DNA of 64,000 nt from Lachnospiraceae bacterium (GTDB lineage Bacteria > Bacillota > Clostridia > Lachnospirales > Lachnospiraceae): assembly GCA_028693165.1 (NCBI GenBank), contig JAQUVX010000011.1:43096-107095 (forward strand). Direction: 5' to 3'. This document shows positions 1 through 64,000 of this stretch, piece after piece. Position numbers and translations under genes: made by a program. The notes below the pieces were generated by a model that was not told the origin of the DNA, ran no database searches, and was given only the letters and a program-made list of their open reading frames with translations. Positions within the stretch are counted from its first letter, which is position 1; each line of letters opens with the position of its first letter.

Positions 1-528
1 GCGACTGCCCTCTATACTATAAATCAGCTTCCAAAACAAAGATTTTGTCTTACTCCTGGATCGCCCATAATTCAATGCTATCGAGTCCACCATATCAAAT
101 ACTACAACAGGCTTGCCCTGTTCCACATGAGGTTCCTTTTTCTCCAGCACCTCTACGGCTCTCTCGACATATTCCCGGGTTCTGACCAATGCAGCTATTA
201 TCACATCGCTCTCCGCTGCCAGGCTGTTCACAACCGGCTGTAAGGCACTGTCATAATAATAGCTGACCTGTAACGGCCGGGAAGATAATAAGCCCAAAAT
301 GGTCTGAATATAGCTTTTCCCCTTTGCCATCCTATGCACTGTACATTCCGCACCGCAGGTATGATAAAAAGCTATCTCCTCATCTGCAAGCACGTCCTGT
401 GAAATCACAACGATATGCAGCTTATACTGACCGCTCAAAATCTGTATCAGATTATAGTTCTTATGAGAATATCCACTGACCACGGGAAACACTGGCCGCG
501 GAAGAAGCAGCGTACAGTTCTTCTTCAT
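1..528 (-). CDS. Glycosyltransferase, GT4-like, N-terminal part (runs off window)
   Basis: About 176 codons of the N-terminal domain are visible; the rest lies beyond the left edge. The protein starts MKKNCTLLLPRPVFPVVSGY and continues with a segment (SHKNYNLIQIL) typical of the first Rossmann-like domain of GT4 retaining glycosyltransferases, where the acceptor sits. A later FDMVDS stretch also fits GT4 enzymes that handle surface sugars. The ATG is preceded by a strong GGGAGG site about 9 bases away. It is the most downstream visible gene of the right-to-left polysaccharide operon. The donor-binding C-terminal domain cannot be seen, so the sugar specificity is unknown. Family assignment is from motif impression only. 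Confidence 0.6.
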   Translation of the reverse strand, partial: MKKNCTLLLPRPVFPVVSGYSHKNYNLIQILSGQYKLHIVVISQDVLADEEIAFYHTCGAECTVHRMAKGKSYIQTILGLLSSRPLQVSYYYDSALQPVVNSLAAESDVIIAALVRTREYVERAVEVLEKKEPHVEQGKPVVVFDMVDSIALNYGRSRSKTKSLFWKLIYSIEGSR

Positions 529-569
529 TTTATTTTTCCTCCCTGCGCTAACCGGAGTTCTTGTATTAA

Positions 570-1472
570 TTAGTACAATCCTCTCCGAATCAGTTCCCGG
601 ATCGAATCCACCACGACCTGCTTATCTTCTTTATATGTCACGCCAAACCACTTATCCTCTGTCGCCAGCGCCGTCACTTCCGCTTCGCCCTTCTTGATCA
701 TCTTGTCAATAATCTTCGGCAGCAAATACTCGGACTTCACATCCTCCGAAGCAATTGCACCAAGGAATTCTTTAAATCCAGTCTCCAACACGCTGATAAA
801 TGATGCAGGTAATCCCCACATATTCATGGAAACACAACTGTCGACCGCAACCTCTCGATCCTCACCGTTCTCGCCTTTCGCCTGTAACACACCATCTTTC
901 AGCCGGATCTCATACGTCTCCGTGACATCCACCATCTTACCGTCCTTGATGTCACATACGCCTCTGGTCACGCCGCCATTCTCACTTAAGGTGTTGGTCA
1001 GCTTAAACGCCGCCATACACAGATCCATCGGACTCGCCAGCTCATCCATCTCATTTACCAGATATTCATGGATCTTGGCAAATGCCTCCTTGCCATAATA
1101 ATCATCTGCGTTGATTACGATAAATGGCTCTGCCACCACATCCTTCGCCGCAAGCAGCGCCTGTCCGGTTCCCCATGGCTTGGAACGATTCCATTTTCCT
1201 TTATATTCCTGCGGAAGATCATCCACTTCCTGATACGCATAGGCCACTTCCGTCAACTTCTCAATCCGATTGCCAATAATCTCCCGAAAATCCTTGTCCA
1301 GATCCTTACGGATGATAAATACCACTTTGTTAAATCCAGCTTCCAATGCATCATGGATTGAATAATCCATAATAATCTCTCCATTTGGTCCAACCGGCTC
1401 CAACTGCTTGATTCCACCGCCAAAGCGGCTTCCAATACCTGCTGCCATAATTACCAGTGCTGTTTTCTTCAT
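570..1472 (-). CDS. Sugar-1-phosphate-type nucleotidyltransferase family protein
   Basis: A 300-residue protein with the N-terminal nucleotide-binding signature of the NTP_transferase fold (IMAAGIGSRFGGGIKQLEPV, residues about 8-27) and a metal-binding INADDYYG motif near residue 120. Such enzymes transfer an NMP to a sugar phosphate or a related phosphorylated compound, giving an activated donor for polysaccharide assembly. The exact substrate cannot be read from the sequence: it is neither a clear RmlA nor a clear GalU. Its ATG overlaps the stop of the preceding glf remnant (ATGA), so it was probably translated in coupling with that gene. It belongs to the polysaccharide operon. Confidence 0.75.
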   Translation of the reverse strand: MKKTALVIMAAGIGSRFGGGIKQLEPVGPNGEIIMDYSIHDALEAGFNKVVFIIRKDLDKDFREIIGNRIEKLTEVAYAYQEVDDLPQEYKGKWNRSKPWGTGQALLAAKDVVAEPFIVINADDYYGKEAFAKIHEYLVNEMDELASPMDLCMAAFKLTNTLSENGGVTRGVCDIKDGKMVDVTETYEIRLKDGVLQAKGENGEDREVAVDSCVSMNMWGLPASFISVLETGFKEFLGAIASEDVKSEYLLPKIIDKMIKKGEAEVTALATEDKWFGVTYKEDKQVVVDSIRELIRRGLY

Positions 1473-2002
1473 TTGTTCAACCCCTCCTCACACCGCTCCA
1501 GTGCCGACGCAATCACTGCGTCCATATCATAATACTTGTACTCGCCAAGCCGTCCACCGAAGATTACCTTTTCTTCCTGCTCCGCCAGTTCCTTATATTC
1601 CTCATAAAGTTTCCCGTTCTTCTCATCGTTTACCGGATAATATGGCTCATCCCCCAGTTTCCATTCAGAGCTATACTCGCGGCTGATCACCGTCTTCGAA
1701 AGATCCTTGCCTTCATCATCCTTCCCAAATTCAAACCACTTATGCTCGATGATTCTCGTCCATGGAGTCTCACGATCCGTATAGTTCACTGCAGCATTTC
1801 CCTGGAAATTTGGCGCCTCCGGAGTCACTGCGCCCCACATCTTATTGAAGGTGTACATGTTAAACGGCAGCGAATACAATTCTCCATGATAATTCGCTAC
1901 CGGTGAATTCGTAAACCGGTTAAATTCCGCGAACTGCGTGATATACTTGTGAACATGAATGCCCTCTACGTCCTCGGTGTATACATTTCCCGCTTTATTT
2001 AC
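1469..2002 (-). pseudogene. glf: UDP-galactopyranose mutase remnant with internal in-frame deletions
   Basis: The stretch reads as a shortened Glf of about 177 codons, while intact family members have about 365-370. It enters directly after the acyltransferase stop with AGNVYTEDVEGIHVHKY, then jumps to ITQFAEFNRFTNSPVANYHG. The segment normally between them (GAHIFHT...VWDY) is absent. After FNKMWGAVTPE it jumps again to PNFQGNAAVNYTDRETP, losing roughly 140 residues, and then runs intact to the normal C-terminus (GRLGEYKYYDMD). The N-terminal FAD-binding GxGxxG region, most flavin contacts and the substrate lid are missing, so it cannot act as a mutase. Deletion sizes are estimated from memory of the family. 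The remaining codons are well preserved, which suggests recent loss. Confidence 0.85.
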
Positions 2003-3136
2003 TCATGCCTTTGTCGTGTTATAGAGTCCTATCAAACACCTTTTCCCGATCTCATACAACTTCACACCCAAATAAGATATCAGAAATATTCCCACAGTCA
2101 TTCCTATCGTATAAACCACTTCCCCCGCCACACCTGGCACATTAGCAAATACCACATTTTGAATCAACTGAATCCAACCTCGCGCCTGTAGGTATTCATA
2201 TATCGGAAGATGAACCAGATAAATAAGAAATGAACACGATGACAAATTCAATATTAGCCAGCTATTTTCTGTTTTTAAATATCGTCCCGCAAACAACAGA
2301 CATGCCCACACGATACACAGACCACAAAATAAGCCAATAAAGCTATACCAATAAAGAAGACATATGAGATTAATATGTAAAGCATCTGCTTTTATAATCA
2401 AAAACATTCGAAGCAGGTTCATTATCACAAAAAGCAAGCCTGGTATCCAAAACGAAAAATGTTTCTTAAAATCATCTCGATACTTATAGAGATACCAGCC
2501 CCAAATCATCTCGATTGATGCTGGCACTACTGCATTAATTGAATGATGAGAAAAACCTCCCAACGCATTTCTCGAAAGATCATTTAATACAAAGAAAGCC
2601 GCAGACACCCATAAAAATGTTCGAATTTTTATTTTATCTTCCCCCAGGTGTTGCACAAAAGCATACATGATCGGAAAACAGACTATTAATAATATGTGCA
2701 CATATAAATACCACAAATGGTCAATACCTTGTACCGGATTTTTCCATTCTAACAATGTAATGATAATCGTTCGAATTTCCTGCCTCGTGTGATAGACACT
2801 CTGCACAAGATTTTCTCCCCGCCATAACCAGCCACCAAACAGATAGATGATTATCGAAAACCCAATCATAGGACAAAGAATCTTAGACACCATCTTTTTC
2901 ATTTGTGAAACATAATTTCCATCTCGAAACAAAAACGCTCCTGTTATCATCCAAAAAACTGCCACACCATCCGCCAGAAAACACGCAATTAGCAAACGAC
3001 TGCCATCCATATAGCCCTGCTCCTGATATCCAAGACAAACATGGACTCCAATTACAATAAGGCACGCCATCAAACGTGCCAATTCTATCCCAACATCTCG
3101 TTTTGATGACTGTCTAACTGCAAAATCTTCTTTCAT
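2003..3136 (-). CDS. Acyltransferase 3 family membrane protein
   Basis: A 377-residue multispanning protein. The N-terminus (RDVGIELARLMACLIVIGVHV) has the Acyl_transf_3 pattern, in which an arginine and a histidine in the first membrane segment are functional. Roughly ten hydrophobic segments follow. The family O-acetylates or otherwise acylates surface sugars from the cytoplasmic membrane. The start overlaps the stop of the upstream glycosyltransferase by four bases (ATGA), with GGGGAG ahead. It is the last member of a GT2-GT2-acyltransferase triplet that appears twice in this operon. Acyl donor and sugar target are unknown. Confidence 0.8.
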   Translation of the reverse strand: MKEDFAVRQSSKRDVGIELARLMACLIVIGVHVCLGYQEQGYMDGSRLLIACFLADGVAVFWMITGAFLFRDGNYVSQMKKMVSKILCPMIGFSIIIYLFGGWLWRGENLVQSVYHTRQEIRTIIITLLEWKNPVQGIDHLWYLYVHILLIVCFPIMYAFVQHLGEDKIKIRTFLWVSAAFFVLNDLSRNALGGFSHHSINAVVPASIEMIWGWYLYKYRDDFKKHFSFWIPGLLFVIMNLLRMFLIIKADALHINLICLLYWYSFIGLFCGLCIVWACLLFAGRYLKTENSWLILNLSSCSFLIYLVHLPIYEYLQARGWIQLIQNVVFANVPGVAGEVVYTIGMTVGIFLISYLGVKLYEIGKRCLIGLYNTTKA

Positions 3137-4101
3137 TTCACTGCTCCCCGTTTAACACGCTCCAGATACCGAAAAACAGCTTTGTGCATCGAACCCGGAG
3201 AGGAAAACAAACAATCATATTTTTCCCAAACACAAAACAGTTTATCTACCAGTTCTTTTTTCCTCTCTTTATCTGTATATTGCTTTAAATCATATCCCAT
3301 AAAGCTAACTGACCAATTAAAAAAAGATTTTTTATATTCATCAAGAATCCCAAGTTCTTGCCAATACTCCGCAATCGTGTCAACTAATTCAATATGCTGA
3401 TCGTATTTCTCGTCTAACCGTTTAGACGCCGAGAACATAAGTGAATTTTCTCGATACCATCGATAACAATATAGCCTGTCATCCAAAAAGGATATGCTGC
3501 CCGCCTGCGGAAATGCATAAAATTGAAATACAAGATCTTCTCCAAATTTAATAGTTTCATCAAACTCCAACTTATTCTTATTAATAAATTCACGTTTAAA
3601 GCATTGCCTCCACACAAACGGAAATGCTCCACGCTCCTCAAATAATGCTTCCTCAGAAAACTTCTCATATCTGAATTTTCTTGGCGATAACGTGTTCATC
3701 AGCCATACACCCGGTTCTGGATATTCCGGAAAACAGTATGCACCAAATGAGATTATATCTGGTGCAGTTTCCAAAATTTCTTTATACAAACATTCACACG
3801 CATTCCGGGTTATGTAATCATCCGAATCCAAGAACAAAACATAATCCCCAGTAGCTAACCGTATGCCTGCATTTCTTGCAGAAGATAACCCACCGTTTTC
3901 CTTTTCAATATACCGGATTCGATTATCATGCTTAAGATATTCCTTTACAATTTCATCAGACTTGTCTTTGGTCCCATCATTAACACATATGATTTCAATA
4001 TCGTACAAAGTCTGCGTTATAACACTTTCCAGACATTGGCTCAAATATTGCTCAACATTATAGATTGGAATGATAATTGATATCTTTGCCCCTTTTTTCA
4101 T
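3133..4101 (-). CDS. Family 2 glycosyltransferase
   Basis: A 322-residue GT-A fold enzyme. The start (ISIIIPIYNVEQYLSQCLES) is the classic GT2 donor-binding strand and loop, followed by CVNDGTKDKS and the DXD-type metal motif LDSDDY near residue 95. No membrane segment is obvious, so it should act on the cytoplasmic face on a lipid-linked intermediate. It is related in layout and length to the 327-residue GT2 near 12.1-13.1 kb and sits in the matching position of the duplicated triplet. An AGAGGAAA ribosome site precedes the ATG. Sugar specificity is unknown. Confidence 0.85.
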   Translation of the reverse strand: MKKGAKISIIIPIYNVEQYLSQCLESVITQTLYDIEIICVNDGTKDKSDEIVKEYLKHDNRIRYIEKENGGLSSARNAGIRLATGDYVLFLDSDDYITRNACECLYKEILETAPDIISFGAYCFPEYPEPGVWLMNTLSPRKFRYEKFSEEALFEERGAFPFVWRQCFKREFINKNKLEFDETIKFGEDLVFQFYAFPQAGSISFLDDRLYCYRWYRENSLMFSASKRLDEKYDQHIELVDTIAEYWQELGILDEYKKSFFNWSVSFMGYDLKQYTDKERKKELVDKLFCVWEKYDCLFSSPGSMHKAVFRYLERVKRGAVK

Positions 4102-4104
4102 ATG

Positions 4105-5268
4105 CTATTTCCTCTGTGTTAATTTTTTGAAGAATAATGCTATTGTATATGCAACCCCATGATCACCAATACACCGAATACCGCCCTGCATCTTGCGCGG
4201 AATAAAGGTAATTGCACGCCCAATTCGGTAGGACTTTGAATTCAGAATTTTTTCCAGCTCTGCATTTGCCTTTCTGGAGCTCATTGCCATATTCGTATGC
4301 GCCTGAACCGGATCATTGATAATATCCAAAAGTCTTTCCCATTTGTAATCCTCAAAATATTCTTTATTTAAAGTTCCATTCTTCATATCTTCTGCAAATT
4401 CATTAGAAAACCGTTCCATAAATAAATACTTATATTTTGAGGCTAAGCGCTCATAATTCCATATATAGGAATCATATTTGATTCTATTTTTGACATATTC
4501 CAGCTTCCCTCTTTTATAAGGTCTTTCACTAAGGAAACGCTCCATTTCCTCATACTCATCACACACGCAGAAAACTTTTCCCTTTGAGTTCACTGACGAA
4601 TTTTCATTGTCCTGTCTGTAATGCAGATACGCCTCCCGCACTAACTGGATGCGTTCAGCACAAGTCCACACCTTAAAATTGAAAGAAGCATCCTGATAAG
4701 AAGCACCTGGTGTCTCATTAAATCTAATTCCATTCTCTTTTATGAACTCATTTCTATATATCGATGACCATATTGTAGGTTTAATATTGAAAAACTCTAC
4801 CTGCTCCATCTTGGCATTAAAATCTTCAGATGGGCATATCGTACGATTGCACATAATCTTAGATGCAATCTCTACTTTTTCATTTTTTTCTTCTGGAATA
4901 GAATAATATAAATAATATCCCGATTTCACCACATCCAGACTCTGGTTTTTTGCAGTCTGATATAGCTTTTCGAACATATTAGCATCTGCATAGTCGTCTG
5001 ACTCCACAATACCAATGTACTCTCCCTGTGCCAAATCAAACCCGCGATTCATAGAGGCCCCATATCCCGAATTTTCTTTATGAATCACTTTAACGCGAGA
5101 ATCCTTTTTGACATACTCATCAATTATAAGTGGTGAAGAATCTGTAGAACCATCGTTTACACATATAATTTCAATGTCTTTCAATGTTTGATTTACCACA
5201 CTGTCCAGGCACTGCCTCAGATACTTTTCAACATTATAAATTGGTATTACTATAGATACCTTTACCAT
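4105..5268 (-). CDS. Family 2 glycosyltransferase with conserved C-terminal tail motif
   Basis: A GT2 enzyme of about 387 residues with VSIVIPIYNVEKYL at the N-terminus, CVNDGSTDSS, and VESDDYAD as the metal-binding motif. Three ATGs stand in a row after AGGAGG; the third gives the best spacing (about 7 bases) and is used here. The first overlaps the stop of the upstream gene. The C-terminus carries NSKSYRIGRAITFIPRKM, a pattern seen again in two other GT2 genes of this operon. It is strongly similar throughout (NSGYG, FNETPGASYQDASF, LHYRQDNENSSV) to the GT2 near 13.1-14.3 kb, so the two are duplicates. Donor and acceptor are unknown. Confidence 0.85.
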   Translation of the reverse strand: MVKVSIVIPIYNVEKYLRQCLDSVVNQTLKDIEIICVNDGSTDSSPLIIDEYVKKDSRVKVIHKENSGYGASMNRGFDLAQGEYIGIVESDDYADANMFEKLYQTAKNQSLDVVKSGYYLYYSIPEEKNEKVEIASKIMCNRTICPSEDFNAKMEQVEFFNIKPTIWSSIYRNEFIKENGIRFNETPGASYQDASFNFKVWTCAERIQLVREAYLHYRQDNENSSVNSKGKVFCVCDEYEEMERFLSERPYKRGKLEYVKNRIKYDSYIWNYERLASKYKYLFMERFSNEFAEDMKNGTLNKEYFEDYKWERLLDIINDPVQAHTNMAMSSRKANAELEKILNSKSYRIGRAITFIPRKMQGGIRCIGDHGVAYTIALFFKKLTQRK

Positions 5269-5270
5269 CA

Positions 5271-7190
5271 TCATTCCTCCTGATTTTCAGTATTCTTTCT
5301 CAACAGAATCATTAGTGCTGGGGATGAAACTGCTGCTGGTGCAAAATAGCGAAAACAATCATTCACCGGCGAAGCGATACAGGATAAAATCACCAAGAGA
5401 ACTGCCATGATCGGCAATAGCTCAAGATAACGTTTCCTACGCAAAAAGAAGTAGCCCAGCAAAACGATACTCCACGTATAATATGCGCAATGATCCGTAA
5501 GGTTCAACACTGGCAAGACATCCCATAATCGTGCCCAGGCATGAAGAACCTCCCTTCCCGTTTGTCCCCAATCGTGATAATGAAATGTATAGTTTTCCCC
5601 ATTTGCTGTGCGAATCCAATTAAAGATCGTCATACCACTATTGTAATTCCCCGCCCAATATGGAAACTCCGGCGTAAAAGCATAATACCCATAACTTTGA
5701 GCTACTGCTGCTTCCACATAAGATTTGGGATATTTTGCAAACATTCTCAGCCATGTTTTCAGGTATTCGCTCTTACTGCTTTCATCTTTGATGTGCCCCA
5801 TTATCTGATCCTTAATTGGATCTGATAAAATAGGATTATACTTTTCTGCTAACGAATCATATTCCATCACTTGATCTATGACCGTTTTCTCTTTATCACT
5901 TATCTTATCCGAATAATCCCGTACCGTTCTCGCGGTTTGCTGCAATGGAATCGACAATGCCTCAACTTTGCTTCCAGCAGCCACACCTCCATAATTCATA
6001 ATGTAATGATTGTATCCAAAATATATTCCTAAACACCCCAGCAAAATCAAGCAGTATCGCCAATATGCCCTTCTTAGCAGAATTACCATGAACATAATTG
6101 TGAGTGGCGCCACCGCATAAATCAGGTTATTTCTAAATAAAGATGCCATAACCCCTGCAACACTGTACAAAAGAAAATGTTTTAATTCAAGCCGCCGCTT
6201 ATTTATATCCAGAACCAGTATTGCTGCCATTATGATAAAGAGGCAAAACCACGCAAGTCCAAAGGTATCTTTAAACGCATGCTTTGCATATGCTCCCCAT
6301 ACAGGAGTCACCGCAAAAAATACCATTACCGACAGATAAATACCTTTCGGCAAATTTCTTTTTTTCAAATTATATACCAGGTAACTAAAGATAGCCGCCA
6401 TTATGGTATCGCGGGTAAGCACATATAAAAAAACGCCAATATTTTCACTGTGTAATCTTACCCCTATTTTATAAAATATTCCCAATACACAGGAAGAAAA
6501 CCATGGATCATGGTTGCTTGCAAAGCCACCATTTATACCGAGAAAACTATTCAGTTGACGATATACATCCCAATCCATGCTTGCCGGATAATACGTGACA
6601 ATCCAGGGAAGCCAGGCAAGAAAAATAACACAAAAAGCTGCTAATCCTATATGTCTGGTTAATACTTTTTCAAATGCCCTTGCCGGTCTGTCGGATCTGA
6701 CCGCACATTCTTCTATATATTCCCACAGATGATCTGCCCAATAACCAAGCATATAAAACAGATTACTCCAGCCAATAATAAGCAGACTTCCAACCACTAC
6801 GCCATAATAATCCTTCAGGAAAAACAGGCTGTCTAAATAGTACATCGCCAATCCTGATACATTTAATAAACCAAACACAACACTGAGCAGACACAAAACT
6901 GGTCGAATATTCTCTTTTTTTCTTCTATGCTCATATGATGTAATCACAATACAGGCAAAAAAGAAAAGACTCAGCATTATCCACTCAACCTGGTATCCAT
7001 CCAGGGATTTTGATAATTTTATCATTGCATTAGCCAGACTATTTTGAGTTGTTTCATCTTCAATGAGATCTGGCAGAATATAACGAAAAGAGCAGGCTGT
7101 ACCAATAAATATCCCTCCTAATCCCATTAACACTGTCTTCATGGGCGAAGTAAATATCTGCTTTACTGTACACTGATTTTTCATTTCCAT
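5271..7190 (-). CDS. Large polytopic membrane protein (DUF6020-like), polysaccharide locus
   Basis: A 639-residue protein with many hydrophobic segments and a soluble loop between about residues 400 and 540 (LQQTARTVRDYSDKISDKEK, then the WLRMFAKYPKSYVEAA region). The architecture recalls GT-C type glycosyltransferases or lipid-linked-sugar modifying proteins, but no catalytic motif was recognised, so no reaction is claimed. The DUF6020 label is from recall. It starts a few bases after the UDP-glucose dehydrogenase stop and its own stop overlaps the next GT2. A broken homologue lies at 9.4-11.0 kb, with matching segments such as GIPLQQMAGVVYYNGKI. Confidence 0.7.
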   Translation of the reverse strand: MEMKNQCTVKQIFTSPMKTVLMGLGGIFIGTACSFRYILPDLIEDETTQNSLANAMIKLSKSLDGYQVEWIMLSLFFFACIVITSYEHRRKKENIRPVLCLLSVVFGLLNVSGLAMYYLDSLFFLKDYYGVVVGSLLIIGWSNLFYMLGYWADHLWEYIEECAVRSDRPARAFEKVLTRHIGLAAFCVIFLAWLPWIVTYYPASMDWDVYRQLNSFLGINGGFASNHDPWFSSCVLGIFYKIGVRLHSENIGVFLYVLTRDTIMAAIFSYLVYNLKKRNLPKGIYLSVMVFFAVTPVWGAYAKHAFKDTFGLAWFCLFIIMAAILVLDINKRRLELKHFLLYSVAGVMASLFRNNLIYAVAPLTIMFMVILLRRAYWRYCLILLGCLGIYFGYNHYIMNYGGVAAGSKVEALSIPLQQTARTVRDYSDKISDKEKTVIDQVMEYDSLAEKYNPILSDPIKDQIMGHIKDESSKSEYLKTWLRMFAKYPKSYVEAAVAQSYGYYAFTPEFPYWAGNYNSGMTIFNWIRTANGENYTFHYHDWGQTGREVLHAWARLWDVLPVLNLTDHCAYYTWSIVLLGYFFLRRKRYLELLPIMAVLLVILSCIASPVNDCFRYFAPAAVSSPALMILLRKNTENQEE

Positions 7191-7194
7191 CTTA

Positions 7195-8364
7195 CTAATC
7201 CCTTCTCAAAACATCTCGCGTATATACCTTGTCTTTTACATCTTCCAAAGCATCATCCCATCGATTTGCCACAATCACATCCGATACCCGCTTAAACTCC
7301 TCCAGATTCCGTATCACTTTAGAGCGAAAGAACTCATCGTCCTTCAAAGTCGGTTCATACACCACTACTTCTACGCCCTTCGCTTTAATTCGTTTCATAA
7401 CCCCTTGGATCGAGGACTGCCGAAAATTATCTGAATTAGATTTCATTGTCAATCGATACACACCTACGACTGACGGATTTCTCTCCATTACGCGCTCCGC
7501 CACAAAATCTTTTCTTGTCCGGTTCGCATCCACGATTGCTCCCATGATATTGTTTGGCACATTCTGATAATTCGCAAGCAGTTGCTTCGTATCCTTCGGC
7601 AAACAATAGCCGCCATATCCAAAAGAAGGATTGTTATAAAAATTTCCAACTCTTGGATCCATACAAACGCCCTCGATAATCTGCTTACTGTCCAAACCGC
7701 GAACTTCCGCATAAGTGTCCAATTCATTGAAAAATGATACTCTCATTGCTAAATACGTATTTGCAAAAAGTTTGATGGCTTCCGCCTCTGTCGAACCAAC
7801 AAACAAAGTTTGAATGTCTGCCTTAATAGCACCTTCCTGAAGAAGTCCCGCAAATGTACGTGCACGGTCAGAATCTTCCCCCACAACAATTCTGGATGGA
7901 TACAGGTTATCGTACAAGGCCCTGCCTTCCCTCAAAAATTCCGGCGAGAAAATAATATTCTCAGTTCCATACCGCTCTCTCATACGCTTAGTGTATCCTA
8001 CCGGAACCGTGGACTTAACAATAATCAGTGCCTGCGGTGCATACTCAAGAATCTTCTCAATCGCATCTTCCACAGAGCTGGTATCAAAATAATTCATTTT
8101 AGGATCATAATTGGTCGGAGTAGAAACAATCACAAATTCCGCTCCGTTATAAGCTTCCTTTGGCTCCAACGTTGCTCTTAAGTTCAATGGCTTCTCCGCC
8201 AGATATTTCTCTAACTCCTTGTCAACAATCGGTGATTTGCGATTATTGATCATCTCCACCTTCTCTGGAATGATATCCAGCGCTCTCACTTCATTGTGCT
8301 GTGCTAAGAGCACTGCATTTGACAACCCTACATATCCGGTTCCTGCTACTGCAATTTTTCTCAT
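7195..8364 (-). CDS. ugd: UDP-glucose/nucleotide-sugar 6-dehydrogenase
   Basis: A 389-residue enzyme. It has an N-terminal NAD-binding motif ([12 protein letters not shown]), a central [10 protein letters not shown] segment, the substrate-domain pattern [17 protein letters not shown], and the catalytic-cysteine motif [12 protein letters not shown] near residue 257. This is the UDP-glucose/GDP-mannose dehydrogenase family, which oxidises C6 twice with NAD+ to give a uronic acid donor; UDP-glucuronate is the likeliest product. The ATG chosen has GAGGTG about 6 bases upstream; a GTG two codons earlier is less well placed. It supplies an acidic sugar to the surrounding polysaccharide operon. Confidence 0.9.
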
Positions 8365-8397
8365 TTCCACACCTCACACTGCATAGTTTTCATTCTA

Positions 8398-9336
8398 TCA
8401 TATTTGTTTTCTCTTATACGCGTCTTCAATCATATTCAGTCGAAATTCATACTGCTGTCGATCTTTCTCAACCATCGTAGCTAAAATAACACCAGAAAAG
8501 AAAGACAAAATTGCTGCCGTCTCAATAAACCCTGCCACAATCAGCGTCGGGAAATTTGGAACCATTCCCGTGTGAATAAACTTAATCAAAATCGGAACAA
8601 ACAGTACCACTGCAAAAAATGTCATAACCGCCGCAAACCCGCCAAAAAATCCCATCGGCCGATAATTTTTATACAGTCTGAATATCGTTCTTAAAACTTT
8701 TATTCCATCCGAATACGTATTTAGCTTTGACTCACTTCCCTCCGGTCGATCACGATATTCAATAATCACATTTTCGATTCGCATATTTTTTTCTACCGCA
8801 TGAATACTCATCTCTGTTTCAATCTCAAATCCTTTGGATAAGACCGGAAAGCTTTTCACAAACAAGTAGCTGAATGCTCTGTATCCCGTCATAATATCCC
8901 GAATATTCGTATGAAAAAGCTGGTTGATGCTGCCACGCACAACGCTATTTCCAAGATTATGAAACGGCCTCTTATTTTCCTCGAAATATGTAGATGACAG
9001 CCTGTCCCCCACAACCATATCCGTCCTTTTCTCCAGAACCAGCTCTGCCATCTGGCGTCCATACTCCGCCGGATAAGTGTCATCTCCATCAATCATAATG
9101 TAGCATTCTGCATCGATCTCCCGAAACATTCTGCGTATTACATTTCCTTTACCCTGCTGATACTCATGACGAACAATCGCTCCTGCTGCCAATGCCAGTT
9201 CCGCGGTATTATCACTGGAATTGTTGTCATAGACATAAATCGCTGCCTCTGGAAGCTCCTTTTTCCAATCTGCAACCACCTTTTCGACTGTCTTGCTTTC
9301 ATTGTAACAGGGTATTAATACTGCTATTTTATCCAT
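8398..9336 (-). CDS. Family 2 glycosyltransferase, polyprenyl-phosphate type (GtrB/DPM1-like)
   Basis: A 312-residue GT2 whose catalytic part (VLIPCYNESKTVEKVV, then IDGDDTYPAEY near residue 85) matches dolichol/undecaprenyl-phosphate hexose synthases. It ends in two hydrophobic segments (about residues 230-255 and 262-290), as in GtrB and DPM1 relatives. Such enzymes load a sugar on undecaprenyl phosphate for use outside the membrane. The adjacent polytopic proteins (the intact one next to ugd and the broken one just downstream) are natural candidates for the partner that uses the product; that pairing is inference. A GAGGAGA site precedes the ATG. Confidence 0.8.
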   Translation of the reverse strand: MDKIAVLIPCYNESKTVEKVVADWKKELPEAAIYVYDNNSSDNTAELALAAGAIVRHEYQQGKGNVIRRMFREIDAECYIMIDGDDTYPAEYGRQMAELVLEKRTDMVVGDRLSSTYFEENKRPFHNLGNSVVRGSINQLFHTNIRDIMTGYRAFSYLFVKSFPVLSKGFEIETEMSIHAVEKNMRIENVIIEYRDRPEGSESKLNTYSDGIKVLRTIFRLYKNYRPMGFFGGFAAVMTFFAVVLFVPILIKFIHTGMVPNFPTLIVAGFIETAAILSFFSGVILATMVEKDRQQYEFRLNMIEDAYKRKQI

Positions 9337-9369
9337 GTTTGCACTCTCCTCTTAGTATTATATATCATT

Positions 9370-10972
9370 CTATCCTTGCGCATCTCGGACAAAAATCATT
9401 CCAAACATCAGTGGTAACGCCATTGCTATACACAGAACATACCTCCACTGATATGCTACTGGTGTCGAAATCATAATCGTTATCCAGTTTCCAATAACTG
9501 GCATTCCTACAATTAACGCTCGCCAGCCTGATTTTACTCCTAAAACAATCCAAATTGCTATAAAAAACCAGAATGCTATTCCTGATCCAAAAATTCTTGT
9601 TTTAGGCACTATAAATGACTCAATTCTTTTTTGCACATCTTCTGGAAAAATTGATTTTATTGCAACGTCTTTCTCAACAAACCAATCTTTCCACGCCGCA
9701 GTATAAATACTTGTATATCTCTGATTATTTTCCGCATTGTCTAGTGACCAAAATCCATAAGTATTTCTCAAATATACATCCACATATATTCTAATGTTAG
9801 TTGGTAATAGCGTTGCCCACGTTTACATAAACTCTTTTTTATGATTATCAAGAAAAGCATTATCTAACGGTGCTCCCCCCCACTTCAATTTATCTGCAGA
9901 ATACGGATTATAATTTTCTTTTATAAATTTAACAGGAATAACCTGTTCGATAAATTGAAGTTGCTCATCATCTATTTTTCCATTATAGTATACAACGCCA
10001 GCCATTTGCTGCAACGGAATACCAACAGTTTCTTTAAACAAATGAGTAATGTGATTCTTCTTTTCAAATCCATGGCTCGCAAATATAACAACTACAAGCA
10101 CGCCCGACAAAGCAATATAACTTTTCCATCTTGACGGATATGTTATAAACATGCAAAAAATCAAAAATGCAGAAACATACACTCCATTATTACGCAATAA
10201 CGAAAACAACAATAGCAGACATATCAGCAACATCGTGTGTGCATTCTGCAATATCTCCCCCTTACTTTTCCAAAATTCATACAATAATGGTATCCACATT
10301 AGTATTAACAATGAGAATGGAATGTCTTTAAATATATTTACCATTATAATGTTTAAAAATGGATACAGTGTATAAATCATAACCATTATTAACCATATTC
10401 TCTTATCTATGCCTTTTTCATAGAGCCACAACAGGCAATATGAATATACTACGGCTGTCAGCAAAATTTGCAACACACTTAGTGCTAATAATGCAATTTC
10501 ATAATCCCCCCCCAAGTTTCAAAACAAATCGCACCACGGCTTGAACCAGCACTACATAGAACCATGGGTGTTGTCTCATACATGCAGTACCTTCACTGGT
10601 TAAAATAAACAATGTATCATACATCCCTGTTCCTGGATAAAAAACCAATAAATAGAATGAGCCAACTAATACGATACCCAAAAACAACTTAATATATAAC
10701 TTTTTATGTTCTTCCTCAAAGACACTTCTTTTTTCAGAAAAATATTTCTGTATCTTATATAGACATAGAATTACTATTAAAAACCAAATTACCCCTATCG
10801 GAAAGCGCCACATCTCTACTGTTCTGTTGGAATTTTCTTTGAAAACAGGCGTCAATAAAAAGGAGAATCCAAATAGGATTGATGTCAATATGCCGAATAC
10901 TACGACACCCAAATTTGTATTTTTAACGGTTTTATTTCTCAAATTGTCTTCGCGCCTATCCTTCAACTTCAT
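9370..10972 (-). pseudogene. Broken DUF6020-like polytopic membrane protein gene
   Basis: Three consecutive reading-frame pieces together resemble the intact 639-residue membrane protein of this operon. Piece one (from ATG with AGAAGGG ahead) ends LKLGGGL-stop at a run of eight G on the coding strand (10506-10513). With seven G the frame would continue LKLGGDYEIALLAL into piece two. Piece two stops after HKKEFM at a TAA (near 9823); the frame stays open beyond that stop (TWATLLPTNIRIYVDV) into piece three, so a single substitution explains it. The frameshift lies in a slippage-prone tract and could be reversible, but the stop cannot be relieved the same way. As assembled it makes no full protein. 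Confidence 0.85.
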
Positions 10973-11101
10973 TGTTAATCCCTTCTCTTTTGTATATAAA
11001 TCCTCTAAATAGTTATTAATCGATATAAAAAACACTCCAGAATCAACCCAGTAATCTTAAAAAGCTAATCAAATAGTCTTTCTTATGAAATTTCTTTAAG
11101 C

Positions 11102-12127
11102 TTAGCAACCTATAGTCTTTCTCACTATCGGCACTTTACTAATAAATGCCACAGCCATTAAACATATCAAATATGTTACGGGAATCATCACTACCCGCCA
11201 CAAAAAACGTTCCGGTGTCAGTCCCGTAATCTTAGTTTCCAGCATCATAACTTGCCTGTGCATCAAATATATACCAAAACTATACTTGGACACAACAGGT
11301 AAAATCTTTTTGATTTTCTCTGACAATATATCATTCCAAGGAATGTTTTTTATAAATACAAACATGGCCACTGCAAATATCACAGAATGGAACTGTACAT
11401 ATCCTTGAATAGGTGTATACATTTTTCTCTCTATAGCTGAATAATAACATGTACATATGTAACGAAATATCATCATAAAAACACCCAATACATACAGAAA
11501 ACATCTTGTTTTACGAGGGATTATCTCTCTATCAAGAAGGAATCCCAAACACACAAATATAAAATAACTCCCCACCACAGGAATATCCAGATTCCAAGTA
11601 ATCCCGCCGTAATTTTTAACTAATGTATTTATAGAAACAAACACAAAATTCAACGCTACAACATACCATAATATTTTCCGATTATCAGTCAATAACGAAA
11701 AAACCGGCATTGCAAAATAGCATGCAATTAATGCCCCAAAATAATAATACGTTGATTCTATCTTATTATTAAAAAATAAATCCAGAAATGTTTTTAGTTG
11801 AAACGAATCAATAGTAGCCGCCCCTCTTATTACTTTAATGGCAAGTATAATGATACTCCAACATATCCAAGGAATAAGAACTCGAGTAAAACGCTTAAAA
11901 AAGAAGGTTTTTGTACTGTATTTCTTGCGATAATCCAACAAAGTAGCTCCACTTAACATTAAAAAAATTGGCACAGCCCAGTATGCTCCACATTCCACCC
12001 ATAAGCTCTGTTTCCACGCCGCTGTGTCTGTAAATGAATGAACAAGACCATTGTGGTGCAATGCAATTACCGCTATACACGCCATCACATTCATTATATC
12101 ATAATATAATATTCTTTCTTTATTCAT
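11102..12127 (-). CDS. Acyltransferase 3 family membrane protein
   Basis: A 341-residue polytopic protein with the family start (RILYYDIMNVMACIAVIALH, residues 5-24), about ten membrane segments and the histidine placed in the first one. It would transfer an acyl group, often acetate, to sugars of the surface glycan. The start overlaps the end of the upstream GT2 by a few bases. It occupies the same position relative to two GT2 genes as the acyltransferase at 2.0-3.1 kb, completing the second copy of the duplicated triplet. Target sugar unknown. Confidence 0.8.
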   Translation of the reverse strand: MNKERILYYDIMNVMACIAVIALHHNGLVHSFTDTAAWKQSLWVECGAYWAVPIFLMLSGATLLDYRKKYSTKTFFFKRFTRVLIPWICWSIIILAIKVIRGAATIDSFQLKTFLDLFFNNKIESTYYYFGALIACYFAMPVFSLLTDNRKILWYVVALNFVFVSINTLVKNYGGITWNLDIPVVGSYFIFVCLGFLLDREIIPRKTRCFLYVLGVFMMIFRYICTCYYSAIERKMYTPIQGYVQFHSVIFAVAMFVFIKNIPWNDILSEKIKKILPVVSKYSFGIYLMHRQVMMLETKITGLTPERFLWRVVMIPVTYLICLMAVAFISKVPIVRKTIGC

Positions 12128-13103
12128 CCACTGTTCCCCTTGGGTTCGACAAAATTATTAGGAACTGTTTATACTGTTCTTCAGAGAAAAAATAACTTCT
12201 CGGATATTTTGCAATATCTAGCTTAGCAAAACCCGAAGTACGCAGTAACTCATAAGTCCTCTCATGCGCTAACCCCTTCATAGTATTTAACTGCCATAAG
12301 GAAAATTCCAGCGCCCAATTAACATATGCTTTCTTATATATTTCATATAATCCAACATCCTTTAATTCTTGCTGCATAGCCAGCAGAGCCACATAAAAAC
12401 AGTCCCAAGATTTTTCTCGCGTTGATGATAATGATGTTGAAATCTCAATTCTTTGATGCGCAAAAACCCGATCTAAAGCAACAATACGAGATGCCTTGGC
12501 TAATCCAATAAAAACAAAAAACATATCGTTTGTCGTTCGCAAATTCTGATATTTTAATCCCGTTTGTTCTACAAATTCACGTTTAAATAACTTATCCCAT
12601 GCCCACCCGTTATACATACGAAATATATTATCCCGATATTGTTCTTCATGTGGATCAAATGCTTTTTCCAACGGAAAATATTGTTTACGGAAAGACCATT
12701 GACAAGGCTCAAACCGACTTGTACTCTGAACAAAGAGATTTGCTGCAAACACACATATATCTGCACGCTCAACACTCGCTATACGATATGCCACCTCTAA
12801 CATATCTGGTTCAAAAAAATCATCTGAATCAAGAAATGATAAATATTCACCTTTTGCCACTTGCAATCCATTATTGCGTGCAGCACCAGCTCCTTGGTTT
12901 TTTTGATCTAAAATCTTTACTCGATTATCTTGCGCCTCATATTTCTTTAAAATTTCCAGCGAGGAATCTGTTGATCCATCATTTACACAAATGACTTCTA
13001 TCTCTCGCAATGTCTGATTCAAAACACTATCCAGGCATTCAGACAAATACTTTTCTGCATTATATATTGCTATAATTACGGAAACCTTTACATACTCTTT
13101 CAT
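12120..13103 (-). CDS. Family 2 glycosyltransferase
   Basis: A 327-residue GT2 with VSVIIAIYNAEKYLSECLDS at the N-terminus, CVNDGSTDSS, and the metal motif LDSDDFFEPD near residue 95. The C-terminal half is alpha-helical and lacks membrane segments. It corresponds in position and size to the GT2 at 3.1-4.1 kb. The ATG is adjacent to a GGGAG sequence with little spacing, so the exact start is uncertain by a few codons. It acts in the cytoplasm on an unknown donor and acceptor. Confidence 0.83.
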   Translation of the reverse strand: MKEYVKVSVIIAIYNAEKYLSECLDSVLNQTLREIEVICVNDGSTDSSLEILKKYEAQDNRVKILDQKNQGAGAARNNGLQVAKGEYLSFLDSDDFFEPDMLEVAYRIASVERADICVFAANLFVQSTSRFEPCQWSFRKQYFPLEKAFDPHEEQYRDNIFRMYNGWAWDKLFKREFVEQTGLKYQNLRTTNDMFFVFIGLAKASRIVALDRVFAHQRIEISTSLSSTREKSWDCFYVALLAMQQELKDVGLYEIYKKAYVNWALEFSLWQLNTMKGLAHERTYELLRTSGFAKLDIAKYPRSYFFSEEQYKQFLIILSNPRGTVDE

Positions 13104-13119
13104 CTCCCAAATTCAACCA

Positions 13120-14268
13120 TCACTTTCTCGATATAATCTCTCTAACCCGCCTCGGTATCGCTGTTATTATACGCCCTGCTTTAAACGATTTTGAGTTTTC
13201 CATGTCGTGGAACTGATGTTTCAAATCATCTAATTCTGCTTCTTTTTGCTGCAAAGCCTGAGCCATGTCTTCTGGCGTCTTGTAGATACCACAAACCTTG
13301 CTGCACTCCTCCAGATAATACCGATCCATTTCATGCATAATTCTTTGCAAATTATTCCAATTTTGCTCCGAAAAATAATCCTTATCCAAAGTATTCGCTT
13401 CTTCTGCCTTCAAATACTCTTTTCTCATCTCTAATAAAAAAGCGTATTTATAGCCAAATGATAACCGCTCTAAATTCCATCTATATGACTCATATTTCAA
13501 TGCATTCTTTAAGATTTCAAAGCATTCCTTTTTTTCAGGATTTTCCTCCAAATACTTTTCCATTTCACGATATTCGTCGCATAGGCAAAACACCTTTGCA
13601 CCGGATTTCACTGACGAATTCTCATTATCGACCCGATAGTGAAGATACGCTTCCTTTGTCAAATACACTCTTTCTGCGCTTGTCCAAACTTTAAATGCAA
13701 AAGAGGTATCCTGATAAGAGGCTCCTGGTGTTTCATTGAAGCGCACATTATTTTCTATAAGCATCTTTCGCCTGTAAATACCGCTCCATATGCATGGAGC
13801 AACACGCATAATATTCTTATATTCTTTCGGCGAAAATACCTCATCGTAATGATTATAAGGCTTAAGAACCTCAAAGAATGTGTTTTGTGGTTCTGGTTTT
13901 GATATATACCGATAATAATTAGCTTTTACAACATCTGCATCATTATCTTTGGCCATATTATATAGCTGTTCAAACATATCCTCCGACACATAATCATCCG
14001 TTTCAACAATGCCTATATATTCGCCTTCTGCCAAATCTAAGGCAACGTTCATACTATGCCCATATCCTGAGTTTGGTTTATGTACAATATGTACTCGGGG
14101 ATCTTTCCTTGCATAAAGATCCAGGATTTCCCCCGTACTATCTTTAGAGCCGTCATTAACACAAATAATTTCAATATCCTCTAATGTCTGAGAAATGACA
14201 CTTTTCATGCATTCATCAATGAACTTCTCCACATTACATGCCGGCATTAAAATTGAAACCTTCGCCAT
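13120..14268 (-). CDS. Family 2 glycosyltransferase with conserved C-terminal tail motif
   Basis: A 382-residue GT2 starting VSILMPACNVEKFIDECMKS, with CVNDGSKDST and VETDDYVSED as metal motif. The middle part (FNETPGASYQDTSFAFKVW, then LHYRVDNENSSV) is nearly superposable on the GT2 at 4.1-5.3 kb. A coiled stretch (about residues 330-355) leads to NSKSFKAGRIITAIPRRV at the C-terminus, a tail shared by three GT2 proteins of the operon that may contact the membrane or an assembly partner (inference). GGGAGGAAG precedes the ATG with good spacing. Confidence 0.85.
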   Translation of the reverse strand: MAKVSILMPACNVEKFIDECMKSVISQTLEDIEIICVNDGSKDSTGEILDLYARKDPRVHIVHKPNSGYGHSMNVALDLAEGEYIGIVETDDYVSEDMFEQLYNMAKDNDADVVKANYYRYISKPEPQNTFFEVLKPYNHYDEVFSPKEYKNIMRVAPCIWSGIYRRKMLIENNVRFNETPGASYQDTSFAFKVWTSAERVYLTKEAYLHYRVDNENSSVKSGAKVFCLCDEYREMEKYLEENPEKKECFEILKNALKYESYRWNLERLSFGYKYAFLLEMRKEYLKAEEANTLDKDYFSEQNWNNLQRIMHEMDRYYLEECSKVCGIYKTPEDMAQALQQKEAELDDLKHQFHDMENSKSFKAGRIITAIPRRVREIISRK

Positions 14269-14287
14269 ACTCTCTTCCTCCCATTTT

Positions 14288-15430
14288 TTATGACCTATTT
14301 AAATACTTTTCTTTTATAATCTGAAGAACTTCACACACCCCACCCCGCATAAACACACGACAACAAGTTCTGATTTTTCTCGGAATACAGGTAATTATTC
14401 TTCCAACCCTATAGGAAACAGAATTCTGCATACAATTAAACTGATATTCTAAATCATGCACCTTGTCTTCCGCATTTTTTAATCGTACATTTTTCAGTCT
14501 TGCAATTTCATCCAGATCAGCCATGATGACCACTTCAAAAAGATATCTTTGCAGCGGTGTACATTTTTCTATAAACTTTTCTTTTTCTTCCGGTTCAATG
14601 TTATTATACAGTCGTCTAATATGATACATAAGCCCACGAAGAACCCCCATAACTGCATCCTGCTGCTGCATGGTACACTCGAGCATTGAAGCAGCTTTTA
14701 TCTGTTCAATAAAACAAGCATAATATCCATATAGATTTGCACAGCCCTCTTTTCTCGTCATTACAGAGTTCTCATGTACTCTGCGATAAAAATATATGGC
14801 ATTAATACATTTTGTTCTAGAAGCATTCATAAGAACAAGAAAACCAAATAGATTATCCTCATGAATAATGCCCTCATAAAAACAGATATTATTCTCTTTT
14901 AGATATTCCCGCCGGATAAATTGTAAGCATGGCGAAACTATGTAATCACCGTTTTTTTGCAGTAATAGCAGCATATTTTTTCCGTCCACGATATCAGGAT
15001 AGCTGCCCGTTCGCAAATAACGATCATAAAAATCCGTTCGATCTTCCTCTAATCTTTGATTTTCATAAAATGTATTGGCCGAAAAATATAATACATCCAG
15101 TTCTTCACGTTCACTTATATGCCACATTTCTTCTAACGCAGTTGCTATCAGCAGATCATCACTGTCCATACAATAGATATACTTTCCTACTGCTATTTCC
15201 AATCCAGCATTTCTTGCTGCTGATTGTCCCGCATTATCTTGATTAATCAAACGAATATTTTTATGATGCTTGGCATATTCTGATACAACTAATTCTGATC
15301 CATCGGTAGATCCATCATTAATACAAATTATCTCAATCTCTGACAGCGTCTGATTAAGCATACAATTTAATGTTTCTTCAAGATACTCTTTTGTATTGTA
15401 TATTGGGATAATTACTGAAACTTTAGTCAT
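14288..15430 (-). CDS. Family 2 glycosyltransferase with conserved C-terminal tail motif
   Basis: A 380-residue GT2 with VSVIIPIYNTKEYLEETLNC at the N-terminus, INDGSTDGSE, and MDSDDLLIAT as the metal motif. Its C-terminus has the tail NSVSYRVGRIITCIPRKI after a short helical region, as in the two other tail-bearing GT2 enzymes. It lies just downstream of the methyltransferase and upstream of the second GT2-GT2-acyltransferase triplet. No membrane-spanning segment is clear. Sugar specificity is unknown. Confidence 0.85.
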   Translation of the reverse strand: MTKVSVIIPIYNTKEYLEETLNCMLNQTLSEIEIICINDGSTDGSELVVSEYAKHHKNIRLINQDNAGQSAARNAGLEIAVGKYIYCMDSDDLLIATALEEMWHISEREELDVLYFSANTFYENQRLEEDRTDFYDRYLRTGSYPDIVDGKNMLLLLQKNGDYIVSPCLQFIRREYLKENNICFYEGIIHEDNLFGFLVLMNASRTKCINAIYFYRRVHENSVMTRKEGCANLYGYYACFIEQIKAASMLECTMQQQDAVMGVLRGLMYHIRRLYNNIEPEEKEKFIEKCTPLQRYLFEVVIMADLDEIARLKNVRLKNAEDKVHDLEYQFNCMQNSVSYRVGRIITCIPRKIRTCCRVFMRGGVCEVLQIIKEKYLNRS

Positions 15431-15460
15431 AACCTTTTACCTTTTTCCTCATCTATCTTC

Positions 15461-16495
15461 TCAAAATGTACATGCCCATTCCAAATCTTTAGAAGTTATA
15501 ACAGCCAGATCTTTGGCTCCTTCATATTTTGCCATAACATATTCGATTCCATTCTCATCTAAAAGATTCTTCATATATTCCACAGTTCCTTGCTCACCTT
15601 TACGGTTATAATCGTCAATCAGAATCACAAAAGAGCTTGCAAGACAAGATGGCATAATTTTAGCAACATCTATTCGTGAATAAATTTCCATGTCTCCCCC
15701 CCATGGACCATCAATCACAATCAAATTATATTTCTGTGGCATAATTCCATCCGCAAAATTCTGATAAGATCGGATCTCTGCAACATCATTCAATTCATCG
15801 TGCACTAATGGTTTTAATAAAATCTCTGTCTTTTTAGACAAAAAATTTGTTTTATTATAATTTTCAATCCATGCTCTATCATGCTCCACAACTTTGTGAA
15901 GAATGTCCTCATTATACTCTACATATTGAGAAATCATTTTTGTACTTTGTCCGAGACCCAATTCTAATATAGCCCTGGGTTGTACCTCATTCAAAACTCG
16001 AAACAGCACATAGAGTGTCTGATAACCAATAGCCCATCTTCCTGGAGTGAAATTTTCTTCAGACATCCATTCCGCATTTTTTGTTGCATCATGAAAAACA
16101 TTAGCCCAAATATTTTCTTCAGTGAAACGACGGTTTGATCTTATGAGATTCATCATCTGTGTTAATAAATTCCACTGTTTTTCTATCTCTTCTGCTTGAT
16201 GAACTTGCCCTGATTTGACTGTCATACTATATTCTCGATTGCTATTTAATATCTGTTCTAATTTTCCTATACTCTGTTTATTGCACTCTGTGAAATACTG
16301 GATGATTTCTTTCTGATTTTTATTCATCTGCGTTATTTCTTGAATTAATATTTCTATCTGAACGTCAACTTTATTAATTTTCTCACACAGTTCTTGTTGA
16401 TCCATCTTTTGTTTGAGTGACAATTCTTCCATCTGCTCACAGAATTTTTTTCTGCTCACAGGCAATTTACTCTTGATTTTTTCAATTATTTTCAT
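15461..16495 (-). CDS. SAM-dependent methyltransferase with N-terminal coiled coil
   Basis: About 344 residues. Residues ~5-110 are charged and heptad-like (KQKMDQQELCEKINKVDVQI and similar), predicting a long coiled coil. The rest is a class I methyltransferase with motif I AILELGLGQST, an acidic post-I segment (KVVEHDRAW), and VIDGPWGGDMEIY as motif IV-like region. The ATG preceded by GGAGAG is used; a TTG further upstream has no good site. In ABC-exported glycans a coiled-coil methyltransferase (WbdD) caps chains and sets length. The neighbouring Wzm/Wzt-like pair makes a similar role possible here, but no kinase domain is present, so this is inference. Confidence 0.75.
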   Translation of the reverse strand: MKIIEKIKSKLPVSRKKFCEQMEELSLKQKMDQQELCEKINKVDVQIEILIQEITQMNKNQKEIIQYFTECNKQSIGKLEQILNSNREYSMTVKSGQVHQAEEIEKQWNLLTQMMNLIRSNRRFTEENIWANVFHDATKNAEWMSEENFTPGRWAIGYQTLYVLFRVLNEVQPRAILELGLGQSTKMISQYVEYNEDILHKVVEHDRAWIENYNKTNFLSKKTEILLKPLVHDELNDVAEIRSYQNFADGIMPQKYNLIVIDGPWGGDMEIYSRIDVAKIMPSCLASSFVILIDDYNRKGEQGTVEYMKNLLDENGIEYVMAKYEGAKDLAVITSKDLEWACTF

Positions 16496-16567
16496 GGCTG
16501 ATCTCTCCATTCTCAAAATCCTATCATCATCTTAAATATCTATCCCAAAATTCTACTAACATCAATT

Positions 16568-17131
16568 TCATGCTGCCAAGCTTGTCTGTTCCCCAAATGC
16601 TTCAAGAATCCCTCTCGTAAATCCACCATCTCCCTCTAGATTTGGATAGATTTTCATCTGCGAAAGCGCTTCCCACTGTAATGTTTGACCATCTGCTGAT
16701 ACAAAAACAGACAATCGACCATGCAAAGGCGCGCAGGGATTGTCTAAAATATTTTTTTCAATTTTTCTAAAATTGTCTTCTACGTAATTTTCACGTTTAT
16801 ACGTGCAAATTACCGCAGCCAAATAAATCGGCCGATAAGGTTTATCTTCAACTAATGTTGTATAACGATAGGCAGACAAGCACACCATTTCACGAAGTAC
16901 ACTTCCCTTCAGTTTTATCTCCAGATTCACTTCTTTCACAGTCGTATACTTATTGCATTCGCCTGCTGAAAATCCATTAAAATAAGTATCAATGCTGCAT
17001 ACCGTGCTATTTGGAATATGCACACACTGCTTTTCCTTATCAAAACAAATCCCCGCATCAGCTCTTATATATAATTGTTCTTCCTGACCTTCTGTCGGCC
17101 AGATACATGGCTGTAAAATAATGTTTTTCAT
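16568..17131 (-). pseudogene. Truncated galactofuranosyltransferase-like glycosyltransferase
   Basis: A 187-residue frame that matches the first third of the 607-residue GlfT2-like enzyme encoded upstream. It has the N-terminal beta-rich domain (GYFNLFYLEKWNKYT in the full gene, DTYFNGFSAGECNKYT here), then VICTYKRENYVEDNFRKI and a damaged donor loop ending DGGFTRGILEAF before a premature stop. The DDD and HHDD catalytic motifs of the full-length protein are absent. It is therefore a remnant, not an enzyme. Its loss parallels that of glf in the same operon, which suggests a galactofuranose branch has decayed. Confidence 0.8.
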
Positions 17132-17149
17132 CAGATCACCTTTTATCGG

Positions 17150-17893
17150 TTATTTGTGCATCTTCATATATGCATCACATACTGGCCCCACTTCGCCCGA
17201 CATTTTCATATGTCCATGATCAAGCCACATTGCATGATCACATAATTTTCGTACCGATTCAATATTGTGCGACACAAACAGCAACGTAGTTCCACCACTT
17301 AGCATTCGATTCATGCGTTCCATACACTTTTGCTGGAACAAGTAATCTCCTACTGCAAGAATTTCATCACAAATTAAAATATCCGGATCTACCATCGTTG
17401 CCACTGAGAACCCTAATCTGGCAGTCATACCCGACGAGAAATTCTTGATTGGAGTATCAAGGAAATCATGAAGTTCTGCAAAATCCACGATTTCGTCAAA
17501 ATGCTCATCCATGAATTTCTTAGAATGCCCAAGAACCGTTCCGTTCAGATAAATATTTTCTCGCGCTGTCAGGTTGGCATCAAATCCCGCTCCCAGTTCA
17601 ATCAGTGGTGCAACCTCTCCTCTAACCACGATATTCCCCTTATATGGCTTTAAAATACCGCTAATGGCCTTTAGCAGAGTTGATTTTCCAGATCCATTCA
17701 CTCCAATGAGCGCCCATGCTTCCCCACGCTTTACTTTCATACTAACATCCTGAACTGCTAAAAACTCTTGGAAAATCAATTCCTTCTTAACCAGCTTAAT
17801 AACATATTCTTTTAAATTATCTATTTTTTCACTTGCCATATTAAAACGAATGGTTACATCATTCACCTCAATCGCATAATCTTCACTCATCAT
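17150..17893 (-). CDS. Polysaccharide ABC exporter, ATP-binding subunit (Wzt/TagH-like)
   Basis: About 247 residues. It has Walker A GVNGSGKST (about 64-72), the ABC signature in NFSSGMTARLGFS, Walker B LICDEILAVGD and the switch histidine in LFVSHN. This is the class that energises export of polysaccharide or teichoic acid. It stops right after the nucleotide-binding domain, so it lacks the C-terminal carbohydrate-binding domain of long Wzt proteins. Export need not then depend on recognising a modified chain end. A TTG upstream is possible, but ATG close to GGATGGA is more likely. The permease gene is immediately upstream in the operon. Confidence 0.9.
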   Translation of the reverse strand: MMSEDYAIEVNDVTIRFNMASEKIDNLKEYVIKLVKKELIFQEFLAVQDVSMKVKRGEAWALIGVNGSGKSTLLKAISGILKPYKGNIVVRGEVAPLIELGAGFDANLTARENIYLNGTVLGHSKKFMDEHFDEIVDFAELHDFLDTPIKNFSSGMTARLGFSVATMVDPDILICDEILAVGDYLFQQKCMERMNRMLSGGTTLLFVSHNIESVRKLCDHAMWLDHGHMKMSGEVGPVCDAYMKMHK

Positions 17894-17908
17894 AATTCCA
17901 TCCAATCT

Positions 17909-18697
17909 TTAAATATATAAGATAAATTCATCCTGTTTTCTCTTGAATGTCATCAAGCCAATTCCCAGCATTCCGAATGCCATGATCCAACCCCCGATTG
18001 TAATACGCCATCCCGGTACATGACCATAATAGACCACATCACGGAACTGAGCGACATAATAATACAGAGGATTAAACGCTTTCACAAAGAGTCTTACAAT
18101 TTCCGGCAAAGACTCTATTGGATAAAAAATCGGAGTCAAATACATCCAAGCTGTAATCACCGCATGATAGATATACTGAATATCTCGGAAAAATACATTT
18201 AACTGCGCCAAGAAAAATCCAAGCCCACAACAAAAAACATAAATCTGGATACAAACCAACGGAAATAGAACTATCGTCCAATGGAATGGTGCTCGTGTTA
18301 CCAACATTACAATCAGCAAAGCCCCCAACGAAAACAGAAAATCGACCATGCAACTGGTAACTTTTGATAATGTGAAAATATATTTAGGTACATATGTCTT
18401 TTTAAGCAGTGCTGCATTTCCAGTTACCGAAGTCATCGCCTGTGTTGTTGCTGTTGTCATAAAGTCAAATAATGCTTTACCTGTCAAAAGATATACCGGA
18501 AAATTATCAATATTTCGCCGAAACATCGAAGAAAATACAATAGTCATAATGGTCATTACAAATAATGGATTTAATACACTCCACAAATATCCCAAAAAGC
18601 TTCTCCGATACTTTAACTTGATATCTCTTGTGACAAGTTGTGCCAAGAGATCCCTATACTTCAAAAAAATATTAATACGGTCTTTCCATAACTTCAT
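17909..18697 (-). CDS. Polysaccharide ABC exporter, permease (Wzm/TagG-like)
   Basis: A 262-residue ABC-2 type membrane protein. An amphipathic N-terminus (LLAQLVTRDIKLKYRRSFLG) leads into six predicted membrane segments and ends with a basic tail. The sequence near residue 30-45 (YRRSFLGYLWSVLNPL) is typical of TagG/Wzm permeases. It moves undecaprenyl-linked glycan across the membrane together with the ATPase encoded 15 bases downstream. GGAGAAAAA precedes the ATG. The pair sits between the glycosyltransferase gene and the truncated remnant in the polysaccharide operon. Confidence 0.9.
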   Translation of the reverse strand: MKLWKDRINIFLKYRDLLAQLVTRDIKLKYRRSFLGYLWSVLNPLFVMTIMTIVFSSMFRRNIDNFPVYLLTGKALFDFMTTATTQAMTSVTGNAALLKKTYVPKYIFTLSKVTSCMVDFLFSLGALLIVMLVTRAPFHWTIVLFPLVCIQIYVFCCGLGFFLAQLNVFFRDIQYIYHAVITAWMYLTPIFYPIESLPEIVRLFVKAFNPLYYYVAQFRDVVYYGHVPGWRITIGGWIMAFGMLGIGLMTFKRKQDEFILYI

Positions 18698-18760
18698 AGT
18701 TTTTCTCCATCTATTTCTGACTACCGTCTTTATTTCCCAAAAAGAACCGAGAGTTTTTTA

Positions 18761-20584
18761 TTATAATTCCAAATACTTCTCCCATGATTTTTGGTTTGTT
18801 AATTTACAAATATTGGTTCGATAATCCCGCTCCGCCGTTTTAAAGTTTCTTTCCAGTGAAACAAATGCTTTCATGATTAATAAACCAATTTTAGCAAAAT
18901 CCTTATAGTGTTTCTTCAAAAGCAACGTTCTTTCTGAACCCGGTTCATACAAAAGCACTTTACTCTGTCTGAAATTCTCGAATGGTGAGTCTGGGGAAAA
19001 GCTTACTTTGATTGCATGTCTTTCTGCCGGAAGAAGCCAACCATTCAACGTAATATAATGAAGGAATGTGGCTTTTGTCTTTTCAACTCTTCGTTGCAAC
19101 AGCTCTGCTTCTCCAAAGGTCTGCTTTCGCTCCTGAATCTGCGCTTCAACTGACTCGTATTCTTCTTTTGTAAGATATTCCTCCCAGGCTTCTAACGGCT
19201 TCATCTGATACGCCATCGCACGAATCTCTTGATTCAGAATATCCGGCTGCTGACTTGCCAGCCATTCTGTCCCCTTTAAGAAATCTTCAAATCCCTTATA
19301 TACGATCAGCGCCTCCTTGTACTTTAATCGAATTAATGCAACCAGTAGTGATTTGATTACCAGCTTTTTCGCTAACCTTTTTGTATTCCCAGTTTCCTGA
19401 TGCAATGCAATCTCCATCAGATTATTGCGCACATCATAATAGATATTGGAACCTGGAAAGGTTAATTCTGCGCCCCGGTGCCATACACTGACACCATTTA
19501 AGAACACAATTCCTTTATCCTTGTTCCGAAGCCCAAACTCAATGTCATCATGGTGAAAGAATAATGGAATTGGCAGATTGTCTGCTCTTACCGTGTTCAA
19601 AGAATAGCAGCAGCACCACCATCCGGAATACCATTCATGCTCATGTCCTGTCTCTGTCAGATAAGCGCTTGTTGCCTCAGACAGTTTTCTCAAATCCAGA
19701 TGCACCCTTGGATTGATGATCTTTCCATTTTCCCAGATCTCCCCTGCACAGAACAGCCGATGTGGATAATCTTCTCTCAACATAGCTCCGCCAATCGTAA
19801 TATCCTTCCATTCGTCCTTGACCACAGAAAGGAATCCATAAATGCGGACAATCGTATCCGGTTCCAACACTGCATCGTCATCCATCAGCAACACATGCGT
19901 AAATGTTTTATTTCCCTTATATTTCAAAACCTCAATCATTCCTCTTGTAAAACCACCGGCACCGCCGGCATTCATATTCGGTACTACCACCACCTTTTCT
20001 TCACAAGTCTTCCGAAGCTGTTCAAACGCTTCACAGCCCTGCAAGGTTTGTCCATTATCAATCAGATAAACCCTCACGTGATTAGCTGCCTCTATATTAG
20101 GATTCAACAGGATTTTGTCCCGTAATTGTCTTATATTTCTTGTTACATAGGTCTCTCTTCGATAAGTGCAGATATCGATGCCAATATGAACGGGATTCTG
20201 CTTTCTATCAGCAGGCAGCGTTGCCTCCAGATACCCATCCAAGCTGCGCTGCTTTGCTGCTTCGTCTTCAATCAAAGCAAACCAGAAACACCCCGTATCA
20301 TATACCCCGTACGGGAATTCAATCTGGTACTCTTGAAGTTGGGTCGAATTCAGTTCCTCCTGCTGCACATCCTGTCCATCATGTACTATAACCAGTTTTT
20401 GATATCCCAGGCACTGAATATGCAGGGTCAACCGCTCAATATTCGTATACTTATTCCATTTTTCGAGATAAAAGAGGTTGAAATATCCGTTATAGTCAAT
20501 CCTGTGTCCGTCTCTGTGGTAATATAATTCCGAGACATCACAAACCTCTTTTGTTGGAAGCAATATGCTCTGAAGTCGAATCAT
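18761..20584 (-). CDS. GlfT2-like family 2 glycosyltransferase (probable galactofuranosyltransferase)
   Basis: A 607-residue enzyme with the layout of GlfT2: an N-terminal beta-sandwich, then a GT-A domain starting GIDICTYRRETYVTRNI, a donor loop NAGGAGGFTRGM, the metal motif LMDDDAVLEPD and the downstream HHDDIEFGLR region that holds the catalytic base. A helical C-terminal domain (from about residue 420) completes it. Family members use UDP-galactofuranose to extend a galactan. The mutase making that donor is destroyed at the far end of this operon, so the enzyme depends on another Glf copy elsewhere or is starved of donor. Product is inferred from family. Confidence 0.8.
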   Translation of the reverse strand: MIRLQSILLPTKEVCDVSELYYHRDGHRIDYNGYFNLFYLEKWNKYTNIERLTLHIQCLGYQKLVIVHDGQDVQQEELNSTQLQEYQIEFPYGVYDTGCFWFALIEDEAAKQRSLDGYLEATLPADRKQNPVHIGIDICTYRRETYVTRNIRQLRDKILLNPNIEAANHVRVYLIDNGQTLQGCEAFEQLRKTCEEKVVVVPNMNAGGAGGFTRGMIEVLKYKGNKTFTHVLLMDDDAVLEPDTIVRIYGFLSVVKDEWKDITIGGAMLREDYPHRLFCAGEIWENGKIINPRVHLDLRKLSEATSAYLTETGHEHEWYSGWWCCCYSLNTVRADNLPIPLFFHHDDIEFGLRNKDKGIVFLNGVSVWHRGAELTFPGSNIYYDVRNNLMEIALHQETGNTKRLAKKLVIKSLLVALIRLKYKEALIVYKGFEDFLKGTEWLASQQPDILNQEIRAMAYQMKPLEAWEEYLTKEEYESVEAQIQERKQTFGEAELLQRRVEKTKATFLHYITLNGWLLPAERHAIKVSFSPDSPFENFRQSKVLLYEPGSERTLLLKKHYKDFAKIGLLIMKAFVSLERNFKTAERDYRTNICKLTNQKSWEKYLEL

Positions 20585-20604
20585 GTTTTTCCATTTCCCT
20601 CTGA

Positions 20605-21624
20605 TTATCGATACTTTCGTTTCACCAGCATACTGGCTAAAGAATAGGAATGATAACCTGTTTTCCGCAGTATCTTCACTGCTTTGTTGACATTTGCCTT
20701 AAAAACATCCGGATATTGTGTCCGCAGCCGCTCATCGAATACTCGCAATTCTTCTTTCTTCTGTGGCGTATCCGGAAAGCTTAGCATGATCTTGATCTTC
20801 CCTGCCACCACCCTGGCAATAATTCCGGCAATATAACGCCGTTTGGTTTCCGTACAGGCAACCTCATGACCAAGCTTCGAATAAAAGGAGAGCAGCGACG
20901 CAATCACTCGATCGTAGTTTTTTTCATTACGCTGCATCTTCTCAATCCCCACGCTTTGACCCTGGCGGCCAATACGATACATATATACAAACGCATCCAC
21001 AAAACAGATCGTCTTTACATAAGGAATCGGATAAGTTATGTATTCTGAATCCACATAGAAACAGTGCTCATCCACATGAATCTGATTTGCTTTGAGAATC
21101 TCTGTCCGAATCGTAAGATTATGCATCTTAATATAAATCTGATCCGCGATTGCATCAAATTCATACGTTTTTTGATATTGCACATCGCGAAACGGAATCT
21201 CTATCTCAGCTTTCTTTCGAAAAGTATCCTTGTTTTTCTGCCCTTCATCGTAAGTCCAGTAAAATCCAGAGCTGACAATATCACACCTGCTGCTGCGCAG
21301 CGTCATTATAAGTAGTCGAAATGCATCCTGATCTACCCAGTCATCTGCATCGATCACTTTAAAATATCTTCCGGAAGCATTTTGGATTCCGCAATTAATC
21401 CCAGAGCCATGACCACCATTTTCTTTTGTGATCACGTAATATGTATCGGGATAGCGTGATACGTATTCTTCCGCGATTGCAGCAGAGCCATCAGTGGAAC
21501 CATCATTAATAATCAGGATCTCCAGATCCGCAAGCAGCTCCGGAATGCAAAGCGATTCCAGATTATCTCTCAAATATTGTTCTGCATTGTATGTCGGCAC
21601 CACAACTGTTAATATTTTTTCCAT
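20605..21624 (-). CDS. Family 2 glycosyltransferase
   Basis: A 339-residue GT2 with LTVVVPTYNAEQYLRDNLES, INDGSTDGSA and the metal motif VIDADDWVDQ near residue 95. The C-terminal region (MHNLTIRTEILKANQIHVDE onward) is soluble. As the second gene after the initiating sugar transferase it may add the second sugar to the lipid carrier, a position-based inference. GGAAGAACC is ahead of the ATG. Confidence 0.85.
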   Translation of the reverse strand: MEKILTVVVPTYNAEQYLRDNLESLCIPELLADLEILIINDGSTDGSAAIAEEYVSRYPDTYYVITKENGGHGSGINCGIQNASGRYFKVIDADDWVDQDAFRLLIMTLRSSRCDIVSSGFYWTYDEGQKNKDTFRKKAEIEIPFRDVQYQKTYEFDAIADQIYIKMHNLTIRTEILKANQIHVDEHCFYVDSEYITYPIPYVKTICFVDAFVYMYRIGRQGQSVGIEKMQRNEKNYDRVIASLLSFYSKLGHEVACTETKRRYIAGIIARVVAGKIKIMLSFPDTPQKKEELRVFDERLRTQYPDVFKANVNKAVKILRKTGYHSYSLASMLVKRKYR

Positions 21625-21662
21625 GGTTCTTCCATTCTATTCTCGAGCCTGATTCTCAAGCT

Positions 21663-23048
21663 CTATTCTTTTAAAGCCGGATCATCCCACTTCCCATCCT
21701 CAAAACCATCTGTTGATTCTTTCACAAGCAACACCTTCGGTGTCATCATGATCAGCTTCAAATCCATCCAGATCGAATAATTACGGATATAGGTCAAATC
21801 CAGTTTCAATTTATCATAACTGGTCGTGCAATATCTTCCGTGAACCTGCGCGTAACCGGTCAGGCCTGCTTTCACTTTGAGGCGATACTCAAATTCCGGA
21901 ATGTTCTTGGTGATGATTCTGGCCAGCTCCGGACGCTCCGGACGCGGTCCTACGAGACTCATATCTCCATTCAGAATATTAAGCAGTTGTGGCAGCTCGT
22001 CCAGTCTTGTAGCGCGAAGGAATCGTCCCACCGGCAGGACCCTCGGATCTTTCTCTCCTGCTTTGACCGGGCCGCTCTTCTTCTCAGCATCAACGATCAT
22101 CGTGCGGAACTTATAGATCTTGAACACTCTTCCGCCCTTTGTCAAGCGATCCTGCGTATAGAACACAGGGCCTCGATCCGATCCCTTGATCAAGCACGCA
22201 ATGATCAAGAAAAACGGGCTGGTAACCAGCAGCATCGCGCCAGCAATCATAACATCCTCGATCCGTTTAAGAAATGCCTGATCCCACGCCAATCCATCAT
22301 AATTACGTGACAGGTATAACGGAGAGTCGAAAATATTCAGCTCCACGGAACTCCGCAGAAGAATATCGCTCACCTTCGGAACCGTATAACTCCTGATATT
22401 CTTTCCATAGCACAGCTTTATCAACTGATTGCGTGCTCTGGCCGGAATATCCCCAATGATGACACCATCGTAATTCTCCGCCTGCTTGACGATCCGCTCG
22501 ATCCCATCATCAATCGATACGGTCACCGCAATCTCATATTTATCCTCGCGGGTATCAATTCGGTTCATCAGATGGAACATCGGTTTTCTGCCATAAACCA
22601 GCAGCAGTCGTTTTCTTGGGAACAGAAACAGGTAAACCTTCTTAAATGCAAATGCCCAGATCATGACAACGATCAGATCAACCACCGTCATAGCCAGAAA
22701 TGCTGTCGGATTATGCATGCGCTTATCAAAAAGCACGACTTGCACATAAGAGAATACATTCACTCCAATGATCGAAATCATGTGAGAATACACCAGACCC
22801 CAATATTTGTAGATTCCAATCTTCAATCCGCCATACAGGCGATGCAGCACCAGTGAAAGCACCAGGTATTCTCCTGCAACCAGCCAGTTACCGCGTCTCC
22901 AGAAAGAGATCGTCATATTCTTATTATAATAGTTCATCCACACATAATAGTAGATGGCCAGTTCCAGCAGCACAATCACCGCAGAGCTTAAAAATTTTAC
23001 AATTCGCTTATACTGCTCAAATTGACTGTTGTTCGTCTTTTCTTCCAT
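21663..23048 (-). CDS. Initiating polyprenyl-phosphate sugar-1-phosphate transferase (WbaP/PglC-type)
   Basis: About 461 residues. It has four to five N-terminal membrane segments with a CoA-binding-like domain, one more membrane segment near residue 275, and a C-terminal bacterial sugar transferase domain. That domain shows the conserved [36 protein letters not shown] (split here at [11 protein letters not shown] and MSLVGPRP) and [11 protein letters not shown] patterns. This enzyme starts the lipid-linked repeat by moving a sugar-1-phosphate to undecaprenyl phosphate. It is the first gene after the operon promoter. The ATG is used; an upstream TTG two codons away is less likely. Confidence 0.92.
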
Positions 23049-23164
23049 TATCAATCCCTTAATTTCTTATCGTATATTACCATACAAAGCTCATCTGGCA
23101 GCACGCTTATGAAAATCCCTTTTCCTGTCCAAATATCCATGATAGGCGCAATAAACCTCAATAC

Positions 23165-23193
23165 AGTATACCATTTAACGTTTTTTTCCGCAA
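23165..23193 (-). promoter_or_regulatory. Sigma-A promoter of the polysaccharide operon
   Basis: On the minus strand TTGCGG is followed after 17 bases by TATACT, giving a predicted start about 110 bases upstream of the sugar transferase gene. It is the only convincing minus-strand promoter in this intergenic gap. Genes downstream are tightly packed, so it probably drives most of the operon. Confidence 0.65.
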
Positions 23194-23337
23194 CCTTTGT
23201 AAAGACGAAAAGAATTGGCAATCTTTTAATATTTTATTAATGTTTCCAATTCATAGAAAGATCGGATCAACTGTCACTTACCCATAAGGCAAATTTTCTG
23301 ATTTGACTTATAATCCCCCCTCAATTTCTCTCCACCA

Positions 23338-23540
23338 ATAATTTACCTTATCGGAAGTATAATTACCTCGTAATGCAATTTAGGAATTTTGAAAGAAATT
23401 TCAAAAAAAGAAAAAGGAGAGTGCATTAATTATGAGAAAGCAGACAAAATTAGTTGCAGTAACATCTGCAGCAGCCCTGCTCGCTATCGGCGCTTCCATG
23501 ACTTCTTTCGCAGCTACTGGCTGGGTAGAGGAAGATGGAA
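23338..23540 (+). repeat. Shared 5' block, copy A (silent-type switch site)
   Basis: This ~200 bp block, comprising a -10 box, untranslated leader and signal-peptide codons, recurs almost unchanged before genes B and C. In this copy TATAAT (23358-23363) is present, but the -35 position (23335-23340) reads CCAATA. The inverted repeat overlapping the -10 has a changed left arm (TTATCG instead of TTATAC; 23348-23362). The leader holds a hairpin (TTTTGAAA, GAAA loop, TTTCAAAA; 23387-23406) and AAGGAGAG. Upstream flank resembles that of copy B and differs from copy C. Confidence 0.85.
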
Positions 23541-25168
23541 CTTGGTACTTCTACGATAACGATGGCTCAAAAGTAACTGATGACTGGAAAAAATCTGGAG
23601 ACAACTGGTATTGGCTGGATGGCGAGGAAGATGGCGCTATGGCTATGGATAAGTTGGTCGAGGATGATGACGACACCTACTACGTTGACAGCACCGGTGT
23701 TATGGTAAAGAACACCTGGGTTAAGGTTGTTAACGAGGATCAGGATGATGATAGCGATCCGGCTGAGTATCACTACTACTATATGCAGTCCAATGGTAAA
23801 GCATATAAGCAGAAAGGCGATACCTTAAGCAAGAAGACCATCGATGGCAAGCAGTATGCATTTGATGCTGATGGCGTTATGTTATACGGCTGGGTTGACA
23901 AAACCGGCGAAATGCAGAACGATGATACCGGCTGGACTGGCGATGATGTAGTTTACTACTTCGGCGGCTGGGAAGATGGTTCCATGAAGACTGGTTGGCA
24001 GAGAATTTCTGTATATGATGATTCTTCCGATAAGGATGATGATTATGACTACTGGTTCAACTTCAAATCCAACGGACAGAAGAGAACCGACACCAACAAG
24101 AAGAAAATCAACAGCAAATACTATGCTTTTGATGAGCGTGGTGTAATGGTTTATGAGTGGTTCCAGACTTCTGCTTCTGAGTCTAATGCTTCACCTGCAT
24201 CTTGGAACTACTTCAGCAGTCCAGAAGATGGTGCTCGTATTTACAAGGGATGGTTCAAAGTGGCTCCGCCTACCGAGGACAACAGCTTCCTTGAGAGCGA
24301 TGATACCTTCGCAACATCTGATTCTGATGACGAGTCCGATAGATGGTACTACTCCGATGACGAAGGTCTGGTATCTGGTCAGATCAAGAAGATCAAAGGT
24401 AAATACTATGGCTTCTTCCCAGAGGGTACAAAAGCAGGTCGTATGCTGACTGGTCTGTGTGCACTGGAGATGGATGGCGAGAAGATCGTAAAGGTAATCG
24501 CTGATGATATGGATTCCGATGATCTGGACAACTTCATGGACAGCGACGATGCATTTAATGCACAGTCTGAAACCAACACTTATCTGTACTACTTCGGTAG
24601 CGATGCAGACAGCGATGGCGCTATGAAGACCGGTGCTGTAAATATCACACTGGATGGCGACAGCTATGCATTCTACTTCAACAAGACCGGCGGCGTTGAG
24701 TCCAAGGGCCGTGGTATCAACGGTGTTGATAGCAATGATTATGTATATCGCTATGGTCAGAAAGTGAAAGCTGATTCCGATGAGAAATTCATCCTGGTTT
24801 ACGCTAGCGCAGATTACGGTGATGACAGCGCGATTGTAGTTGATTATGATGGTAGTGATGTAAGAAAGGCAGCTAATGGCGGAGCCGTTGATTATCTGAC
24901 CGGACTGAGCTATCTGTCTGCTGACAGCTATGATCTGAAGAACAAAGATGGCGATACTGTTAGAGCCGTTGTAGGATTTGCAAAAGAGGATCTCTATCTT
25001 GTAAATACCAGCGGTAAGATCCAGAAGGCAGTAACTGCTAAGGTTGACGGCGATGACTGGTACTGGTACAGCACCAAGGATGATGGCGTAATGATGTACA
25101 CCAACAACAAGACCCTGACCGATACTGATCTGGCTAACAACAAATGGAAAGATTTACTTGCAAAATAA
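23432..25168 (+). CDS. Secreted cell-wall-repeat surface protein A
   Basis: A 578-residue exported protein. The signal peptide (MRKQTKLVAVTSAAALLAI, cleavage expected after SFA-A near residue 28) is followed by cell-wall/choline-binding type repeats. These have the pattern G-W-x-x-x-x-G-x-W-Y-[FY]-[YF]-D and repeated blocks such as YYMQSNGKAYK, YAFDADGVMLYGW and MKTGW. The repeats carry unusually many aspartates. No sortase motif or enzymatic domain is visible, so attachment is probably non-covalent, through repeats that may bind phosphocholine or another wall glycan. Its first ~35 codons are almost identical to genes B and C, after which the three diverge. Its 5' block lacks a good -35 box; a TATAAT further upstream (near 23311) might give weak expression. 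Confidence 0.85.
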   Translation: MRKQTKLVAVTSAAALLAIGASMTSFAATGWVEEDGTWYFYDNDGSKVTDDWKKSGDNWYWLDGEEDGAMAMDKLVEDDDDTYYVDSTGVMVKNTWVKVVNEDQDDDSDPAEYHYYYMQSNGKAYKQKGDTLSKKTIDGKQYAFDADGVMLYGWVDKTGEMQNDDTGWTGDDVVYYFGGWEDGSMKTGWQRISVYDDSSDKDDDYDYWFNFKSNGQKRTDTNKKKINSKYYAFDERGVMVYEWFQTSASESNASPASWNYFSSPEDGARIYKGWFKVAPPTEDNSFLESDDTFATSDSDDESDRWYYSDDEGLVSGQIKKIKGKYYGFFPEGTKAGRMLTGLCALEMDGEKIVKVIADDMDSDDLDNFMDSDDAFNAQSETNTYLYYFGSDADSDGAMKTGAVNITLDGDSYAFYFNKTGGVESKGRGINGVDSNDYVYRYGQKVKADSDEKFILVYASADYGDDSAIVVDYDGSDVRKAANGGAVDYLTGLSYLSADSYDLKNKDGDTVRAVVGFAKEDLYLVNTSGKIQKAVTAKVDGDDWYWYSTKDDGVMMYTNNKTLTDTDLANNKWKDLLAK

Positions 25169-25231
25169 TTTACTTTGATGAGTCTGTGACTATTGAGTAA
25201 ATTAAAGGAATATTTCTAAATTATTAAAAAG

Positions 25232-25273
25232 GAAGCTGTCGTGCTAATTACTTAGTACGGCAGCTTCTTTTTT
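25232..25273 (+). terminator. Rho-independent terminator after gene A
   Basis: GAAGCTG ... CAGCTTC stem extended by CGT/ACG with a short loop, followed by six or more T. It ends the gene A transcript before the recombinase gene. Confidence 0.85.
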
Positions 25274-25330
25274 GTTACTGTTTCTTAAAATCGGTAGTTA
25301 ATAGCAAGCACTTAGCCTATAAACTCTCTC

Positions 25331-25393
25331 TTATTTTTTGATCCAATCTTTCCAGTTATCAAGATCAGGACTCAGAGCAGTTGCGCCCTTCTT
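25331..25393 (-). pseudogene. 3' tail of a lost cell-wall-repeat gene, inverted
   Basis: The minus strand encodes KKGATALSPDLDNWKDWIKK followed by TAA. This resembles the C-terminal tails of proteins A (NNKWKDLLAK-stop) and B (DLDGWKKW). It is too short and has no start, so it is a leftover of a further homologue that once lay tail-to-tail with gene A, as gene C does with gene B. The match is short, so moderate confidence. Confidence 0.55.
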
Positions 25394-25423
25394 GAATATA
25401 AGGACTGAAATGCTCCACGCAAA

Positions 25424-25451
25424 TAGTCAATCCTGGCTTTTTCTGTATAAT
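25424..25451 (+). promoter_or_regulatory. Probable promoter of the recombinase gene
   Basis: TAGTCA, 16 bases, TATAAT; the -10 is perfect and the -35 matches four of six. An imperfect inverted repeat (GATAAAATGT / ACATTTATC, about 25460-25487) sits in the leader and could affect expression. Confidence 0.5.
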
Positions 25452-25512
25452 AAAGGGGCGATAAAATGTCCGTCATGTACATTTATCAGCTTTTATTACA
25501 AAGGAGAAGAAT

Positions 25513-26316
25513 ATGAACGAGGATTTTAAAGAGTACCTGCTGAATCAGAATCTATCAGCGAACACGGTTACATCCTATTTATGCGCCATAAAGCAATATG
25601 CAAATAGGTACAACGATATAACTCAACACAATTTGCGGGATTATAAAGCATTTTTGATGGAAGATTATAAACCGCAGACAGTCAACTTGCGGGTCAGAGC
25701 CATAAACTGCTATCTGGAAAGCATTGGAAAAGAGAATTGGAAACTGTCTTCTGTCAAGGTTCAGCAGAAACCGTTTCTGGAGAATGTCATTAGCGAGGCG
25801 GATTACCTTTATTTTAAAAATTGCCTGAAACGTGACGATGAACTGTATTGGTATTTTGTGGTTCGCTTTCTGGCCGCCACGGGTGCCAGGGTCAGTGAAC
25901 TGGTACAGATCAAGACAGAGCATGTCAAGATCGGATATCTGGATCTTTATGCAAAAGGTGGCAAATTGCGAAGAATTTATATTCCGGCAGTTCTACAAAA
26001 AGAAGCTCTGGTATGGCTAAAAGACTCGGACAAGCAAAGCGGATTTATCTTTTTAAACAAATATGGAGATCGTATTACTGCGAGAGGGATTGCCGGTCAA
26101 TTAAAGCACATGGCAATTCGATACGATCTGGATCCGACCGTGGTGTATCCGCATTCATTTAGGCATCGTTTCGCCAAGAATTTTCTGGAGCGGTACAATG
26201 ATATCGCTTTGTTGGCGGATCTCATGGGGCATGAAAGCATTGAGACAACGCGTATCTATCTGAGAAAAACGAGTACCGAGCAACAAAATTTGGTAAATGA
26301 AATCGTAGATTGGTAA
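25513..26316 (+). CDS. Tyrosine site-specific recombinase
   Basis: A 267-residue integrase-fold protein. Residues 1-80 form the SAM-like core-binding domain (NLSANTVTSYLCAIKQY). The catalytic domain shows the first arginine in ATGARVSELVQI, the H-x-x-R box in PHSFRHRFAKNF, the second histidine in LMGHESIETT and the tyrosine nucleophile in TRIYLRKT. All catalytic residues are present, so it should be active. Size and lack of phage or conjugation genes nearby fit a stand-alone DNA-inversion recombinase rather than an element integrase. It lies between homologous surface-protein genes whose 5' blocks contain inverted repeats, the expected arrangement for a phase-variation switch. AAGGAGAAG precedes the ATG. 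Confidence 0.9.
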   Translation: MNEDFKEYLLNQNLSANTVTSYLCAIKQYANRYNDITQHNLRDYKAFLMEDYKPQTVNLRVRAINCYLESIGKENWKLSSVKVQQKPFLENVISEADYLYFKNCLKRDDELYWYFVVRFLAATGARVSELVQIKTEHVKIGYLDLYAKGGKLRRIYIPAVLQKEALVWLKDSDKQSGFIFLNKYGDRITARGIAGQLKHMAIRYDLDPTVVYPHSFRHRFAKNFLERYNDIALLADLMGHESIETTRIYLRKTSTEQQNLVNEIVDW

Positions 26317-26373
26317 TTGCCGTCGTCAAGATGGTTTGGCCTTCAAGCATCATCTAAAATATATAGAAAGTGA

Positions 26374-26418
26374 AAGCCACCGTGCTGGGATACCTTAGTA
26401 TCTCTAACGCGGTGGCTT
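26374..26418 (+). terminator. Hairpin between recombinase and wzy-like gene
   Basis: AAGCCACCG pairs with CGGTGGCTT, with an inner GATAC/GTATC stem. The genes on both sides converge here, so it probably ends transcription from either side, although the U-tract is weak. Confidence 0.6.
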
Positions 26419-26449
26419 AATTCAACGATATAGCTCTATTGTTAACGAA

Positions 26450-28069
26450 TTATTGCAACTTCTTGTCCTTACACATAGAAACACCTGCGCTCAGCAGCAG
26501 CCACATCATCGGTGTAGCAATCGGCAGATTCAAGTTCACAATCGCCTGAAATGCGTAGCACAAAACCGCACACAGACAGCCTAAAATCAATGGATTTTTT
26601 GCATTATTTTTTATCATCCGATAACAAGAACTAATTAAAAATGTCATATAAGCGATAACTCCGAAAAGTCCAATCGTCACAAGAAACTGCAAATATTCAT
26701 TGTGTGCACTGTCAAAAACCTGCCCGGTCACCTCGGTCATTTCACCTCGGAAATTTCGGACTGTCAAAATGCCAAAGGTATCCGGACCATATCCAAATAT
26801 TTTTTTCATAATTGGGAACTCCTGATACAGTTCAAACGATTTGCGCCAGATATAACCGCGATTTGTACCCCATGCATCACTAAACACCAGGTACTTGCCT
26901 AGGCTGCCATAACGAGTTCCATTACCGGCAACGTTGGCATCAAACAGCATAAAGCAAACAACTAGAATTCCAAACATCATAAGAGCTGTCCAACAGTATA
27001 CAAGCCGTCTGCCAAGCTCTGGGTTATCGTTCTTACCTTTGCACACAAAGAAATAGAATGCAGCAGCCAGAATCCACAAACCTATTACAATGATCATCAA
27101 GCCGCCAAAATTCACCATTAGATTGAACAAACTGTCCAGCCCAATTACGACATTGGCAAACTTCTGGTTAATCCAGTCAATGCATTGGATTACGGTCATA
27201 AATGTCGCTAGGATAATTAGATAACGCAATACGCCCTGCCGGTTTCGGAACAGCATAAAGGGCAGAAACGCGAACAGTGCACCAATCGCAAGATACGCAT
27301 TATCGCTACAGCCCATGATAATTGCGAAAAAAGTTACTACCATACAGATGTAATACCATACAGATACCAACTTGTTTTTCGCTGTTGCAAACAACGCTGT
27401 TGCAAAGCCCATCAGAATCGCCACGTATGCGGTATACGTATTGATATTACCAACTGTAGAAGTAAACATTGTGGACTGCTCCGGCTTAATCTTTCCCCTG
27501 AAGTTCAATATATCCATCTGAAAATAGTCGGTAATTCCAATATAGCACATTATCATTCCGCTGATCAGGAATAGCTGTAAAATCCAGCTTTTCGCCTTCC
27601 AGAAGCGGCTGATGATAAAGTAGAAGGCTACATACAAGGTGATCAAAAACAATCCGCTGTATCGTCCTTCATTTCCCCAAAATGCCTCAAACAAGTATTT
27701 TGACTGCAGCGTAGAAATCAGACAAATGATCCAAAATATAATTACCGCCAGATCCGCCAAGCAAAACGTGGTTTTCCAGTTCTTCGGCGCAAGTTTGGAA
27801 AACAGTTTTTTAGCATGTTCTCCGCCGAATTCCTTAAGATCAACAAACAGCATGATGGTCGACAGCAGTAAAATGATTGTAATCATTCCAAGCACTGGTA
27901 TATAAAACCATTTATATTTGGTCTCCAGAATATTAAAATAAGAATTATCATAAACAAGCGGGAATACGGTGACCAGTATGAACAGAAAGAATGTAATCAC
28001 ATTACTGATCAGGGAGGAACAGGTGGTCGCAAAACTGTCCTGCTTTCCTATCATTTCCTTTTTTGCCAT
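26450..28069 (-). CDS. O-antigen polymerase/ligase family membrane protein (Wzy/WaaL-like)
   Basis: About 539 residues with roughly twelve membrane segments and a periplasmic-type loop (around FGYGPDTFGILTVRN, then FDSAHNEYLQFLVTIGLFG near residue 455-475). That HNEYLQ pattern is the hallmark of the O-antigen ligase/polymerase (Wzy_C) family. It would polymerise or attach lipid-linked repeats outside the membrane. The ATG has GGAGGAAG ahead; the longer TTG start is unlikely. It has its own promoter and lies apart from the main polysaccharide operon, between the recombinase and surface gene B, inside the segment that an A-C inversion would flip. Confidence 0.85.
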   Translation of the reverse strand: MAKKEMIGKQDSFATTCSSLISNVITFFLFILVTVFPLVYDNSYFNILETKYKWFYIPVLGMITIILLLSTIMLFVDLKEFGGEHAKKLFSKLAPKNWKTTFCLADLAVIIFWIICLISTLQSKYLFEAFWGNEGRYSGLFLITLYVAFYFIISRFWKAKSWILQLFLISGMIMCYIGITDYFQMDILNFRGKIKPEQSTMFTSTVGNINTYTAYVAILMGFATALFATAKNKLVSVWYYICMVVTFFAIIMGCSDNAYLAIGALFAFLPFMLFRNRQGVLRYLIILATFMTVIQCIDWINQKFANVVIGLDSLFNLMVNFGGLMIIVIGLWILAAAFYFFVCKGKNDNPELGRRLVYCWTALMMFGILVVCFMLFDANVAGNGTRYGSLGKYLVFSDAWGTNRGYIWRKSFELYQEFPIMKKIFGYGPDTFGILTVRNFRGEMTEVTGQVFDSAHNEYLQFLVTIGLFGVIAYMTFLISSCYRMIKNNAKNPLILGCLCAVLCYAFQAIVNLNLPIATPMMWLLLSAGVSMCKDKKLQ

Positions 28070-28121
28070 AACAGCTTCCTCCAATTATTTTCTATGCATG
28101 CCTCGATCCGCACACGTTTAT

Positions 28122-28150
28122 ATCATAACATTGAATCCCTTTTTTCGCAA
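28122..28150 (-). promoter_or_regulatory. Promoter of the wzy-like gene
   Basis: Minus-strand TTGCGA, 17 bases, TATGAT, about 50 bases upstream of the start codon. It ends about 14 bases before shared block B begins, so the wzy promoter and the B switch site diverge from the same short region. Confidence 0.6.
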
Positions 28151-28163
28151 TTCCTCCTCACCA

Positions 28164-28366
28164 ATAATTTACCTTATACGAAGTATAATTACCTCGTAAT
28201 GCAATTTAGGAATTTTGAAAGAAATTTCAAAAAAAGAAAAAGGAGAGTGCATTAATTATGAGAAAGCAGACAAAATTAGTTGCAGTAACAGCTGCAGCAG
28301 CCCTGCTCGCTATCGGCGCTTCCATGACTTCTTTCGCAGCTACTGGCTGGGTAGAGGAAGATGGAA
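28164..28366 (+). repeat. Shared 5' block, copy B (silent-type switch site)
   Basis: The perfect inverted repeat TTATAC-GAA-GTATAA lies at 28174-28188 and overlaps TATAAT (28184-28189). A second small one, ATTAC-CTC-GTAAT, follows directly (28188-28200). The -35 position (28161-28166) is CCAATA, as in copy A, so no complete promoter is seen. Leader hairpin at 28213-28232 and AAGGAGAG are identical to the other copies, as are most of the signal-peptide codons. Confidence 0.87.
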
Positions 28367-30033
28367 CCTGGTACTTCTATGATAACGATGGAAATCGCGT
28401 AGAAGACGAGTGGAAGAAATCAGGAGATAACTGGTACTGGTTAGACAGCGAAGAGAGTGGCGCAATGGCTACCGATAAGCTGATCGAAGATGACGACGAT
28501 ACCTACTATGTTGACTCCACTGGTGTTATGGTAAAGAATACCTGGGTTAAGGTAGTAAACGAAGATCAGGATGATGATGAGGATCCGGCTGAGTATCATT
28601 ACTACTATATGCAGAACAATGGTAAAGCTTACAAGAATGGCGACGCTAGTACTATTAAGAAAAAAGTCATTGATGGAAAAACTTATGCATTTGATGATGA
28701 AGGTATCATGGTATATGGTTGGGTTGATGCATCCGGAGATCGTCTGACCGGCGATGACGGATGGGCTGAGGGAGCTGGCGATGCAGATGCTCACACCTAC
28801 TACTTCGGCAGCTGGGAAGATGGTTCTATGAAGACTGGTTGGCAGAAGATCACCGTCTATGATGATACTGACGGAAAAGAAGATGACTATGACTACTGGT
28901 TCAACTTCAAGTCTAACGGCAGAGTTCGTAAGATGGATGATGAATGGAAATCTAACGGTAAATATTATCGTTTTGATGATCGCGGTGTAATGGTTTATCA
29001 GTGGTCCATGACCAATGCAAGTGATTCTAATGCATCCACTTCTAACTGGGCATACTTCAACAGCCCAGAAGATGGCGCACGTCTGACCAAGGGTTGGTTC
29101 AAGGTTGTTGCTCCTAACGAGGACAATACTTTTGTCGAAAGTGATGATGACACCTTCGCAGTTGGCGATGCTGATGAAGAGAATGAGCGTTGGTACTATG
29201 CTGATGGTGACGGTAAGATCGCATCTGGCGAGATCAAAAAAATCAAAGGCAAATACTATGGTTTCTGGCCGGAGGGTACCGATAAAGCAGGCGCAATGCT
29301 GAAAGGTCTGTGTGCACTGAAAGTTGCAGAGGATGGCTCGATCTCTAAAGTAATTAAATGGGATATGGACGCCGATGATCTTGACGATTGCATGGACAAC
29401 GAAGGAGATTTCGAAAACAAGATGGTTGACGGTGCATCTCTGTATTACTTTGGCGATGAAGATACTGATGGCTCTCTTCATACCGGTAATGTTAATCTGA
29501 ATCTGGATGGCGATAGTTATACTTTCACCTTCAGCAAGACAGGCGGTGCAGAAGGCAGAGGTAAAGGACTTACCGGCGTTGACGATGGCAAGTACATCTA
29601 TAAGTTTGGTAAGAGAATGAAAGCTGATTCTGATGAGAAGTACATTGTAGTTAAAGCTTCCAACACAACTACTGGTGCTAGCAATGACACTGGCTCTGAT
29701 GGTGTGGTAGTTGAAGAGATCGATGCTGCTGATCTTCGCAAGAAGGCTCAGCCTGCTGGAAGAAACAAAGACGGTGATACCGTTCGTTTCGTAGGACAGG
29801 AAAATACCGCTTGGGATACTGACTATTATCTGGTCAATACTGCTGGTAGTATTCAGGGCGATAAGACCGCAGCTAAAGATGGTGATGACTGGTACTTCTA
29901 CACCAATGACGATCAGATTTACATGTATACCAATAACAAGACTCTGAAGGGCAACGACGAGTATACGATGACTGTTGATCTGGACGGCTGGAAAAAGTGG
30001 ACTCCAACCAATACTACTGATCCGTTATCCTAA
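28258..30033 (+). CDS. Secreted cell-wall-repeat surface protein B
   Basis: A 591-residue homologue of protein A with the same signal peptide (cut expected after SFA-A) and the same order of wall-binding repeats (YFYDNDG, WYWLDSEESGAMATD, YYMQNNGKAYK, MKTGWQK, YNSPEDGAR-type blocks). It is rich in aspartate. Sequence diverges from A and C in the middle and towards the C-terminus, which ends in a short unique tail (PTNTTDPLS). No catalytic domain or LPXTG is visible. The gene lies tail-to-tail with gene C. Its 5' block lacks a -35 box, so in the assembled orientation it is predicted to be off or low. Confidence 0.85.
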   Translation: MRKQTKLVAVTAAAALLAIGASMTSFAATGWVEEDGTWYFYDNDGNRVEDEWKKSGDNWYWLDSEESGAMATDKLIEDDDDTYYVDSTGVMVKNTWVKVVNEDQDDDEDPAEYHYYYMQNNGKAYKNGDASTIKKKVIDGKTYAFDDEGIMVYGWVDASGDRLTGDDGWAEGAGDADAHTYYFGSWEDGSMKTGWQKITVYDDTDGKEDDYDYWFNFKSNGRVRKMDDEWKSNGKYYRFDDRGVMVYQWSMTNASDSNASTSNWAYFNSPEDGARLTKGWFKVVAPNEDNTFVESDDDTFAVGDADEENERWYYADGDGKIASGEIKKIKGKYYGFWPEGTDKAGAMLKGLCALKVAEDGSISKVIKWDMDADDLDDCMDNEGDFENKMVDGASLYYFGDEDTDGSLHTGNVNLNLDGDSYTFTFSKTGGAEGRGKGLTGVDDGKYIYKFGKRMKADSDEKYIVVKASNTTTGASNDTGSDGVVVEEIDAADLRKKAQPAGRNKDGDTVRFVGQENTAWDTDYYLVNTAGSIQGDKTAAKDGDDWYFYTNDDQIYMYTNNKTLKGNDEYTMTVDLDGWKKWTPTNTTDPLS

Positions 30034-30075
30034 TTGTTACTGATTTATAAGATTGGTTAGTTCATTGTAATGAAG

Positions 30076-30119
30076 AGGAACTATGGAAGATATGAAAATA
30101 TTTTCTATAGTTCCTTTTT
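30076..30119 (+). terminator. Terminator after gene B
   Basis: AGGAACTAT pairs with ATAGTTCCT, followed by a run of five T. Confidence 0.8.
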
Positions 30120-30169
30120 GATTTTCATGATTTTTAACAAAAACGCGTACATAAGAAATTTCAACAAAA

Positions 30170-30209
30170 GAGCCCCCACTCCCCAGGGATACCCAGGAAG
30201 TGGAAGCTC
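30170..30209 (-). terminator. Terminator after gene C
   Basis: On the minus strand GAGC..CCACT..CCTGG pairs with the mirrored CCAGG..AGTGG..GCTC and is followed by TTTT. Converges with the gene B terminator. Confidence 0.75.
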
Positions 30210-30223
30210 GAGATTAATGGCAA

Positions 30224-31873
30224 TTATTTGTTCTGTTCAATTGCTTTCTCAACATTCTTGTCATCAGCATAGTAAGTAACCTTGCCTTCGCTGTCAGAGA
30301 AGAAATACCAATCTTCGCCATCTTTCACACCGTTAGCTTTGGTCTTAACCTTACCATTAGTACCGATCAGGTACAGGTCTTTGCCAGTCAGATCGTAGTA
30401 TTTGATCTTGGTCTCGCTAGACTTACCTTCGTTGTAGACAACAGTTTGTGCGGAACCACCAGCAAGACTCAGCATCTCAGAACGAGTAACGAAAGTAGCA
30501 CTGTCATCGCTATCGACGTCAGCTGCTCTGTACTTATCTTCAGAGTTTGCGGACATCTTCATGCCGTACTTGTAGTAAACTTTCTTGGTAATACCATTCT
30601 TACCAGCGCCTACGTTTCCAACGCCACCAGAAGTGCTGAAGTTGAAGGTATAGCTGGAACCGTCAACACTCATAGATACATTACCGGTCTTCAGAGCACC
30701 ATCAGAATCTACGTTACCCGGATTACCGAAGTAATACAGTGTACCCGGATTCGTGATCTTGCCATCTTTCAGATCATCAAGATAATCCGCATCAATAGAA
30801 GTATCTGCATCACGGTTGTCGTTCTCTTTTGCGTAGATAGCATCGATTACGCCATTGTCATCAACAGACATATGAACCAGACCGCTCAGCATTGCGCCAT
30901 ACTCGTCAAAGCCGTAGTATTTTCCTTTGATCTTGGAGATCTCGCTAACTTTCAGGCTGCCATCTGAGTCAGCATAGTACCACTGAGCCTCATCATTTCC
31001 GTCGGAAGACATCTCTACGTCGAATGCTTTCTTAGGAGTTACTTTGAACCAGCCCTTGGTTTTGCGAGCACCCTCTTCAGCGGAGTTGAAATATTTCCAA
31101 GCGCTTGCAGATGCAGTATCAGATGCTGAAGCCTCTGCTAACCACTTGTAGTACATCTCACCATCAGCGGTGAATGCATAGCGGCTACCATTGATACGGA
31201 CGGTATCATCTGCATCGCTGGTGCCGGTTCTCTTAACGCCATTGCTTCCGAAGTAGAACCAGTACTCTGCGTCCTCATCCTCGTTGTCCCAACCATCATA
31301 TACGTTCAGGAACTGCCAGTTAGTCTTCATAGCTCCGTCTTCCCAGCTACCGAAGTAGTTAGTAGCGGTCTTCCAGCCATCATCTTCGGACATCAGGCTG
31401 TTGGTCTCTTTGTCAACCCAACCATACAGCATCTTGCCGTCTGAATCGAAAGCATATTTCTTGCCATCGATGGTCTTCTTGGAGAAGGTATCGCTCTTGT
31501 ATGCTTTACCGTTGGACTGCATATAGTAGTAACGATACTCAGCCGGATCGGTATCATCATCCTGATCCTCGTTAACAACCTTAACCCAGGTGTTTTTTAC
31601 CATAACACCAGTGGAGTCGACATAGTAGGTATCGCTGCCATCTTCAACTAAAAAGTCGGTTGCCATAGCACCGCCGTCCTCGCCGTTCAGCCAATACCAG
31701 TTGTCTCCAGATTTTTTCCACTCGTCGGTTACTCTGTTGCCATCTTTGTCATAGTAGCACCAAACTCCATCTTCTTCTACCCAGCCAGTAGCTGCGAAAG
31801 AAGTCATGGAAGCGCCGATAGCGAGCAGGGCTGCTGCAGCTGTTACTGCAGCTAATTTTGTCTGCTTTCTCAT
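30224..31873 (-). CDS. Secreted cell-wall-repeat surface protein C
   Basis: A 549-residue exported homologue of A and B with the same signal peptide and repeat order (WCYYDKDG, WYWLNGEDGGAMATD, YYMQSNGKAYK, MLYGWVDK, MKTNWQF). The rest is diverged: its C-terminal part contains a different block (ADVDSDDSATFVTRSEMLSL) and ends VEKAIEQNK. No enzymatic domain or sortase signal is visible, so non-covalent wall binding is expected. It is on the opposite strand to A and B, and its 5' block is the only one completed by a -35 box. It is therefore the member predicted to be expressed in this assembly. Confidence 0.85.
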   Translation of the reverse strand: MRKQTKLAAVTAAAALLAIGASMTSFAATGWVEEDGVWCYYDKDGNRVTDEWKKSGDNWYWLNGEDGGAMATDFLVEDGSDTYYVDSTGVMVKNTWVKVVNEDQDDDTDPAEYRYYYMQSNGKAYKSDTFSKKTIDGKKYAFDSDGKMLYGWVDKETNSLMSEDDGWKTATNYFGSWEDGAMKTNWQFLNVYDGWDNEDEDAEYWFYFGSNGVKRTGTSDADDTVRINGSRYAFTADGEMYYKWLAEASASDTASASAWKYFNSAEEGARKTKGWFKVTPKKAFDVEMSSDGNDEAQWYYADSDGSLKVSEISKIKGKYYGFDEYGAMLSGLVHMSVDDNGVIDAIYAKENDNRDADTSIDADYLDDLKDGKITNPGTLYYFGNPGNVDSDGALKTGNVSMSVDGSSYTFNFSTSGGVGNVGAGKNGITKKVYYKYGMKMSANSEDKYRAADVDSDDSATFVTRSEMLSLAGGSAQTVVYNEGKSSETKIKYYDLTGKDLYLIGTNGKVKTKANGVKDGEDWYFFSDSEGKVTYYADDKNVEKAIEQNK

Positions 31874-31967
31874 AATTAATGCACTCTCCTTTTTCTTTTT
31901 TTGAAATTTCTTTCAAAATTCCTAAATTGCATTACGAGGTAATTATACTTCGTATAAGGTAAATTAT
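31765..31967 (-). repeat. Shared 5' block, copy C (expression-site copy)
   Basis: Inverted relative to copies A and B. The inverted repeat TTATAC-GAA-GTATAA (minus-strand reading; 31943-31957), leader hairpin (31899-31918), ribosome site and signal-peptide codons match copy B. Homology to the other copies stops at ATAATTT, exactly inside the -35 hexamer; beyond it the flank is unrelated. Confidence 0.87.
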
Positions 31968-31970
31968 CAA
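31942..31970 (-). promoter_or_regulatory. Complete sigma-A promoter of the switchable locus
   Basis: Minus strand: TTGATA (31965-31970), 17-base spacer, TATAAT (31942-31947). The first three bases of the -35 box belong to the unique flank and the last three to the shared block. The promoter is thus formed only at the junction with this flank. Confidence 0.8.
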
Positions 31971-32180
31971 TAGTTTTTTTACATTTTTTCGTTGTTTTGG
32001 AATAAATGTAAATACTTTGATATACCAGCAGAAGCTACCACCTCTCCATCACATTGACAGTATAATATACTTTTTCGTGAAATGCTATAACGAAACCCTA
32101 AGCGTTTTCTTACGAAAACCTTACGGAAGGCGAAGTTTTTCCGTAAATTGTATTAATATCGATACAATCTTTGATTTTCT

Positions 32181-32209
32181 TTGGTTTCTGGCGGCATTTG
32201 TGATATACT
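32181..32209 (+). promoter_or_regulatory. Promoter of the LicC-LicA fusion gene, with upstream inverted repeats
   Basis: TTGGTT, 17 bases, TATACT ahead of the wHTH-LicC-LicA gene. Just upstream lie a 7-bp inverted repeat ATTGTAT/ATACAAT (32147-32168) and another, TTACGG/CCGTAA (about 32121-32146). These are possible operator sites, perhaps for the winged-helix domain of the encoded protein itself (inference). Confidence 0.5.
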
Positions 32210-32261
32210 GTTCATAAGATTTTGATTTTTCTATTTTTTGAACATCTTTGGAGGTATTCCT

Positions 32262-34031
32262 ATGAATCGAATGGCACTGATTTGTCGTTGTATAAAAGAG
32301 AATCCGCGCAGCACGCAGCGGGAAATTGCACAGAAGCTGGAGCTGTCCCTGGGGACAATTAATACTTTAATAAAGGAATGTATGCAGGCGCGCCTGATTG
32401 CGCAGGGTAAAAGCGTGGCCGGAACCTATGAGCTGACGATTTCCGGTGAACAGTTTCTGGAAACATTTCGGGTGGATGGCGCGCTGATCATCGCAGCGGG
32501 ATTCGGATCGCGTTTCGTCCCGCTGACGTTTGAGATGCCGAAAGGACTTCTGGAGGTGTTCGGCGAGCGCATGATCGAGCGGCAGATCCGTCAGCTGCAC
32601 GAGGTGGGTATCACGGACATTACCATTGCCGTGGGGTACCTTAAGGAGAAATTTGAATACCTGATTGACAAGTATCAGGTAAAGCTTCTATATAATCCGG
32701 AGTATTCCTGCAAGAATACACTGACCACCATCCACCGTGCAGGCAAGCTCCTGAAGGGGCGCAATATGTATGTGTTGTCCTCCGACAACTGGCTGCGTGA
32801 GAATATGTTCCACAAGTATGAGTGCGGTGCCTGGTATGCATCCTCTTATATGGAAGGAGACACTTCGGAATGGGTTCTTTCTTCTAATAAGAAGGGGCGC
32901 ATTACCGACGTACAGATCGGCGGGCGGGATGCCTGGGTGATGTATGGACCGGTTTATTTCTCACGGGAGTTCTCAGAAAGGTTTCTCCCGCTGCTCGACG
33001 CGGCCTATCACACACCGGGGACGGAGCAGTTTTACTGGGAAAATATCCTGATTCAGCATCTTGATGAGCTGGAAATCTCAATCAATCGTCAGCCGGCGGA
33101 GCAGATCTATGAATTTGAAAATCTGGAGGAGCTGCGTCAATTTGATCCGCGTTATCAGAATCGTTCGGATAACAAGGCCATGGAACTGATTGCGGAGGTT
33201 TTTCAGGTGTCGGAATCGGAAATTCACGATATCCGGTGTCTGAAGGCAGGCATGACCAACAAATCCTTTCTTTTTCAGGTCAAGGGGCGGCATTACATCT
33301 GCCGGATTCCCGGGCCGGGGACGGAGCTGCTGATCAATCGCCAGCAGGAGGCTTCTGTCTATGAGGCGATCCGGCCGCTGGAAATTTCCGAGCATATTCT
33401 GTATATGAACGGGCGGACCGGTTATAAGATTGCTGAGTATTACGAGGGCGCTGTCAATTCCAGCGCAGACAACTGGGAGGAGGTCGCGGCCTGCATGAAG
33501 CTCCTGCACCGGCTACATGATTGCAGGATTACGGTGGCACATGAGTTTGATATGCGGGAACGAATTTCTTTCTATGAGCGGCTCTGTACGGCGCATAACG
33601 GTCCCCTGTTTGAGGATTATGAGACCGTACACGGGTGGATGGAGGAATTGATGGACCACCTGGATGCTTTGCAGCGACCAAAGACCTTGTCACACATCGA
33701 CAGTGTTGCAGATAATTTCCTGTTTTTGCCGGATGGTTCGGTGCGGCTGATCGACTGGGAATATGCAGGTATGTGTGATCCGCTGATCGACGTGGCCATG
33801 TGCGCGATCTATTCTTATTATGATGAGGCGGCGGTGGAACGGCTGATTCAGATTTATCTTGGACGCGAAGCCACTGGGGAAGAGCAGTTTGTGATCTATG
33901 CCTATATTGCGCTGGGCGGTTTCCTTTGGAGTCTCTGGGCTGTGTACAAAGCATCGCTTGGAGAGGAGTTTGGCGAATACACCTTGATCATGTATCGGTA
34001 CGCAAAGAAGTATTATCACAAATTACGTTGA
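32262..34031 (+). CDS. Winged-helix / CTP:phosphocholine cytidylyltransferase / choline kinase fusion (LicC-LicA)
   Basis: About 589 residues in three parts. Residues 1-70 form a MarR-like winged helix (NPRSTQREIAQKLELSLGTI). Residues ~75-305 are a nucleotidyltransferase (IIAAGFGSRFVPLTFEMPKG, SSDNW metal site). Residues ~310-589 are a choline/ethanolamine kinase fold with the catalytic loop LSHIDSVADNFL and the metal motif IDWEYAGM. The last two activities together make CDP-choline from choline, used to decorate surface glycans with phosphocholine. The start follows GGAGG by 7 bases; an in-frame TTG further upstream is rejected. A fourth cell-wall-repeat gene follows on the same strand, which fits repeats that bind phosphocholine. 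No licB or licD gene is in the window. Confidence 0.85.
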   Translation: MNRMALICRCIKENPRSTQREIAQKLELSLGTINTLIKECMQARLIAQGKSVAGTYELTISGEQFLETFRVDGALIIAAGFGSRFVPLTFEMPKGLLEVFGERMIERQIRQLHEVGITDITIAVGYLKEKFEYLIDKYQVKLLYNPEYSCKNTLTTIHRAGKLLKGRNMYVLSSDNWLRENMFHKYECGAWYASSYMEGDTSEWVLSSNKKGRITDVQIGGRDAWVMYGPVYFSREFSERFLPLLDAAYHTPGTEQFYWENILIQHLDELEISINRQPAEQIYEFENLEELRQFDPRYQNRSDNKAMELIAEVFQVSESEIHDIRCLKAGMTNKSFLFQVKGRHYICRIPGPGTELLINRQQEASVYEAIRPLEISEHILYMNGRTGYKIAEYYEGAVNSSADNWEEVAACMKLLHRLHDCRITVAHEFDMRERISFYERLCTAHNGPLFEDYETVHGWMEELMDHLDALQRPKTLSHIDSVADNFLFLPDGSVRLIDWEYAGMCDPLIDVAMCAIYSYYDEAAVERLIQIYLGREATGEEQFVIYAYIALGGFLWSLWAVYKASLGEEFGEYTLIMYRYAKKYYHKLR

Positions 34032-34132
34032 AAAGTTATAAATATGTAATAAAAACTTTACCACTTGCGCTATATGTTGTGGTATAATGAAAAACAGATG
34101 ATATTGGTATATTTTTACAAGGAGGATTACGT

Positions 34133-35293
34133 ATGAAAAGCAGACGACGTCTGACGGCAATGGCGCTTGCCGGAATGATGGGGGCGATGTCTCTTGCTTC
34201 CAGTTTTACAGCTTATGCTGCCACCGGGTGGGTGAAAAGCGGCAACTCTTATGTTTATTATGATGCAGATGGTTCTCTCCACAAGGGATGGGTCAACACC
34301 TCTGACGGATATTATTACATGAACCTTTCAACCGGGGCGATGACCTTTGGCTGGAGTCAGATCAACAACAAGTGGTATTATTTCCAGAGCAGCGGTGTCA
34401 TGGCAACTGGTTGGGTCAATGACAACGGTACCTATTATTACACGCAGACCGACGGCACGATGGCGACGGGCTGGATAAAGATGGACAACAACTATTACTA
34501 TTTGAAGGACAACGGTGCTATGGCGACCGGGTGGTACTCCATGGACAATGCCTGGTACTATTTTGATCCTTCGAATGGTGTCTGCACGGTCAACACGGCG
34601 CGGGATGTCGATGGTTCCTGGTATCTCTTCGGCACGGACGGCAAGATGCTGACCGGGTGGCAGCAAGTGGGCGGCTATTATTTCTACTTCCATACGGACG
34701 GCAAGATGCTGACCGGGTGGCTGAGTGATGGCACCAACAAATATTATATGGATCCGGGTAGTGGACGCATGGCCACCGGATGGCATCAGATTGATAATGC
34801 GTATTATTTCTTCAACAATTCCGGGCATCGGCTGACCGGGTGGATTCAGAACGACGGTTCTTACTACTATCTGGATCCGAGTGTGGACGGCAAGATGGTA
34901 GCGGGCACAACCAGAACGATCGGCGGTGTCTCCTATACCTTCGCCTCCAACGGTGCCTGCAATACCGGCAACATCAGCGGCGCAGTGAACACCAGCACGA
35001 ATACGAATACCGGTACGGGTAACAATACGTCCACAGCTCCGGGTGGTACCTCTTCGGGTACGACATCCGGCAGCCCTTCCGGGAACACATGGCCCGGATC
35101 TTCCGGCACCCCGTCTTCCGATAAGACAGATTACTCTACCGGCGGACCTGGTGTGGCAGGCGGCGGAACCTCACCCTCTACCAATTCCAATCCGAGCAAT
35201 TCCAACAACACGACTCCGGGTGGTTCCACAACTCCGGGCAGTTCTTCGGGATACAACTTACAGCCGGGACTGACAAGCGGACCAAGACCATAA
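34133..35293 (+). CDS. Secreted cell-wall/choline-binding repeat protein with low-complexity tail
   Basis: A 386-residue exported protein. The signal peptide ends near TAYA-A (residue 29). About twelve wall-binding repeats follow (GWVNTSDGYYYM, GWSQINNKWYYF, ATGWVNDNGTYYY and so on) up to about residue 285, then a Ser/Thr/Gly/Pro/Asn-rich tail. These repeats are closer to the classical choline-binding consensus than those of A-C and are not aspartate-rich. Its signal peptide and 5' region differ from the switch family, so it is outside the switch. AAGGAGGATTAC precedes the ATG; a TATAAT at 34083-34088 is a likely -10. It lies right after the phosphocholine-activation gene. Confidence 0.85.
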   Translation: MKSRRRLTAMALAGMMGAMSLASSFTAYAATGWVKSGNSYVYYDADGSLHKGWVNTSDGYYYMNLSTGAMTFGWSQINNKWYYFQSSGVMATGWVNDNGTYYYTQTDGTMATGWIKMDNNYYYLKDNGAMATGWYSMDNAWYYFDPSNGVCTVNTARDVDGSWYLFGTDGKMLTGWQQVGGYYFYFHTDGKMLTGWLSDGTNKYYMDPGSGRMATGWHQIDNAYYFFNNSGHRLTGWIQNDGSYYYLDPSVDGKMVAGTTRTIGGVSYTFASNGACNTGNISGAVNTSTNTNTGTGNNTSTAPGGTSSGTTSGSPSGNTWPGSSGTPSSDKTDYSTGGPGVAGGGTSPSTNSNPSNSNNTTPGGSTTPGSSSGYNLQPGLTSGPRP

Positions 35294-35301
35294 CGAATCT
35301 T

Positions 35302-35340
35302 AAAAGGACCAGATGCATCATATCGCATCTGGTCCTTTTT
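35302..35340. terminator. Bidirectional terminator
   Basis: AAAAGGACCAGATGC pairs perfectly with GCATCTGGTCCTTTT around an 8-base loop, with T runs on both strands. It separates the wall-repeat gene (+) from leuA (-). Confidence 0.92.
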
Positions 35341-35358
35341 ATATGGTTTACTATAAAC

Positions 35359-37032
35359 TTATGCGTAGAATAACCGGTTTACCGCACTGAAAATACCGCG
35401 AAGGGATGCTCTCGTGATGTTGGAACTGATGCCTACACCGTAAGTTACCTTGCCGGAATCCTTATCCATCAGATGGATGTAGGACGCTGCCTGTGCATTG
35501 GAACCTGCGCGAAGCGCGTGCTCGTTGTAATCCAACACCTTGATCTGGATGCCAAGCGCTTCTTCCAGACCGCGCTGTACTGCATCGATCGGGCCGTTGC
35601 CGACACCCTCGAAGACCTTTTCGATCCCATGATCGGTATAGGTTACCTTCGCCAGTGTTGCGTAGTTGCCATCCTCCACCTCGGTATCGGTAATCTGACA
35701 CTTGCGGAAATGCATCGGTTCTTTGCGTTCCAGATAGCATACCTTGAATTCGTCCATGATCTGCTCCGGAGCAACCTCGCCCTGTTTCTCTGAAATCTTC
35801 TGAATCACATCTGCAAACTCCTTATGCATACCCTTCGGCAGCTTGAAGCCATAGAAGGTATCCATAACGAATGCTACGCCGCCCTTACCGGACTGACTGT
35901 TAATACGGACGATTGGCTCGTACTGTCTTCCAATATCGGACGGATCGATCGGCAGATACGGAACCTCCCAATATTCGCCATTGCGCTCATGCAGTGCCTG
36001 CATACCTTTGTTGATCGCATCCTGATGAGAACCGGAGAATGCGGTAAATACCAGCTTGCCTGCATACGGGTGGCGCGGATGGATATCCATCTTGGTGCAG
36101 CGCTCATAAACTTCTGCGATCTCACGGATATTCTCAATGTTCAGCTCCGGATCAATACCCTGAGAGAACATATTGTAAGCTACGGTCAAAATATCCAAGT
36201 TGCCGGTACGCTCGCCGTTGCCGAACAGCGTTCCCTCGACACGGTCTGCGCCAGCCAGCAAGGCCAGCTCGGTAGCTGCGATTCCGGTTCCGCGGTCATT
36301 GTGCGGATGAACGCTTAAGATAATGCTTTCGCGGTTCTTAAAATGCTTATGCATCCACTCGATCTGGTCGGCATAGACATTCGGAGTGGTCATCTCTACG
36401 GTAGACGGCAAATTCATGATGATCGGTTTCTCCGGTGTCGCCATGCCCCAGGTGTCCTGGACAGCAGTGCAGACTTCCAGTGCGTAATCCAGCTCGGTTC
36501 CGGTAAAGCTCTCCGGTGAATATTCTAGCATCAGATCTCCGTCGAAATCCTGTGCATATTTCTTAACCAGCTCAGTTCCCTCGATGGCAATCTGCTTGAT
36601 CTCTTCTTTGTCCTTGTTGAATACAACGTCACGCTGTAAAGTCGAGGTGGAATTGTAAATATGAACCACGACCTTCTTGATTCCCTCGATCGATTCAAAT
36701 GTTCTCTTGATCAGATGCTCGCGGCACTGAACCAGTACCTGAACACGCACATCGTCCGGGATCATCTTCCGCTCCACCAACTGTCTCAGGAAATCATACT
36801 CGATCTGTGATGCAGCCGGGAAACCAATCTCGATCTCCTTGAAGCCAAGCTTTACCAGCATATTAAAGAACTCGACTTTCTCTTCTACAACCATCGGCTC
36901 AACCAGAGCCTGGTTGCCATCCCGCAGATCTACGCTGCACCAGATCGGTGCTTTCTGAATCTCTTTATTTGGCCATTCTCTCTCCGGGTAATGCACAACC
37001 GGAACACGTTTATACTTCTTATAATCTAACAT
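35359..37032 (-). CDS. leuA: 2-isopropylmalate synthase
   Basis: A 557-residue enzyme catalysing acetyl-CoA plus 2-oxoisovalerate to 2-isopropylmalate, the first committed step of leucine synthesis. The TIM-barrel part shows CSVDLRDGNQALVEPM and the metal-binding HPHNDRGTG motif; the C-terminal third is the leucine-sensing regulatory domain. The start at MLDYKKYKRV is chosen because GGAGGAAAAATT lies directly ahead; the 25 codons upstream lack a site. It stands alone, with its own promoter and a long structured leader rather than a T-box. Confidence 0.95.
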   Translation of the reverse strand: MLDYKKYKRVPVVHYPEREWPNKEIQKAPIWCSVDLRDGNQALVEPMVVEEKVEFFNMLVKLGFKEIEIGFPAASQIEYDFLRQLVERKMIPDDVRVQVLVQCREHLIKRTFESIEGIKKVVVHIYNSTSTLQRDVVFNKDKEEIKQIAIEGTELVKKYAQDFDGDLMLEYSPESFTGTELDYALEVCTAVQDTWGMATPEKPIIMNLPSTVEMTTPNVYADQIEWMHKHFKNRESIILSVHPHNDRGTGIAATELALLAGADRVEGTLFGNGERTGNLDILTVAYNMFSQGIDPELNIENIREIAEVYERCTKMDIHPRHPYAGKLVFTAFSGSHQDAINKGMQALHERNGEYWEVPYLPIDPSDIGRQYEPIVRINSQSGKGGVAFVMDTFYGFKLPKGMHKEFADVIQKISEKQGEVAPEQIMDEFKVCYLERKEPMHFRKCQITDTEVEDGNYATLAKVTYTDHGIEKVFEGVGNGPIDAVQRGLEEALGIQIKVLDYNEHALRAGSNAQAASYIHLMDKDSGKVTYGVGISSNITRASLRGIFSAVNRLFYA

Positions 37033-37265
37033 AATTTTTCCTCCAATTTGTTCGTTGTCTTTGTGGCAGGGCATCTCCTGCTTTCGTACCTTATGGTGTG
37101 ATCTCATATTCGCTCAGCCCTGGCCGGGCAGTCGCTCAATCACGCCATGGCGGCGGACAATGAACATCACTGATCCTATCGATTCAGCCCCATCCTTCAT
37201 CATTCCTTTCTTCTCAAGCACGCTGCAGCGCACTCGCTGTAAAATACTGGTCGCATTGTACATAT

Positions 37266-37358
37266 AGAAAAGCCCCGGATGTGTGTCACATCCGGGTAGA
37301 TTCCGACTTTTCTGTCGCAATGTTCTTATATTCTAGCACATTTTAGAAATGCTGGCAA
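37266..37358 (-). promoter_or_regulatory. leuA promoter and structured leader
   Basis: Promoter: TTGCCA (37353-37358), 17 bases, TAGAAT (37330-37335). Right after the predicted start the RNA can form a two-level stem: AGAAAAG with CTTTTCT (37266-37272 / 37307-37313) around a 10-base asymmetric bulge and a perfect CCCGGATGTG/CACATCCGGG stem with a 3-base loop (37274-37296). About 230 bases of further leader follow before leuA. No T-box sequence is present. Confidence 0.65.
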
Positions 37359-37420
37359 GTAATTTTGTGATAGCACAGTAACTTAGTACAGTGACGGATG
37401 CTGTGACATTATGGAATAAA

Positions 37421-37587
37421 GAGTCCGGCTTTCCGGACTCGTGCGCTGCCGCGCGGCTGCTTCAGCAGCCATCTGCCACTGGCGCGGCATGTGCATCCTT
37501 GCGGAGCATTTTTGTATCATAGGACGCCACTTCCTATGATGCAAAAAAGTCCTCATTCCAGCAGCTTAACGTCCTGCCAAAATGAGG
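37421..37587. other. Cluster of strong inverted repeats, no gene
   Basis: Between leuA and the coiled-coil gene lie several stems. GAGTCCGG-CTTT-CCGGACTC is at 37421-37440. TGCCGCGC/GCGCGGCA (37447-37454/37482-37489) encloses GGCTGC-TTCA-GCAGCC. A ~15-bp stem is built from ATCATAGGA/TCCTATGAT plus flanking T/A runs (37510-37546). CCTCATT/AATGAGG spans 37551-37587. This could be a repeat element or a structured RNA; strand is unknown. No coding signal is seen. Confidence 0.55.
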
Positions 37588-37642
37588 GCTTATGTTTTTG
37601 AATTGCTGATAATGACTCCTTGAGCTTACAGATCATCGATCA

Positions 37643-38236
37643 CTACACGATACACAGATGCTTTTTGATATCCCTGACTTCCATCCTCAGATTGAGAATT
37701 TCAAGTTCGTTGTGCTCTCTTGTCGGCTTGTCCAGCAGGGCTTCGTCCAGCCGGTGGTTGAGAAAATCATGACCTTCACCGATCGTCATGATCATGGGCA
37801 CAAATTCGTTCTCGATCCTGAGATTTAAATCGCGAAGTCCCATTCTGACTTCATCGATTCCAGCCTGGAGCTCTGCCTGCGTCTCGTGAAGTTCTGCTCT
37901 GACCCCATCAATGCCAGCCTGAAGCTCTGCCTTCGTCTCGTGGAGCTCTGTCCTGACTTCCGCAATTCCAGCCTGGAGTTCTGCTTTCGTCTCGTGGAGC
38001 TCTGTCCTGACTTCCGCAATGCCAGCCTGAAGCTCTGCTTTCGTCTCGCGGAGCTCTGTCCTGACTTCCGCAATGCCAGCCTGAAGCTCTGCCTTCGTCT
38101 CGTGGAGCTCTGTCCTGACTTCCGCAATGCCAGCCTGAAGCTCTGCTTTCGTCTCGTGGAGCTCTGTCCTGACTTCCGCAATATCAGCTGACATCCCATC
38201 CATCTTTTGAAGCAGCAAGGTTTCAAACTCCGTCAT
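37643..38236 (-). CDS. Coiled-coil protein with six 18-residue repeats, function unknown
   Basis: A 197-residue protein not recognised as a named family. After 18 leader residues come six near-identical units (IAEVRTELHETKAELQAG and variants) and a partial seventh (IDEVRMGLRDLNLRI), then a non-repetitive end (FVPMIMTIGEGHDFLNHRLD). Eighteen residues equal five turns of alpha helix, so the units should stack into one long amphipathic rod. No signal peptide or membrane segment is seen. GGGGG lies ahead of the ATG. The DNA repeat makes the length likely to vary between strains. Confidence 0.7.
   Translation of the reverse strand: MTEFETLLLQKMDGMSADIAEVRTELHETKAELQAGIAEVRTELHETKAELQAGIAEVRTELRETKAELQAGIAEVRTELHETKAELQAGIAEVRTELHETKAELQAGIDGVRAELHETQAELQAGIDEVRMGLRDLNLRIENEFVPMIMTIGEGHDFLNHRLDEALLDKPTREHNELEILNLRMEVRDIKKHLCIV
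37859..38182 (-). repeat. Tandem 54-bp repeat, six units, inside the coiled-coil gene
   Basis: Six head-to-tail units of 54 bp encode the 18-residue helix repeat. Units differ by only a few substitutions, the last being most diverged. Such repeats change copy number by slippage or recombination without shifting the frame. Confidence 0.9.
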
Positions 38237-38388
38237 CCCTATTCCCCCTTTCCTGATTGATTTCTACATGATAGCACGCCCGATGCGAAAATCCTATTGA
38301 CAATTTAGCCAGATTTTCCGGGGATCTTTATGCACTTTTTGTTTCACATTTTTCTTGACACATACTGTAGTATTTTGTTCATAAAATA

Positions 38389-38427
38389 AGAGAATTCCAG
38401 ACAAGATATAGTCCTGTGGAATTCTCT
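38389..38427 (-). terminator. Terminator after glmM
   Basis: AGAGAATTCCA pairs with TGGAATTCTCT; on the minus strand it is followed by a T-rich stretch (TTATTTTA). Lies just downstream of glmM. Confidence 0.65.
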
Positions 38428-38470
38428 CACTCTTAGGTTTTATTTCATTTTTAAAGCGCGGGCAAGTTCT

Positions 38471-39841
38471 TTAAATCACATGTCCCTGCGCTTTCATCAC
38501 GTCGATCACCTGATCCACGTACTTCTCGCACAGCTCCTTGCTGGCCGCCTCAACCATGACGCGGACAACCGGCTCCGTACCGGACTGACGAAGAAGGATG
38601 CGGCCGTCATTGCCGAGAGCCTCGGTCACTTTGGCAACCTCTGCCTGCACCTGCACATCATCCTGCGCCAGCTTCTTGTCGTGAACCCTTACGTTCTTAA
38701 GAACCTGCGGGAAAATCTCAACCTCGGAAGAAAGCTTGCCAAGGCTCTCCTTCTTCTCCAGCATCACTTCCATCACCTTCAGAGAAGTCAGGATTCCGTC
38801 ACCCGTGGTCGCGTGTTTGCTGAAAATAATATGACCAGACTGTTCGCCGCCCAGGCAGTTGCCGAACTGCGCCATATTCTCATAGACATACTTGTCGCCC
38901 ACCGCGGTCTTCTCGTAGGAAATGCCTTCACGGTCAAAGGCTTTGTAAAGGCCGAAGTTGGACATTACTGTGGTAACCACCGTATTGTGGAACAGAGAAC
39001 CGTTGCTCTTCATATACTTTCCGCAGATGTAGAGGATCAGATCACCATCGACCACCTCTCCATTCTCATCCACCGCGATGCAGCGGTCGGCGTCTCCGTC
39101 GTAGGCAAATCCCACATCACAGCCCATATCCTTCACATACTGCTGGAGCACATGAATATGGGTGGACCCGCAGTCGGTATTGATATTCAGACCGTTTGGT
39201 GTGTTGTTGATCACATGAGTCTCAGCGCCGAGCGCATCAAATACGTTCTTCGCAATGGCCGATGCACTGCCGTTGGAGCAGTCCAGAGCTACCTTCTTGC
39301 CTTTAAAGGAACGGGTTGCGATCGAGATCAGGTATCCGATGTAGCGATTCCGGCCTGCCGCATAGTCTACAGTGCGGCCAATCTTATCCTTCAGTGCAAA
39401 GGGAATCTCGCCCAGCTCGCCGTCCAGATAACGTTCGATCTCGACGATCACGTCCTCCTCCAGCTTTTCGCCTTTTCCGTTGATGACCTTGATTCCGTTA
39501 TCGTAGTACGGATTATGGCTGGCGGAAATCATGATTCCGCAGTCAAATTCTTCCGTGCGAACCACGTAGGAGACGCTCGGTGTGGTCGTTACATGAAGCA
39601 GATAGGCATCTGCGCCGGAAGCTGTCAGACCTGCCACCAGAGAATACTCAAACATATAGCTGCTTCGTCTGGTGTCTTTGCCGATTGCAACACGGCATTT
39701 GCCCTCCGGATTGGACTCGGAAGCCTTCGTGTGCTGTCCATAATACCAGCCCAGGAACCGTCCCACCTTGTATGCATGCTCTACTGTTAAATCCACATTC
39801 GCCTCACCGCGGAAGCCGTCTGTGCCAAAATATTTTCCCAT
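38471..39841 (-). CDS. glmM: Phosphoglucosamine mutase
   Basis: A 456-residue alpha-D-phosphohexomutase converting glucosamine-6-phosphate to glucosamine-1-phosphate for UDP-GlcNAc and hence peptidoglycan. The N-terminus YFGTDGFRGEAN is the GlmM signature. The phosphoserine is in GIMISASHNPYYDNG, the metal loop in AYDGDADRC, and the phosphate-binding loop in RQSGTEPVVRV near the end. It follows rfbD by about 18 bases and is the last gene of the rfb cluster before the terminator. Confidence 0.93.
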   Translation of the reverse strand: MGKYFGTDGFRGEANVDLTVEHAYKVGRFLGWYYGQHTKASESNPEGKCRVAIGKDTRRSSYMFEYSLVAGLTASGADAYLLHVTTTPSVSYVVRTEEFDCGIMISASHNPYYDNGIKVINGKGEKLEEDVIVEIERYLDGELGEIPFALKDKIGRTVDYAAGRNRYIGYLISIATRSFKGKKVALDCSNGSASAIAKNVFDALGAETHVINNTPNGLNINTDCGSTHIHVLQQYVKDMGCDVGFAYDGDADRCIAVDENGEVVDGDLILYICGKYMKSNGSLFHNTVVTTVMSNFGLYKAFDREGISYEKTAVGDKYVYENMAQFGNCLGGEQSGHIIFSKHATTGDGILTSLKVMEVMLEKKESLGKLSSEVEIFPQVLKNVRVHDKKLAQDDVQVQAEVAKVTEALGNDGRILLRQSGTEPVVRVMVEAASKELCEKYVDQVIDVMKAQGHVI

Positions 39842-39859
39842 AATCTGTCCCCTCTTACT

Positions 39860-40714
39860 TTACCACTCGATTTCTTTCAGGAAACGTCCCAACGCATCCT
39901 GCCAGGACGGCAGACGCTCAAAACCGTTTTCGGAAAGTTTTTCCTTGCTCATGCGGCTGTTGGCCGGGCGTTTCGCCTTCGCCGGGAATTCGCTGCTGCT
40001 GACCGGAGTCACCTTCACGTCGTCCATGCCCGCCTGATGAAAGATCTCATTTGCGAATTCATACCAGCTGCACAGCCCTTCATTGGTCGCATGGTAACGG
40101 CCGTAATGGTCGGTCTGAATCATATCGACCAGAAGACGCGCCAGATCGTACGTGTAGGTCGGTGAGCCAACCTGATCATCCACTACACTGACTGCCCCGC
40201 GCTCTTTGCCAAGACGCAGCATAGTCTTGATGAAGTTCTTGCCGCCAACGCCGAATACCCAGGCAATCCGAACGGTAAAATACTTCTCGATCAGCTCTTC
40301 CACCGCCAGCTCGCCCTCGTATTTGGTCTGACCGTACACATTTAGTGGTGCCCGCTCATCGTCCGGCTCCCACGGGCGTGTACCCTCGCCGTCAAATACA
40401 TAATCGGTGCTGATATACATCATCTTCATGTCGACATCATGACACGCCTGTGCCACGTTGCGCGTACCTTCGCCGTTGATCTTCCGGCAGAGCTCCACCT
40501 GATCCTCGGCGGCATCTACTGCAGTATATGCTGCACAGTGGATCACTGCGTCTGCTCCGGACTGGGAAATCACGCGCCGGCAGGCCGCCGCGTCGGTGAT
40601 ATCCATCTCATCCACGTCCACGCCGATGCCGGTAAGTCCACGTTTTGCAAGCTCATTCATCAGATCCGTGCCAAGCTGTCCTTTGGCGCCGGTCACTAAG
40701 ATCTTCATGCTCAT
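39860..40714 (-). CDS. rfbD: dTDP-4-dehydrorhamnose reductase
   Basis: A 284-residue short-chain dehydrogenase-like enzyme with N-terminal VTGAKGQLGTDL, a substrate region YISTDYVFDG and the catalytic YGQTKYEGE (Tyr and Lys). It reduces the 4-keto sugar to dTDP-L-rhamnose with NADPH. The ATG overlaps the rfbB stop (ATGA), so the two are translationally coupled. The epimerase that acts between rfbB and rfbD (rfbC) is not in the window. Confidence 0.9.
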   Translation of the reverse strand: MSMKILVTGAKGQLGTDLMNELAKRGLTGIGVDVDEMDITDAAACRRVISQSGADAVIHCAAYTAVDAAEDQVELCRKINGEGTRNVAQACHDVDMKMMYISTDYVFDGEGTRPWEPDDERAPLNVYGQTKYEGELAVEELIEKYFTVRIAWVFGVGGKNFIKTMLRLGKERGAVSVVDDQVGSPTYTYDLARLLVDMIQTDHYGRYHATNEGLCSWYEFANEIFHQAGMDDVKVTPVSSSEFPAKAKRPANSRMSKEKLSENGFERLPSWQDALGRFLKEIEW

Positions 40715-41733
40715 AATCTGTCTCCATACATTTTTTCAAAATACTGGCTGTATTCACCGCTGATGATGTGCTCCCACCACTCGCGGTTGTCTAAATACCA
40801 CTGAATCGTCTGCTGCATACCGGTGTCAAAATTGTATTCCGGCTTCCAGCCAAGCTCTGTCTCCAGCTTCTTCGGATCGATCGCGTAACGGCGGTCATGT
40901 CCCAGACGGTCACTCACATATTTGATCAGGCTCTCCGGCTTGTCCAGTGCACGCAGAACCGTCTTTACAACCTCCAGATTGGTGCGCTCATTGTGGCCGC
41001 CAATATTGTATACACAGCCGTCTGCGCCATTGCGTATGATCAGATCGATCGCCTGGCAGTGATCCTTTACGTGAAGCCAGTCCCGGACATTGGCACCATT
41101 GCCGTATACCGGCAGTTCTTCATCTGCCAGCGCGCGGCTGATCATCAGCGGAATCAGCTTCTCAGGGAACTGATACGGGCCGTAGTTGTTGGAGCAGCGG
41201 GACATCGATACCGGAATGCCAAAGGTTCTGTGATATGCCATCACGAACAGGTCTGCACTCGCCTTAGAAGAAGAATACGGGCTTGATGTATGAAGCGGGG
41301 TCTCCTCTGTAAAGAACAGGTCCGGGCGGTCCAGCGGCAGATCTCCGTACACCTCATCGGTCGACACCTGATGAAAACGCTTGATACCGAACTCCCTGCA
41401 GGCATCCAGCAGCGTGGTGGTTCCCATCACGTTGGTGCGTACAAAGATCTCCGGATCTGTGATTGAACGGTCCACATGGCTCTCTGCTGCGAAGTTTACG
41501 ATCACATCCGGCTTCTCTTCTGCAAACATCTTGAATACAAAATCACGATCTGCGATATCGCCCTTGATGAACTTGTAGTTCGGTTTATCCTCTACGGATT
41601 TGAGGGTCTCCAGGTTGCCTGCATAGGTCAGGGCATCCAGATTGACAATCATGTCCTCCGGGTATTTCTCAATCATATAATGCACAAAATTGCCGCCGAT
41701 AAAACCGGCTCCGCCTGTAACGATAATCTTCAT
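40711..41733 (-). CDS. rfbB: dTDP-glucose 4,6-dehydratase
   Basis: A 340-residue NAD-dependent dehydratase: GGAGFIGGNFV at the N-terminus, VSTDEVYGDL carrying the catalytic Thr/Asp/Glu, and YSSSKASAD with the Tyr and Lys. It makes dTDP-4-keto-6-deoxyglucose. It starts one base after the rfbA stop and overlaps rfbD. Rhamnose made by this set could feed the surface polysaccharide operon on the left. Confidence 0.94.
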   Translation of the reverse strand: MKIIVTGGAGFIGGNFVHYMIEKYPEDMIVNLDALTYAGNLETLKSVEDKPNYKFIKGDIADRDFVFKMFAEEKPDVIVNFAAESHVDRSITDPEIFVRTNVMGTTTLLDACREFGIKRFHQVSTDEVYGDLPLDRPDLFFTEETPLHTSSPYSSSKASADLFVMAYHRTFGIPVSMSRCSNNYGPYQFPEKLIPLMISRALADEELPVYGNGANVRDWLHVKDHCQAIDLIIRNGADGCVYNIGGHNERTNLEVVKTVLRALDKPESLIKYVSDRLGHDRRYAIDPKKLETELGWKPEYNFDTGMQQTIQWYLDNREWWEHIISGEYSQYFEKMYGDRL

Positions 41734-41734
41734 A

Positions 41735-42634
<900 letters not shown>

Positions 42635-42738
42635 AGTTCTTCTCCTTTGATATGTGTATCCACATTTACTACTCGTACTATATCACATAAAATATCTGAA
42701 TTCAATTAAGGAATTCTGAACATCCGCAGAGGTTTCTC

Positions 42739-43524
42739 TTAGGATTTTGCAGGAATCATCTCGCCGTTCTCATCCACCTCAACCGCATACAGCAGTGTGC
42801 GGGCGTCGTTCATCTCATAGCTGCAGGTCACCAGCACAAACATAGAGCCGACCGAAGCTTCCGGCATCTCTGCAAAGCTGCAGGGTGACAGCCGCTCTTC
42901 CACCCAGGCATCAAATGACTCCTGACTCTTGAACCGTGTCTGACGCACAATACCGCTGGCATCACTGTAATAACAGGCAACCGTTTTCAAATGAATGGTG
43001 CGCTCCGGTGTATAGATCTCAAGATACCGATGATTTTCGAAAAACTCTTTGTCCTTAAACTTCACCACGTCCTTGAACATGGAACCATCCTTCATATTAT
43101 GTCCGTAAAGCGGATTGTTCCATCCGGAGAAGTCTACCTTGCTTTCAAAATCCAGATAAACAGCACCATAGACACTCTCTTTTCCCTCAAAATCCGTATG
43201 CAGATATTTGTTGTTGTCCGCTGTCTGCACGATCGGATAATCCACGCGGGTATCCGGAATTCGGATCCATCCGACGGTATCCGGATTCTGCTGGCGCAGG
43301 CTCTCAAAATCAATCGGAGAATGATAAGGCTCCGACTCCTCTTCCTCTGACACAGCAGACTCTGTAGCCGCAGCAACTGTCGTCTCCTCCACAGCCGCCG
43401 CCAGACTCTCGTCCCGCCGCCGCTGTTCCATCGACTGAAGTTGATTTCGCAAAAGCATCGCCCCGGTAATCAACACAATAACCAGAAGAATCCCCAGAAC
43501 GACCTTTTCCTTACGCGACCTCAT
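42739..43524 (-). CDS. Class B sortase
   Basis: A 261-residue membrane-anchored transpeptidase with one N-terminal membrane segment (about 8-26), a charged linker, and the sortase fold. Catalytic residues are His in [10 protein letters not shown], Cys in VLVTCSYE and Arg in DARTLL. The family links surface proteins or pilins to peptidoglycan. No substrate with a sorting motif is encoded in the window, since the wall-repeat proteins lack one. Its start overlaps the end of prfA by 14 bases. Confidence 0.9.
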
Positions 43525-44587
43525 TTAGTCTGGCCAGCTTAGCGGCCTGATCTGCAGCGATGCAGGCATCCAAAAGCTCCTGAATATCGCCATTTAAAAT
43601 CTTGTCCAGTTTGTATAAGGTAAGATTGATTCTATGATCTGTCACACGGCCCTGCGGGAAGTTGTAGGTTCGGATCTTCTCCGAACGGTCTCCGGTACCG
43701 ATCTGGCTGCGGCGCTCGGCTGCCTCTGCATTCTGCTTCTTCTCCAGCTCCAGGTCGTACAGCTTGGAACGCAGCAGGCGGAATGCCTTTTCCTTGTTCT
43801 GGAGCTGCGATTTCTCGGTCTGGCTGTAGATCACGATGCCGGTCGGCATATGGGTCAGACGCACCGCAGAATCGGTGGTATTGACACACTGTCCGCCGTT
43901 TCCGGACGCACGCATAACGTCGATGCGGCAGTCGTTCATATCGATCTGAACATCCACTTCCTCCGCCTCCGGCATCACTGCTACGGTCGCCGTGGAGGTA
44001 TGAATGCGCCCGCCGGATTCCGTCTCCGGAACACGCTGCACGCGGTGCACACCGCTCTCGTATTTGAGCTTGGAGTAAGCGCCCTTGCCGGTAATCATCG
44101 CCTGAACCTCTTTGAATCCGCCGATTCCATTCTCGTTTAAGCTGATGATCTCTACCTTCCAGCGATGGCTCTCGGCATAGTTCACATACATACGGTACAA
44201 TTCGGCTGCAAACAATGCCGCCTCATCGCCGCCCGCGCCGGCACGGATTTCCAAAATAATATTTTTGTCATCATTCGGGTCCTTCGGCAGAAGCAGAATC
44301 TTCATCTCCCGCTCCAGATCCTCCACGCGTTTCTTGGCATCGGAAAGCTCCTCCTTCGCCATCTCACGCATATCATCGTCACTCTCTTCCTCCAGCATGG
44401 CAAGGCTGTCCTCGATGTCCTGCTTTGCCTGCTTGTATGCCTTATAAGCCTCCACAATCGAAGCAAGATCCGCCTGCTCCTTCATCAGCTTGCGGAAACG
44501 GTCCTGATTCTCCGTCACATCCGGCTCATTGAGCGCCTGCATGACCTCTTCATAATGAATCAAAATATCTTCTAAACGATCAAACAT
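43511..44587 (-). CDS. prfA: Peptide chain release factor 1
   Basis: A 358-residue class I release factor for UAA and UAG. It shows the GGQ motif in [13 protein letters not shown], which triggers peptidyl-tRNA hydrolysis, and the anticodon-like loop region preceding it ([16 protein letters not shown]). Length is standard. It is followed by sortase B and preceded by its modifying methyltransferase prmC, a common operon arrangement. Confidence 0.96.
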
Positions 44588-44598
44588 AGGGGTCCTCC

Positions 44599-45465
44599 TT
44601 ATCTTTTACCCGGCCATGTGCCGCGGATCACCCGGTCTTTTCCAGGCAAATCCTTGTGCACCTGCACCTGTTCAAATCCTGCTTCTTTCAAAAATCCGCT
44701 GACTGCGATGCCCTGATCATATCCGATTTCCAGATAAATCGTACCGCCCGGTTTCAGGCAATGTCCCGCCCCCGCAGCGATTCTCCGATAAAAATACAGG
44801 CCATCTTCTGTCCCGTCCAGCGCCAGCATCGGCTCGTGCTCCCGCACCTCCGGTTCCAGCGTCCGAATCACAGACGTCGGAATATACGGCGGATTGGAGG
44901 TAATGATGTCATATTGCACCGCCTCCCCGCTCAGGGCTTCCAGCAAATCCCCCTGAACGAACCGGATCGCGCAGCCATGACGTTCCGCATTCCGGCGTGC
45001 CACCCGAAGCGCCTCCTCCGAAATATCCGTAGCCGTCACCTGCGCATATGCGCCCTTCGCCGCCAGACTCACGGCAATACAGCCAGAGCCCGTGCACAGA
45101 TCCAGCACACGCTTAGACGAATCCCGCTGTTCCTCTAAAACCAGCTCCACCAACGTCTCCGTATCCTGACGCGGAATCAGCACATGTTCATTGACATAAA
45201 AGGTCATTCCCATGAAATCCTGACATCCCAGGATCTGTTGTAGTGGGATTCTCTGTTTCCGCTTTGCAAGCATCTCTCGATAACTCGCGGTATACGCGGT
45301 ATTGTCCTCATTCTCTTCCAATTCCTGCAGACGATTCAGCAGAAAATGAACCATATCCAGATGAAAGGCCGCCAGCAGAAGCTGTCTCGCATCCTGCTCC
45401 GCCTCTGAATTCCCGACCTCCTGTAAGGTCTGGACTCCCTCGGTCAATAGCTGAAACAAGGTCAT
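44599..45465 (-). CDS. prmC: Release factor glutamine methyltransferase
   Basis: A 288-residue class I methyltransferase that modifies the glutamine of the release-factor GGQ motif. The substrate-binding N-terminal helical domain leads to [16 protein letters not shown] (SAM site) and the NPPYIP catalytic motif near residue 192. It sits next to prfA, its substrate gene, and overlaps the stop of the DUF1385 gene by four bases. Confidence 0.94.
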
Positions 45466-46424
45466 GACTGTACCGCCTCCGGCAGTTCTGTCCCCGGGAA
45501 ATTTTCCCGCAGATAAGCCTTCCAGTCAAACACTGCCTCAACAGCCGCGATCGCCACCTCAATCATGCTGTCGTCCGGTTCCTTGGTGGTCAGATTCTGC
45601 ATCCACATGCCCGGCTTACTCAGCAGATTTACGATCGGGTTGTCGCTGCGGCCCGCAAGACGCAGGAATTCGTAGGACACCCCGGCAATAACCGGGATCA
45701 GTACAATGCGGCTGACGATGCGCAGCCATATGGTATCCACACGGATCACCATAAAGAACAGAATGCTGATCAGCATGACGATGATCAGGAAGCTGGTGCC
45801 GCAGCGCTTGTGCTGCTTGGAGCTCTCCCGCACATGCTCGACCGTCAGGGTCTTGCCATGTTCGATGCAGTTGATACATTTATGTTCCGCACCGTGATAC
45901 ATGAAGGTGCGCCGGATATCCTCCATCCGGGAAATCAGTTTGATGTAGCCCACAAAAATCGCAATACGGATGACACCCTCCAAAACCGCCATGATCGTCT
46001 CAGAATGGATGAAGCGGCGGCAGACGCTGGCAATCAGAAGCGGCAGCACCATGAAAATGGCGATCGCCATGACCACGGAAAACACCATCACCACACTCAT
46101 CAGAACTTTCTCAAGCTTCTCGCCGAAGACCCGTTCCAGCCACTGTTCCAGCTTGCCCGGCTCCTCCGCATCCTCGTCGTCCTCAAAAAAGCTGGCGGAA
46201 AAGCTCAGCGTCCGCATACCAAGAATCATCGAATCCGCAAAGCTGAATACACCACGAACAAACGGAAGGGAAAAGAATTTCACCTTTTCGGTCATGCTGA
46301 CATAGCTGTCCTTCTTCACTTCGATCTCACCGTCCGGTCTGCGCACAGCCGTGGCATAATCGTCTTTATTTTTCATCATAATTCCTTCAATGACGGCCTG
46401 GCCGCCAATACCGGAATATTTCAT
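45462..46424 (-). CDS. DUF1385 membrane protein
   Basis: A 320-residue protein of a family common next to prmC/prfA in Firmicutes. N-terminal GIGGQAVIEGIMMKNKDDYA, several membrane segments (about residues 105-165 and 215-260), and the conserved YHGAEHKCINCIEHG motif with paired cysteines and histidine, suggesting metal binding. Function is not established. Overlaps prmC (ATGA). Confidence 0.85.
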   Translation of the reverse strand: MKYSGIGGQAVIEGIMMKNKDDYATAVRRPDGEIEVKKDSYVSMTEKVKFFSLPFVRGVFSFADSMILGMRTLSFSASFFEDDEDAEEPGKLEQWLERVFGEKLEKVLMSVVMVFSVVMAIAIFMVLPLLIASVCRRFIHSETIMAVLEGVIRIAIFVGYIKLISRMEDIRRTFMYHGAEHKCINCIEHGKTLTVEHVRESSKQHKRCGTSFLIIVMLISILFFMVIRVDTIWLRIVSRIVLIPVIAGVSYEFLRLAGRSDNPIVNLLSKPGMWMQNLTTKEPDDSMIEVAIAAVEAVFDWKAYLRENFPGTELPEAVQS

Positions 46425-46444
46425 ATTGTTCTCCTCTTAATATG

Positions 46445-46485
46445 GAAAAAGGTTGAGCCAAAGTGTCTCCACTTAAGTCTCAACC
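46445..46485 (-). terminator. Terminator after rpmE
   Basis: Minus strand: AAGGTTGAG stem with CTCAACCTT around a GTG/CAC inner stem, followed by TTTTT. Probably partial, since DUF1385-prmC-prfA follow closely without a clear promoter. Confidence 0.7.
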
Positions 46486-46505
46486 TTACTTCGCTCATCT
46501 TATGC

Positions 46506-46718
46506 TTATGCGTTGACGCCGTATTTTCTGTTGAACTTATCAATACGACCACGTGCGGAAGCTGCCTTCTGCTGTCCGGTGTAGAAAGAGTGGCACTTGG
46601 AGCAAACCTCCACGTGAATATCCTCTTTGGTAGAACCGGTTACGAACTCGTTACCGCAGTTGCAGGTAACTTTTGCCTGATAGTAAGCTGGATGGATTCC
46701 TTCTCTCATGATTTTCAC
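46506..46718 (-). CDS. rpmE: 50S ribosomal protein L31
   Basis: 70 residues with two cysteine pairs (CNCGNEF and VCSKCHSF), the zinc-binding form of L31. The start [14 protein letters not shown] is typical. It lies in the common rho-rpmE order and has its own promoter with a hairpin-bearing leader. Confidence 0.96.
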
Positions 46719-46810
46719 CTCTTCATCTTTTCAATTATATAGTCCTGTGATCCTCTAACGGTCTCATTTCGTACCGTTAAAATCACTCCACGTCTATAAA
46801 CAGCTTTAAT

Positions 46811-46839
46811 AGTATAACATAGAATATTTTTGTTTGCAA
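46811..46839 (-). promoter_or_regulatory. rpmE promoter and leader
   Basis: TTGCAA, 17 bases, TATACT on the minus strand, about 90 bases before the start codon. The leader contains AACGGT/ACCGTT (about 46757-46781), a possible site for autogenous control by L31. Confidence 0.65.
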
Positions 46840-46847
46840 TAGCTTTT

Positions 46848-48332
46848 TTAAAAGAAACGAATTTTCTTTGCGCTCTCCACGAACTCGCGATTGGTGCGGG
46901 TCTTGGCGAACAGATCGAGGATTCGCTCCACGGATTCTTCCGGCTTGAGGGTGTTGGTGGCCTTGCGGATCACGTCCACAGCCTCCGCCTCCTCCCGAGT
47001 CAGCAGCAGGTCGTCGCGGCGGGTGCCGGACTTTAAGATATCGATGGCCGGGAAGATACGCTTCTCGGAAAGCTTACGATCCAGTACCAGCTCCATGTTG
47101 CCGGTTCCCTTGAACTCCTCGTAAATCACATCGTCCATACGGCTTCCGGTCTCCACCAGTGCCGTCGCCAGAACGGTCAGACTTCCGCCCTCACGCATGT
47201 TACGGGCTGCACCGAAGAATCGCTTCGGCATATGCAGTGCTGCCGGGTCAAGACCGCCGGAAAGGGTACGTCCGCTCGGCGGAACCACCAGGTTGTAGGC
47301 TCTTGCCAGACGGGTGATGCTGTCTAACAGGATGATCACATCGCGGCCGTGCTCCACCAGACGTTTCGCCCGCTCGATTACCATCTCGGACACACGTTTG
47401 TGGCGCTCCGGGAGTTCGTCGAAGGTGGAGTAGATGACCTCTACGTTGTCGCCCAAAACAGATTCCTTGATATCGGTTACTTCCTCCGGACGCTCATCAA
47501 TCAGAAGAATGATCAGGTGCATGTCCGGGTGATTGGTGGTGATGGCCTGTGCCACCTGCTTGAGCAGTGTCGTCTTACCTGCCTTTGGCGGGGAAACGAT
47601 CATACCACGCTGGCCCTTACCGATCGGAGCCAGCAGATCCAGCACACGCATCGCCGTGCTGGCTGCCCCAGGTGTCTCCATATGAAGACGCTTATTCGGA
47701 AAAATCGGGGTCAGATCCTCGAAATTCGGCCGGCGCTCGATCACGCTGATCGGGTAGCCGTTGACACTGCGGATATAGAGCAGTGCTGCAAATTTCTCTG
47801 CGGCAGTCTTGACTCTTCGGTTTCCGGCGATGATATCACCTGTCTTTAAGTTGAAGCGACGGATCTGAGACGGCGCCACATAGACGTCATTCTCGCCCGG
47901 AAGGAAATTCTCGCAGCGGATAAAGCCGAAACCGTCGGCCATGACCTCCAGGATTCCGTTGGCCTCCTGGCCGCTGTCAAGCTCTGCCACCTCCTGCGGG
48001 GTCAGGTTCTCCGACTGACGCGGTGCGGGACGCCCGGTACGGGTGTCAGGGCGGGTATCGGTACGGCTGTCGGTGCGGGCATCACTTCCGCGGGTTTCGG
48101 TGCGGGTGTCACTGCGCGTCTCGGTACGTGTTTCCGTACGGGTCTCGGCGGTGCTGGCCGCTGCCGGTCTCGGCGGTGCCGCCACAGTCCGGATAATCTC
48201 ATCCTGTTCTGATAATCTGCACAGCTCCTCAATCAAGTCTGCCTTGCGCATGGCTGCTGCACCTTTTACATTTTTCGCCTTGGCAAGTTCTTTCAACTGT
48301 GCCAGTGGCAGTGTCTGCAATTTTTCTCGCAT
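46848..48332 (-). CDS. rho: Transcription termination factor Rho
   Basis: A 494-residue hexameric RNA helicase. The N-terminal helical domain ([20 protein letters not shown]) is followed by a Thr/Arg/Asp/Glu-rich low-complexity insert (about residues 60-110, repeats of TETR). Then come the RNA-binding cold-shock-like domain ([19 protein letters not shown]) and the motor domain with [12 protein letters not shown]. The insert resembles charged inserts in other Gram-positive Rho proteins that change RNA binding. Confidence 0.95.
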
Positions 48333-48518
48333 ATGTTTTTCTCCATTTCTGTCAAATAATACGCCCTCACATCACTGTGAAGTCCGTGTCTTCGTTTAGT
48401 CTCAATCGGGGTAGTGAAAAGATATCAGATCGTTCCTGATTAGAAATTCGACAGGGAACGGTACTAAGACTGTTCCCTGCGTATCTTTTTATATTATAAA
48501 TCGTTTTGTCCCAAATGT

Positions 48519-49844
48519 CTACAGGGAATCTTGCAAAAATTTCATGTGTTCCCGAATTTTCTTCTCATAGCCATTTTCAGAGGGGTGATAAAAGGTCTGT
48601 CCTTCCATTCCATCCGGAAGATACTGCTGTTTGATGTAGTGATTGGGGTAATCGTGGGCATATTTGTAACCGGCACCGTGCCCCAGCTTGGCCGAGCCCT
48701 TGTAATGAGCATCCTGCAGATGCACCGGAACCGGCATGGACTGACGGCTTCTCACCGCCTCCATCGCCTCGCCGATGGCATTGACCGCGGCATTGCTCTT
48801 GGGGGCTGTCGCCACATAAGCGACTGCCTGCGCCAGAATGATCTGCGCCTCCGGCATACCGATCCGCTCCACCGCCTGCGATGCGCTGACCGCCACCGTC
48901 AGAGCCTGCGGATCTGCATTGCCCACATCCTCCGACGCACAGATCATGATGCGGCGGGCGATAAATTTGATATCTTCGCCTGCATACAGCATCCGGGCCA
49001 GATAGTAGACCGCAGCATCCGGGTCAGACCCGCGCATACTCTTGATAAATGCGGAAATCGTATCGTAATGGTTGTCCCCGTCCTTGTCATAGCGCACCGC
49101 GCGCTTCTGAATACATTCCTGCGCCACCGCCAGCGTGATATGAATCTTCTGATCCTGCTCATCCCGCTTCGTCGTCAAAACGCCCAGCTCTACCGCGTTC
49201 AGGGCCGCACGGGCATCTCCGCCTGCCACGTCGGCCAGGAAATCTGCCGCCTCCTCGTCGATCACCGCATGATATCCACCCATCCCCTTCGTCTCGTCGG
49301 AGAGCGCGCGGTAGATCAGTTCTCTGACATCCTCCCGTTCCAGCGATTTGAGTTCGAAGATGCGGGAGCGTGACAGAAGCGCTCCATTTACCTCAAAAAA
49401 CGGATTTTCCGTAGTCGCACCAATCAGAATCAGCGTTCCGTCCTCCACAAAGGGCAGAAGGTAATCCTGCTGGCTCTTGTTGAAGCGATGAATCTCGTCC
49501 ACAAACAGAATGGTCTTTTTGCCATACATGCCAAGGGCGTCCTTCGCCTCGTTTACCACTTCTTCCATATCCTTCTTGCCCGCCACCGTGGCATTGATCT
49601 GGCGGAAGCTGGCGCTGGTTGTATTGGCGATCACCTTCGCCAGCGTCGTCTTGCCGGTGCCCGGCGGGCCGTAGAAAATAATGGACCCAAGCTGGTCCGC
49701 CTGGATGGCGCGGTACAGCAGCTTGTCCTTCCCGATAATGTGTTTCTGTCCGACCACCTCGTCCAGCGTCGTCGGCCGCATCCGGGAAGCCAGAGGGGAC
49801 TCCTTTTCCTGGGTGCTGCTTCTCATATATTCAAACAAATCCAT
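48519..49844 (-). CDS. rarA: Replication-associated recombination protein A
   Basis: A 441-residue AAA+ ATPase (RarA/MgsA). Walker A is [12 protein letters not shown], Walker [12 protein letters not shown], sensor 1 [12 protein letters not shown], and the C-terminal tetramerisation domain has [18 protein letters not shown]. It acts at stalled replication forks. It has no partner gene nearby; a hairpin (CAGGGAAC/GTTCCCTG, 48452-48479) lies downstream. Confidence 0.94.
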
Positions 49845-49930
49845 GGAACTGCCTCATTTTCCTTCTCATTTTGTGTTTCGATCTGCCATCAGTATAGCCG
49901 TTTTGATATGTAAATGTCAACAGCCGCCCT

Positions 49931-50650
49931 CTAGTCCACCAGCAATTCATCTACCGTCACAAACCGGTAGCCCTTCGCCTGCAAAGAATCTACAATTTGC
50001 AGTGCCGCCTCCACGGAGGTCGGAAAAATATCGTGCATCAGGATGATGTCGCCCGGGCCCACGCTCTGCTCCAGTCTGCGCACAATGCGGGAGGTATGCT
50101 GCAATTTCCAGTCCAGAGAATCCACAGACCAGAACACGGTCGTCAGATTCATGCGGCATTCCAGATTCTCGTTCCAGTCCCCGTAGGGCGGACGCAGATA
50201 CTGCGGGCGCTCTCCTGTGATGGAGGCAATCAGCTCCTCCGTCTGTTCCACCGCCTCGCACACGCTGTCCTCTCTGGCCTTCGTCAGCTGAATGTGGCGA
50301 TAGCTGTGATTTCCGATCAGATGGCCTTCCTCCTTCATGCGAAGCACCAGCGCTTCATTGCCGGGGATGCTCTGTCCCATAAGAAAAAAAGTGGCGTGAA
50401 CGCCCCGCTCCTTCAACCCATCCAACAGCTTCGGCGTACAGACCGGATCTGGTCCGTCGTCAAAGGTAAGGGCAACGAAGCTGGGTGCATCGGCTGTCTC
50501 GGGGACCATTTCCTGAACACCGGCTGCCCGAACTTCTTCTGACGAAGTTTCCGCCCGCATAACTCCCATGGCTGTCCCAAACATCGCGGCATCCAAAAGC
50601 AGAATTCCCAACAATACCGCTGCCCGTCTCCGCAAATTCCAGTTTTCCAT
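49931..50650 (-). CDS. Polysaccharide deacetylase (NodB domain)
   Basis: A 239-residue protein with one N-terminal membrane segment (about 10-30) and a NodB domain. Its motifs are ALTFDDGPDP (catalytic and metal Asp), GNHSYRH (metal His pair), LRPPYGDWNE and ILMHDI. Such enzymes N-deacetylate peptidoglycan or surface glycans outside the membrane. The short form is a membrane-tethered catalytic domain. No operon partner is evident. Confidence 0.9.
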   Translation of the reverse strand: MENWNLRRRAAVLLGILLLDAAMFGTAMGVMRAETSSEEVRAAGVQEMVPETADAPSFVALTFDDGPDPVCTPKLLDGLKERGVHATFFLMGQSIPGNEALVLRMKEEGHLIGNHSYRHIQLTKAREDSVCEAVEQTEELIASITGERPQYLRPPYGDWNENLECRMNLTTVFWSVDSLDWKLQHTSRIVRRLEQSVGPGDIILMHDIFPTSVEAALQIVDSLQAKGYRFVTVDELLVD

Positions 50651-50702
50651 CCCGTCACCTCACTGCCACAGTATATGCAGTTTGCTTCCGGATGCAGAAC
50701 CA

Positions 50703-51695
<993 letters not shown>

Positions 51696-51702
51696 TTAAA
51701 TA

Positions 51703-53037
51703 TTAATTTGCAAGCACCGCATCATAAGCCTTGCCCATGCCATCCTCTTCAATCATGTCATACCATTTCTGTACATCCGGAAGCATGTCACTTAGATCCT
51801 GGCCCCAATACGCTTCTTTTGCAAGAATATCGGCAACGGTAGCAGTCTTCATGAACTCCATGATCTCCTCGCCGTCGTTTGCCTCACTGGTGCGGTAGAA
51901 TGCGATCAGTGCAGCCAGAGAGAAGGTCAGACCCTGCGGATATACGCCATTCTCCTCCTTGTACTCCAGAATGGTCGGCAGAACTCTCGCTTTGAACTTC
52001 GCTACGGAGTTCAGTGCGATGGACAGCAGCATGTGTTTGATAAATGGATTGGAGAAACGCTCCAGAACCGCCGCGCCAAACTTGCGGTTATCTTCGGTAT
52101 CGCCGATGGTCGGGATGATCTCCTCGAAGATGCATTTCTTCAGCAGTGCAGAAACTTTCTCGTCCTTCAGGCACTCGCCGACGGTCTCAAGACCATACAG
52201 ACGCGCTCCCAGAACCATAGAGGTATGTGCGCCGTTTAAGATTCTCACTTTTCTCTTCTTGTAAGGGTCTACGTTGTCAGTCCAGACTACGTTGTAGCCG
52301 GCTTTCTGCAGCGGCAGCTCATCCTCATGCTGACCCTGAATTACCCACAGATGGAAGATCTCAGCGGTATCCATCATGTTGTCCTGCTCGCCGATTCTCT
52401 CGCACAGAGCAGCATGCTCGTCTCTCGGGAAACCGGTTACAATACGGTCTACCAGCGTAGAACAGAAATCATTCTCATTCTTCATCCAGGTCTTGAAGTC
52501 CTCACCCAGCTCCCACAGATCTGCATAGCTCATACAACACTTCTCCAGCTCCTCGCCGTTGTGGTCGATCAGCTCACAGGAAAGGATGATGAAGCCCGGC
52601 AGGCCCAGTTTGTATCTCTTGTACAGCAGCTGCGTCAGCTTGCCCGGGAACGACTTTGCCGGAGCATCCGTAAACTTGTTGTCCGGAACGAACTCAATGC
52701 CAGCCTCGGTGGTGTTGGAAACGATGAAACGGAAATCCGGGTTCTCAGCCAGCGCCTCGTATGCTTCATGGTCTGCGTAAGGATTGATGCATCTGGAAAT
52801 AATATCGATATGGGTGTGCTCGTCCACAACCTCGCCATTGTCAATGCCGCGCAGGAACAGGTTGTATTCGCAGTTCTGCTTCTCAAGCATCTCGCACATA
52901 CCGCGCTCAATCGGCTGTACTACTACTACGGATCCGTCAAATAAGCCCTTATCGCTTAATTTCTGAAAGAAATAATCTACAAATCCACGCAGGAAACCAC
53001 CTTCGCCAAACTGAATTACTGTCTCTTTCTTGCCCAT
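51703..53037 (-). CDS. uxaB: Tagaturonate reductase (altronate oxidoreductase)
   Basis: A 444-residue member of the mannitol dehydrogenase family, with IQFGEGGFLRGFVDYFF at the N-terminus (NAD site) and KVRILNGAHTSMVLGARL in the catalytic region, including the lysine-containing motif of polyol-specific long-chain dehydrogenases. UxaB interconverts tagaturonate and altronate in galacturonate breakdown, so pectin-derived sugars are the likely source. It is somewhat shorter than many UxaB proteins. GGAGGTTTCAGACG lies before the ATG, and dual operators flank its promoter. Confidence 0.85.
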   Translation of the reverse strand: MGKKETVIQFGEGGFLRGFVDYFFQKLSDKGLFDGSVVVVQPIERGMCEMLEKQNCEYNLFLRGIDNGEVVDEHTHIDIISRCINPYADHEAYEALAENPDFRFIVSNTTEAGIEFVPDNKFTDAPAKSFPGKLTQLLYKRYKLGLPGFIILSCELIDHNGEELEKCCMSYADLWELGEDFKTWMKNENDFCSTLVDRIVTGFPRDEHAALCERIGEQDNMMDTAEIFHLWVIQGQHEDELPLQKAGYNVVWTDNVDPYKKRKVRILNGAHTSMVLGARLYGLETVGECLKDEKVSALLKKCIFEEIIPTIGDTEDNRKFGAAVLERFSNPFIKHMLLSIALNSVAKFKARVLPTILEYKEENGVYPQGLTFSLAALIAFYRTSEANDGEEIMEFMKTATVADILAKEAYWGQDLSDMLPDVQKWYDMIEEDGMGKAYDAVLAN

Positions 53038-53086
53038 CGTCTGAAACCTCCATTTTCCTTCTAATGTCTTATTGGTTGTTTTTTTG

Positions 53087-53202
53087 TGTAAGTGCTTACA
53101 TTTTATTGAATTATAATCTTGCGCTTTTGTCTTGTAGCATCACTATACACCATTTATTTCTATTGTGCAAGGGGTTTTTGGAGTTTTTTGTAAGCGTTTA
53201 CA
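53087..53202 (-). promoter_or_regulatory. uxaB promoter between two palindromic operators
   Basis: Promoter: TTGCAC (53165-53170), 17 bases, TATAGT (53142-53147). Upstream is TGTAAGCGTTTACA (53189-53202), which with flanks fits the CcpA cre consensus and LacI-family operators. Downstream in the leader is TGTAAGTGCTTACA (53087-53100). Their centres are about 102 bp apart, close to an even number of helical turns, so one regulator could bind both. Confidence 0.7.
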
Positions 53203-53255
53203 ATTCGGCAACTTTCTCTTGACTCAAGCGAGAATCTGTACGCCGGGATTCGGAC

Positions 53256-53297
53256 AAAAAAAGTGCAGCCAAACTATCTCGCGATAGCTGACTGCAC
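53256..53297 (-). terminator. Terminator after cold-shock gene
   Basis: Minus strand GTGCAG...CTATC-GCGA-GATAG...CTGCAC followed by TTTTTTT. Confidence 0.9.
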
Positions 53298-53339
53298 GAT
53301 CTCATCTCTGTCTGCTGCAGAAACGTCTGGAATCTTGAA

Positions 53340-53546
53340 TTAGCCAAGAACCTGTACGTTAACTGCCTGCATACCACGGTTGCCCTCGGTGGTGTCGAAA
53401 GTAACTTTCTGGCCATCTTCCAGGGTCTTGTATCCGTCAGATACGATACCGGAGAAATGTACGAATACTTCCTCGCCAGTTGCATCGTTGGTGATGAAGC
53501 CATATCCTTTAGTTGCGTTGAACCACTTTACTGTACCGTTATTCAT
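53340..53546 (-). CDS. Cold-shock domain protein
   Basis: A 68-residue single OB-fold protein with the RNP1 motif KGYGFITN and RNP2 VFVHFS. It binds single-stranded RNA as a chaperone. The gene is a complete unit: near-consensus promoter, ~135-base leader with a large hairpin, AGGAGG-like site and strong terminator. Confidence 0.95.
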
Positions 53547-53596
53547 AATGGTACCTCCTATAAATTATTATTTGTATTTCGTCTGAAACAAAAAAA

Positions 53597-53650
53597 TCAC
53601 ATATTTTTGTAAATCGTGAAATGCTCTTCATGACTTACAAAAATATGTGA
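53597..53650 (-). promoter_or_regulatory. Long leader hairpin of the cold-shock gene
   Basis: Two perfect 16-base arms (53597-53612 and 53635-53650) with a further imperfect stem in the loop. On the minus strand the stem is followed directly by seven T, then the ribosome site. It looks like an intrinsic terminator placed inside the leader, that is, a possible attenuator or temperature-responsive element. Confidence 0.75.
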
Positions 53651-53679
53651 ATCAAAAGCTCATATCAAAATACTTTATT

Positions 53680-53708
53680 AATATACCATCACCCCTGGGA
53701 TCTGTCAA
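53680..53708 (-). promoter_or_regulatory. Promoter of the cold-shock gene
   Basis: Minus strand TTGACA, 17 bases, TATATT. Predicted start upstream of the leader hairpin, so the hairpin is part of the mRNA. Confidence 0.8.
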
Positions 53709-53877
53709 GCATTTTTTTGGATTTTTACTATTTTTTGCGCATAATTGCGTATTTTCGTAGTTCTTTTTTCACAATATGCAGTGGTATTTTCTGGAAAATT
53801 CTGACTTTTCCACACGATGATGGGCTTTTTGTGTGATGGGTGTGCAGCCAGAAAAAGGAAATCCGCTGCACACATAT

Positions 53878-54324
53878 TTAAAATCCGATAGAGGGAATAT
53901 TGTCTTTTTGAAATACAAACTCATTATTCGTGCGCAGGAAGACGCGCACATTTTCTTTTGTTGCCGGAATCATACCCAGTTCCGTGGTGGCAGTCTCATA
54001 AATCTGGTTCAGATCCGGAGTCTGATACACCATGCGTTCCAACAGGGTATTATCATTTTTCATGCTCAGATATTGGCGTTCGAGCGTCTCAGTCCTGCGA
54101 ATGCGACACTCCACATCCGTCCGAAGCTGGATGTAGTTGCAGCTGGAAAACAGCGCCACCAGCACGGCCGTGATCAACGCGATCAGATAAGGGGCTTCCG
54201 TGTAAAGTGGATGAGGTTCCCGCGCCAGATATACCGCTCCTGTTCCGGCATCCACCTTCACCACATAGGGTTTTGCCTTTCTTACTGCCTGCTTCCTGAC
54301 CGTATTCCCCCAAACCGCGCTCAT
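53878..54324 (-). CDS. FtsL/DivIC-like small membrane protein
   Basis: A 148-residue single-pass protein: basic cytoplasmic N-terminus, one membrane segment (about residues 45-65), then an extracellular heptad-like region (RRTETLERQYLSMKNDNTLL) and a C-terminal TELGMIPATKENV segment, as seen in FtsL/septum-formation-initiator proteins. Those stabilise the divisome. It is not in the usual mraW-ftsL cluster, so the assignment rests on shape and the short motif. It overlaps the end of the LysR gene by four bases. Confidence 0.6.
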   Translation of the reverse strand: MSAVWGNTVRKQAVRKAKPYVVKVDAGTGAVYLAREPHPLYTEAPYLIALITAVLVALFSSCNYIQLRTDVECRIRRTETLERQYLSMKNDNTLLERMVYQTPDLNQIYETATTELGMIPATKENVRVFLRTNNEFVFQKDNIPSIGF

Positions 54325-55232
54325 CTTCTGTCCTCCGCCATGTCAATCCATGCATTCATTGCCCCGGTCAGCCATTTATTTTTGTGATAAATGGTCTGCT
54401 GCCACATCCGACCTTCCGGAAACTGATAGTTCAACTGTTCCAACTGCCCGTTCTCTTGATATTCCCGTACCGCACTTTCTGGTGCCAGCACAATACCACT
54501 CTGTGCACCTCGTCCGTGCTGTCTGGCCGCCATCCGAAGCGCCATGTCCTGATTCTGCAGCACCATCTGCTGATGATCTGTCTGCTCCAATCCAAGCTGC
54601 TGAATCTGATGTTCCAGCTGCTGCTCGTAAGCCAGACTCTCGTTTCCACGAATCAACGGATACTGGAGAATCTCCTGAAGATTCAACTCCGACTGTTGTT
54701 CCAGCGGATGTCCCGGGGCCGCATAGAAATGTACCGCATCCTCCACATCCTCCGCGTGAACCAGATCCGGTTCCTTCCGGAGATGATCCAGCGTAATCAG
54801 AAAATCAATCTCATTGTGCCGCAGCCGGTCAAGAAGCACTCTGTCGTCCGCCTCTGTGATCACCTTGAGTTCCACCTTTGGATGCCGGATCAGGTACTGA
54901 TCCAGCCGCTCTTCAAGGCGTGGGTTCAGAAGTGTCTCAAGTACCCCAAGGCGCAGCAAACCGTCGATCTCCCGCGTCGCTCCTTTTCCGATCCGGAGCG
55001 CTTCCTGAGACATCTTAATGATCGGCACTGCATATGCCAGCAGCTCCTGCCCCGCCTGTGTGATTCGAATCTGTTTTCCGACCCGCTCATACAAGGGAAC
55101 TCCGAGTTCCTGCTCCAGCTGCTGCATCTGCATCGTCACCGTGGACTGTGCATAACCAAGCAGTCTGGCCGCTTTGGAAAGGCTCTGTGCCTCTGCCACC
55201 TTTGTAAACGTAATCAGGTTTCTTATCTCCAT
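54321..55232 (-). CDS. LysR-family transcriptional regulator
   Basis: A 303-residue regulator with N-terminal winged helix (LITFTKVAEAQSLSKAARLL, then TVTMQMQQLEQELGVPLYER) and a type 2 periplasmic-binding-like effector domain. Ligand unknown. It and the FtsL-like gene form a two-gene unit by overlap; no divergent neighbour gives a target. Confidence 0.9.
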   Translation of the reverse strand: MEIRNLITFTKVAEAQSLSKAARLLGYAQSTVTMQMQQLEQELGVPLYERVGKQIRITQAGQELLAYAVPIIKMSQEALRIGKGATREIDGLLRLGVLETLLNPRLEERLDQYLIRHPKVELKVITEADDRVLLDRLRHNEIDFLITLDHLRKEPDLVHAEDVEDAVHFYAAPGHPLEQQSELNLQEILQYPLIRGNESLAYEQQLEHQIQQLGLEQTDHQQMVLQNQDMALRMAARQHGRGAQSGIVLAPESAVREYQENGQLEQLNYQFPEGRMWQQTIYHKNKWLTGAMNAWIDMAEDRR

Positions 55233-55352
55233 GCGGCATTTGTTTTCTCATCATATTTTTTGATGTATTTTTTAAATAGTTCAATTTATTTGATGTTTAT
55301 ATCATAGCTTATCTTGTCGGGAATTGCAAGGGGAAATATGGATTATCCAAAG

Positions 55353-55405
55353 AAAAAAAGAGCCCTGCCGACGTGAGCGAACTCACAATCGACAGGACTC
55401 TTTTT
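55353..55405 (-). terminator. Terminator after rplL
   Basis: Minus strand AGAGTCCTGTCGA pairs with TCGGCAGGGCTCT around a GTGAG/CTCAC inner stem and ends in a T run; it also has T on the other strand. Confidence 0.85.
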
Positions 55406-55431
55406 ATGAAATATTCTGCTGATGCAGTCAA

Positions 55432-55809
55432 TTATTTCAGGGTAACCTTAGCGCCTTCAGCCTCAAGTTTAGCCTTGATGTCCTCAGCCTCTTCCTTGGA
55501 AGCAGCCTCTTTAACAACCTTCGGTGCACCGTCAACTACGTCCTTAGCCTCTTTCAGGCCCAGACCGGTAGCTTCACGTACAACTTTGATAACTTTAACT
55601 TTGTTCGGGCCAACCTCGGTCAGCTCTACGTCGAACTCGGTCTTCTCTTCAGCTGCCTCAGCTGCGCCAGCACCTGCTGCTGCAACTACAACGCCTGCTG
55701 CTGCAGATACGCCAAACTCTTCCTCACATGCTTTTACTAACTCGTTCAGTTCCAGTACAGACAGCTCTTTGATAGCTTCGATAAATTCTGCGGTGGTTAA
55801 CTTTGCCAT
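55432..55809 (-). CDS. rplL: 50S ribosomal protein L7/L12
   Basis: 125 residues: N-terminal dimerisation domain ([21 protein letters not shown]), alanine/glutamate-rich hinge, and C-terminal factor-binding domain ([19 protein letters not shown]). Start at MAKL follows GGAGGAAATTAA. It forms the stalk with L10 and ends its operon at a terminator; rpoB does not follow. Confidence 0.97.
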
Positions 55810-55902
55810 TTTAATTTCCTCCATTTTAATTTGATTTTTGAAATTGTGCTTATGCACGTTACATTTACGATCGGCGCCCTCGGCACCGTTGCACTAAGGA
55901 AC

Positions 55903-56403
55903 TTATGCCTCAGCTACTTCGCCGCTCTTCTCAGCGATCTGATTAAGCACACGAGCGAAGTTGGTAATCGGGGACTGCATGCTTCCCAGCAATCTGCCCA
56001 GAAGAACTTCTCTGGACGGGATGGTTGCGATAACCTGCATGCCATTAGCGTCATAATACTTGCCTTCTACAATACCTGCTTTGATCTCCAGCTTGTCTGC
56101 TTTTTTAGCAAACTCTGCCAGAATTCTTGCAGCTACGGTAGCGTCATCTTTGGAAACTGCGATAGCAGTCGGTCCTTCTAATGCCGGCTCCAGAGCTGCG
56201 AAATCAGTACCCTCTGCTGCACGCTTGATCATGGTGTTCTTATATACTTTGTAAGAAACACCAGCTTCTCTCAATGCTTTACGCAGTGCGGTATCCTGAG
56301 CAACAGTAAGACCACGATAGTCTACTACCACTGCAGATGCTGCACCGTTCAGCAATTCAGAGATCTCAGCTACAACAGGCTGCTTTAACTCAACTTTTGC
56401 CAT
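55903..56403 (-). CDS. rplJ: 50S ribosomal protein L10
   Basis: 166 residues with the L10 N-terminal rRNA-binding domain (VVDYRGLTVAQDTALRKALR) and C-terminal helix that anchors L7/L12. It follows its own promoter and an L10 leader, so L10-L12 can repress the operon. Confidence 0.97.
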   Translation of the reverse strand: MAKVELKQPVVAEISELLNGAASAVVVDYRGLTVAQDTALRKALREAGVSYKVYKNTMIKRAAEGTDFAALEPALEGPTAIAVSKDDATVAARILAEFAKKADKLEIKAGIVEGKYYDANGMQVIATIPSREVLLGRLLGSMQSPITNFARVLNQIAEKSGEVAEA

Positions 56404-56439
56404 GAATATTTACCTCCTTATTTATTTTGGAGACTGCAA

Positions 56440-56565
56440 CGGAAAAATCCCTCCGTCCATAAGACAGAGGGATTCTACAAATTCATCATAATTGAAATTG
56501 TATGTTCCTCGGCAGGCGGTTTCACCTTATGCCTTGCGGCACCTGCTGTCTACGGCAGTCAATAC
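56440..56565 (-). promoter_or_regulatory. L10 leader with attenuator
   Basis: Minus strand contains the L10-binding features (GTAGACAGCAGGTG and CCTGCCGAGG) followed by a terminator hairpin AATCCCTC...GAGGGATT plus T run (56442-56474). This is the known autogenous leader of rplJL operons, recognised by pattern. Confidence 0.85.
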
Positions 56566-56571
56566 TTGTGT

Positions 56572-56600
56572 ATGATAGCATACTGTATTTGGATTGTCAA
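56572..56600 (-). promoter_or_regulatory. Promoter of rplJ-rplL
   Basis: Minus strand TTGACA, 17 bases, TATCAT between rplA and the L10 leader. Confidence 0.8.
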
Positions 56601-56615
56601 TCACTTTTCAAGCGA

Positions 56616-57311
56616 TTAAGCCATCAGTTTTACAACGTTCAGCTTTACGCCCGGTCCCATGGTAGAGGTCAGGGTAGCGCTCTTGATGTAAGTGCCTTTT
56701 AAAGTGCTTGGCTTTGCTTTGATGATTGCATCCATAAGCGTCTGGAAGTTGTCCGCTAACTGTTCTTCTGTGAAAGAAGCTTTTCCAACTGGCACGTGAA
56801 TAATGTTGGTTTTGTCAAGTCTGTACTCAATCTTACCAGCTTTGATATCGTTGATTGCCTTGGTTACGTCCATGGTTACGGTACCAGCCTTCGGGTTTGG
56901 CATTAAGCCCTTCGGTCCAAGTACACGGCCCAGACGACCAACAACACCCATCATATCCGGGGTAGCAACAACTACGTCAAAATCCAACCAGCCTTCGTTC
57001 TGGATCTTCGGGATCAGCTCGTCAGCTCCAACATAGTCAGCTCCTGCTGCCTGAGCCTCGTCAGCCTTAACACCCTTAGCGAATACCAGGATTCTGGTAA
57101 CTTTACCAGTACCATGAGGCAGTACAACTGCGCCACGGATCTGCTGGTCAGCGTGACGTCCGTCACAACCGGTTCTGATATGAGCTTCTACGGTTTCATC
57201 AAATTTTGCAACTGCAGTCTTTTTCACTAATGCGATCGCATCTGCTGCATCGTACATGGTAGCGCGGTCTACAGATTTAGCCGCTTCTACGTATCTTTTT
57301 CCATGTTTCAT
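56616..57311 (-). CDS. rplA: 50S ribosomal protein L1
   Basis: 231 residues with the L1 signature ([20 protein letters not shown], then [11 protein letters not shown]). It forms the mobile L1 stalk and represses its own mRNA. A sequence resembling its binding site lies in front of both rplA and rplK. Confidence 0.97.
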
Positions 57312-57327
57312 AATAAATAACCTCCTA

Positions 57328-57355
57328 GTGGTATTGTCGGGGATGTCCCTCCCAC
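57328..57355 (-). promoter_or_regulatory. Putative L1-binding site before rplA
   Basis: A 28-base element that reads GTGGGAGGGACATC...TACCAC on the minus strand, ending just before the rplA ribosome site. It matches the element before rplK except at two positions, and its ends (GTGG/CCAC) pair. Confidence 0.65.
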
Positions 57356-57418
57356 GTTTTTTACAGTTTCATCTCGTTTCGTCGCCAAGGGGCGTTTGCT
57401 GTGCAGTATGCGCGGCAA

Positions 57419-57844
57419 TTACTCCTCAACGGTGATACCCATACTTCTTGCAGTGCCAGCAATCATGCTCATAGCTGCTTCCAGGCTTGCTGCATTTAAG
57501 TCAGGCATCTTAGTCTCAGCGATCTTCTGAAGATCTGCTTTGGAGATGGTAGCTACTTTCGCTTTGTTCGGGGTTGCAGAACCGGATTTGATCTTGCAAG
57601 CCTTCTTTAACAAAACAGCAGCCGGCGGAGTCTTGGTGATGAAGCTGAAGCTTCTGTCTGCATATACTGTGATAACAACCGGGATGATCAGATCGCCCTG
57701 GTCTGCAGTCTTTGCGTTGAACTCTTTGGTAAACTGTACGATGTTAACACCGTGCTGACCAAGTGCCGGACCAACTGGCGGAGCTGGGGTAGCCTTGCCT
57801 GCCGGAATCTGTAATTTGATGTAACCAGTTACTTTCTTTGCCAT
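57419..57844 (-). CDS. rplK: 50S ribosomal protein L11
   Basis: 141 residues, with the proline-rich N-terminus ([20 protein letters not shown]) and the rRNA-binding C-terminal domain ([15 protein letters not shown]). Standard place before rplA. Confidence 0.97.
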
Positions 57845-57863
57845 GATAATGACCTCCTATAAT

Positions 57864-57891
57864 GTGGTAATGTCGGGGATTTCCCTCCCAC
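57864..57891 (-). promoter_or_regulatory. Putative L1-binding site before rplK
   Basis: Second copy of the 28-base GTGGGAGGGAAATC...TACCAC element on the minus strand, immediately before the rplK ribosome site. Confidence 0.65.
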
Positions 57892-57919
57892 GAGCCGACT
57901 CATGTCAGCCTGTTTCATG

Positions 57920-58435
57920 TTACATGCGTTTCACTTCTGCGAAACTCAGCTCAACCGGTGTTTCACGGCCAAACATCTCTACGTTGATTGTAAGGGTTTT
58001 CTTTCCTTCATTGATCGACTTGACAGCTCCGATGGTATCTTTCCATGCACCGCCGGTGACCACGATGGTATCACCAACCTCAAAGCTTGCAACCGTCTCT
58101 CTCTTGCCAAAGCCAAGACTTGCCATCTCTTCTTCGCCAAGCGGCACCGGTTTGGATCCCGGTCCCACGAATCCAGTCACGCCGCGGGTATTACGCACCA
58201 CATACCATGTATCATCATTCATGATCATGTGAATCAGCACATAACCTGGGAACATTTTCTTGTCCGCCAGTTTTTCCACGCCGTTTTTCAGCTCTGCCAC
58301 TTCCAGCATCGGAACGGATACTTCAAGAATCTGGTCATGAAGATTCCGATTCTCGATCGTCTTCTCAATGTCAACTTTTACTTTGTTCTCGTAGCCTGAA
58401 TAGGTATGAACTACATACCACTTTGCTTCTGACAT
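57920..58435 (-). CDS. nusG: Transcription antitermination protein NusG
   Basis: 171 residues with an NGN domain (WYVVHTYSGYENKVKVDIEK) and a C-terminal KOW domain (FEVGDTIVVTGGAWKDTIGA). Binds RNA polymerase and couples it to Rho or the ribosome. In the usual secE-nusG-rplK order. Confidence 0.96.
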   Translation of the reverse strand: MSEAKWYVVHTYSGYENKVKVDIEKTIENRNLHDQILEVSVPMLEVAELKNGVEKLADKKMFPGYVLIHMIMNDDTWYVVRNTRGVTGFVGPGSKPVPLGEEEMASLGFGKRETVASFEVGDTIVVTGGAWKDTIGAVKSINEGKKTLTINVEMFGRETPVELSFAEVKRM

Positions 58436-58451
58436 CCTATCACCCTCGCCC

Positions 58452-58658
58452 TTACTTAATCATGAAGCTGAGGCCCCATTTGATAATGAAATCCAGGATT
58501 GCAATGATAATACCCAGTGCAGCAGATACCGCCAGTACAGCGATGGTCTGCTTGGTTACAGTTTCCTGGTCAGGCCATACGATTTTCTTGAACTCAGCTT
58601 TTAAACCCTTGAAAAAGCTCTGTTTTGGAGCTTTCTCAGTCCCTGTAGTTTCTCCCAT
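58452..58658 (-). CDS. secE: Preprotein translocase subunit SecE
   Basis: 68 residues: short cytoplasmic part with FFKGLKAEFKKIVWPDQETV and one membrane segment near the C-terminus. Clamps SecY. Located between rpmG and nusG as in most bacteria. Confidence 0.94.
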   Translation of the reverse strand: MGETTGTEKAPKQSFFKGLKAEFKKIVWPDQETVTKQTIAVLAVSAALGIIIAILDFIIKWGLSFMIK

Positions 58659-58670
58659 AATTCACACTCC

Positions 58671-58820
58671 TTACTTCGTTTCTTTGTGCAAAGTATGAGT
58701 CTTACAGAATCTACAATACTTTTTGGTTTCCATGCGATCCGGATGTGTCTTCTTATCCTTCGTCATGTTGTAGTTACGTTGTTTGCATTCTGTACATGCC
58801 AGTGTAATCTTTGTGCGCAC
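58671..58820 (-). CDS. rpmG: 50S ribosomal protein L33
   Basis: 49 residues starting at [21 protein letters not shown], then [17 protein letters not shown]. Two CxxC pairs identify the zinc-binding form. GGAGGTGG lies about 8 bases before the GTG. First gene of the secE-nusG-rplK-rplA unit. Confidence 0.95.
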
Positions 58821-58861
58821 GACTTCCACCTCCACTTGTTATTTTTCGTTGTTTTTCAGTC

Positions 58862-58969
58862 TTTTATGCTATGTCAGACCGCCCGGATGGGCTAAATTTG
58901 AGCATAAAAAAAAGACCTAAGCTCTTCCATTCGCCATACCACTATACCATATGAGAAACCATTCGTCAA
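58862..58969 (-). promoter_or_regulatory. rpmG-operon promoter and structured leader
   Basis: Promoter: TTGACG (58964-58969), 17 bases, TATAGT (58941-58946). The leader folds by TTTTATGCT/AGCATAAAA (58862-58870/58901-58909) around an inner GCCC-ATCC-GGGC hairpin. No further gene lies between here and the GNAT gene. Confidence 0.7.
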
Positions 58970-59034
58970 CTTATTTTTTCACGTTATTGCGCAGTCATTG
59001 CGTATGTTATCGAGCAGCCCTTTGCGCCCTCCAT

Positions 59035-59526
59035 TCACACCATCAGCTGGTAATTGACGACATCCAGCAGGCGGCCAAACTTCTCGCCCACCTCTTTCAT
59101 GGTTCCGCAGTATTCAAAACCGAATTCTTTGTGAAGCGCCACGCTGGCCGCATTGTCTCCGGTAATGACCGAAATGACCGTGTGGATGTCCTTCCGCGCT
59201 CTCGCTTCCGCCAGAATGTCAGCCATCAGGCGTCTTGCCACGCCCCGGCGGCGATAAGTGGTATCGACATATACCGACAGCTCCACCGTGGCTGCGTAGG
59301 CTTCTTTCTCGCGATAAGGCGACAGCGTTGCATACCCGGCCGTACAGCCGTCAATTTCGGCCACAATCAGCGGATGGTTGTCTTTGTTGTGGGCACGAAA
59401 CCATTCCATCCGCTCCTCCATCGTCTTGGCGTGCAGATCAAAGGTTGCGACTCCGTTTAATACCTCATAATTATAAATATCGAGCAGACGCGGCATATCC
59501 TGCTCTCTGGCAATTCGCACGATCAT
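59035..59526 (-). CDS. GNAT family N-acetyltransferase
   Basis: About 163 residues with the phosphinothricin acetyltransferase-like layout: MIVRIAREQDMPRLLDIYNY at the start, acetyl-CoA loop RRRGVARRLMADIL near residue 92, and HKEFGFEYCGTMKEVGEKFG near the end, typical of the Pat/YncA subgroup. Such enzymes N-acetylate small amines such as methionine analogues. Start chosen at MIVR with GGGGGAG ahead. Confidence 0.85.
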   Translation of the reverse strand: MIVRIAREQDMPRLLDIYNYEVLNGVATFDLHAKTMEERMEWFRAHNKDNHPLIVAEIDGCTAGYATLSPYREKEAYAATVELSVYVDTTYRRRGVARRLMADILAEARARKDIHTVISVITGDNAASVALHKEFGFEYCGTMKEVGEKFGRLLDVVNYQLMV

Positions 59527-59613
59527 AGAATTCTCCCCCTCTCGCTTCCCTGCAATGTTTCTTGCCAAAGTATAGCGCTTTTTTAGGCAGATGACAATTA
59601 AAATTTTCGCCGT

Positions 59614-60327
59614 TCAGCGGCCGCCGCCAATGCAGATCGTCAGAAAATGAATCTTCTGTACGCCTGCCTGCTTCAGGATCCGGGCACAGGCTTCTATGGT
59701 GCTTCCTGTTGTATAAATATCATCGATCAAAATCACGCATCCGGGAATCGGTCCATCCTGACGGGATGGCTGGAGGACAAACGCCTCCTGAAGATTGTTC
59801 AGCCGCTCGGCCGCACTCAAATCGCGCTGCGGAGCCGTCTTTTTGCTGCGGATCAAAAGCGCGGAATCCACCGGGATCTCCCAGTGGACGGACAGCCGCT
59901 TTGCCAGCTCCTCCGCCTGATTGAAGCCGCGGCTCCTGCGCCGACTGGGATGCACCGGAACGGGAACCAGCACGTCGGGACACCAGGAGGCTGCCAGTTT
60001 TCCAAACCGGTGGTTCATGGCTTCTGCATAAAAATCCAGATATTCCCGCTTGTTCTTATATTTAATGGCTGCCATGGAAGTCCGGGCAGTCTCGTTATAG
60101 TTGAGGAGCGCCGCTCCGGAATCGAACGTCCGCCTGTGGCGGCTGCAGTCCTGGCAGTATTCCACATGCTCCGCAAATACTTCCTTGCCGCATTTTCGGC
60201 AGGCCGGCTGCCGGACCGGCGACAGCTTCGGGATGCAGGAGGGGCAGATCAGCGCCCGTTCCGGCTGCACGATATCGCCGCAGACCGGGCAGCGGCGCGG
60301 AAACAGCAAATCCTTAACCACACTCAT
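59614..60327 (-). CDS. ComF family phosphoribosyltransferase-like protein
   Basis: About 237 residues. Four cysteine pairs form N-terminal zinc-finger-like sites (CPVCGD, CPSC, CRKCGK, CQDCSRH). The C-terminal PRTase fold has the PRPP loop CVILIDDIYTTGST. ComF proteins take part in DNA uptake in competent bacteria, and homologues are widespread. The ATG overlaps the recD2 stop (ATGA), so the two are coupled; a much longer start would lie inside recD2. Confidence 0.88.
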   Translation of the reverse strand: MSVVKDLLFPRRCPVCGDIVQPERALICPSCIPKLSPVRQPACRKCGKEVFAEHVEYCQDCSRHRRTFDSGAALLNYNETARTSMAAIKYKNKREYLDFYAEAMNHRFGKLAASWCPDVLVPVPVHPSRRRSRGFNQAEELAKRLSVHWEIPVDSALLIRSKKTAPQRDLSAAERLNNLQEAFVLQPSRQDGPIPGCVILIDDIYTTGSTIEACARILKQAGVQKIHFLTICIGGGR

Positions 60328-62573
60328 AGCTCCTCCATCCCCCTGTAAATCTCCTGAATCCGCAGCTTCAGCCCCGTGTAGCGGCGCTGCTCCACTTCGT
60401 TGTCCACCATATGCTGAAAAGTTTCCGGGATACCCACGAGACATACGCACGAACGGGCACGGGTCACTGCCGTGTAGATCAGATTGCGCGTCATCAGCAT
60501 CCGCGGACCCGAATGAACCGGAATGACCACTGCCGGATATTCGCTTCCCTGTGATTTGTGAATGGTGATCGCATAGGCCAGTTCCAGTTCTTCCAACTGC
60601 TTAAAGCTGTACTCCACCATCCTGCCCTCATCAAATTCCACCGTCAGCTCCTCCGCAAAGGCATTGATCTGGCGGATCGTGCCGATATCGCCATTGAACA
60701 CACCCGTTCCGGAATCAACTGGAATCCCATAGTGGTTTCGGGTCTCCCACTCAATCTGATAATTATTCTTAATCTGCATGACCTTGTCGCCCACGCGGTA
60801 GATCGTCCCTCCTGCTTCCTTCTCCGCCTTGGACGGGTCCTTCGGATTCAAATATTCCTGCAGGATTCCATTCAGACGTTCCACCCCCAGCGCGCCCTTG
60901 CGCATCGGCGTCAGGATCTGGATGTCAAACGGCTCCGCCTGCACATACCCCGGAAGCTTTTCTTTGACCAGGGTAATCATCGCATTGATGATCGCGTCCG
61001 GCTGATCCCGCCGGATAAACAGAAAATCATTGCTCCGCTTGCCGAGCATAATTTCTTCTCCCGCGTTGATCCGATGGGCGTTGACAATGATGTCGCTCTC
61101 CGCCGCCTGCCGGAAGATGTGCGTCAGCTTTACCATATTAAATGCGCCGGAATCAATCATATCATGCAGGACGTTTCCCGGACCGACGCTCGGAAGCTGG
61201 TTCACATCTCCCACCAGAATCAGGCGCGTACCCGGATTGACCGCGCGCAGCAGTGCATGCATAAGATGTATGTCCACCATGGAGGTCTCATCGATGATAA
61301 TGGCATCGGCATCCAGCGGATTTTCTTCATTGCGCTCAAAATGCATGCCGGAGGTATCTCCGTCCGCACCCGGCGCACCACTCAGCTCCAGCAGCCGATG
61401 AACGGTCCGCGCCTCATAGCCGGTCGCCTCCGTCATGCGCTTTGCCGCACGTCCGGTAGGAGCCGCCAGCAAAATCTCCATCTCCTCCTGCTCAAAATAC
61501 CGGATAATGGTATTGATGGTGGTGGTTTTACCGGTACCGGGACCTCCGGTAATGATCAAAAGGCCACTGTTGACCGCCTCAACAACCGCCTGAATCTGTA
61601 GCTCATCCGGCTCGATCTGCTCTTCTGCGCAGATCCGTTCCAGCTTCTTGCGTATCTCCGGCTCCGGTTCTGAACCGCGAATGTTCAAATCATGCAGCAT
61701 GCGCGCGGCATTCAGTTCCAGATAATAATACTGTGCGGCATAGATGTGACGGCTCTCAGCACGGCCATCTTCTCCCGCCTTGATCATGATCTTTTTTTCC
61801 ATCTGCAAATCCATCAGATGCTTTTCCATGACCGACGGATCCACCTGCAAAAGCTCCGACGCACCGCGCAGAAGCTCTTCCTGCGGCAGATAGGTATGCC
61901 CGTTTGCCACCGACTGCAAAAGTGTATAAAAAATCCCGCTTCGCACCCGAAAGTCTGAATCTGTAAAGATTCCCACCTTCTGTGCGATCTCATCTGCCAT
62001 CTTAAAGCCGACTCCCTGGATGTCATCCGCCAGCCGGTACGGATTTTCCTTGATAATCCCGTACAGCTTCGGTCCATATTCGTGATAGATTTTCAGGGAG
62101 AGGCCCATGGAAATGCCATAGTCCTGCAAAAACATCATGGCCTGGCGCTGCTCTTTCTTCGCCTCCATCTGATCCGAGATCGTCATCGCCAGCTTCTCGC
62201 TGATGCCCTTGACCTCCGCCAGACGCTCCGGCTCTTCCTCGATGATGCGAAATGTATCTGCTTTGAAGCGCCGGACAATCCGGGCCGCCAGCGCGGCTCC
62301 CACTCCGCGGATCGCGCCGGAGCCAAGATAGCGCTCCATGGAAGCGGTATCCTCCGGTGCCTTCAGCTCATACTGTTCCACCTGAATCTGATCGCCGTAG
62401 ATCGGATGATCGACCTGACGCCCGCTGGCTTCGATGAAATCCCCCTCACTGATATATGGAAAGATTCCTACCAGCACATAATCTTCGCCCTCTGAATTGA
62501 CATCCAGGATCGAATAGCCATTCTCTTCATTTCTGAATTTAATTTTTTCCACATATCCGTTTACGGTTGCCAT
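60324..62573 (-). CDS. recD2: ATP-dependent helicase RecD2
   Basis: About 749 residues. The long N-terminal extension, with an OB-like start (VNGYVEKIKFRNEENGYSIL) and helix-hairpin-helix repeats, marks the RecD2 class that works without RecBC. Motor motifs: GGPGTGKTTTINTI (Walker A), IIDETSMVD (Walker B), and LTYAITIHKSQGSEYP-like motif V/VI (AYAITIHKSQGSEYP). A 5'-3' DNA helicase. Start MATVNG with GGAG ahead is chosen over the upstream alternatives. Coupled to comF. Confidence 0.92.
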   Translation of the reverse strand: MATVNGYVEKIKFRNEENGYSILDVNSEGEDYVLVGIFPYISEGDFIEASGRQVDHPIYGDQIQVEQYELKAPEDTASMERYLGSGAIRGVGAALAARIVRRFKADTFRIIEEEPERLAEVKGISEKLAMTISDQMEAKKEQRQAMMFLQDYGISMGLSLKIYHEYGPKLYGIIKENPYRLADDIQGVGFKMADEIAQKVGIFTDSDFRVRSGIFYTLLQSVANGHTYLPQEELLRGASELLQVDPSVMEKHLMDLQMEKKIMIKAGEDGRAESRHIYAAQYYYLELNAARMLHDLNIRGSEPEPEIRKKLERICAEEQIEPDELQIQAVVEAVNSGLLIITGGPGTGKTTTINTIIRYFEQEEMEILLAAPTGRAAKRMTEATGYEARTVHRLLELSGAPGADGDTSGMHFERNEENPLDADAIIIDETSMVDIHLMHALLRAVNPGTRLILVGDVNQLPSVGPGNVLHDMIDSGAFNMVKLTHIFRQAAESDIIVNAHRINAGEEIMLGKRSNDFLFIRRDQPDAIINAMITLVKEKLPGYVQAEPFDIQILTPMRKGALGVERLNGILQEYLNPKDPSKAEKEAGGTIYRVGDKVMQIKNNYQIEWETRNHYGIPVDSGTGVFNGDIGTIRQINAFAEELTVEFDEGRMVEYSFKQLEELELAYAITIHKSQGSEYPAVVIPVHSGPRMLMTRNLIYTAVTRARSCVCLVGIPETFQHMVDNEVEQRRYTGLKLRIQEIYRGMEEL

Positions 62574-62596
62574 ATGCTCTGCTCCTGTATCGTTCC

Positions 62597-62623
62597 GCAC
62601 CGTAGGAACCTCGCCTATGGTGC
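62597..62623. other. Inverted repeat upstream of recD2
   Basis: GCACCGTAGG pairs with CCTATGGTGC. It is followed by AAGAAAGTCC, similar to the sequence after one hairpin of the cluster between leuA and the coiled-coil gene (GCAAAAAAGTCC). Possibly a dispersed repeat family or a terminator. Confidence 0.45.
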
Positions 62624-62671
62624 AAGAAAGTCCCGCGCCGCCCGGACACGAGACTTCCCTAAACTGTAATC

Positions 62672-63676
62672 TTAATATTCCTGCTGTTTACGGTCTCCAT
62701 GCTGGAATTCGATAAACTTGCCGGTGCCGATCGCCACGGCGGTCAGCGGGTCTTCCGCCACCATAGTCGTAATACCGGTCTTCTCCTCGATCAACTGATC
62801 CAGGCCGTTTAACAGGGAGCCACCGCCGGTCATCACGATACCACGATCAAAGATATCTGCTGCCAGCTCCGGTGGGGTGCGTTCCAGTACATTGTGCACG
62901 GCATCTACGATCTGAAGCGCCGGCTCTTTCAGTGCCTCCAGTGTCTCTTCCGAAGTTACCATGATGGTCTTTGGCAGACCTGTCACCAGATTTCGGCCGC
63001 GAACCTCCATCGTCAGGACTTCCGGTCTGCGGTATGCCGAACCGATATTGATCTTGATCTCCTCCGCGGTTCTCTCACCGATCAGGAGGTTATGCTTCTT
63101 TCTCATGTAACGAACCAGTGCCTCATCAAAGTCATCACCGGCAATCTTGATGGAAGTGCTGACTACCGTGCCGCCCAATGAGATCACGGCAACGTCTGCG
63201 GTACCGCCTCCGATATCTACGATCATGTTTCCACAGGCCTTGGAGATGTCGATACCGGCTCCGATCGCAGCCGCAACCGGCTCCTCGATGATAGATACGT
63301 CTCTGGCGCCTGCCTGATAGGTCGCATCCTCGACCGCCTTCTTCTCTACCTCAGTCGCACCGCTCGGAATGCAGACTGCAATACGCGGCTTGCGCAGGGT
63401 GCGCTTGCCGACCGCTTTATTGATAAAATATTTTAACATCTTTTCGGTTACGGTATAATCCGAAATCACGCCCTGGCGCAGCGGTCTCACTGCGATAATA
63501 TTGCCCGGGGTACGGCCGATCATCAGACGCGCTTCCTCACCGATCGCCATGATTTTGTTGGTATCACGATCGATTGCCACAACGGACGGCTCCTTCAACA
63601 CGACACCTTTTCCCTTAATATATACTAAAATGCTCGCCGTACCTAAATCGATACCGATGTCATTGGATACTAACAT
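62672..63676 (-). CDS. mreB: Rod shape-determining protein MreB/Mbl
   Basis: 334 residues with actin-fold signatures (DIGIDLGTASILVYI phosphate 1, MIVDIGGGTADVAVIS phosphate 2, IVMTGGGSLLNGL adenosine). Membrane-associated filament guiding lateral wall synthesis. mreC/mreD are not in the window, so an Mbl-type paralogue is possible. Confidence 0.93.
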   Translation of the reverse strand: MLVSNDIGIDLGTASILVYIKGKGVVLKEPSVVAIDRDTNKIMAIGEEARLMIGRTPGNIIAVRPLRQGVISDYTVTEKMLKYFINKAVGKRTLRKPRIAVCIPSGATEVEKKAVEDATYQAGARDVSIIEEPVAAAIGAGIDISKACGNMIVDIGGGTADVAVISLGGTVVSTSIKIAGDDFDEALVRYMRKKHNLLIGERTAEEIKINIGSAYRRPEVLTMEVRGRNLVTGLPKTIMVTSEETLEALKEPALQIVDAVHNVLERTPPELAADIFDRGIVMTGGGSLLNGLDQLIEEKTGITTMVAEDPLTAVAIGTGKFIEFQHGDRKQQEY

Positions 63677-63834
63677 TATTATTCCTCCTGTTTGTTCCTG
63701 TCAATTCCTCTTTTTCCAAAAAACAGATTTAATCTATCTTATTATATACAATATAAGCATTTTTTTAAAGGGTTTTTTAATTTTTTATTTTGTTTATGGT
63801 TTTTTTACGATGGGGACACATTTTTGTCACAAAT

Positions 63835-63935
63835 GTTCTTTATACTGTAAGTACATTATCCGAAAGGGTAATGAGCCGGATGTTTGACACCCTAAAGTCT
63901 CAAAAGCCTTGCCAGGCTTATTTTTTTATGTCAAA
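63835..63935 (+). ncRNA. Candidate structured leader RNA with intrinsic terminator
   Basis: Plus strand upstream of the divergent mreB gene. It has a hairpin ATTATCC-GAAA-GGGTAAT with a GNRA loop (63855-63872), a second imperfect stem GGATGT/ACACCC, then AAGCCT/AGGCTT followed by seven T (63904-63928). The class is not recognised. A downstream gene would lie beyond the right edge; the last 70 bases show no gene. Confidence 0.45.
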
Positions 63936-64000
63936 TATATTTTTATATCTTGCGTACTGTCGTACTATGTGATATACTTTAGATAGTTAGATACTATATA

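Follow-up and report, generated by a model that had tools for sequence, protein, structure and literature searches.

A predicted recombinase-based expression switch for choline-binding-type surface proteins in a Lachnospiraceae bacterium

Gene arrangement and promoter sequences

The window, by which we mean the whole stretch of DNA analyzed here, comprises 64,000 nt of a Lachnospiraceae bacterium (GCA_028693165.1, contig JAQUVX010000011.1, positions 43,096 to 107,095). At the locus, three genes for choline-binding-type surface proteins (A, B and C) are arranged around a tyrosine recombinase gene as follows:

23338..23363 (+): site of A (ATAATTTACCTTATCGGAAG) and -10 box TATAAT, with CCAATA in the -35 place; predicted silent
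23432..25168 (+): gene A, encoding a 578-aa choline-binding-type surface protein, at a silent position
25513..26316 (+): gene of a 267-aa tyrosine recombinase with numerous relatives in hsdS loci
26450..28084 (-): Wzy_C / O-antigen-ligase-like membrane protein, which marks the silent position of B, likewise in several relatives
28164..28189 (+): site of B (ATAATTTACCTTATACGAAG), the same as the site of C, and -10 box TATAAT, without a -35 box; predicted silent
28258..30033 (+): gene B, encoding a 591-aa choline-binding-type surface protein, at a silent position
30224..31873 (-): gene C, encoding a 549-aa choline-binding-type surface protein, predicted to be expressed
31942..31967 (-): site of C and -10 box TATAAT, within a complete promoter
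31965..31970 (-): -35 box TTGATA, to which the fixed flank contributes TTG and the movable site ATA
31968..32012 (-): fixed ON flank, A/T-rich, ending in TATTG; one per genome in relatives
32238..34031 (+): HTH, nucleotidyltransferase and choline-kinase-domain protein, divergent from the ON promoter; the usual neighbor of the ON flank
34133..35293 (+): additional choline-binding-repeat protein without a site; conserved neighbor, outside the exchange

The initial annotation had assigned a common 5' block to A and B (+ strand) and C (- strand), and in the window this block forms inverted repeat pairs of 472 nt for A and C (23338-23809/31496-31967, 89%) and of 473 nt for B and C (28164-28636/31495-31967, 88%). 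A and B constitute a direct repeat pair, and direct repeats of the site would permit deletions, too. The whole assembly contains three copies of the block, every one of them at this locus. The flanks of A and B do resemble each other, as had also been described, but only over about 16 bp.

When the promoter regions were scanned, we found TTGATA-17-TATAAT upstream of gene C (31970-31942, - strand), which matches the consensus at 11/12 positions. All other promoter-like matches in the three scans reached 9/12. A and B read CCAATA where C has its -35 hexamer, and thus C is indeed the only copy with a -35 box. The homology was said to end inside this hexamer, and the junction was located at TTG|ATA, with homology from ATAATTTACC on. 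Over the 116 nt starting there, B and C are identical and A differs from both by two bases inside the site (CG for AC). The leaders of all three genes are identical; the frames of A and B are intact, and their signal peptide and ribosome site are the same as well. Since the homology starts at ATAATTTACC, the exchange site would lie within the promoter spacer.

Other elements of the 5' block gave a less uniform picture. An inverted repeat had been claimed for it, and a 15-bp palindrome (TTATACGAAGTATAA) is exact in B and C but neither in A nor in any of the relatives' sites listed; the form of the site conserved across relatives is ATAATNNNCNTTATNNGAAG. We rejected TTATACGAAGTATAA as recombinase target, since it marked few loci at up to two mismatches and its middle varies between genomes. 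The proposed leader hairpin received little support, as the five leaders analyzed were barely more stable than shuffled sequences (z -0.24 to -1.35), and in view of these weak scores we set aside the idea of a leader RNA switch. An invertible promoter, which would lie on the flipping segment, was also considered. Here, the TTG of the -35 box sits outside the predicted exchanged segment, and because the promoter flank is fixed this reading was dropped.

All three gene products carry choline-binding repeats (PF19127, 49-52 bits at a cut-off of 27), in line with their earlier designation. The structure predicted for the product of gene C is a beta-hairpin model (mean pLDDT 79.7, pTM 0.60), for which Foldseek retrieved choline-binding modules and other repeat solenoids at low TM-scores. 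We interpreted toxin entries among these fold matches as reflecting the repeat-solenoid fold and make no toxin assignment. The repeats and the adjoining choline-kinase-domain protein suggest choline binding.

The tyrosine recombinase and its relatives in hsdS loci

The tyrosine recombinase reported between the copies is complete (25513-26316) and involves Phage_integrase and SAM-like domains. In an alignment of 13 recombinases, including that of the window, R126, K148, K151, H214, R217, H240 and Y249 are invariant, and we take these residues to be the catalytic positions. Because 80 of 492 loci were kept in the recombinase scan, the tree covers near relatives only; it was calculated from 87 of 103 frames after removal of identical ones and of those shorter than 240 aa. 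Here, recombinases linked to choline-binding-type surface genes form one supported group (25 tree rows). Outside this group, 40 of 62 related recombinases adjoin hsdS genes of type I restriction systems, and these 40 of the 87 rows, near relatives all, are 67-73% identical to the window enzyme, which by sequence kinship belongs with the hsdS-inversion recombinases. The hsdS labels were derived from a profile of four hsdS frames, and Methylase_S domains were detected in 7/7 HsdS proteins checked (from seven loci). On viral contigs, the recombinase occurred at two loci, one of them labeled hsdS-linked, and the ON-promoter pattern gave 0 matches.

The recombinase target had been left open in the initial annotation, and we located it via the hsdS loci of the related recombinases. 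A site like ATAATTTGCCTTATGAGAAG, which codes for DNLPYEK, is present in 29 of 41 hsdS loci (77 matches vs 0 for the reversed pattern) and missing from 12, including all six Pasteurellaceae loci. Its conservation is at the codon level (66 of 68 site instances kept). With up to three mismatches, the hsdS consensus matched A, B and C and no other place in the window (chance 0.00), so that the hsdS-type target is common to this locus as well. Moreover, the identity step falls on the same base in hsdS copies and surface-gene copies. The exact hsdS-type site was not found in G000, and reading of the frames by eye detected no hsdS-like frame near the locus and thus no sign that the enzyme acts on hsdS here. 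From the kinship with hsdS-linked recombinases and the recurring site, it can be concluded that the switch probably reuses an hsdS-inversion enzyme and its site inside a promoter. Recombinase and target appear to be shared with the machinery that inverts hsdS in type I restriction loci and probably derive from it; the direction of descent would be from this machinery to the surface switch.

Distribution of the ON flank and exchange of gene bodies

Among 24 genus genomes, the ON flank was found exactly once in each of 10 (0 control matches). Other genera contributed 8 more genomes, with one ON flank observed per genome, and in 17 of the combined 18 it adjoins the choline-kinase-domain gene. Hungatella effluvii DSM 24995, H. 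hathewayi WAL-18680 and Brotaphodocola catenula CLA-AA-H274 are among the strains that carry the locus. It was not found in the other 14 genus genomes, which may reflect either draft breaks at repeats or real absence. Assembly breaks at repeats (e.g., G022 C74) were set aside as evidence for inversion, since short-read assemblies are expected to break there. In 397 genomes of the family, the promoter-embedded site yielded 19 matches vs 0 for controls. A close recombinase is encoded in 16 of the 24 genus genomes; beyond the genus, 8 of the 9 genomes with sites have one. G009 has an ON gene and no close recombinase, and in G093 and G407 the enzyme is located about 48-58 kb away from sites on the same contig. 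G010 has a degraded -10 box at its ON copy, and the ON frame of G444 ends after 65 codons.

Comparison of 22 genes (short, cut and edge-near ones excluded) indicated that ON flanks of different genomes are similar (0.563), whereas silent flanks resemble neither each other (0.310) nor ON flanks (0.145). The identity of the 5' UTRs was 0.994 within genomes vs 0.760 between them, and the bodies hardly show such a difference. The middle bases of the site agree within genomes at 13 of 20 OFF sites (seven genomes, permutation p about 0.003-0.004). This test left out a remnant with an inserted base (G007), a chance-like match (L089 of G014), genomes without a usable second site (G009, G017, G010) and genomes with OFF sites and no ON flank (G002, G003, G011, G020, G023).

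A search for swapped bodies in related genomes, as suggested earlier, was positive. In G407 and G093, both of which are Hungatella, the ON flank and one silent flank are orthologous and the bodies are exchanged: each ON body corresponds to a silent body of the other genome (93% and 78% identity). These swaps and the single ON flank in each of 18 genomes support the earlier idea that inversion would place another body behind the sole full promoter. As in vpma/vsa-type switches, there is exchange of bodies at a promoter (two genomes of one genus), a sequence pattern with a single complete promoter among homologous genes and, judged from the sequence, a common upstream site in inverted orientation plus a site-specific recombinase. 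In a tree of 24 bodies of at least 450 aa, supported branches require three or more changes between ON and OFF labels; a shuffle test on this tree was not significant (79/500). The ON position is occupied by orthologous bodies (83%) in G000 and G018, and one lineage holds 4 of 7 full ON bodies, so that switching may be slow.

Proposed mechanism, alternatives and known systems

Taken together, these data argue for a one-of-several expression switch, to which we assign a probability of roughly 0.87: recombinase-mediated exchange at a site in the promoter spacer would put one surface-gene body behind a fixed half-promoter. The fixed flank next to the choline-kinase-domain gene would provide TTG, the first half of the -35 box, and each surface gene would carry a movable cassette that opens with ATAATTTACCTTATNNGAAG, after which come TATAAT, the leader, the ribosome site and the signal peptide. 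The tyrosine recombinase, which we infer to pair with this site, would exchange strands at ATAATTTACCTTATNNGAAG between inverted copies. The body placed at the fixed flank would gain the full promoter and the previous ON body would go silent, with transcription presumably from the ON gene alone. B and C (28164-31967) have identical sites and should swap; for A, poor swapping by site-specific recombination is expected because of the two-base mismatch in its site. Gut Lachnospiraceae thus appear to keep several surface-protein genes and one complete promoter and to choose among them by DNA flipping.

Bodies might also be moved by homologous recombination or gene conversion between the long 5' repeats, in which case the site would be a mere conserved promoter element. 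The repeats reach about 470 nt at 88-89% identity and the homogenized 5' UTRs are also compatible with conversion, but in both kinds of genes the left edge of homology coincides with that of the hsdS-type site, the middle bases match within genomes, and the recombinase mostly tracks the sites (exceptions G009 and G408). This makes such a process unlikely in our judgment. A fixed family, with expression of C alone, decay or separate regulation of A and B, and old and rare rearrangements, is slightly less probable still. It would fit the C orthologue at the ON position of G000 and G018, the broken copy in G018 (L034:4473-5901) and the degraded look of G009, G010 and G444. It fits poorly with the intact frames, signal peptide and ribosome site of A and B, with the identical leaders, and with the reciprocal swap of ON and silent bodies between the two Hungatella genomes.

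The lowest probability goes to transcription of A, B and C each from its own start, e.g. via an upstream promoter, which would render the -35 difference irrelevant. Scanning of the B region yielded three promoter-like matches vs 0.8 (sd 0.8) in shuffles, one of which (9/12, 28063-28091) lies on the + strand upstream of B and the other two on the - strand. However, no + strand match was detected upstream of A (23100-23500), and the silent flanks lack the mutual likeness of the ON flanks.

Coming back to the recombinase-based switch, we consider with moderate confidence that enzyme and target constitute a portable grammar. The hsdS-inversion recombinase family and its 20-bp target (DNLPYEK codons in hsdS) would have been recruited as a unit; with the target placed between the -35 and -10 boxes of a sigma-70-type promoter, a shuffler of DNA specificity would have become a one-of-many selector of surface proteins. 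Enzyme and target would co-diverge, and the middle bases would act as a per-genome compatibility code, which sets the callable silent genes and limits harmful deletions.

In searches of open-licence papers, we found no description of a one-promoter switch in gut Lachnospiraceae, Hungatella included. For studies of surface variation in these bacteria, the present analysis offers a candidate enzyme together with a 20-bp site and a simple genomic readout, namely the body next to the TATTG|ATAATT flank, and switching could be scored directly from metagenome reads. It also suggests how a surface switch may acquire a recombinase and its target from a restriction system.

Milman et al. reportedly described gene-altering inversions in 2023. 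Invertons of gut bacteria involve site-specific inversion near surface genes, and some of them intersect hsdS (PMC11892184). In promoter invertons the promoter segment flips, whereas in the window the gene bodies would move and the flank of the promoter stays in place. Recombination at the sap locus of Campylobacter fetus is RecA-dependent. There, only the homologue directly 3' of one conserved promoter is transcribed, and homologues are exchanged (PMC3887049). One promoter with homologous bodies exchanged behind it is the feature in common, but sap encodes S-layer proteins and the window choline-binding-type proteins. In Streptococcus pneumoniae, the restriction-locus tyrosine recombinase PsrA/CreX flips segments of hsdS between inverted repeats as short as 15 bp (PMC7096588, PMC6620402). 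Numerous relatives of the window enzyme likewise reside in type I restriction loci; going by its description, PsrA/CreX differs in that the target is coding sequence and the outcome DNA specificity. HvsR of Mycoplasma pulmonis is reported to control both vsa surface and hsd restriction loci (PMC2268961), a link between surface genes and restriction that parallels the one seen here. However, HvsR is one enzyme for two loci, whereas in our case a branch of an hsdS-linked family goes along with a site in promoters that is still recognizable as the same. In the vpma system of Mycoplasma agalactiae, Xer1 inversions choose the expressed surface gene and disruption of the recombinase locks expression (PMC2268961). 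This system resembles the window in its surface-gene family, single promoter, nearby tyrosine recombinase and sites just 5' of the genes (PMC2268961). It differs in that its products are lipoproteins of a wall-less host and its enzyme, by description, is another one (PMC2268961); the vpma site occupies positions -72 to -1 relative to the start codon, that of the window lies between the -35 and -10 boxes.

Organization of the surface-protein locus

The window codes for three surface proteins, of which C is predicted to be expressed (ON) and A and B are predicted to be silent (OFF).

23432-25168, + strand: gene A, secreted choline-binding-type protein
28258-30033, + strand: gene B, secreted choline-binding-type protein
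30224-31873, - strand: gene C, secreted choline-binding-type protein

The initial annotation had described a 5' block common to these genes, and we found three copies of it in the 3.6-Mb assembly, all at this locus. B and C are identical over 116 nt starting at ATAATTTACC, and over the same stretch A differs from both by just two bases. As had been claimed, homology ends inside the -35 hexamer (upstream of ATAATT, C differs from A and B) and a -35 box is present in C alone, which reads TTGATA-17-TATAAT, whereas A and B carry CCAATA at this position. The suggested resemblance between the flanks of A and B is present but extends over ~16 bp only. The complete tyrosine recombinase (267 aa) was confirmed, and it sits between A and B.

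In the mechanism we propose, the fixed flank would supply the TTG of the -35 box, and a movable cassette would contribute ATA, the site-bearing spacer, the -10 box, leader, ribosome site, signal peptide and body. C/B inversion (28164-31967) would place B under the promoter, and C/A exchange (23338-31967), which would require crossing the two-base mismatch, may be rare. The recombinase is flanked by A and B as direct repeats, and the mismatch between them would also make loss of the enzyme gene by deletion less likely; in the related genome G018, direct repeats have the same middle bases.

When five leaders were folded (window 28192-28260 and 31871-31939; loci L034:19619-19687, L049:5101-5170 and L135:4313-4381), the best structure of each had an inner hairpin, the sequence of which changed between leaders, and an outer stem around the ribosome site. 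None of the five single leader folds was clearly better than those of shuffled sequences. Elsewhere in the window (37643-38236), a protein consisting mostly of near-identical 18-residue repeats (AEVRTELHETKAELQAGI) is encoded, which is probably a coiled coil.

Proposed switch architecture and body exchange in relatives

Of 24 genomes of the genus, 16 encode a close recombinase; the top match in each, the window's own aside, is 64-82% identical. The core-site pattern gave 38 matches, one of which (L089) looks like chance, in 14 of the 24 genomes, and its reversed control gave 5. STATTGATAATTNNCCTT, the pattern of the ON flank, occurred exactly once in 10 of the 24 genomes and never twice, with 0 control matches; in the other 14 no ON flank was seen, because it is absent or because of breaks in the drafts. 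A stricter promoter-embedded site yielded 19 matches (control 0) in 9 of 397 family genomes from seven genera. Outside the genus, one ON flank each was counted in eight genomes (G093, G166, G196, G315, G329, G407, G408, G444) on the basis of pattern matches, genus neighbours and the regions fetched, and a ninth, G443, showed an OFF site only.

In 17 of 18 genomes, the ON flank adjoins a gene with HTH, nucleotidyltransferase and choline-kinase domains (window 32238-34031). The exception is G166, in which the ON gene lies by ribosomal-protein genes, on the same contig as two adjacent recombinase frames (C6:98283-99991; 52% over nearly the whole length, 61% over residues 75-267). Silent copies adjoin a Wzy-like gene in the window (B), G018, G093, G315, G329 and G407. 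G009 has an ON gene without a close recombinase, the ON frame of G444 ends after 65 codons, and in G093 and G407 the enzyme is ~48-58 kb away from the sites on its contig. At L045:10548-10645 of G010, which has a second cluster (L041), the ON flank is intact and the -10 box is lost (TAGGAT); this is possibly a locked-off expression site. ATPase-type genes recur between recombination sites, and ATPase_2/DUF234, AAA_14/DUF4143 and AAA-ATPase_like/PDDEXK_9 domains were detected among the three scanned (G018 L034:6036-7430 and 12796-14010, G022 L038:313-1980); further ones were seen by look in G093 (L213:11236-12654) and G315 (L208/L209).

The identity of the 5' UTR was 0.994 within and 0.760 between genomes, whereas body identity (residues 300-500) differed little (0.576 vs 0.548). 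Flank identity amounted to 0.563 for ON-ON, 0.310 for OFF-OFF and 0.145 for ON-OFF comparisons. The middle bases of the site equalled those of the own genome's ON site in 13 of 20 OFF sites, which came from 6 of the 7 genomes compared (permutation p ~0.003-0.004), as would be expected from a tyrosine recombinase requiring matched crossover bases.

Sequence comparisons suggest that bodies move while flanks stay. The initial annotation had proposed looking for swapped bodies in related genomes, and they were found most clearly in G407 and G093, two members of one genus. Between the two, identity is 89.6% over 383 bp for the ON flank and 82.6% over 235 bp for the Wzy-side flank (shared block included in both), and the ON/OFF comparisons gave 100% identity over the 81 to 87 bp from site to start codon. 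The G407 ON body is orthologous to a silent body of G093 (77.8% of 523 aa), that of G093 to a silent body of G407 (93% of 556 aa), and the two ON bodies are only ~49% identical. Within the window's genus, G001 has a silent C-type body and G014 an A/B-type body that is ON (support 84/89 only). Supported branches of the body tree force at least three ON/OFF label changes. Orthologous ON bodies in G000 and G018 (83%), the presence of 4 of 7 full ON bodies in one lineage and a non-significant shuffle of the labels on the tree (79/500) argue against fast switching.

Recombinase family and probable target site

From a scan of named genomes, we kept the best 80 of 492 loci with recombinase relatives. 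In a tree of 87 rows, the root of which cannot be fixed, 40 recombinases lie beside frames resembling hsdS (the specificity gene of type I restriction loci), 21 beside choline-binding-type genes and 26 beside neither. The 21 form one group with four others of the same genus (99/95), and 40 of the 62 rows outside this group are hsdS-linked. All seven hsdS-like proteins checked, from seven loci, carry Methylase_S domains, and one neighbour is an HsdM-type methylase. Recombinases 67-73% identical to that of the window were found in hsdS loci of several phyla and of one archaeal MAG, which suggests that the hsdS inversion cassette has been widely transferred; misbinning may affect some MAG contigs.

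hsdS-locus relatives of the window recombinase
L117, L121, L138, L152, L157, L166: Pasteurellaceae
L142/L150: Gastranaerophilales; L119: Methanimicrococcus MAG; L158: Flavobacteriaceae MAG

Seven recombinases of Lachnospiraceae and kin (L111, L116, L137, L143, L145, L160, L167) form a supported group (100/98) whose surroundings are largely conserved and contain neither hsdS nor choline-binding genes; it may represent a third use of the family. Six MAG recombinases (L124, L127, L136, L139, L141, L147; titles all Lapin) also group together (100/100) without hsdS nearby, and a CNTTTTATGAAGTATAAT element recurs in L127, L136 and L147, some 7-9 kb away.

The hsdS loci conserve the motif DNLPYEK/DNTPYEK/DNSHYEK also in its nucleotide sequence (66 instances from 26 loci; as these loci are related, the instances are not independent). 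Its codons are TAT in 66/66, GAT in 64/66, AAT in 63/66, GAG in 53/66 (background 0.32) and AAG in 47/66 (background 0.28). As a plain DNA pattern, the site matched 77 times in 29 of 41 hsdS loci (reversed pattern 0). This search did not find it in 12 loci, including all six of Pasteurellaceae, the archaeal MAG and Ruminococcus bicirculans, and thus other branches must rely on different sites.

Several silent hsdS pieces start exactly at the site. The identity of DNLPYEK/DNTPYEK copies is 0.22-0.56 left of ATAAT, 1.0 in ATAAT and 0.88-0.89 over the next 70 bp (10 pairs), and the surface-gene copies take the same step (0.31-0.54, then 0.93-1.0; 20 pairs). DNSHYEK copies are conserved on the opposite side (0.81-0.90 left, 0.55 right; 16 pairs). 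With up to three mismatches, the hsdS consensus ATAATTTGCCTTATGAGAAG occurs in the window at the A, B and C sites only (three mismatches each; shuffle expectation 0.00), and the promoter-borne site of G023 has the middle bases GA, as in hsdS. Since the step falls at the same base, the consensus recurs at A, B and C, and G023 shares these middle bases, it is very probable that recombinases of one family act on ATAATNNNCNTTATNNGAAG both as hsdS codons and as promoter spacer.

Comparison with known systems

We did not find a description of such a switch in the open-licence literature. PsrA of pneumococcus can be set beside the window enzyme by its description in PMC7096588. According to PMC2268961, the vpma system of Mycoplasma agalactiae works likewise, and HvsR of M. 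pulmonis is stated to control vsa as well as hsd loci, which parallels the connection with hsdS at the window locus. The one-promoter arrangement of the sap locus, as given in PMC3887049, is also alike. The proposed window switch differs from the Mycoplasma and sap systems in that it involves another enzyme branch, a site inside the promoter spacer, another protein family and other hosts.
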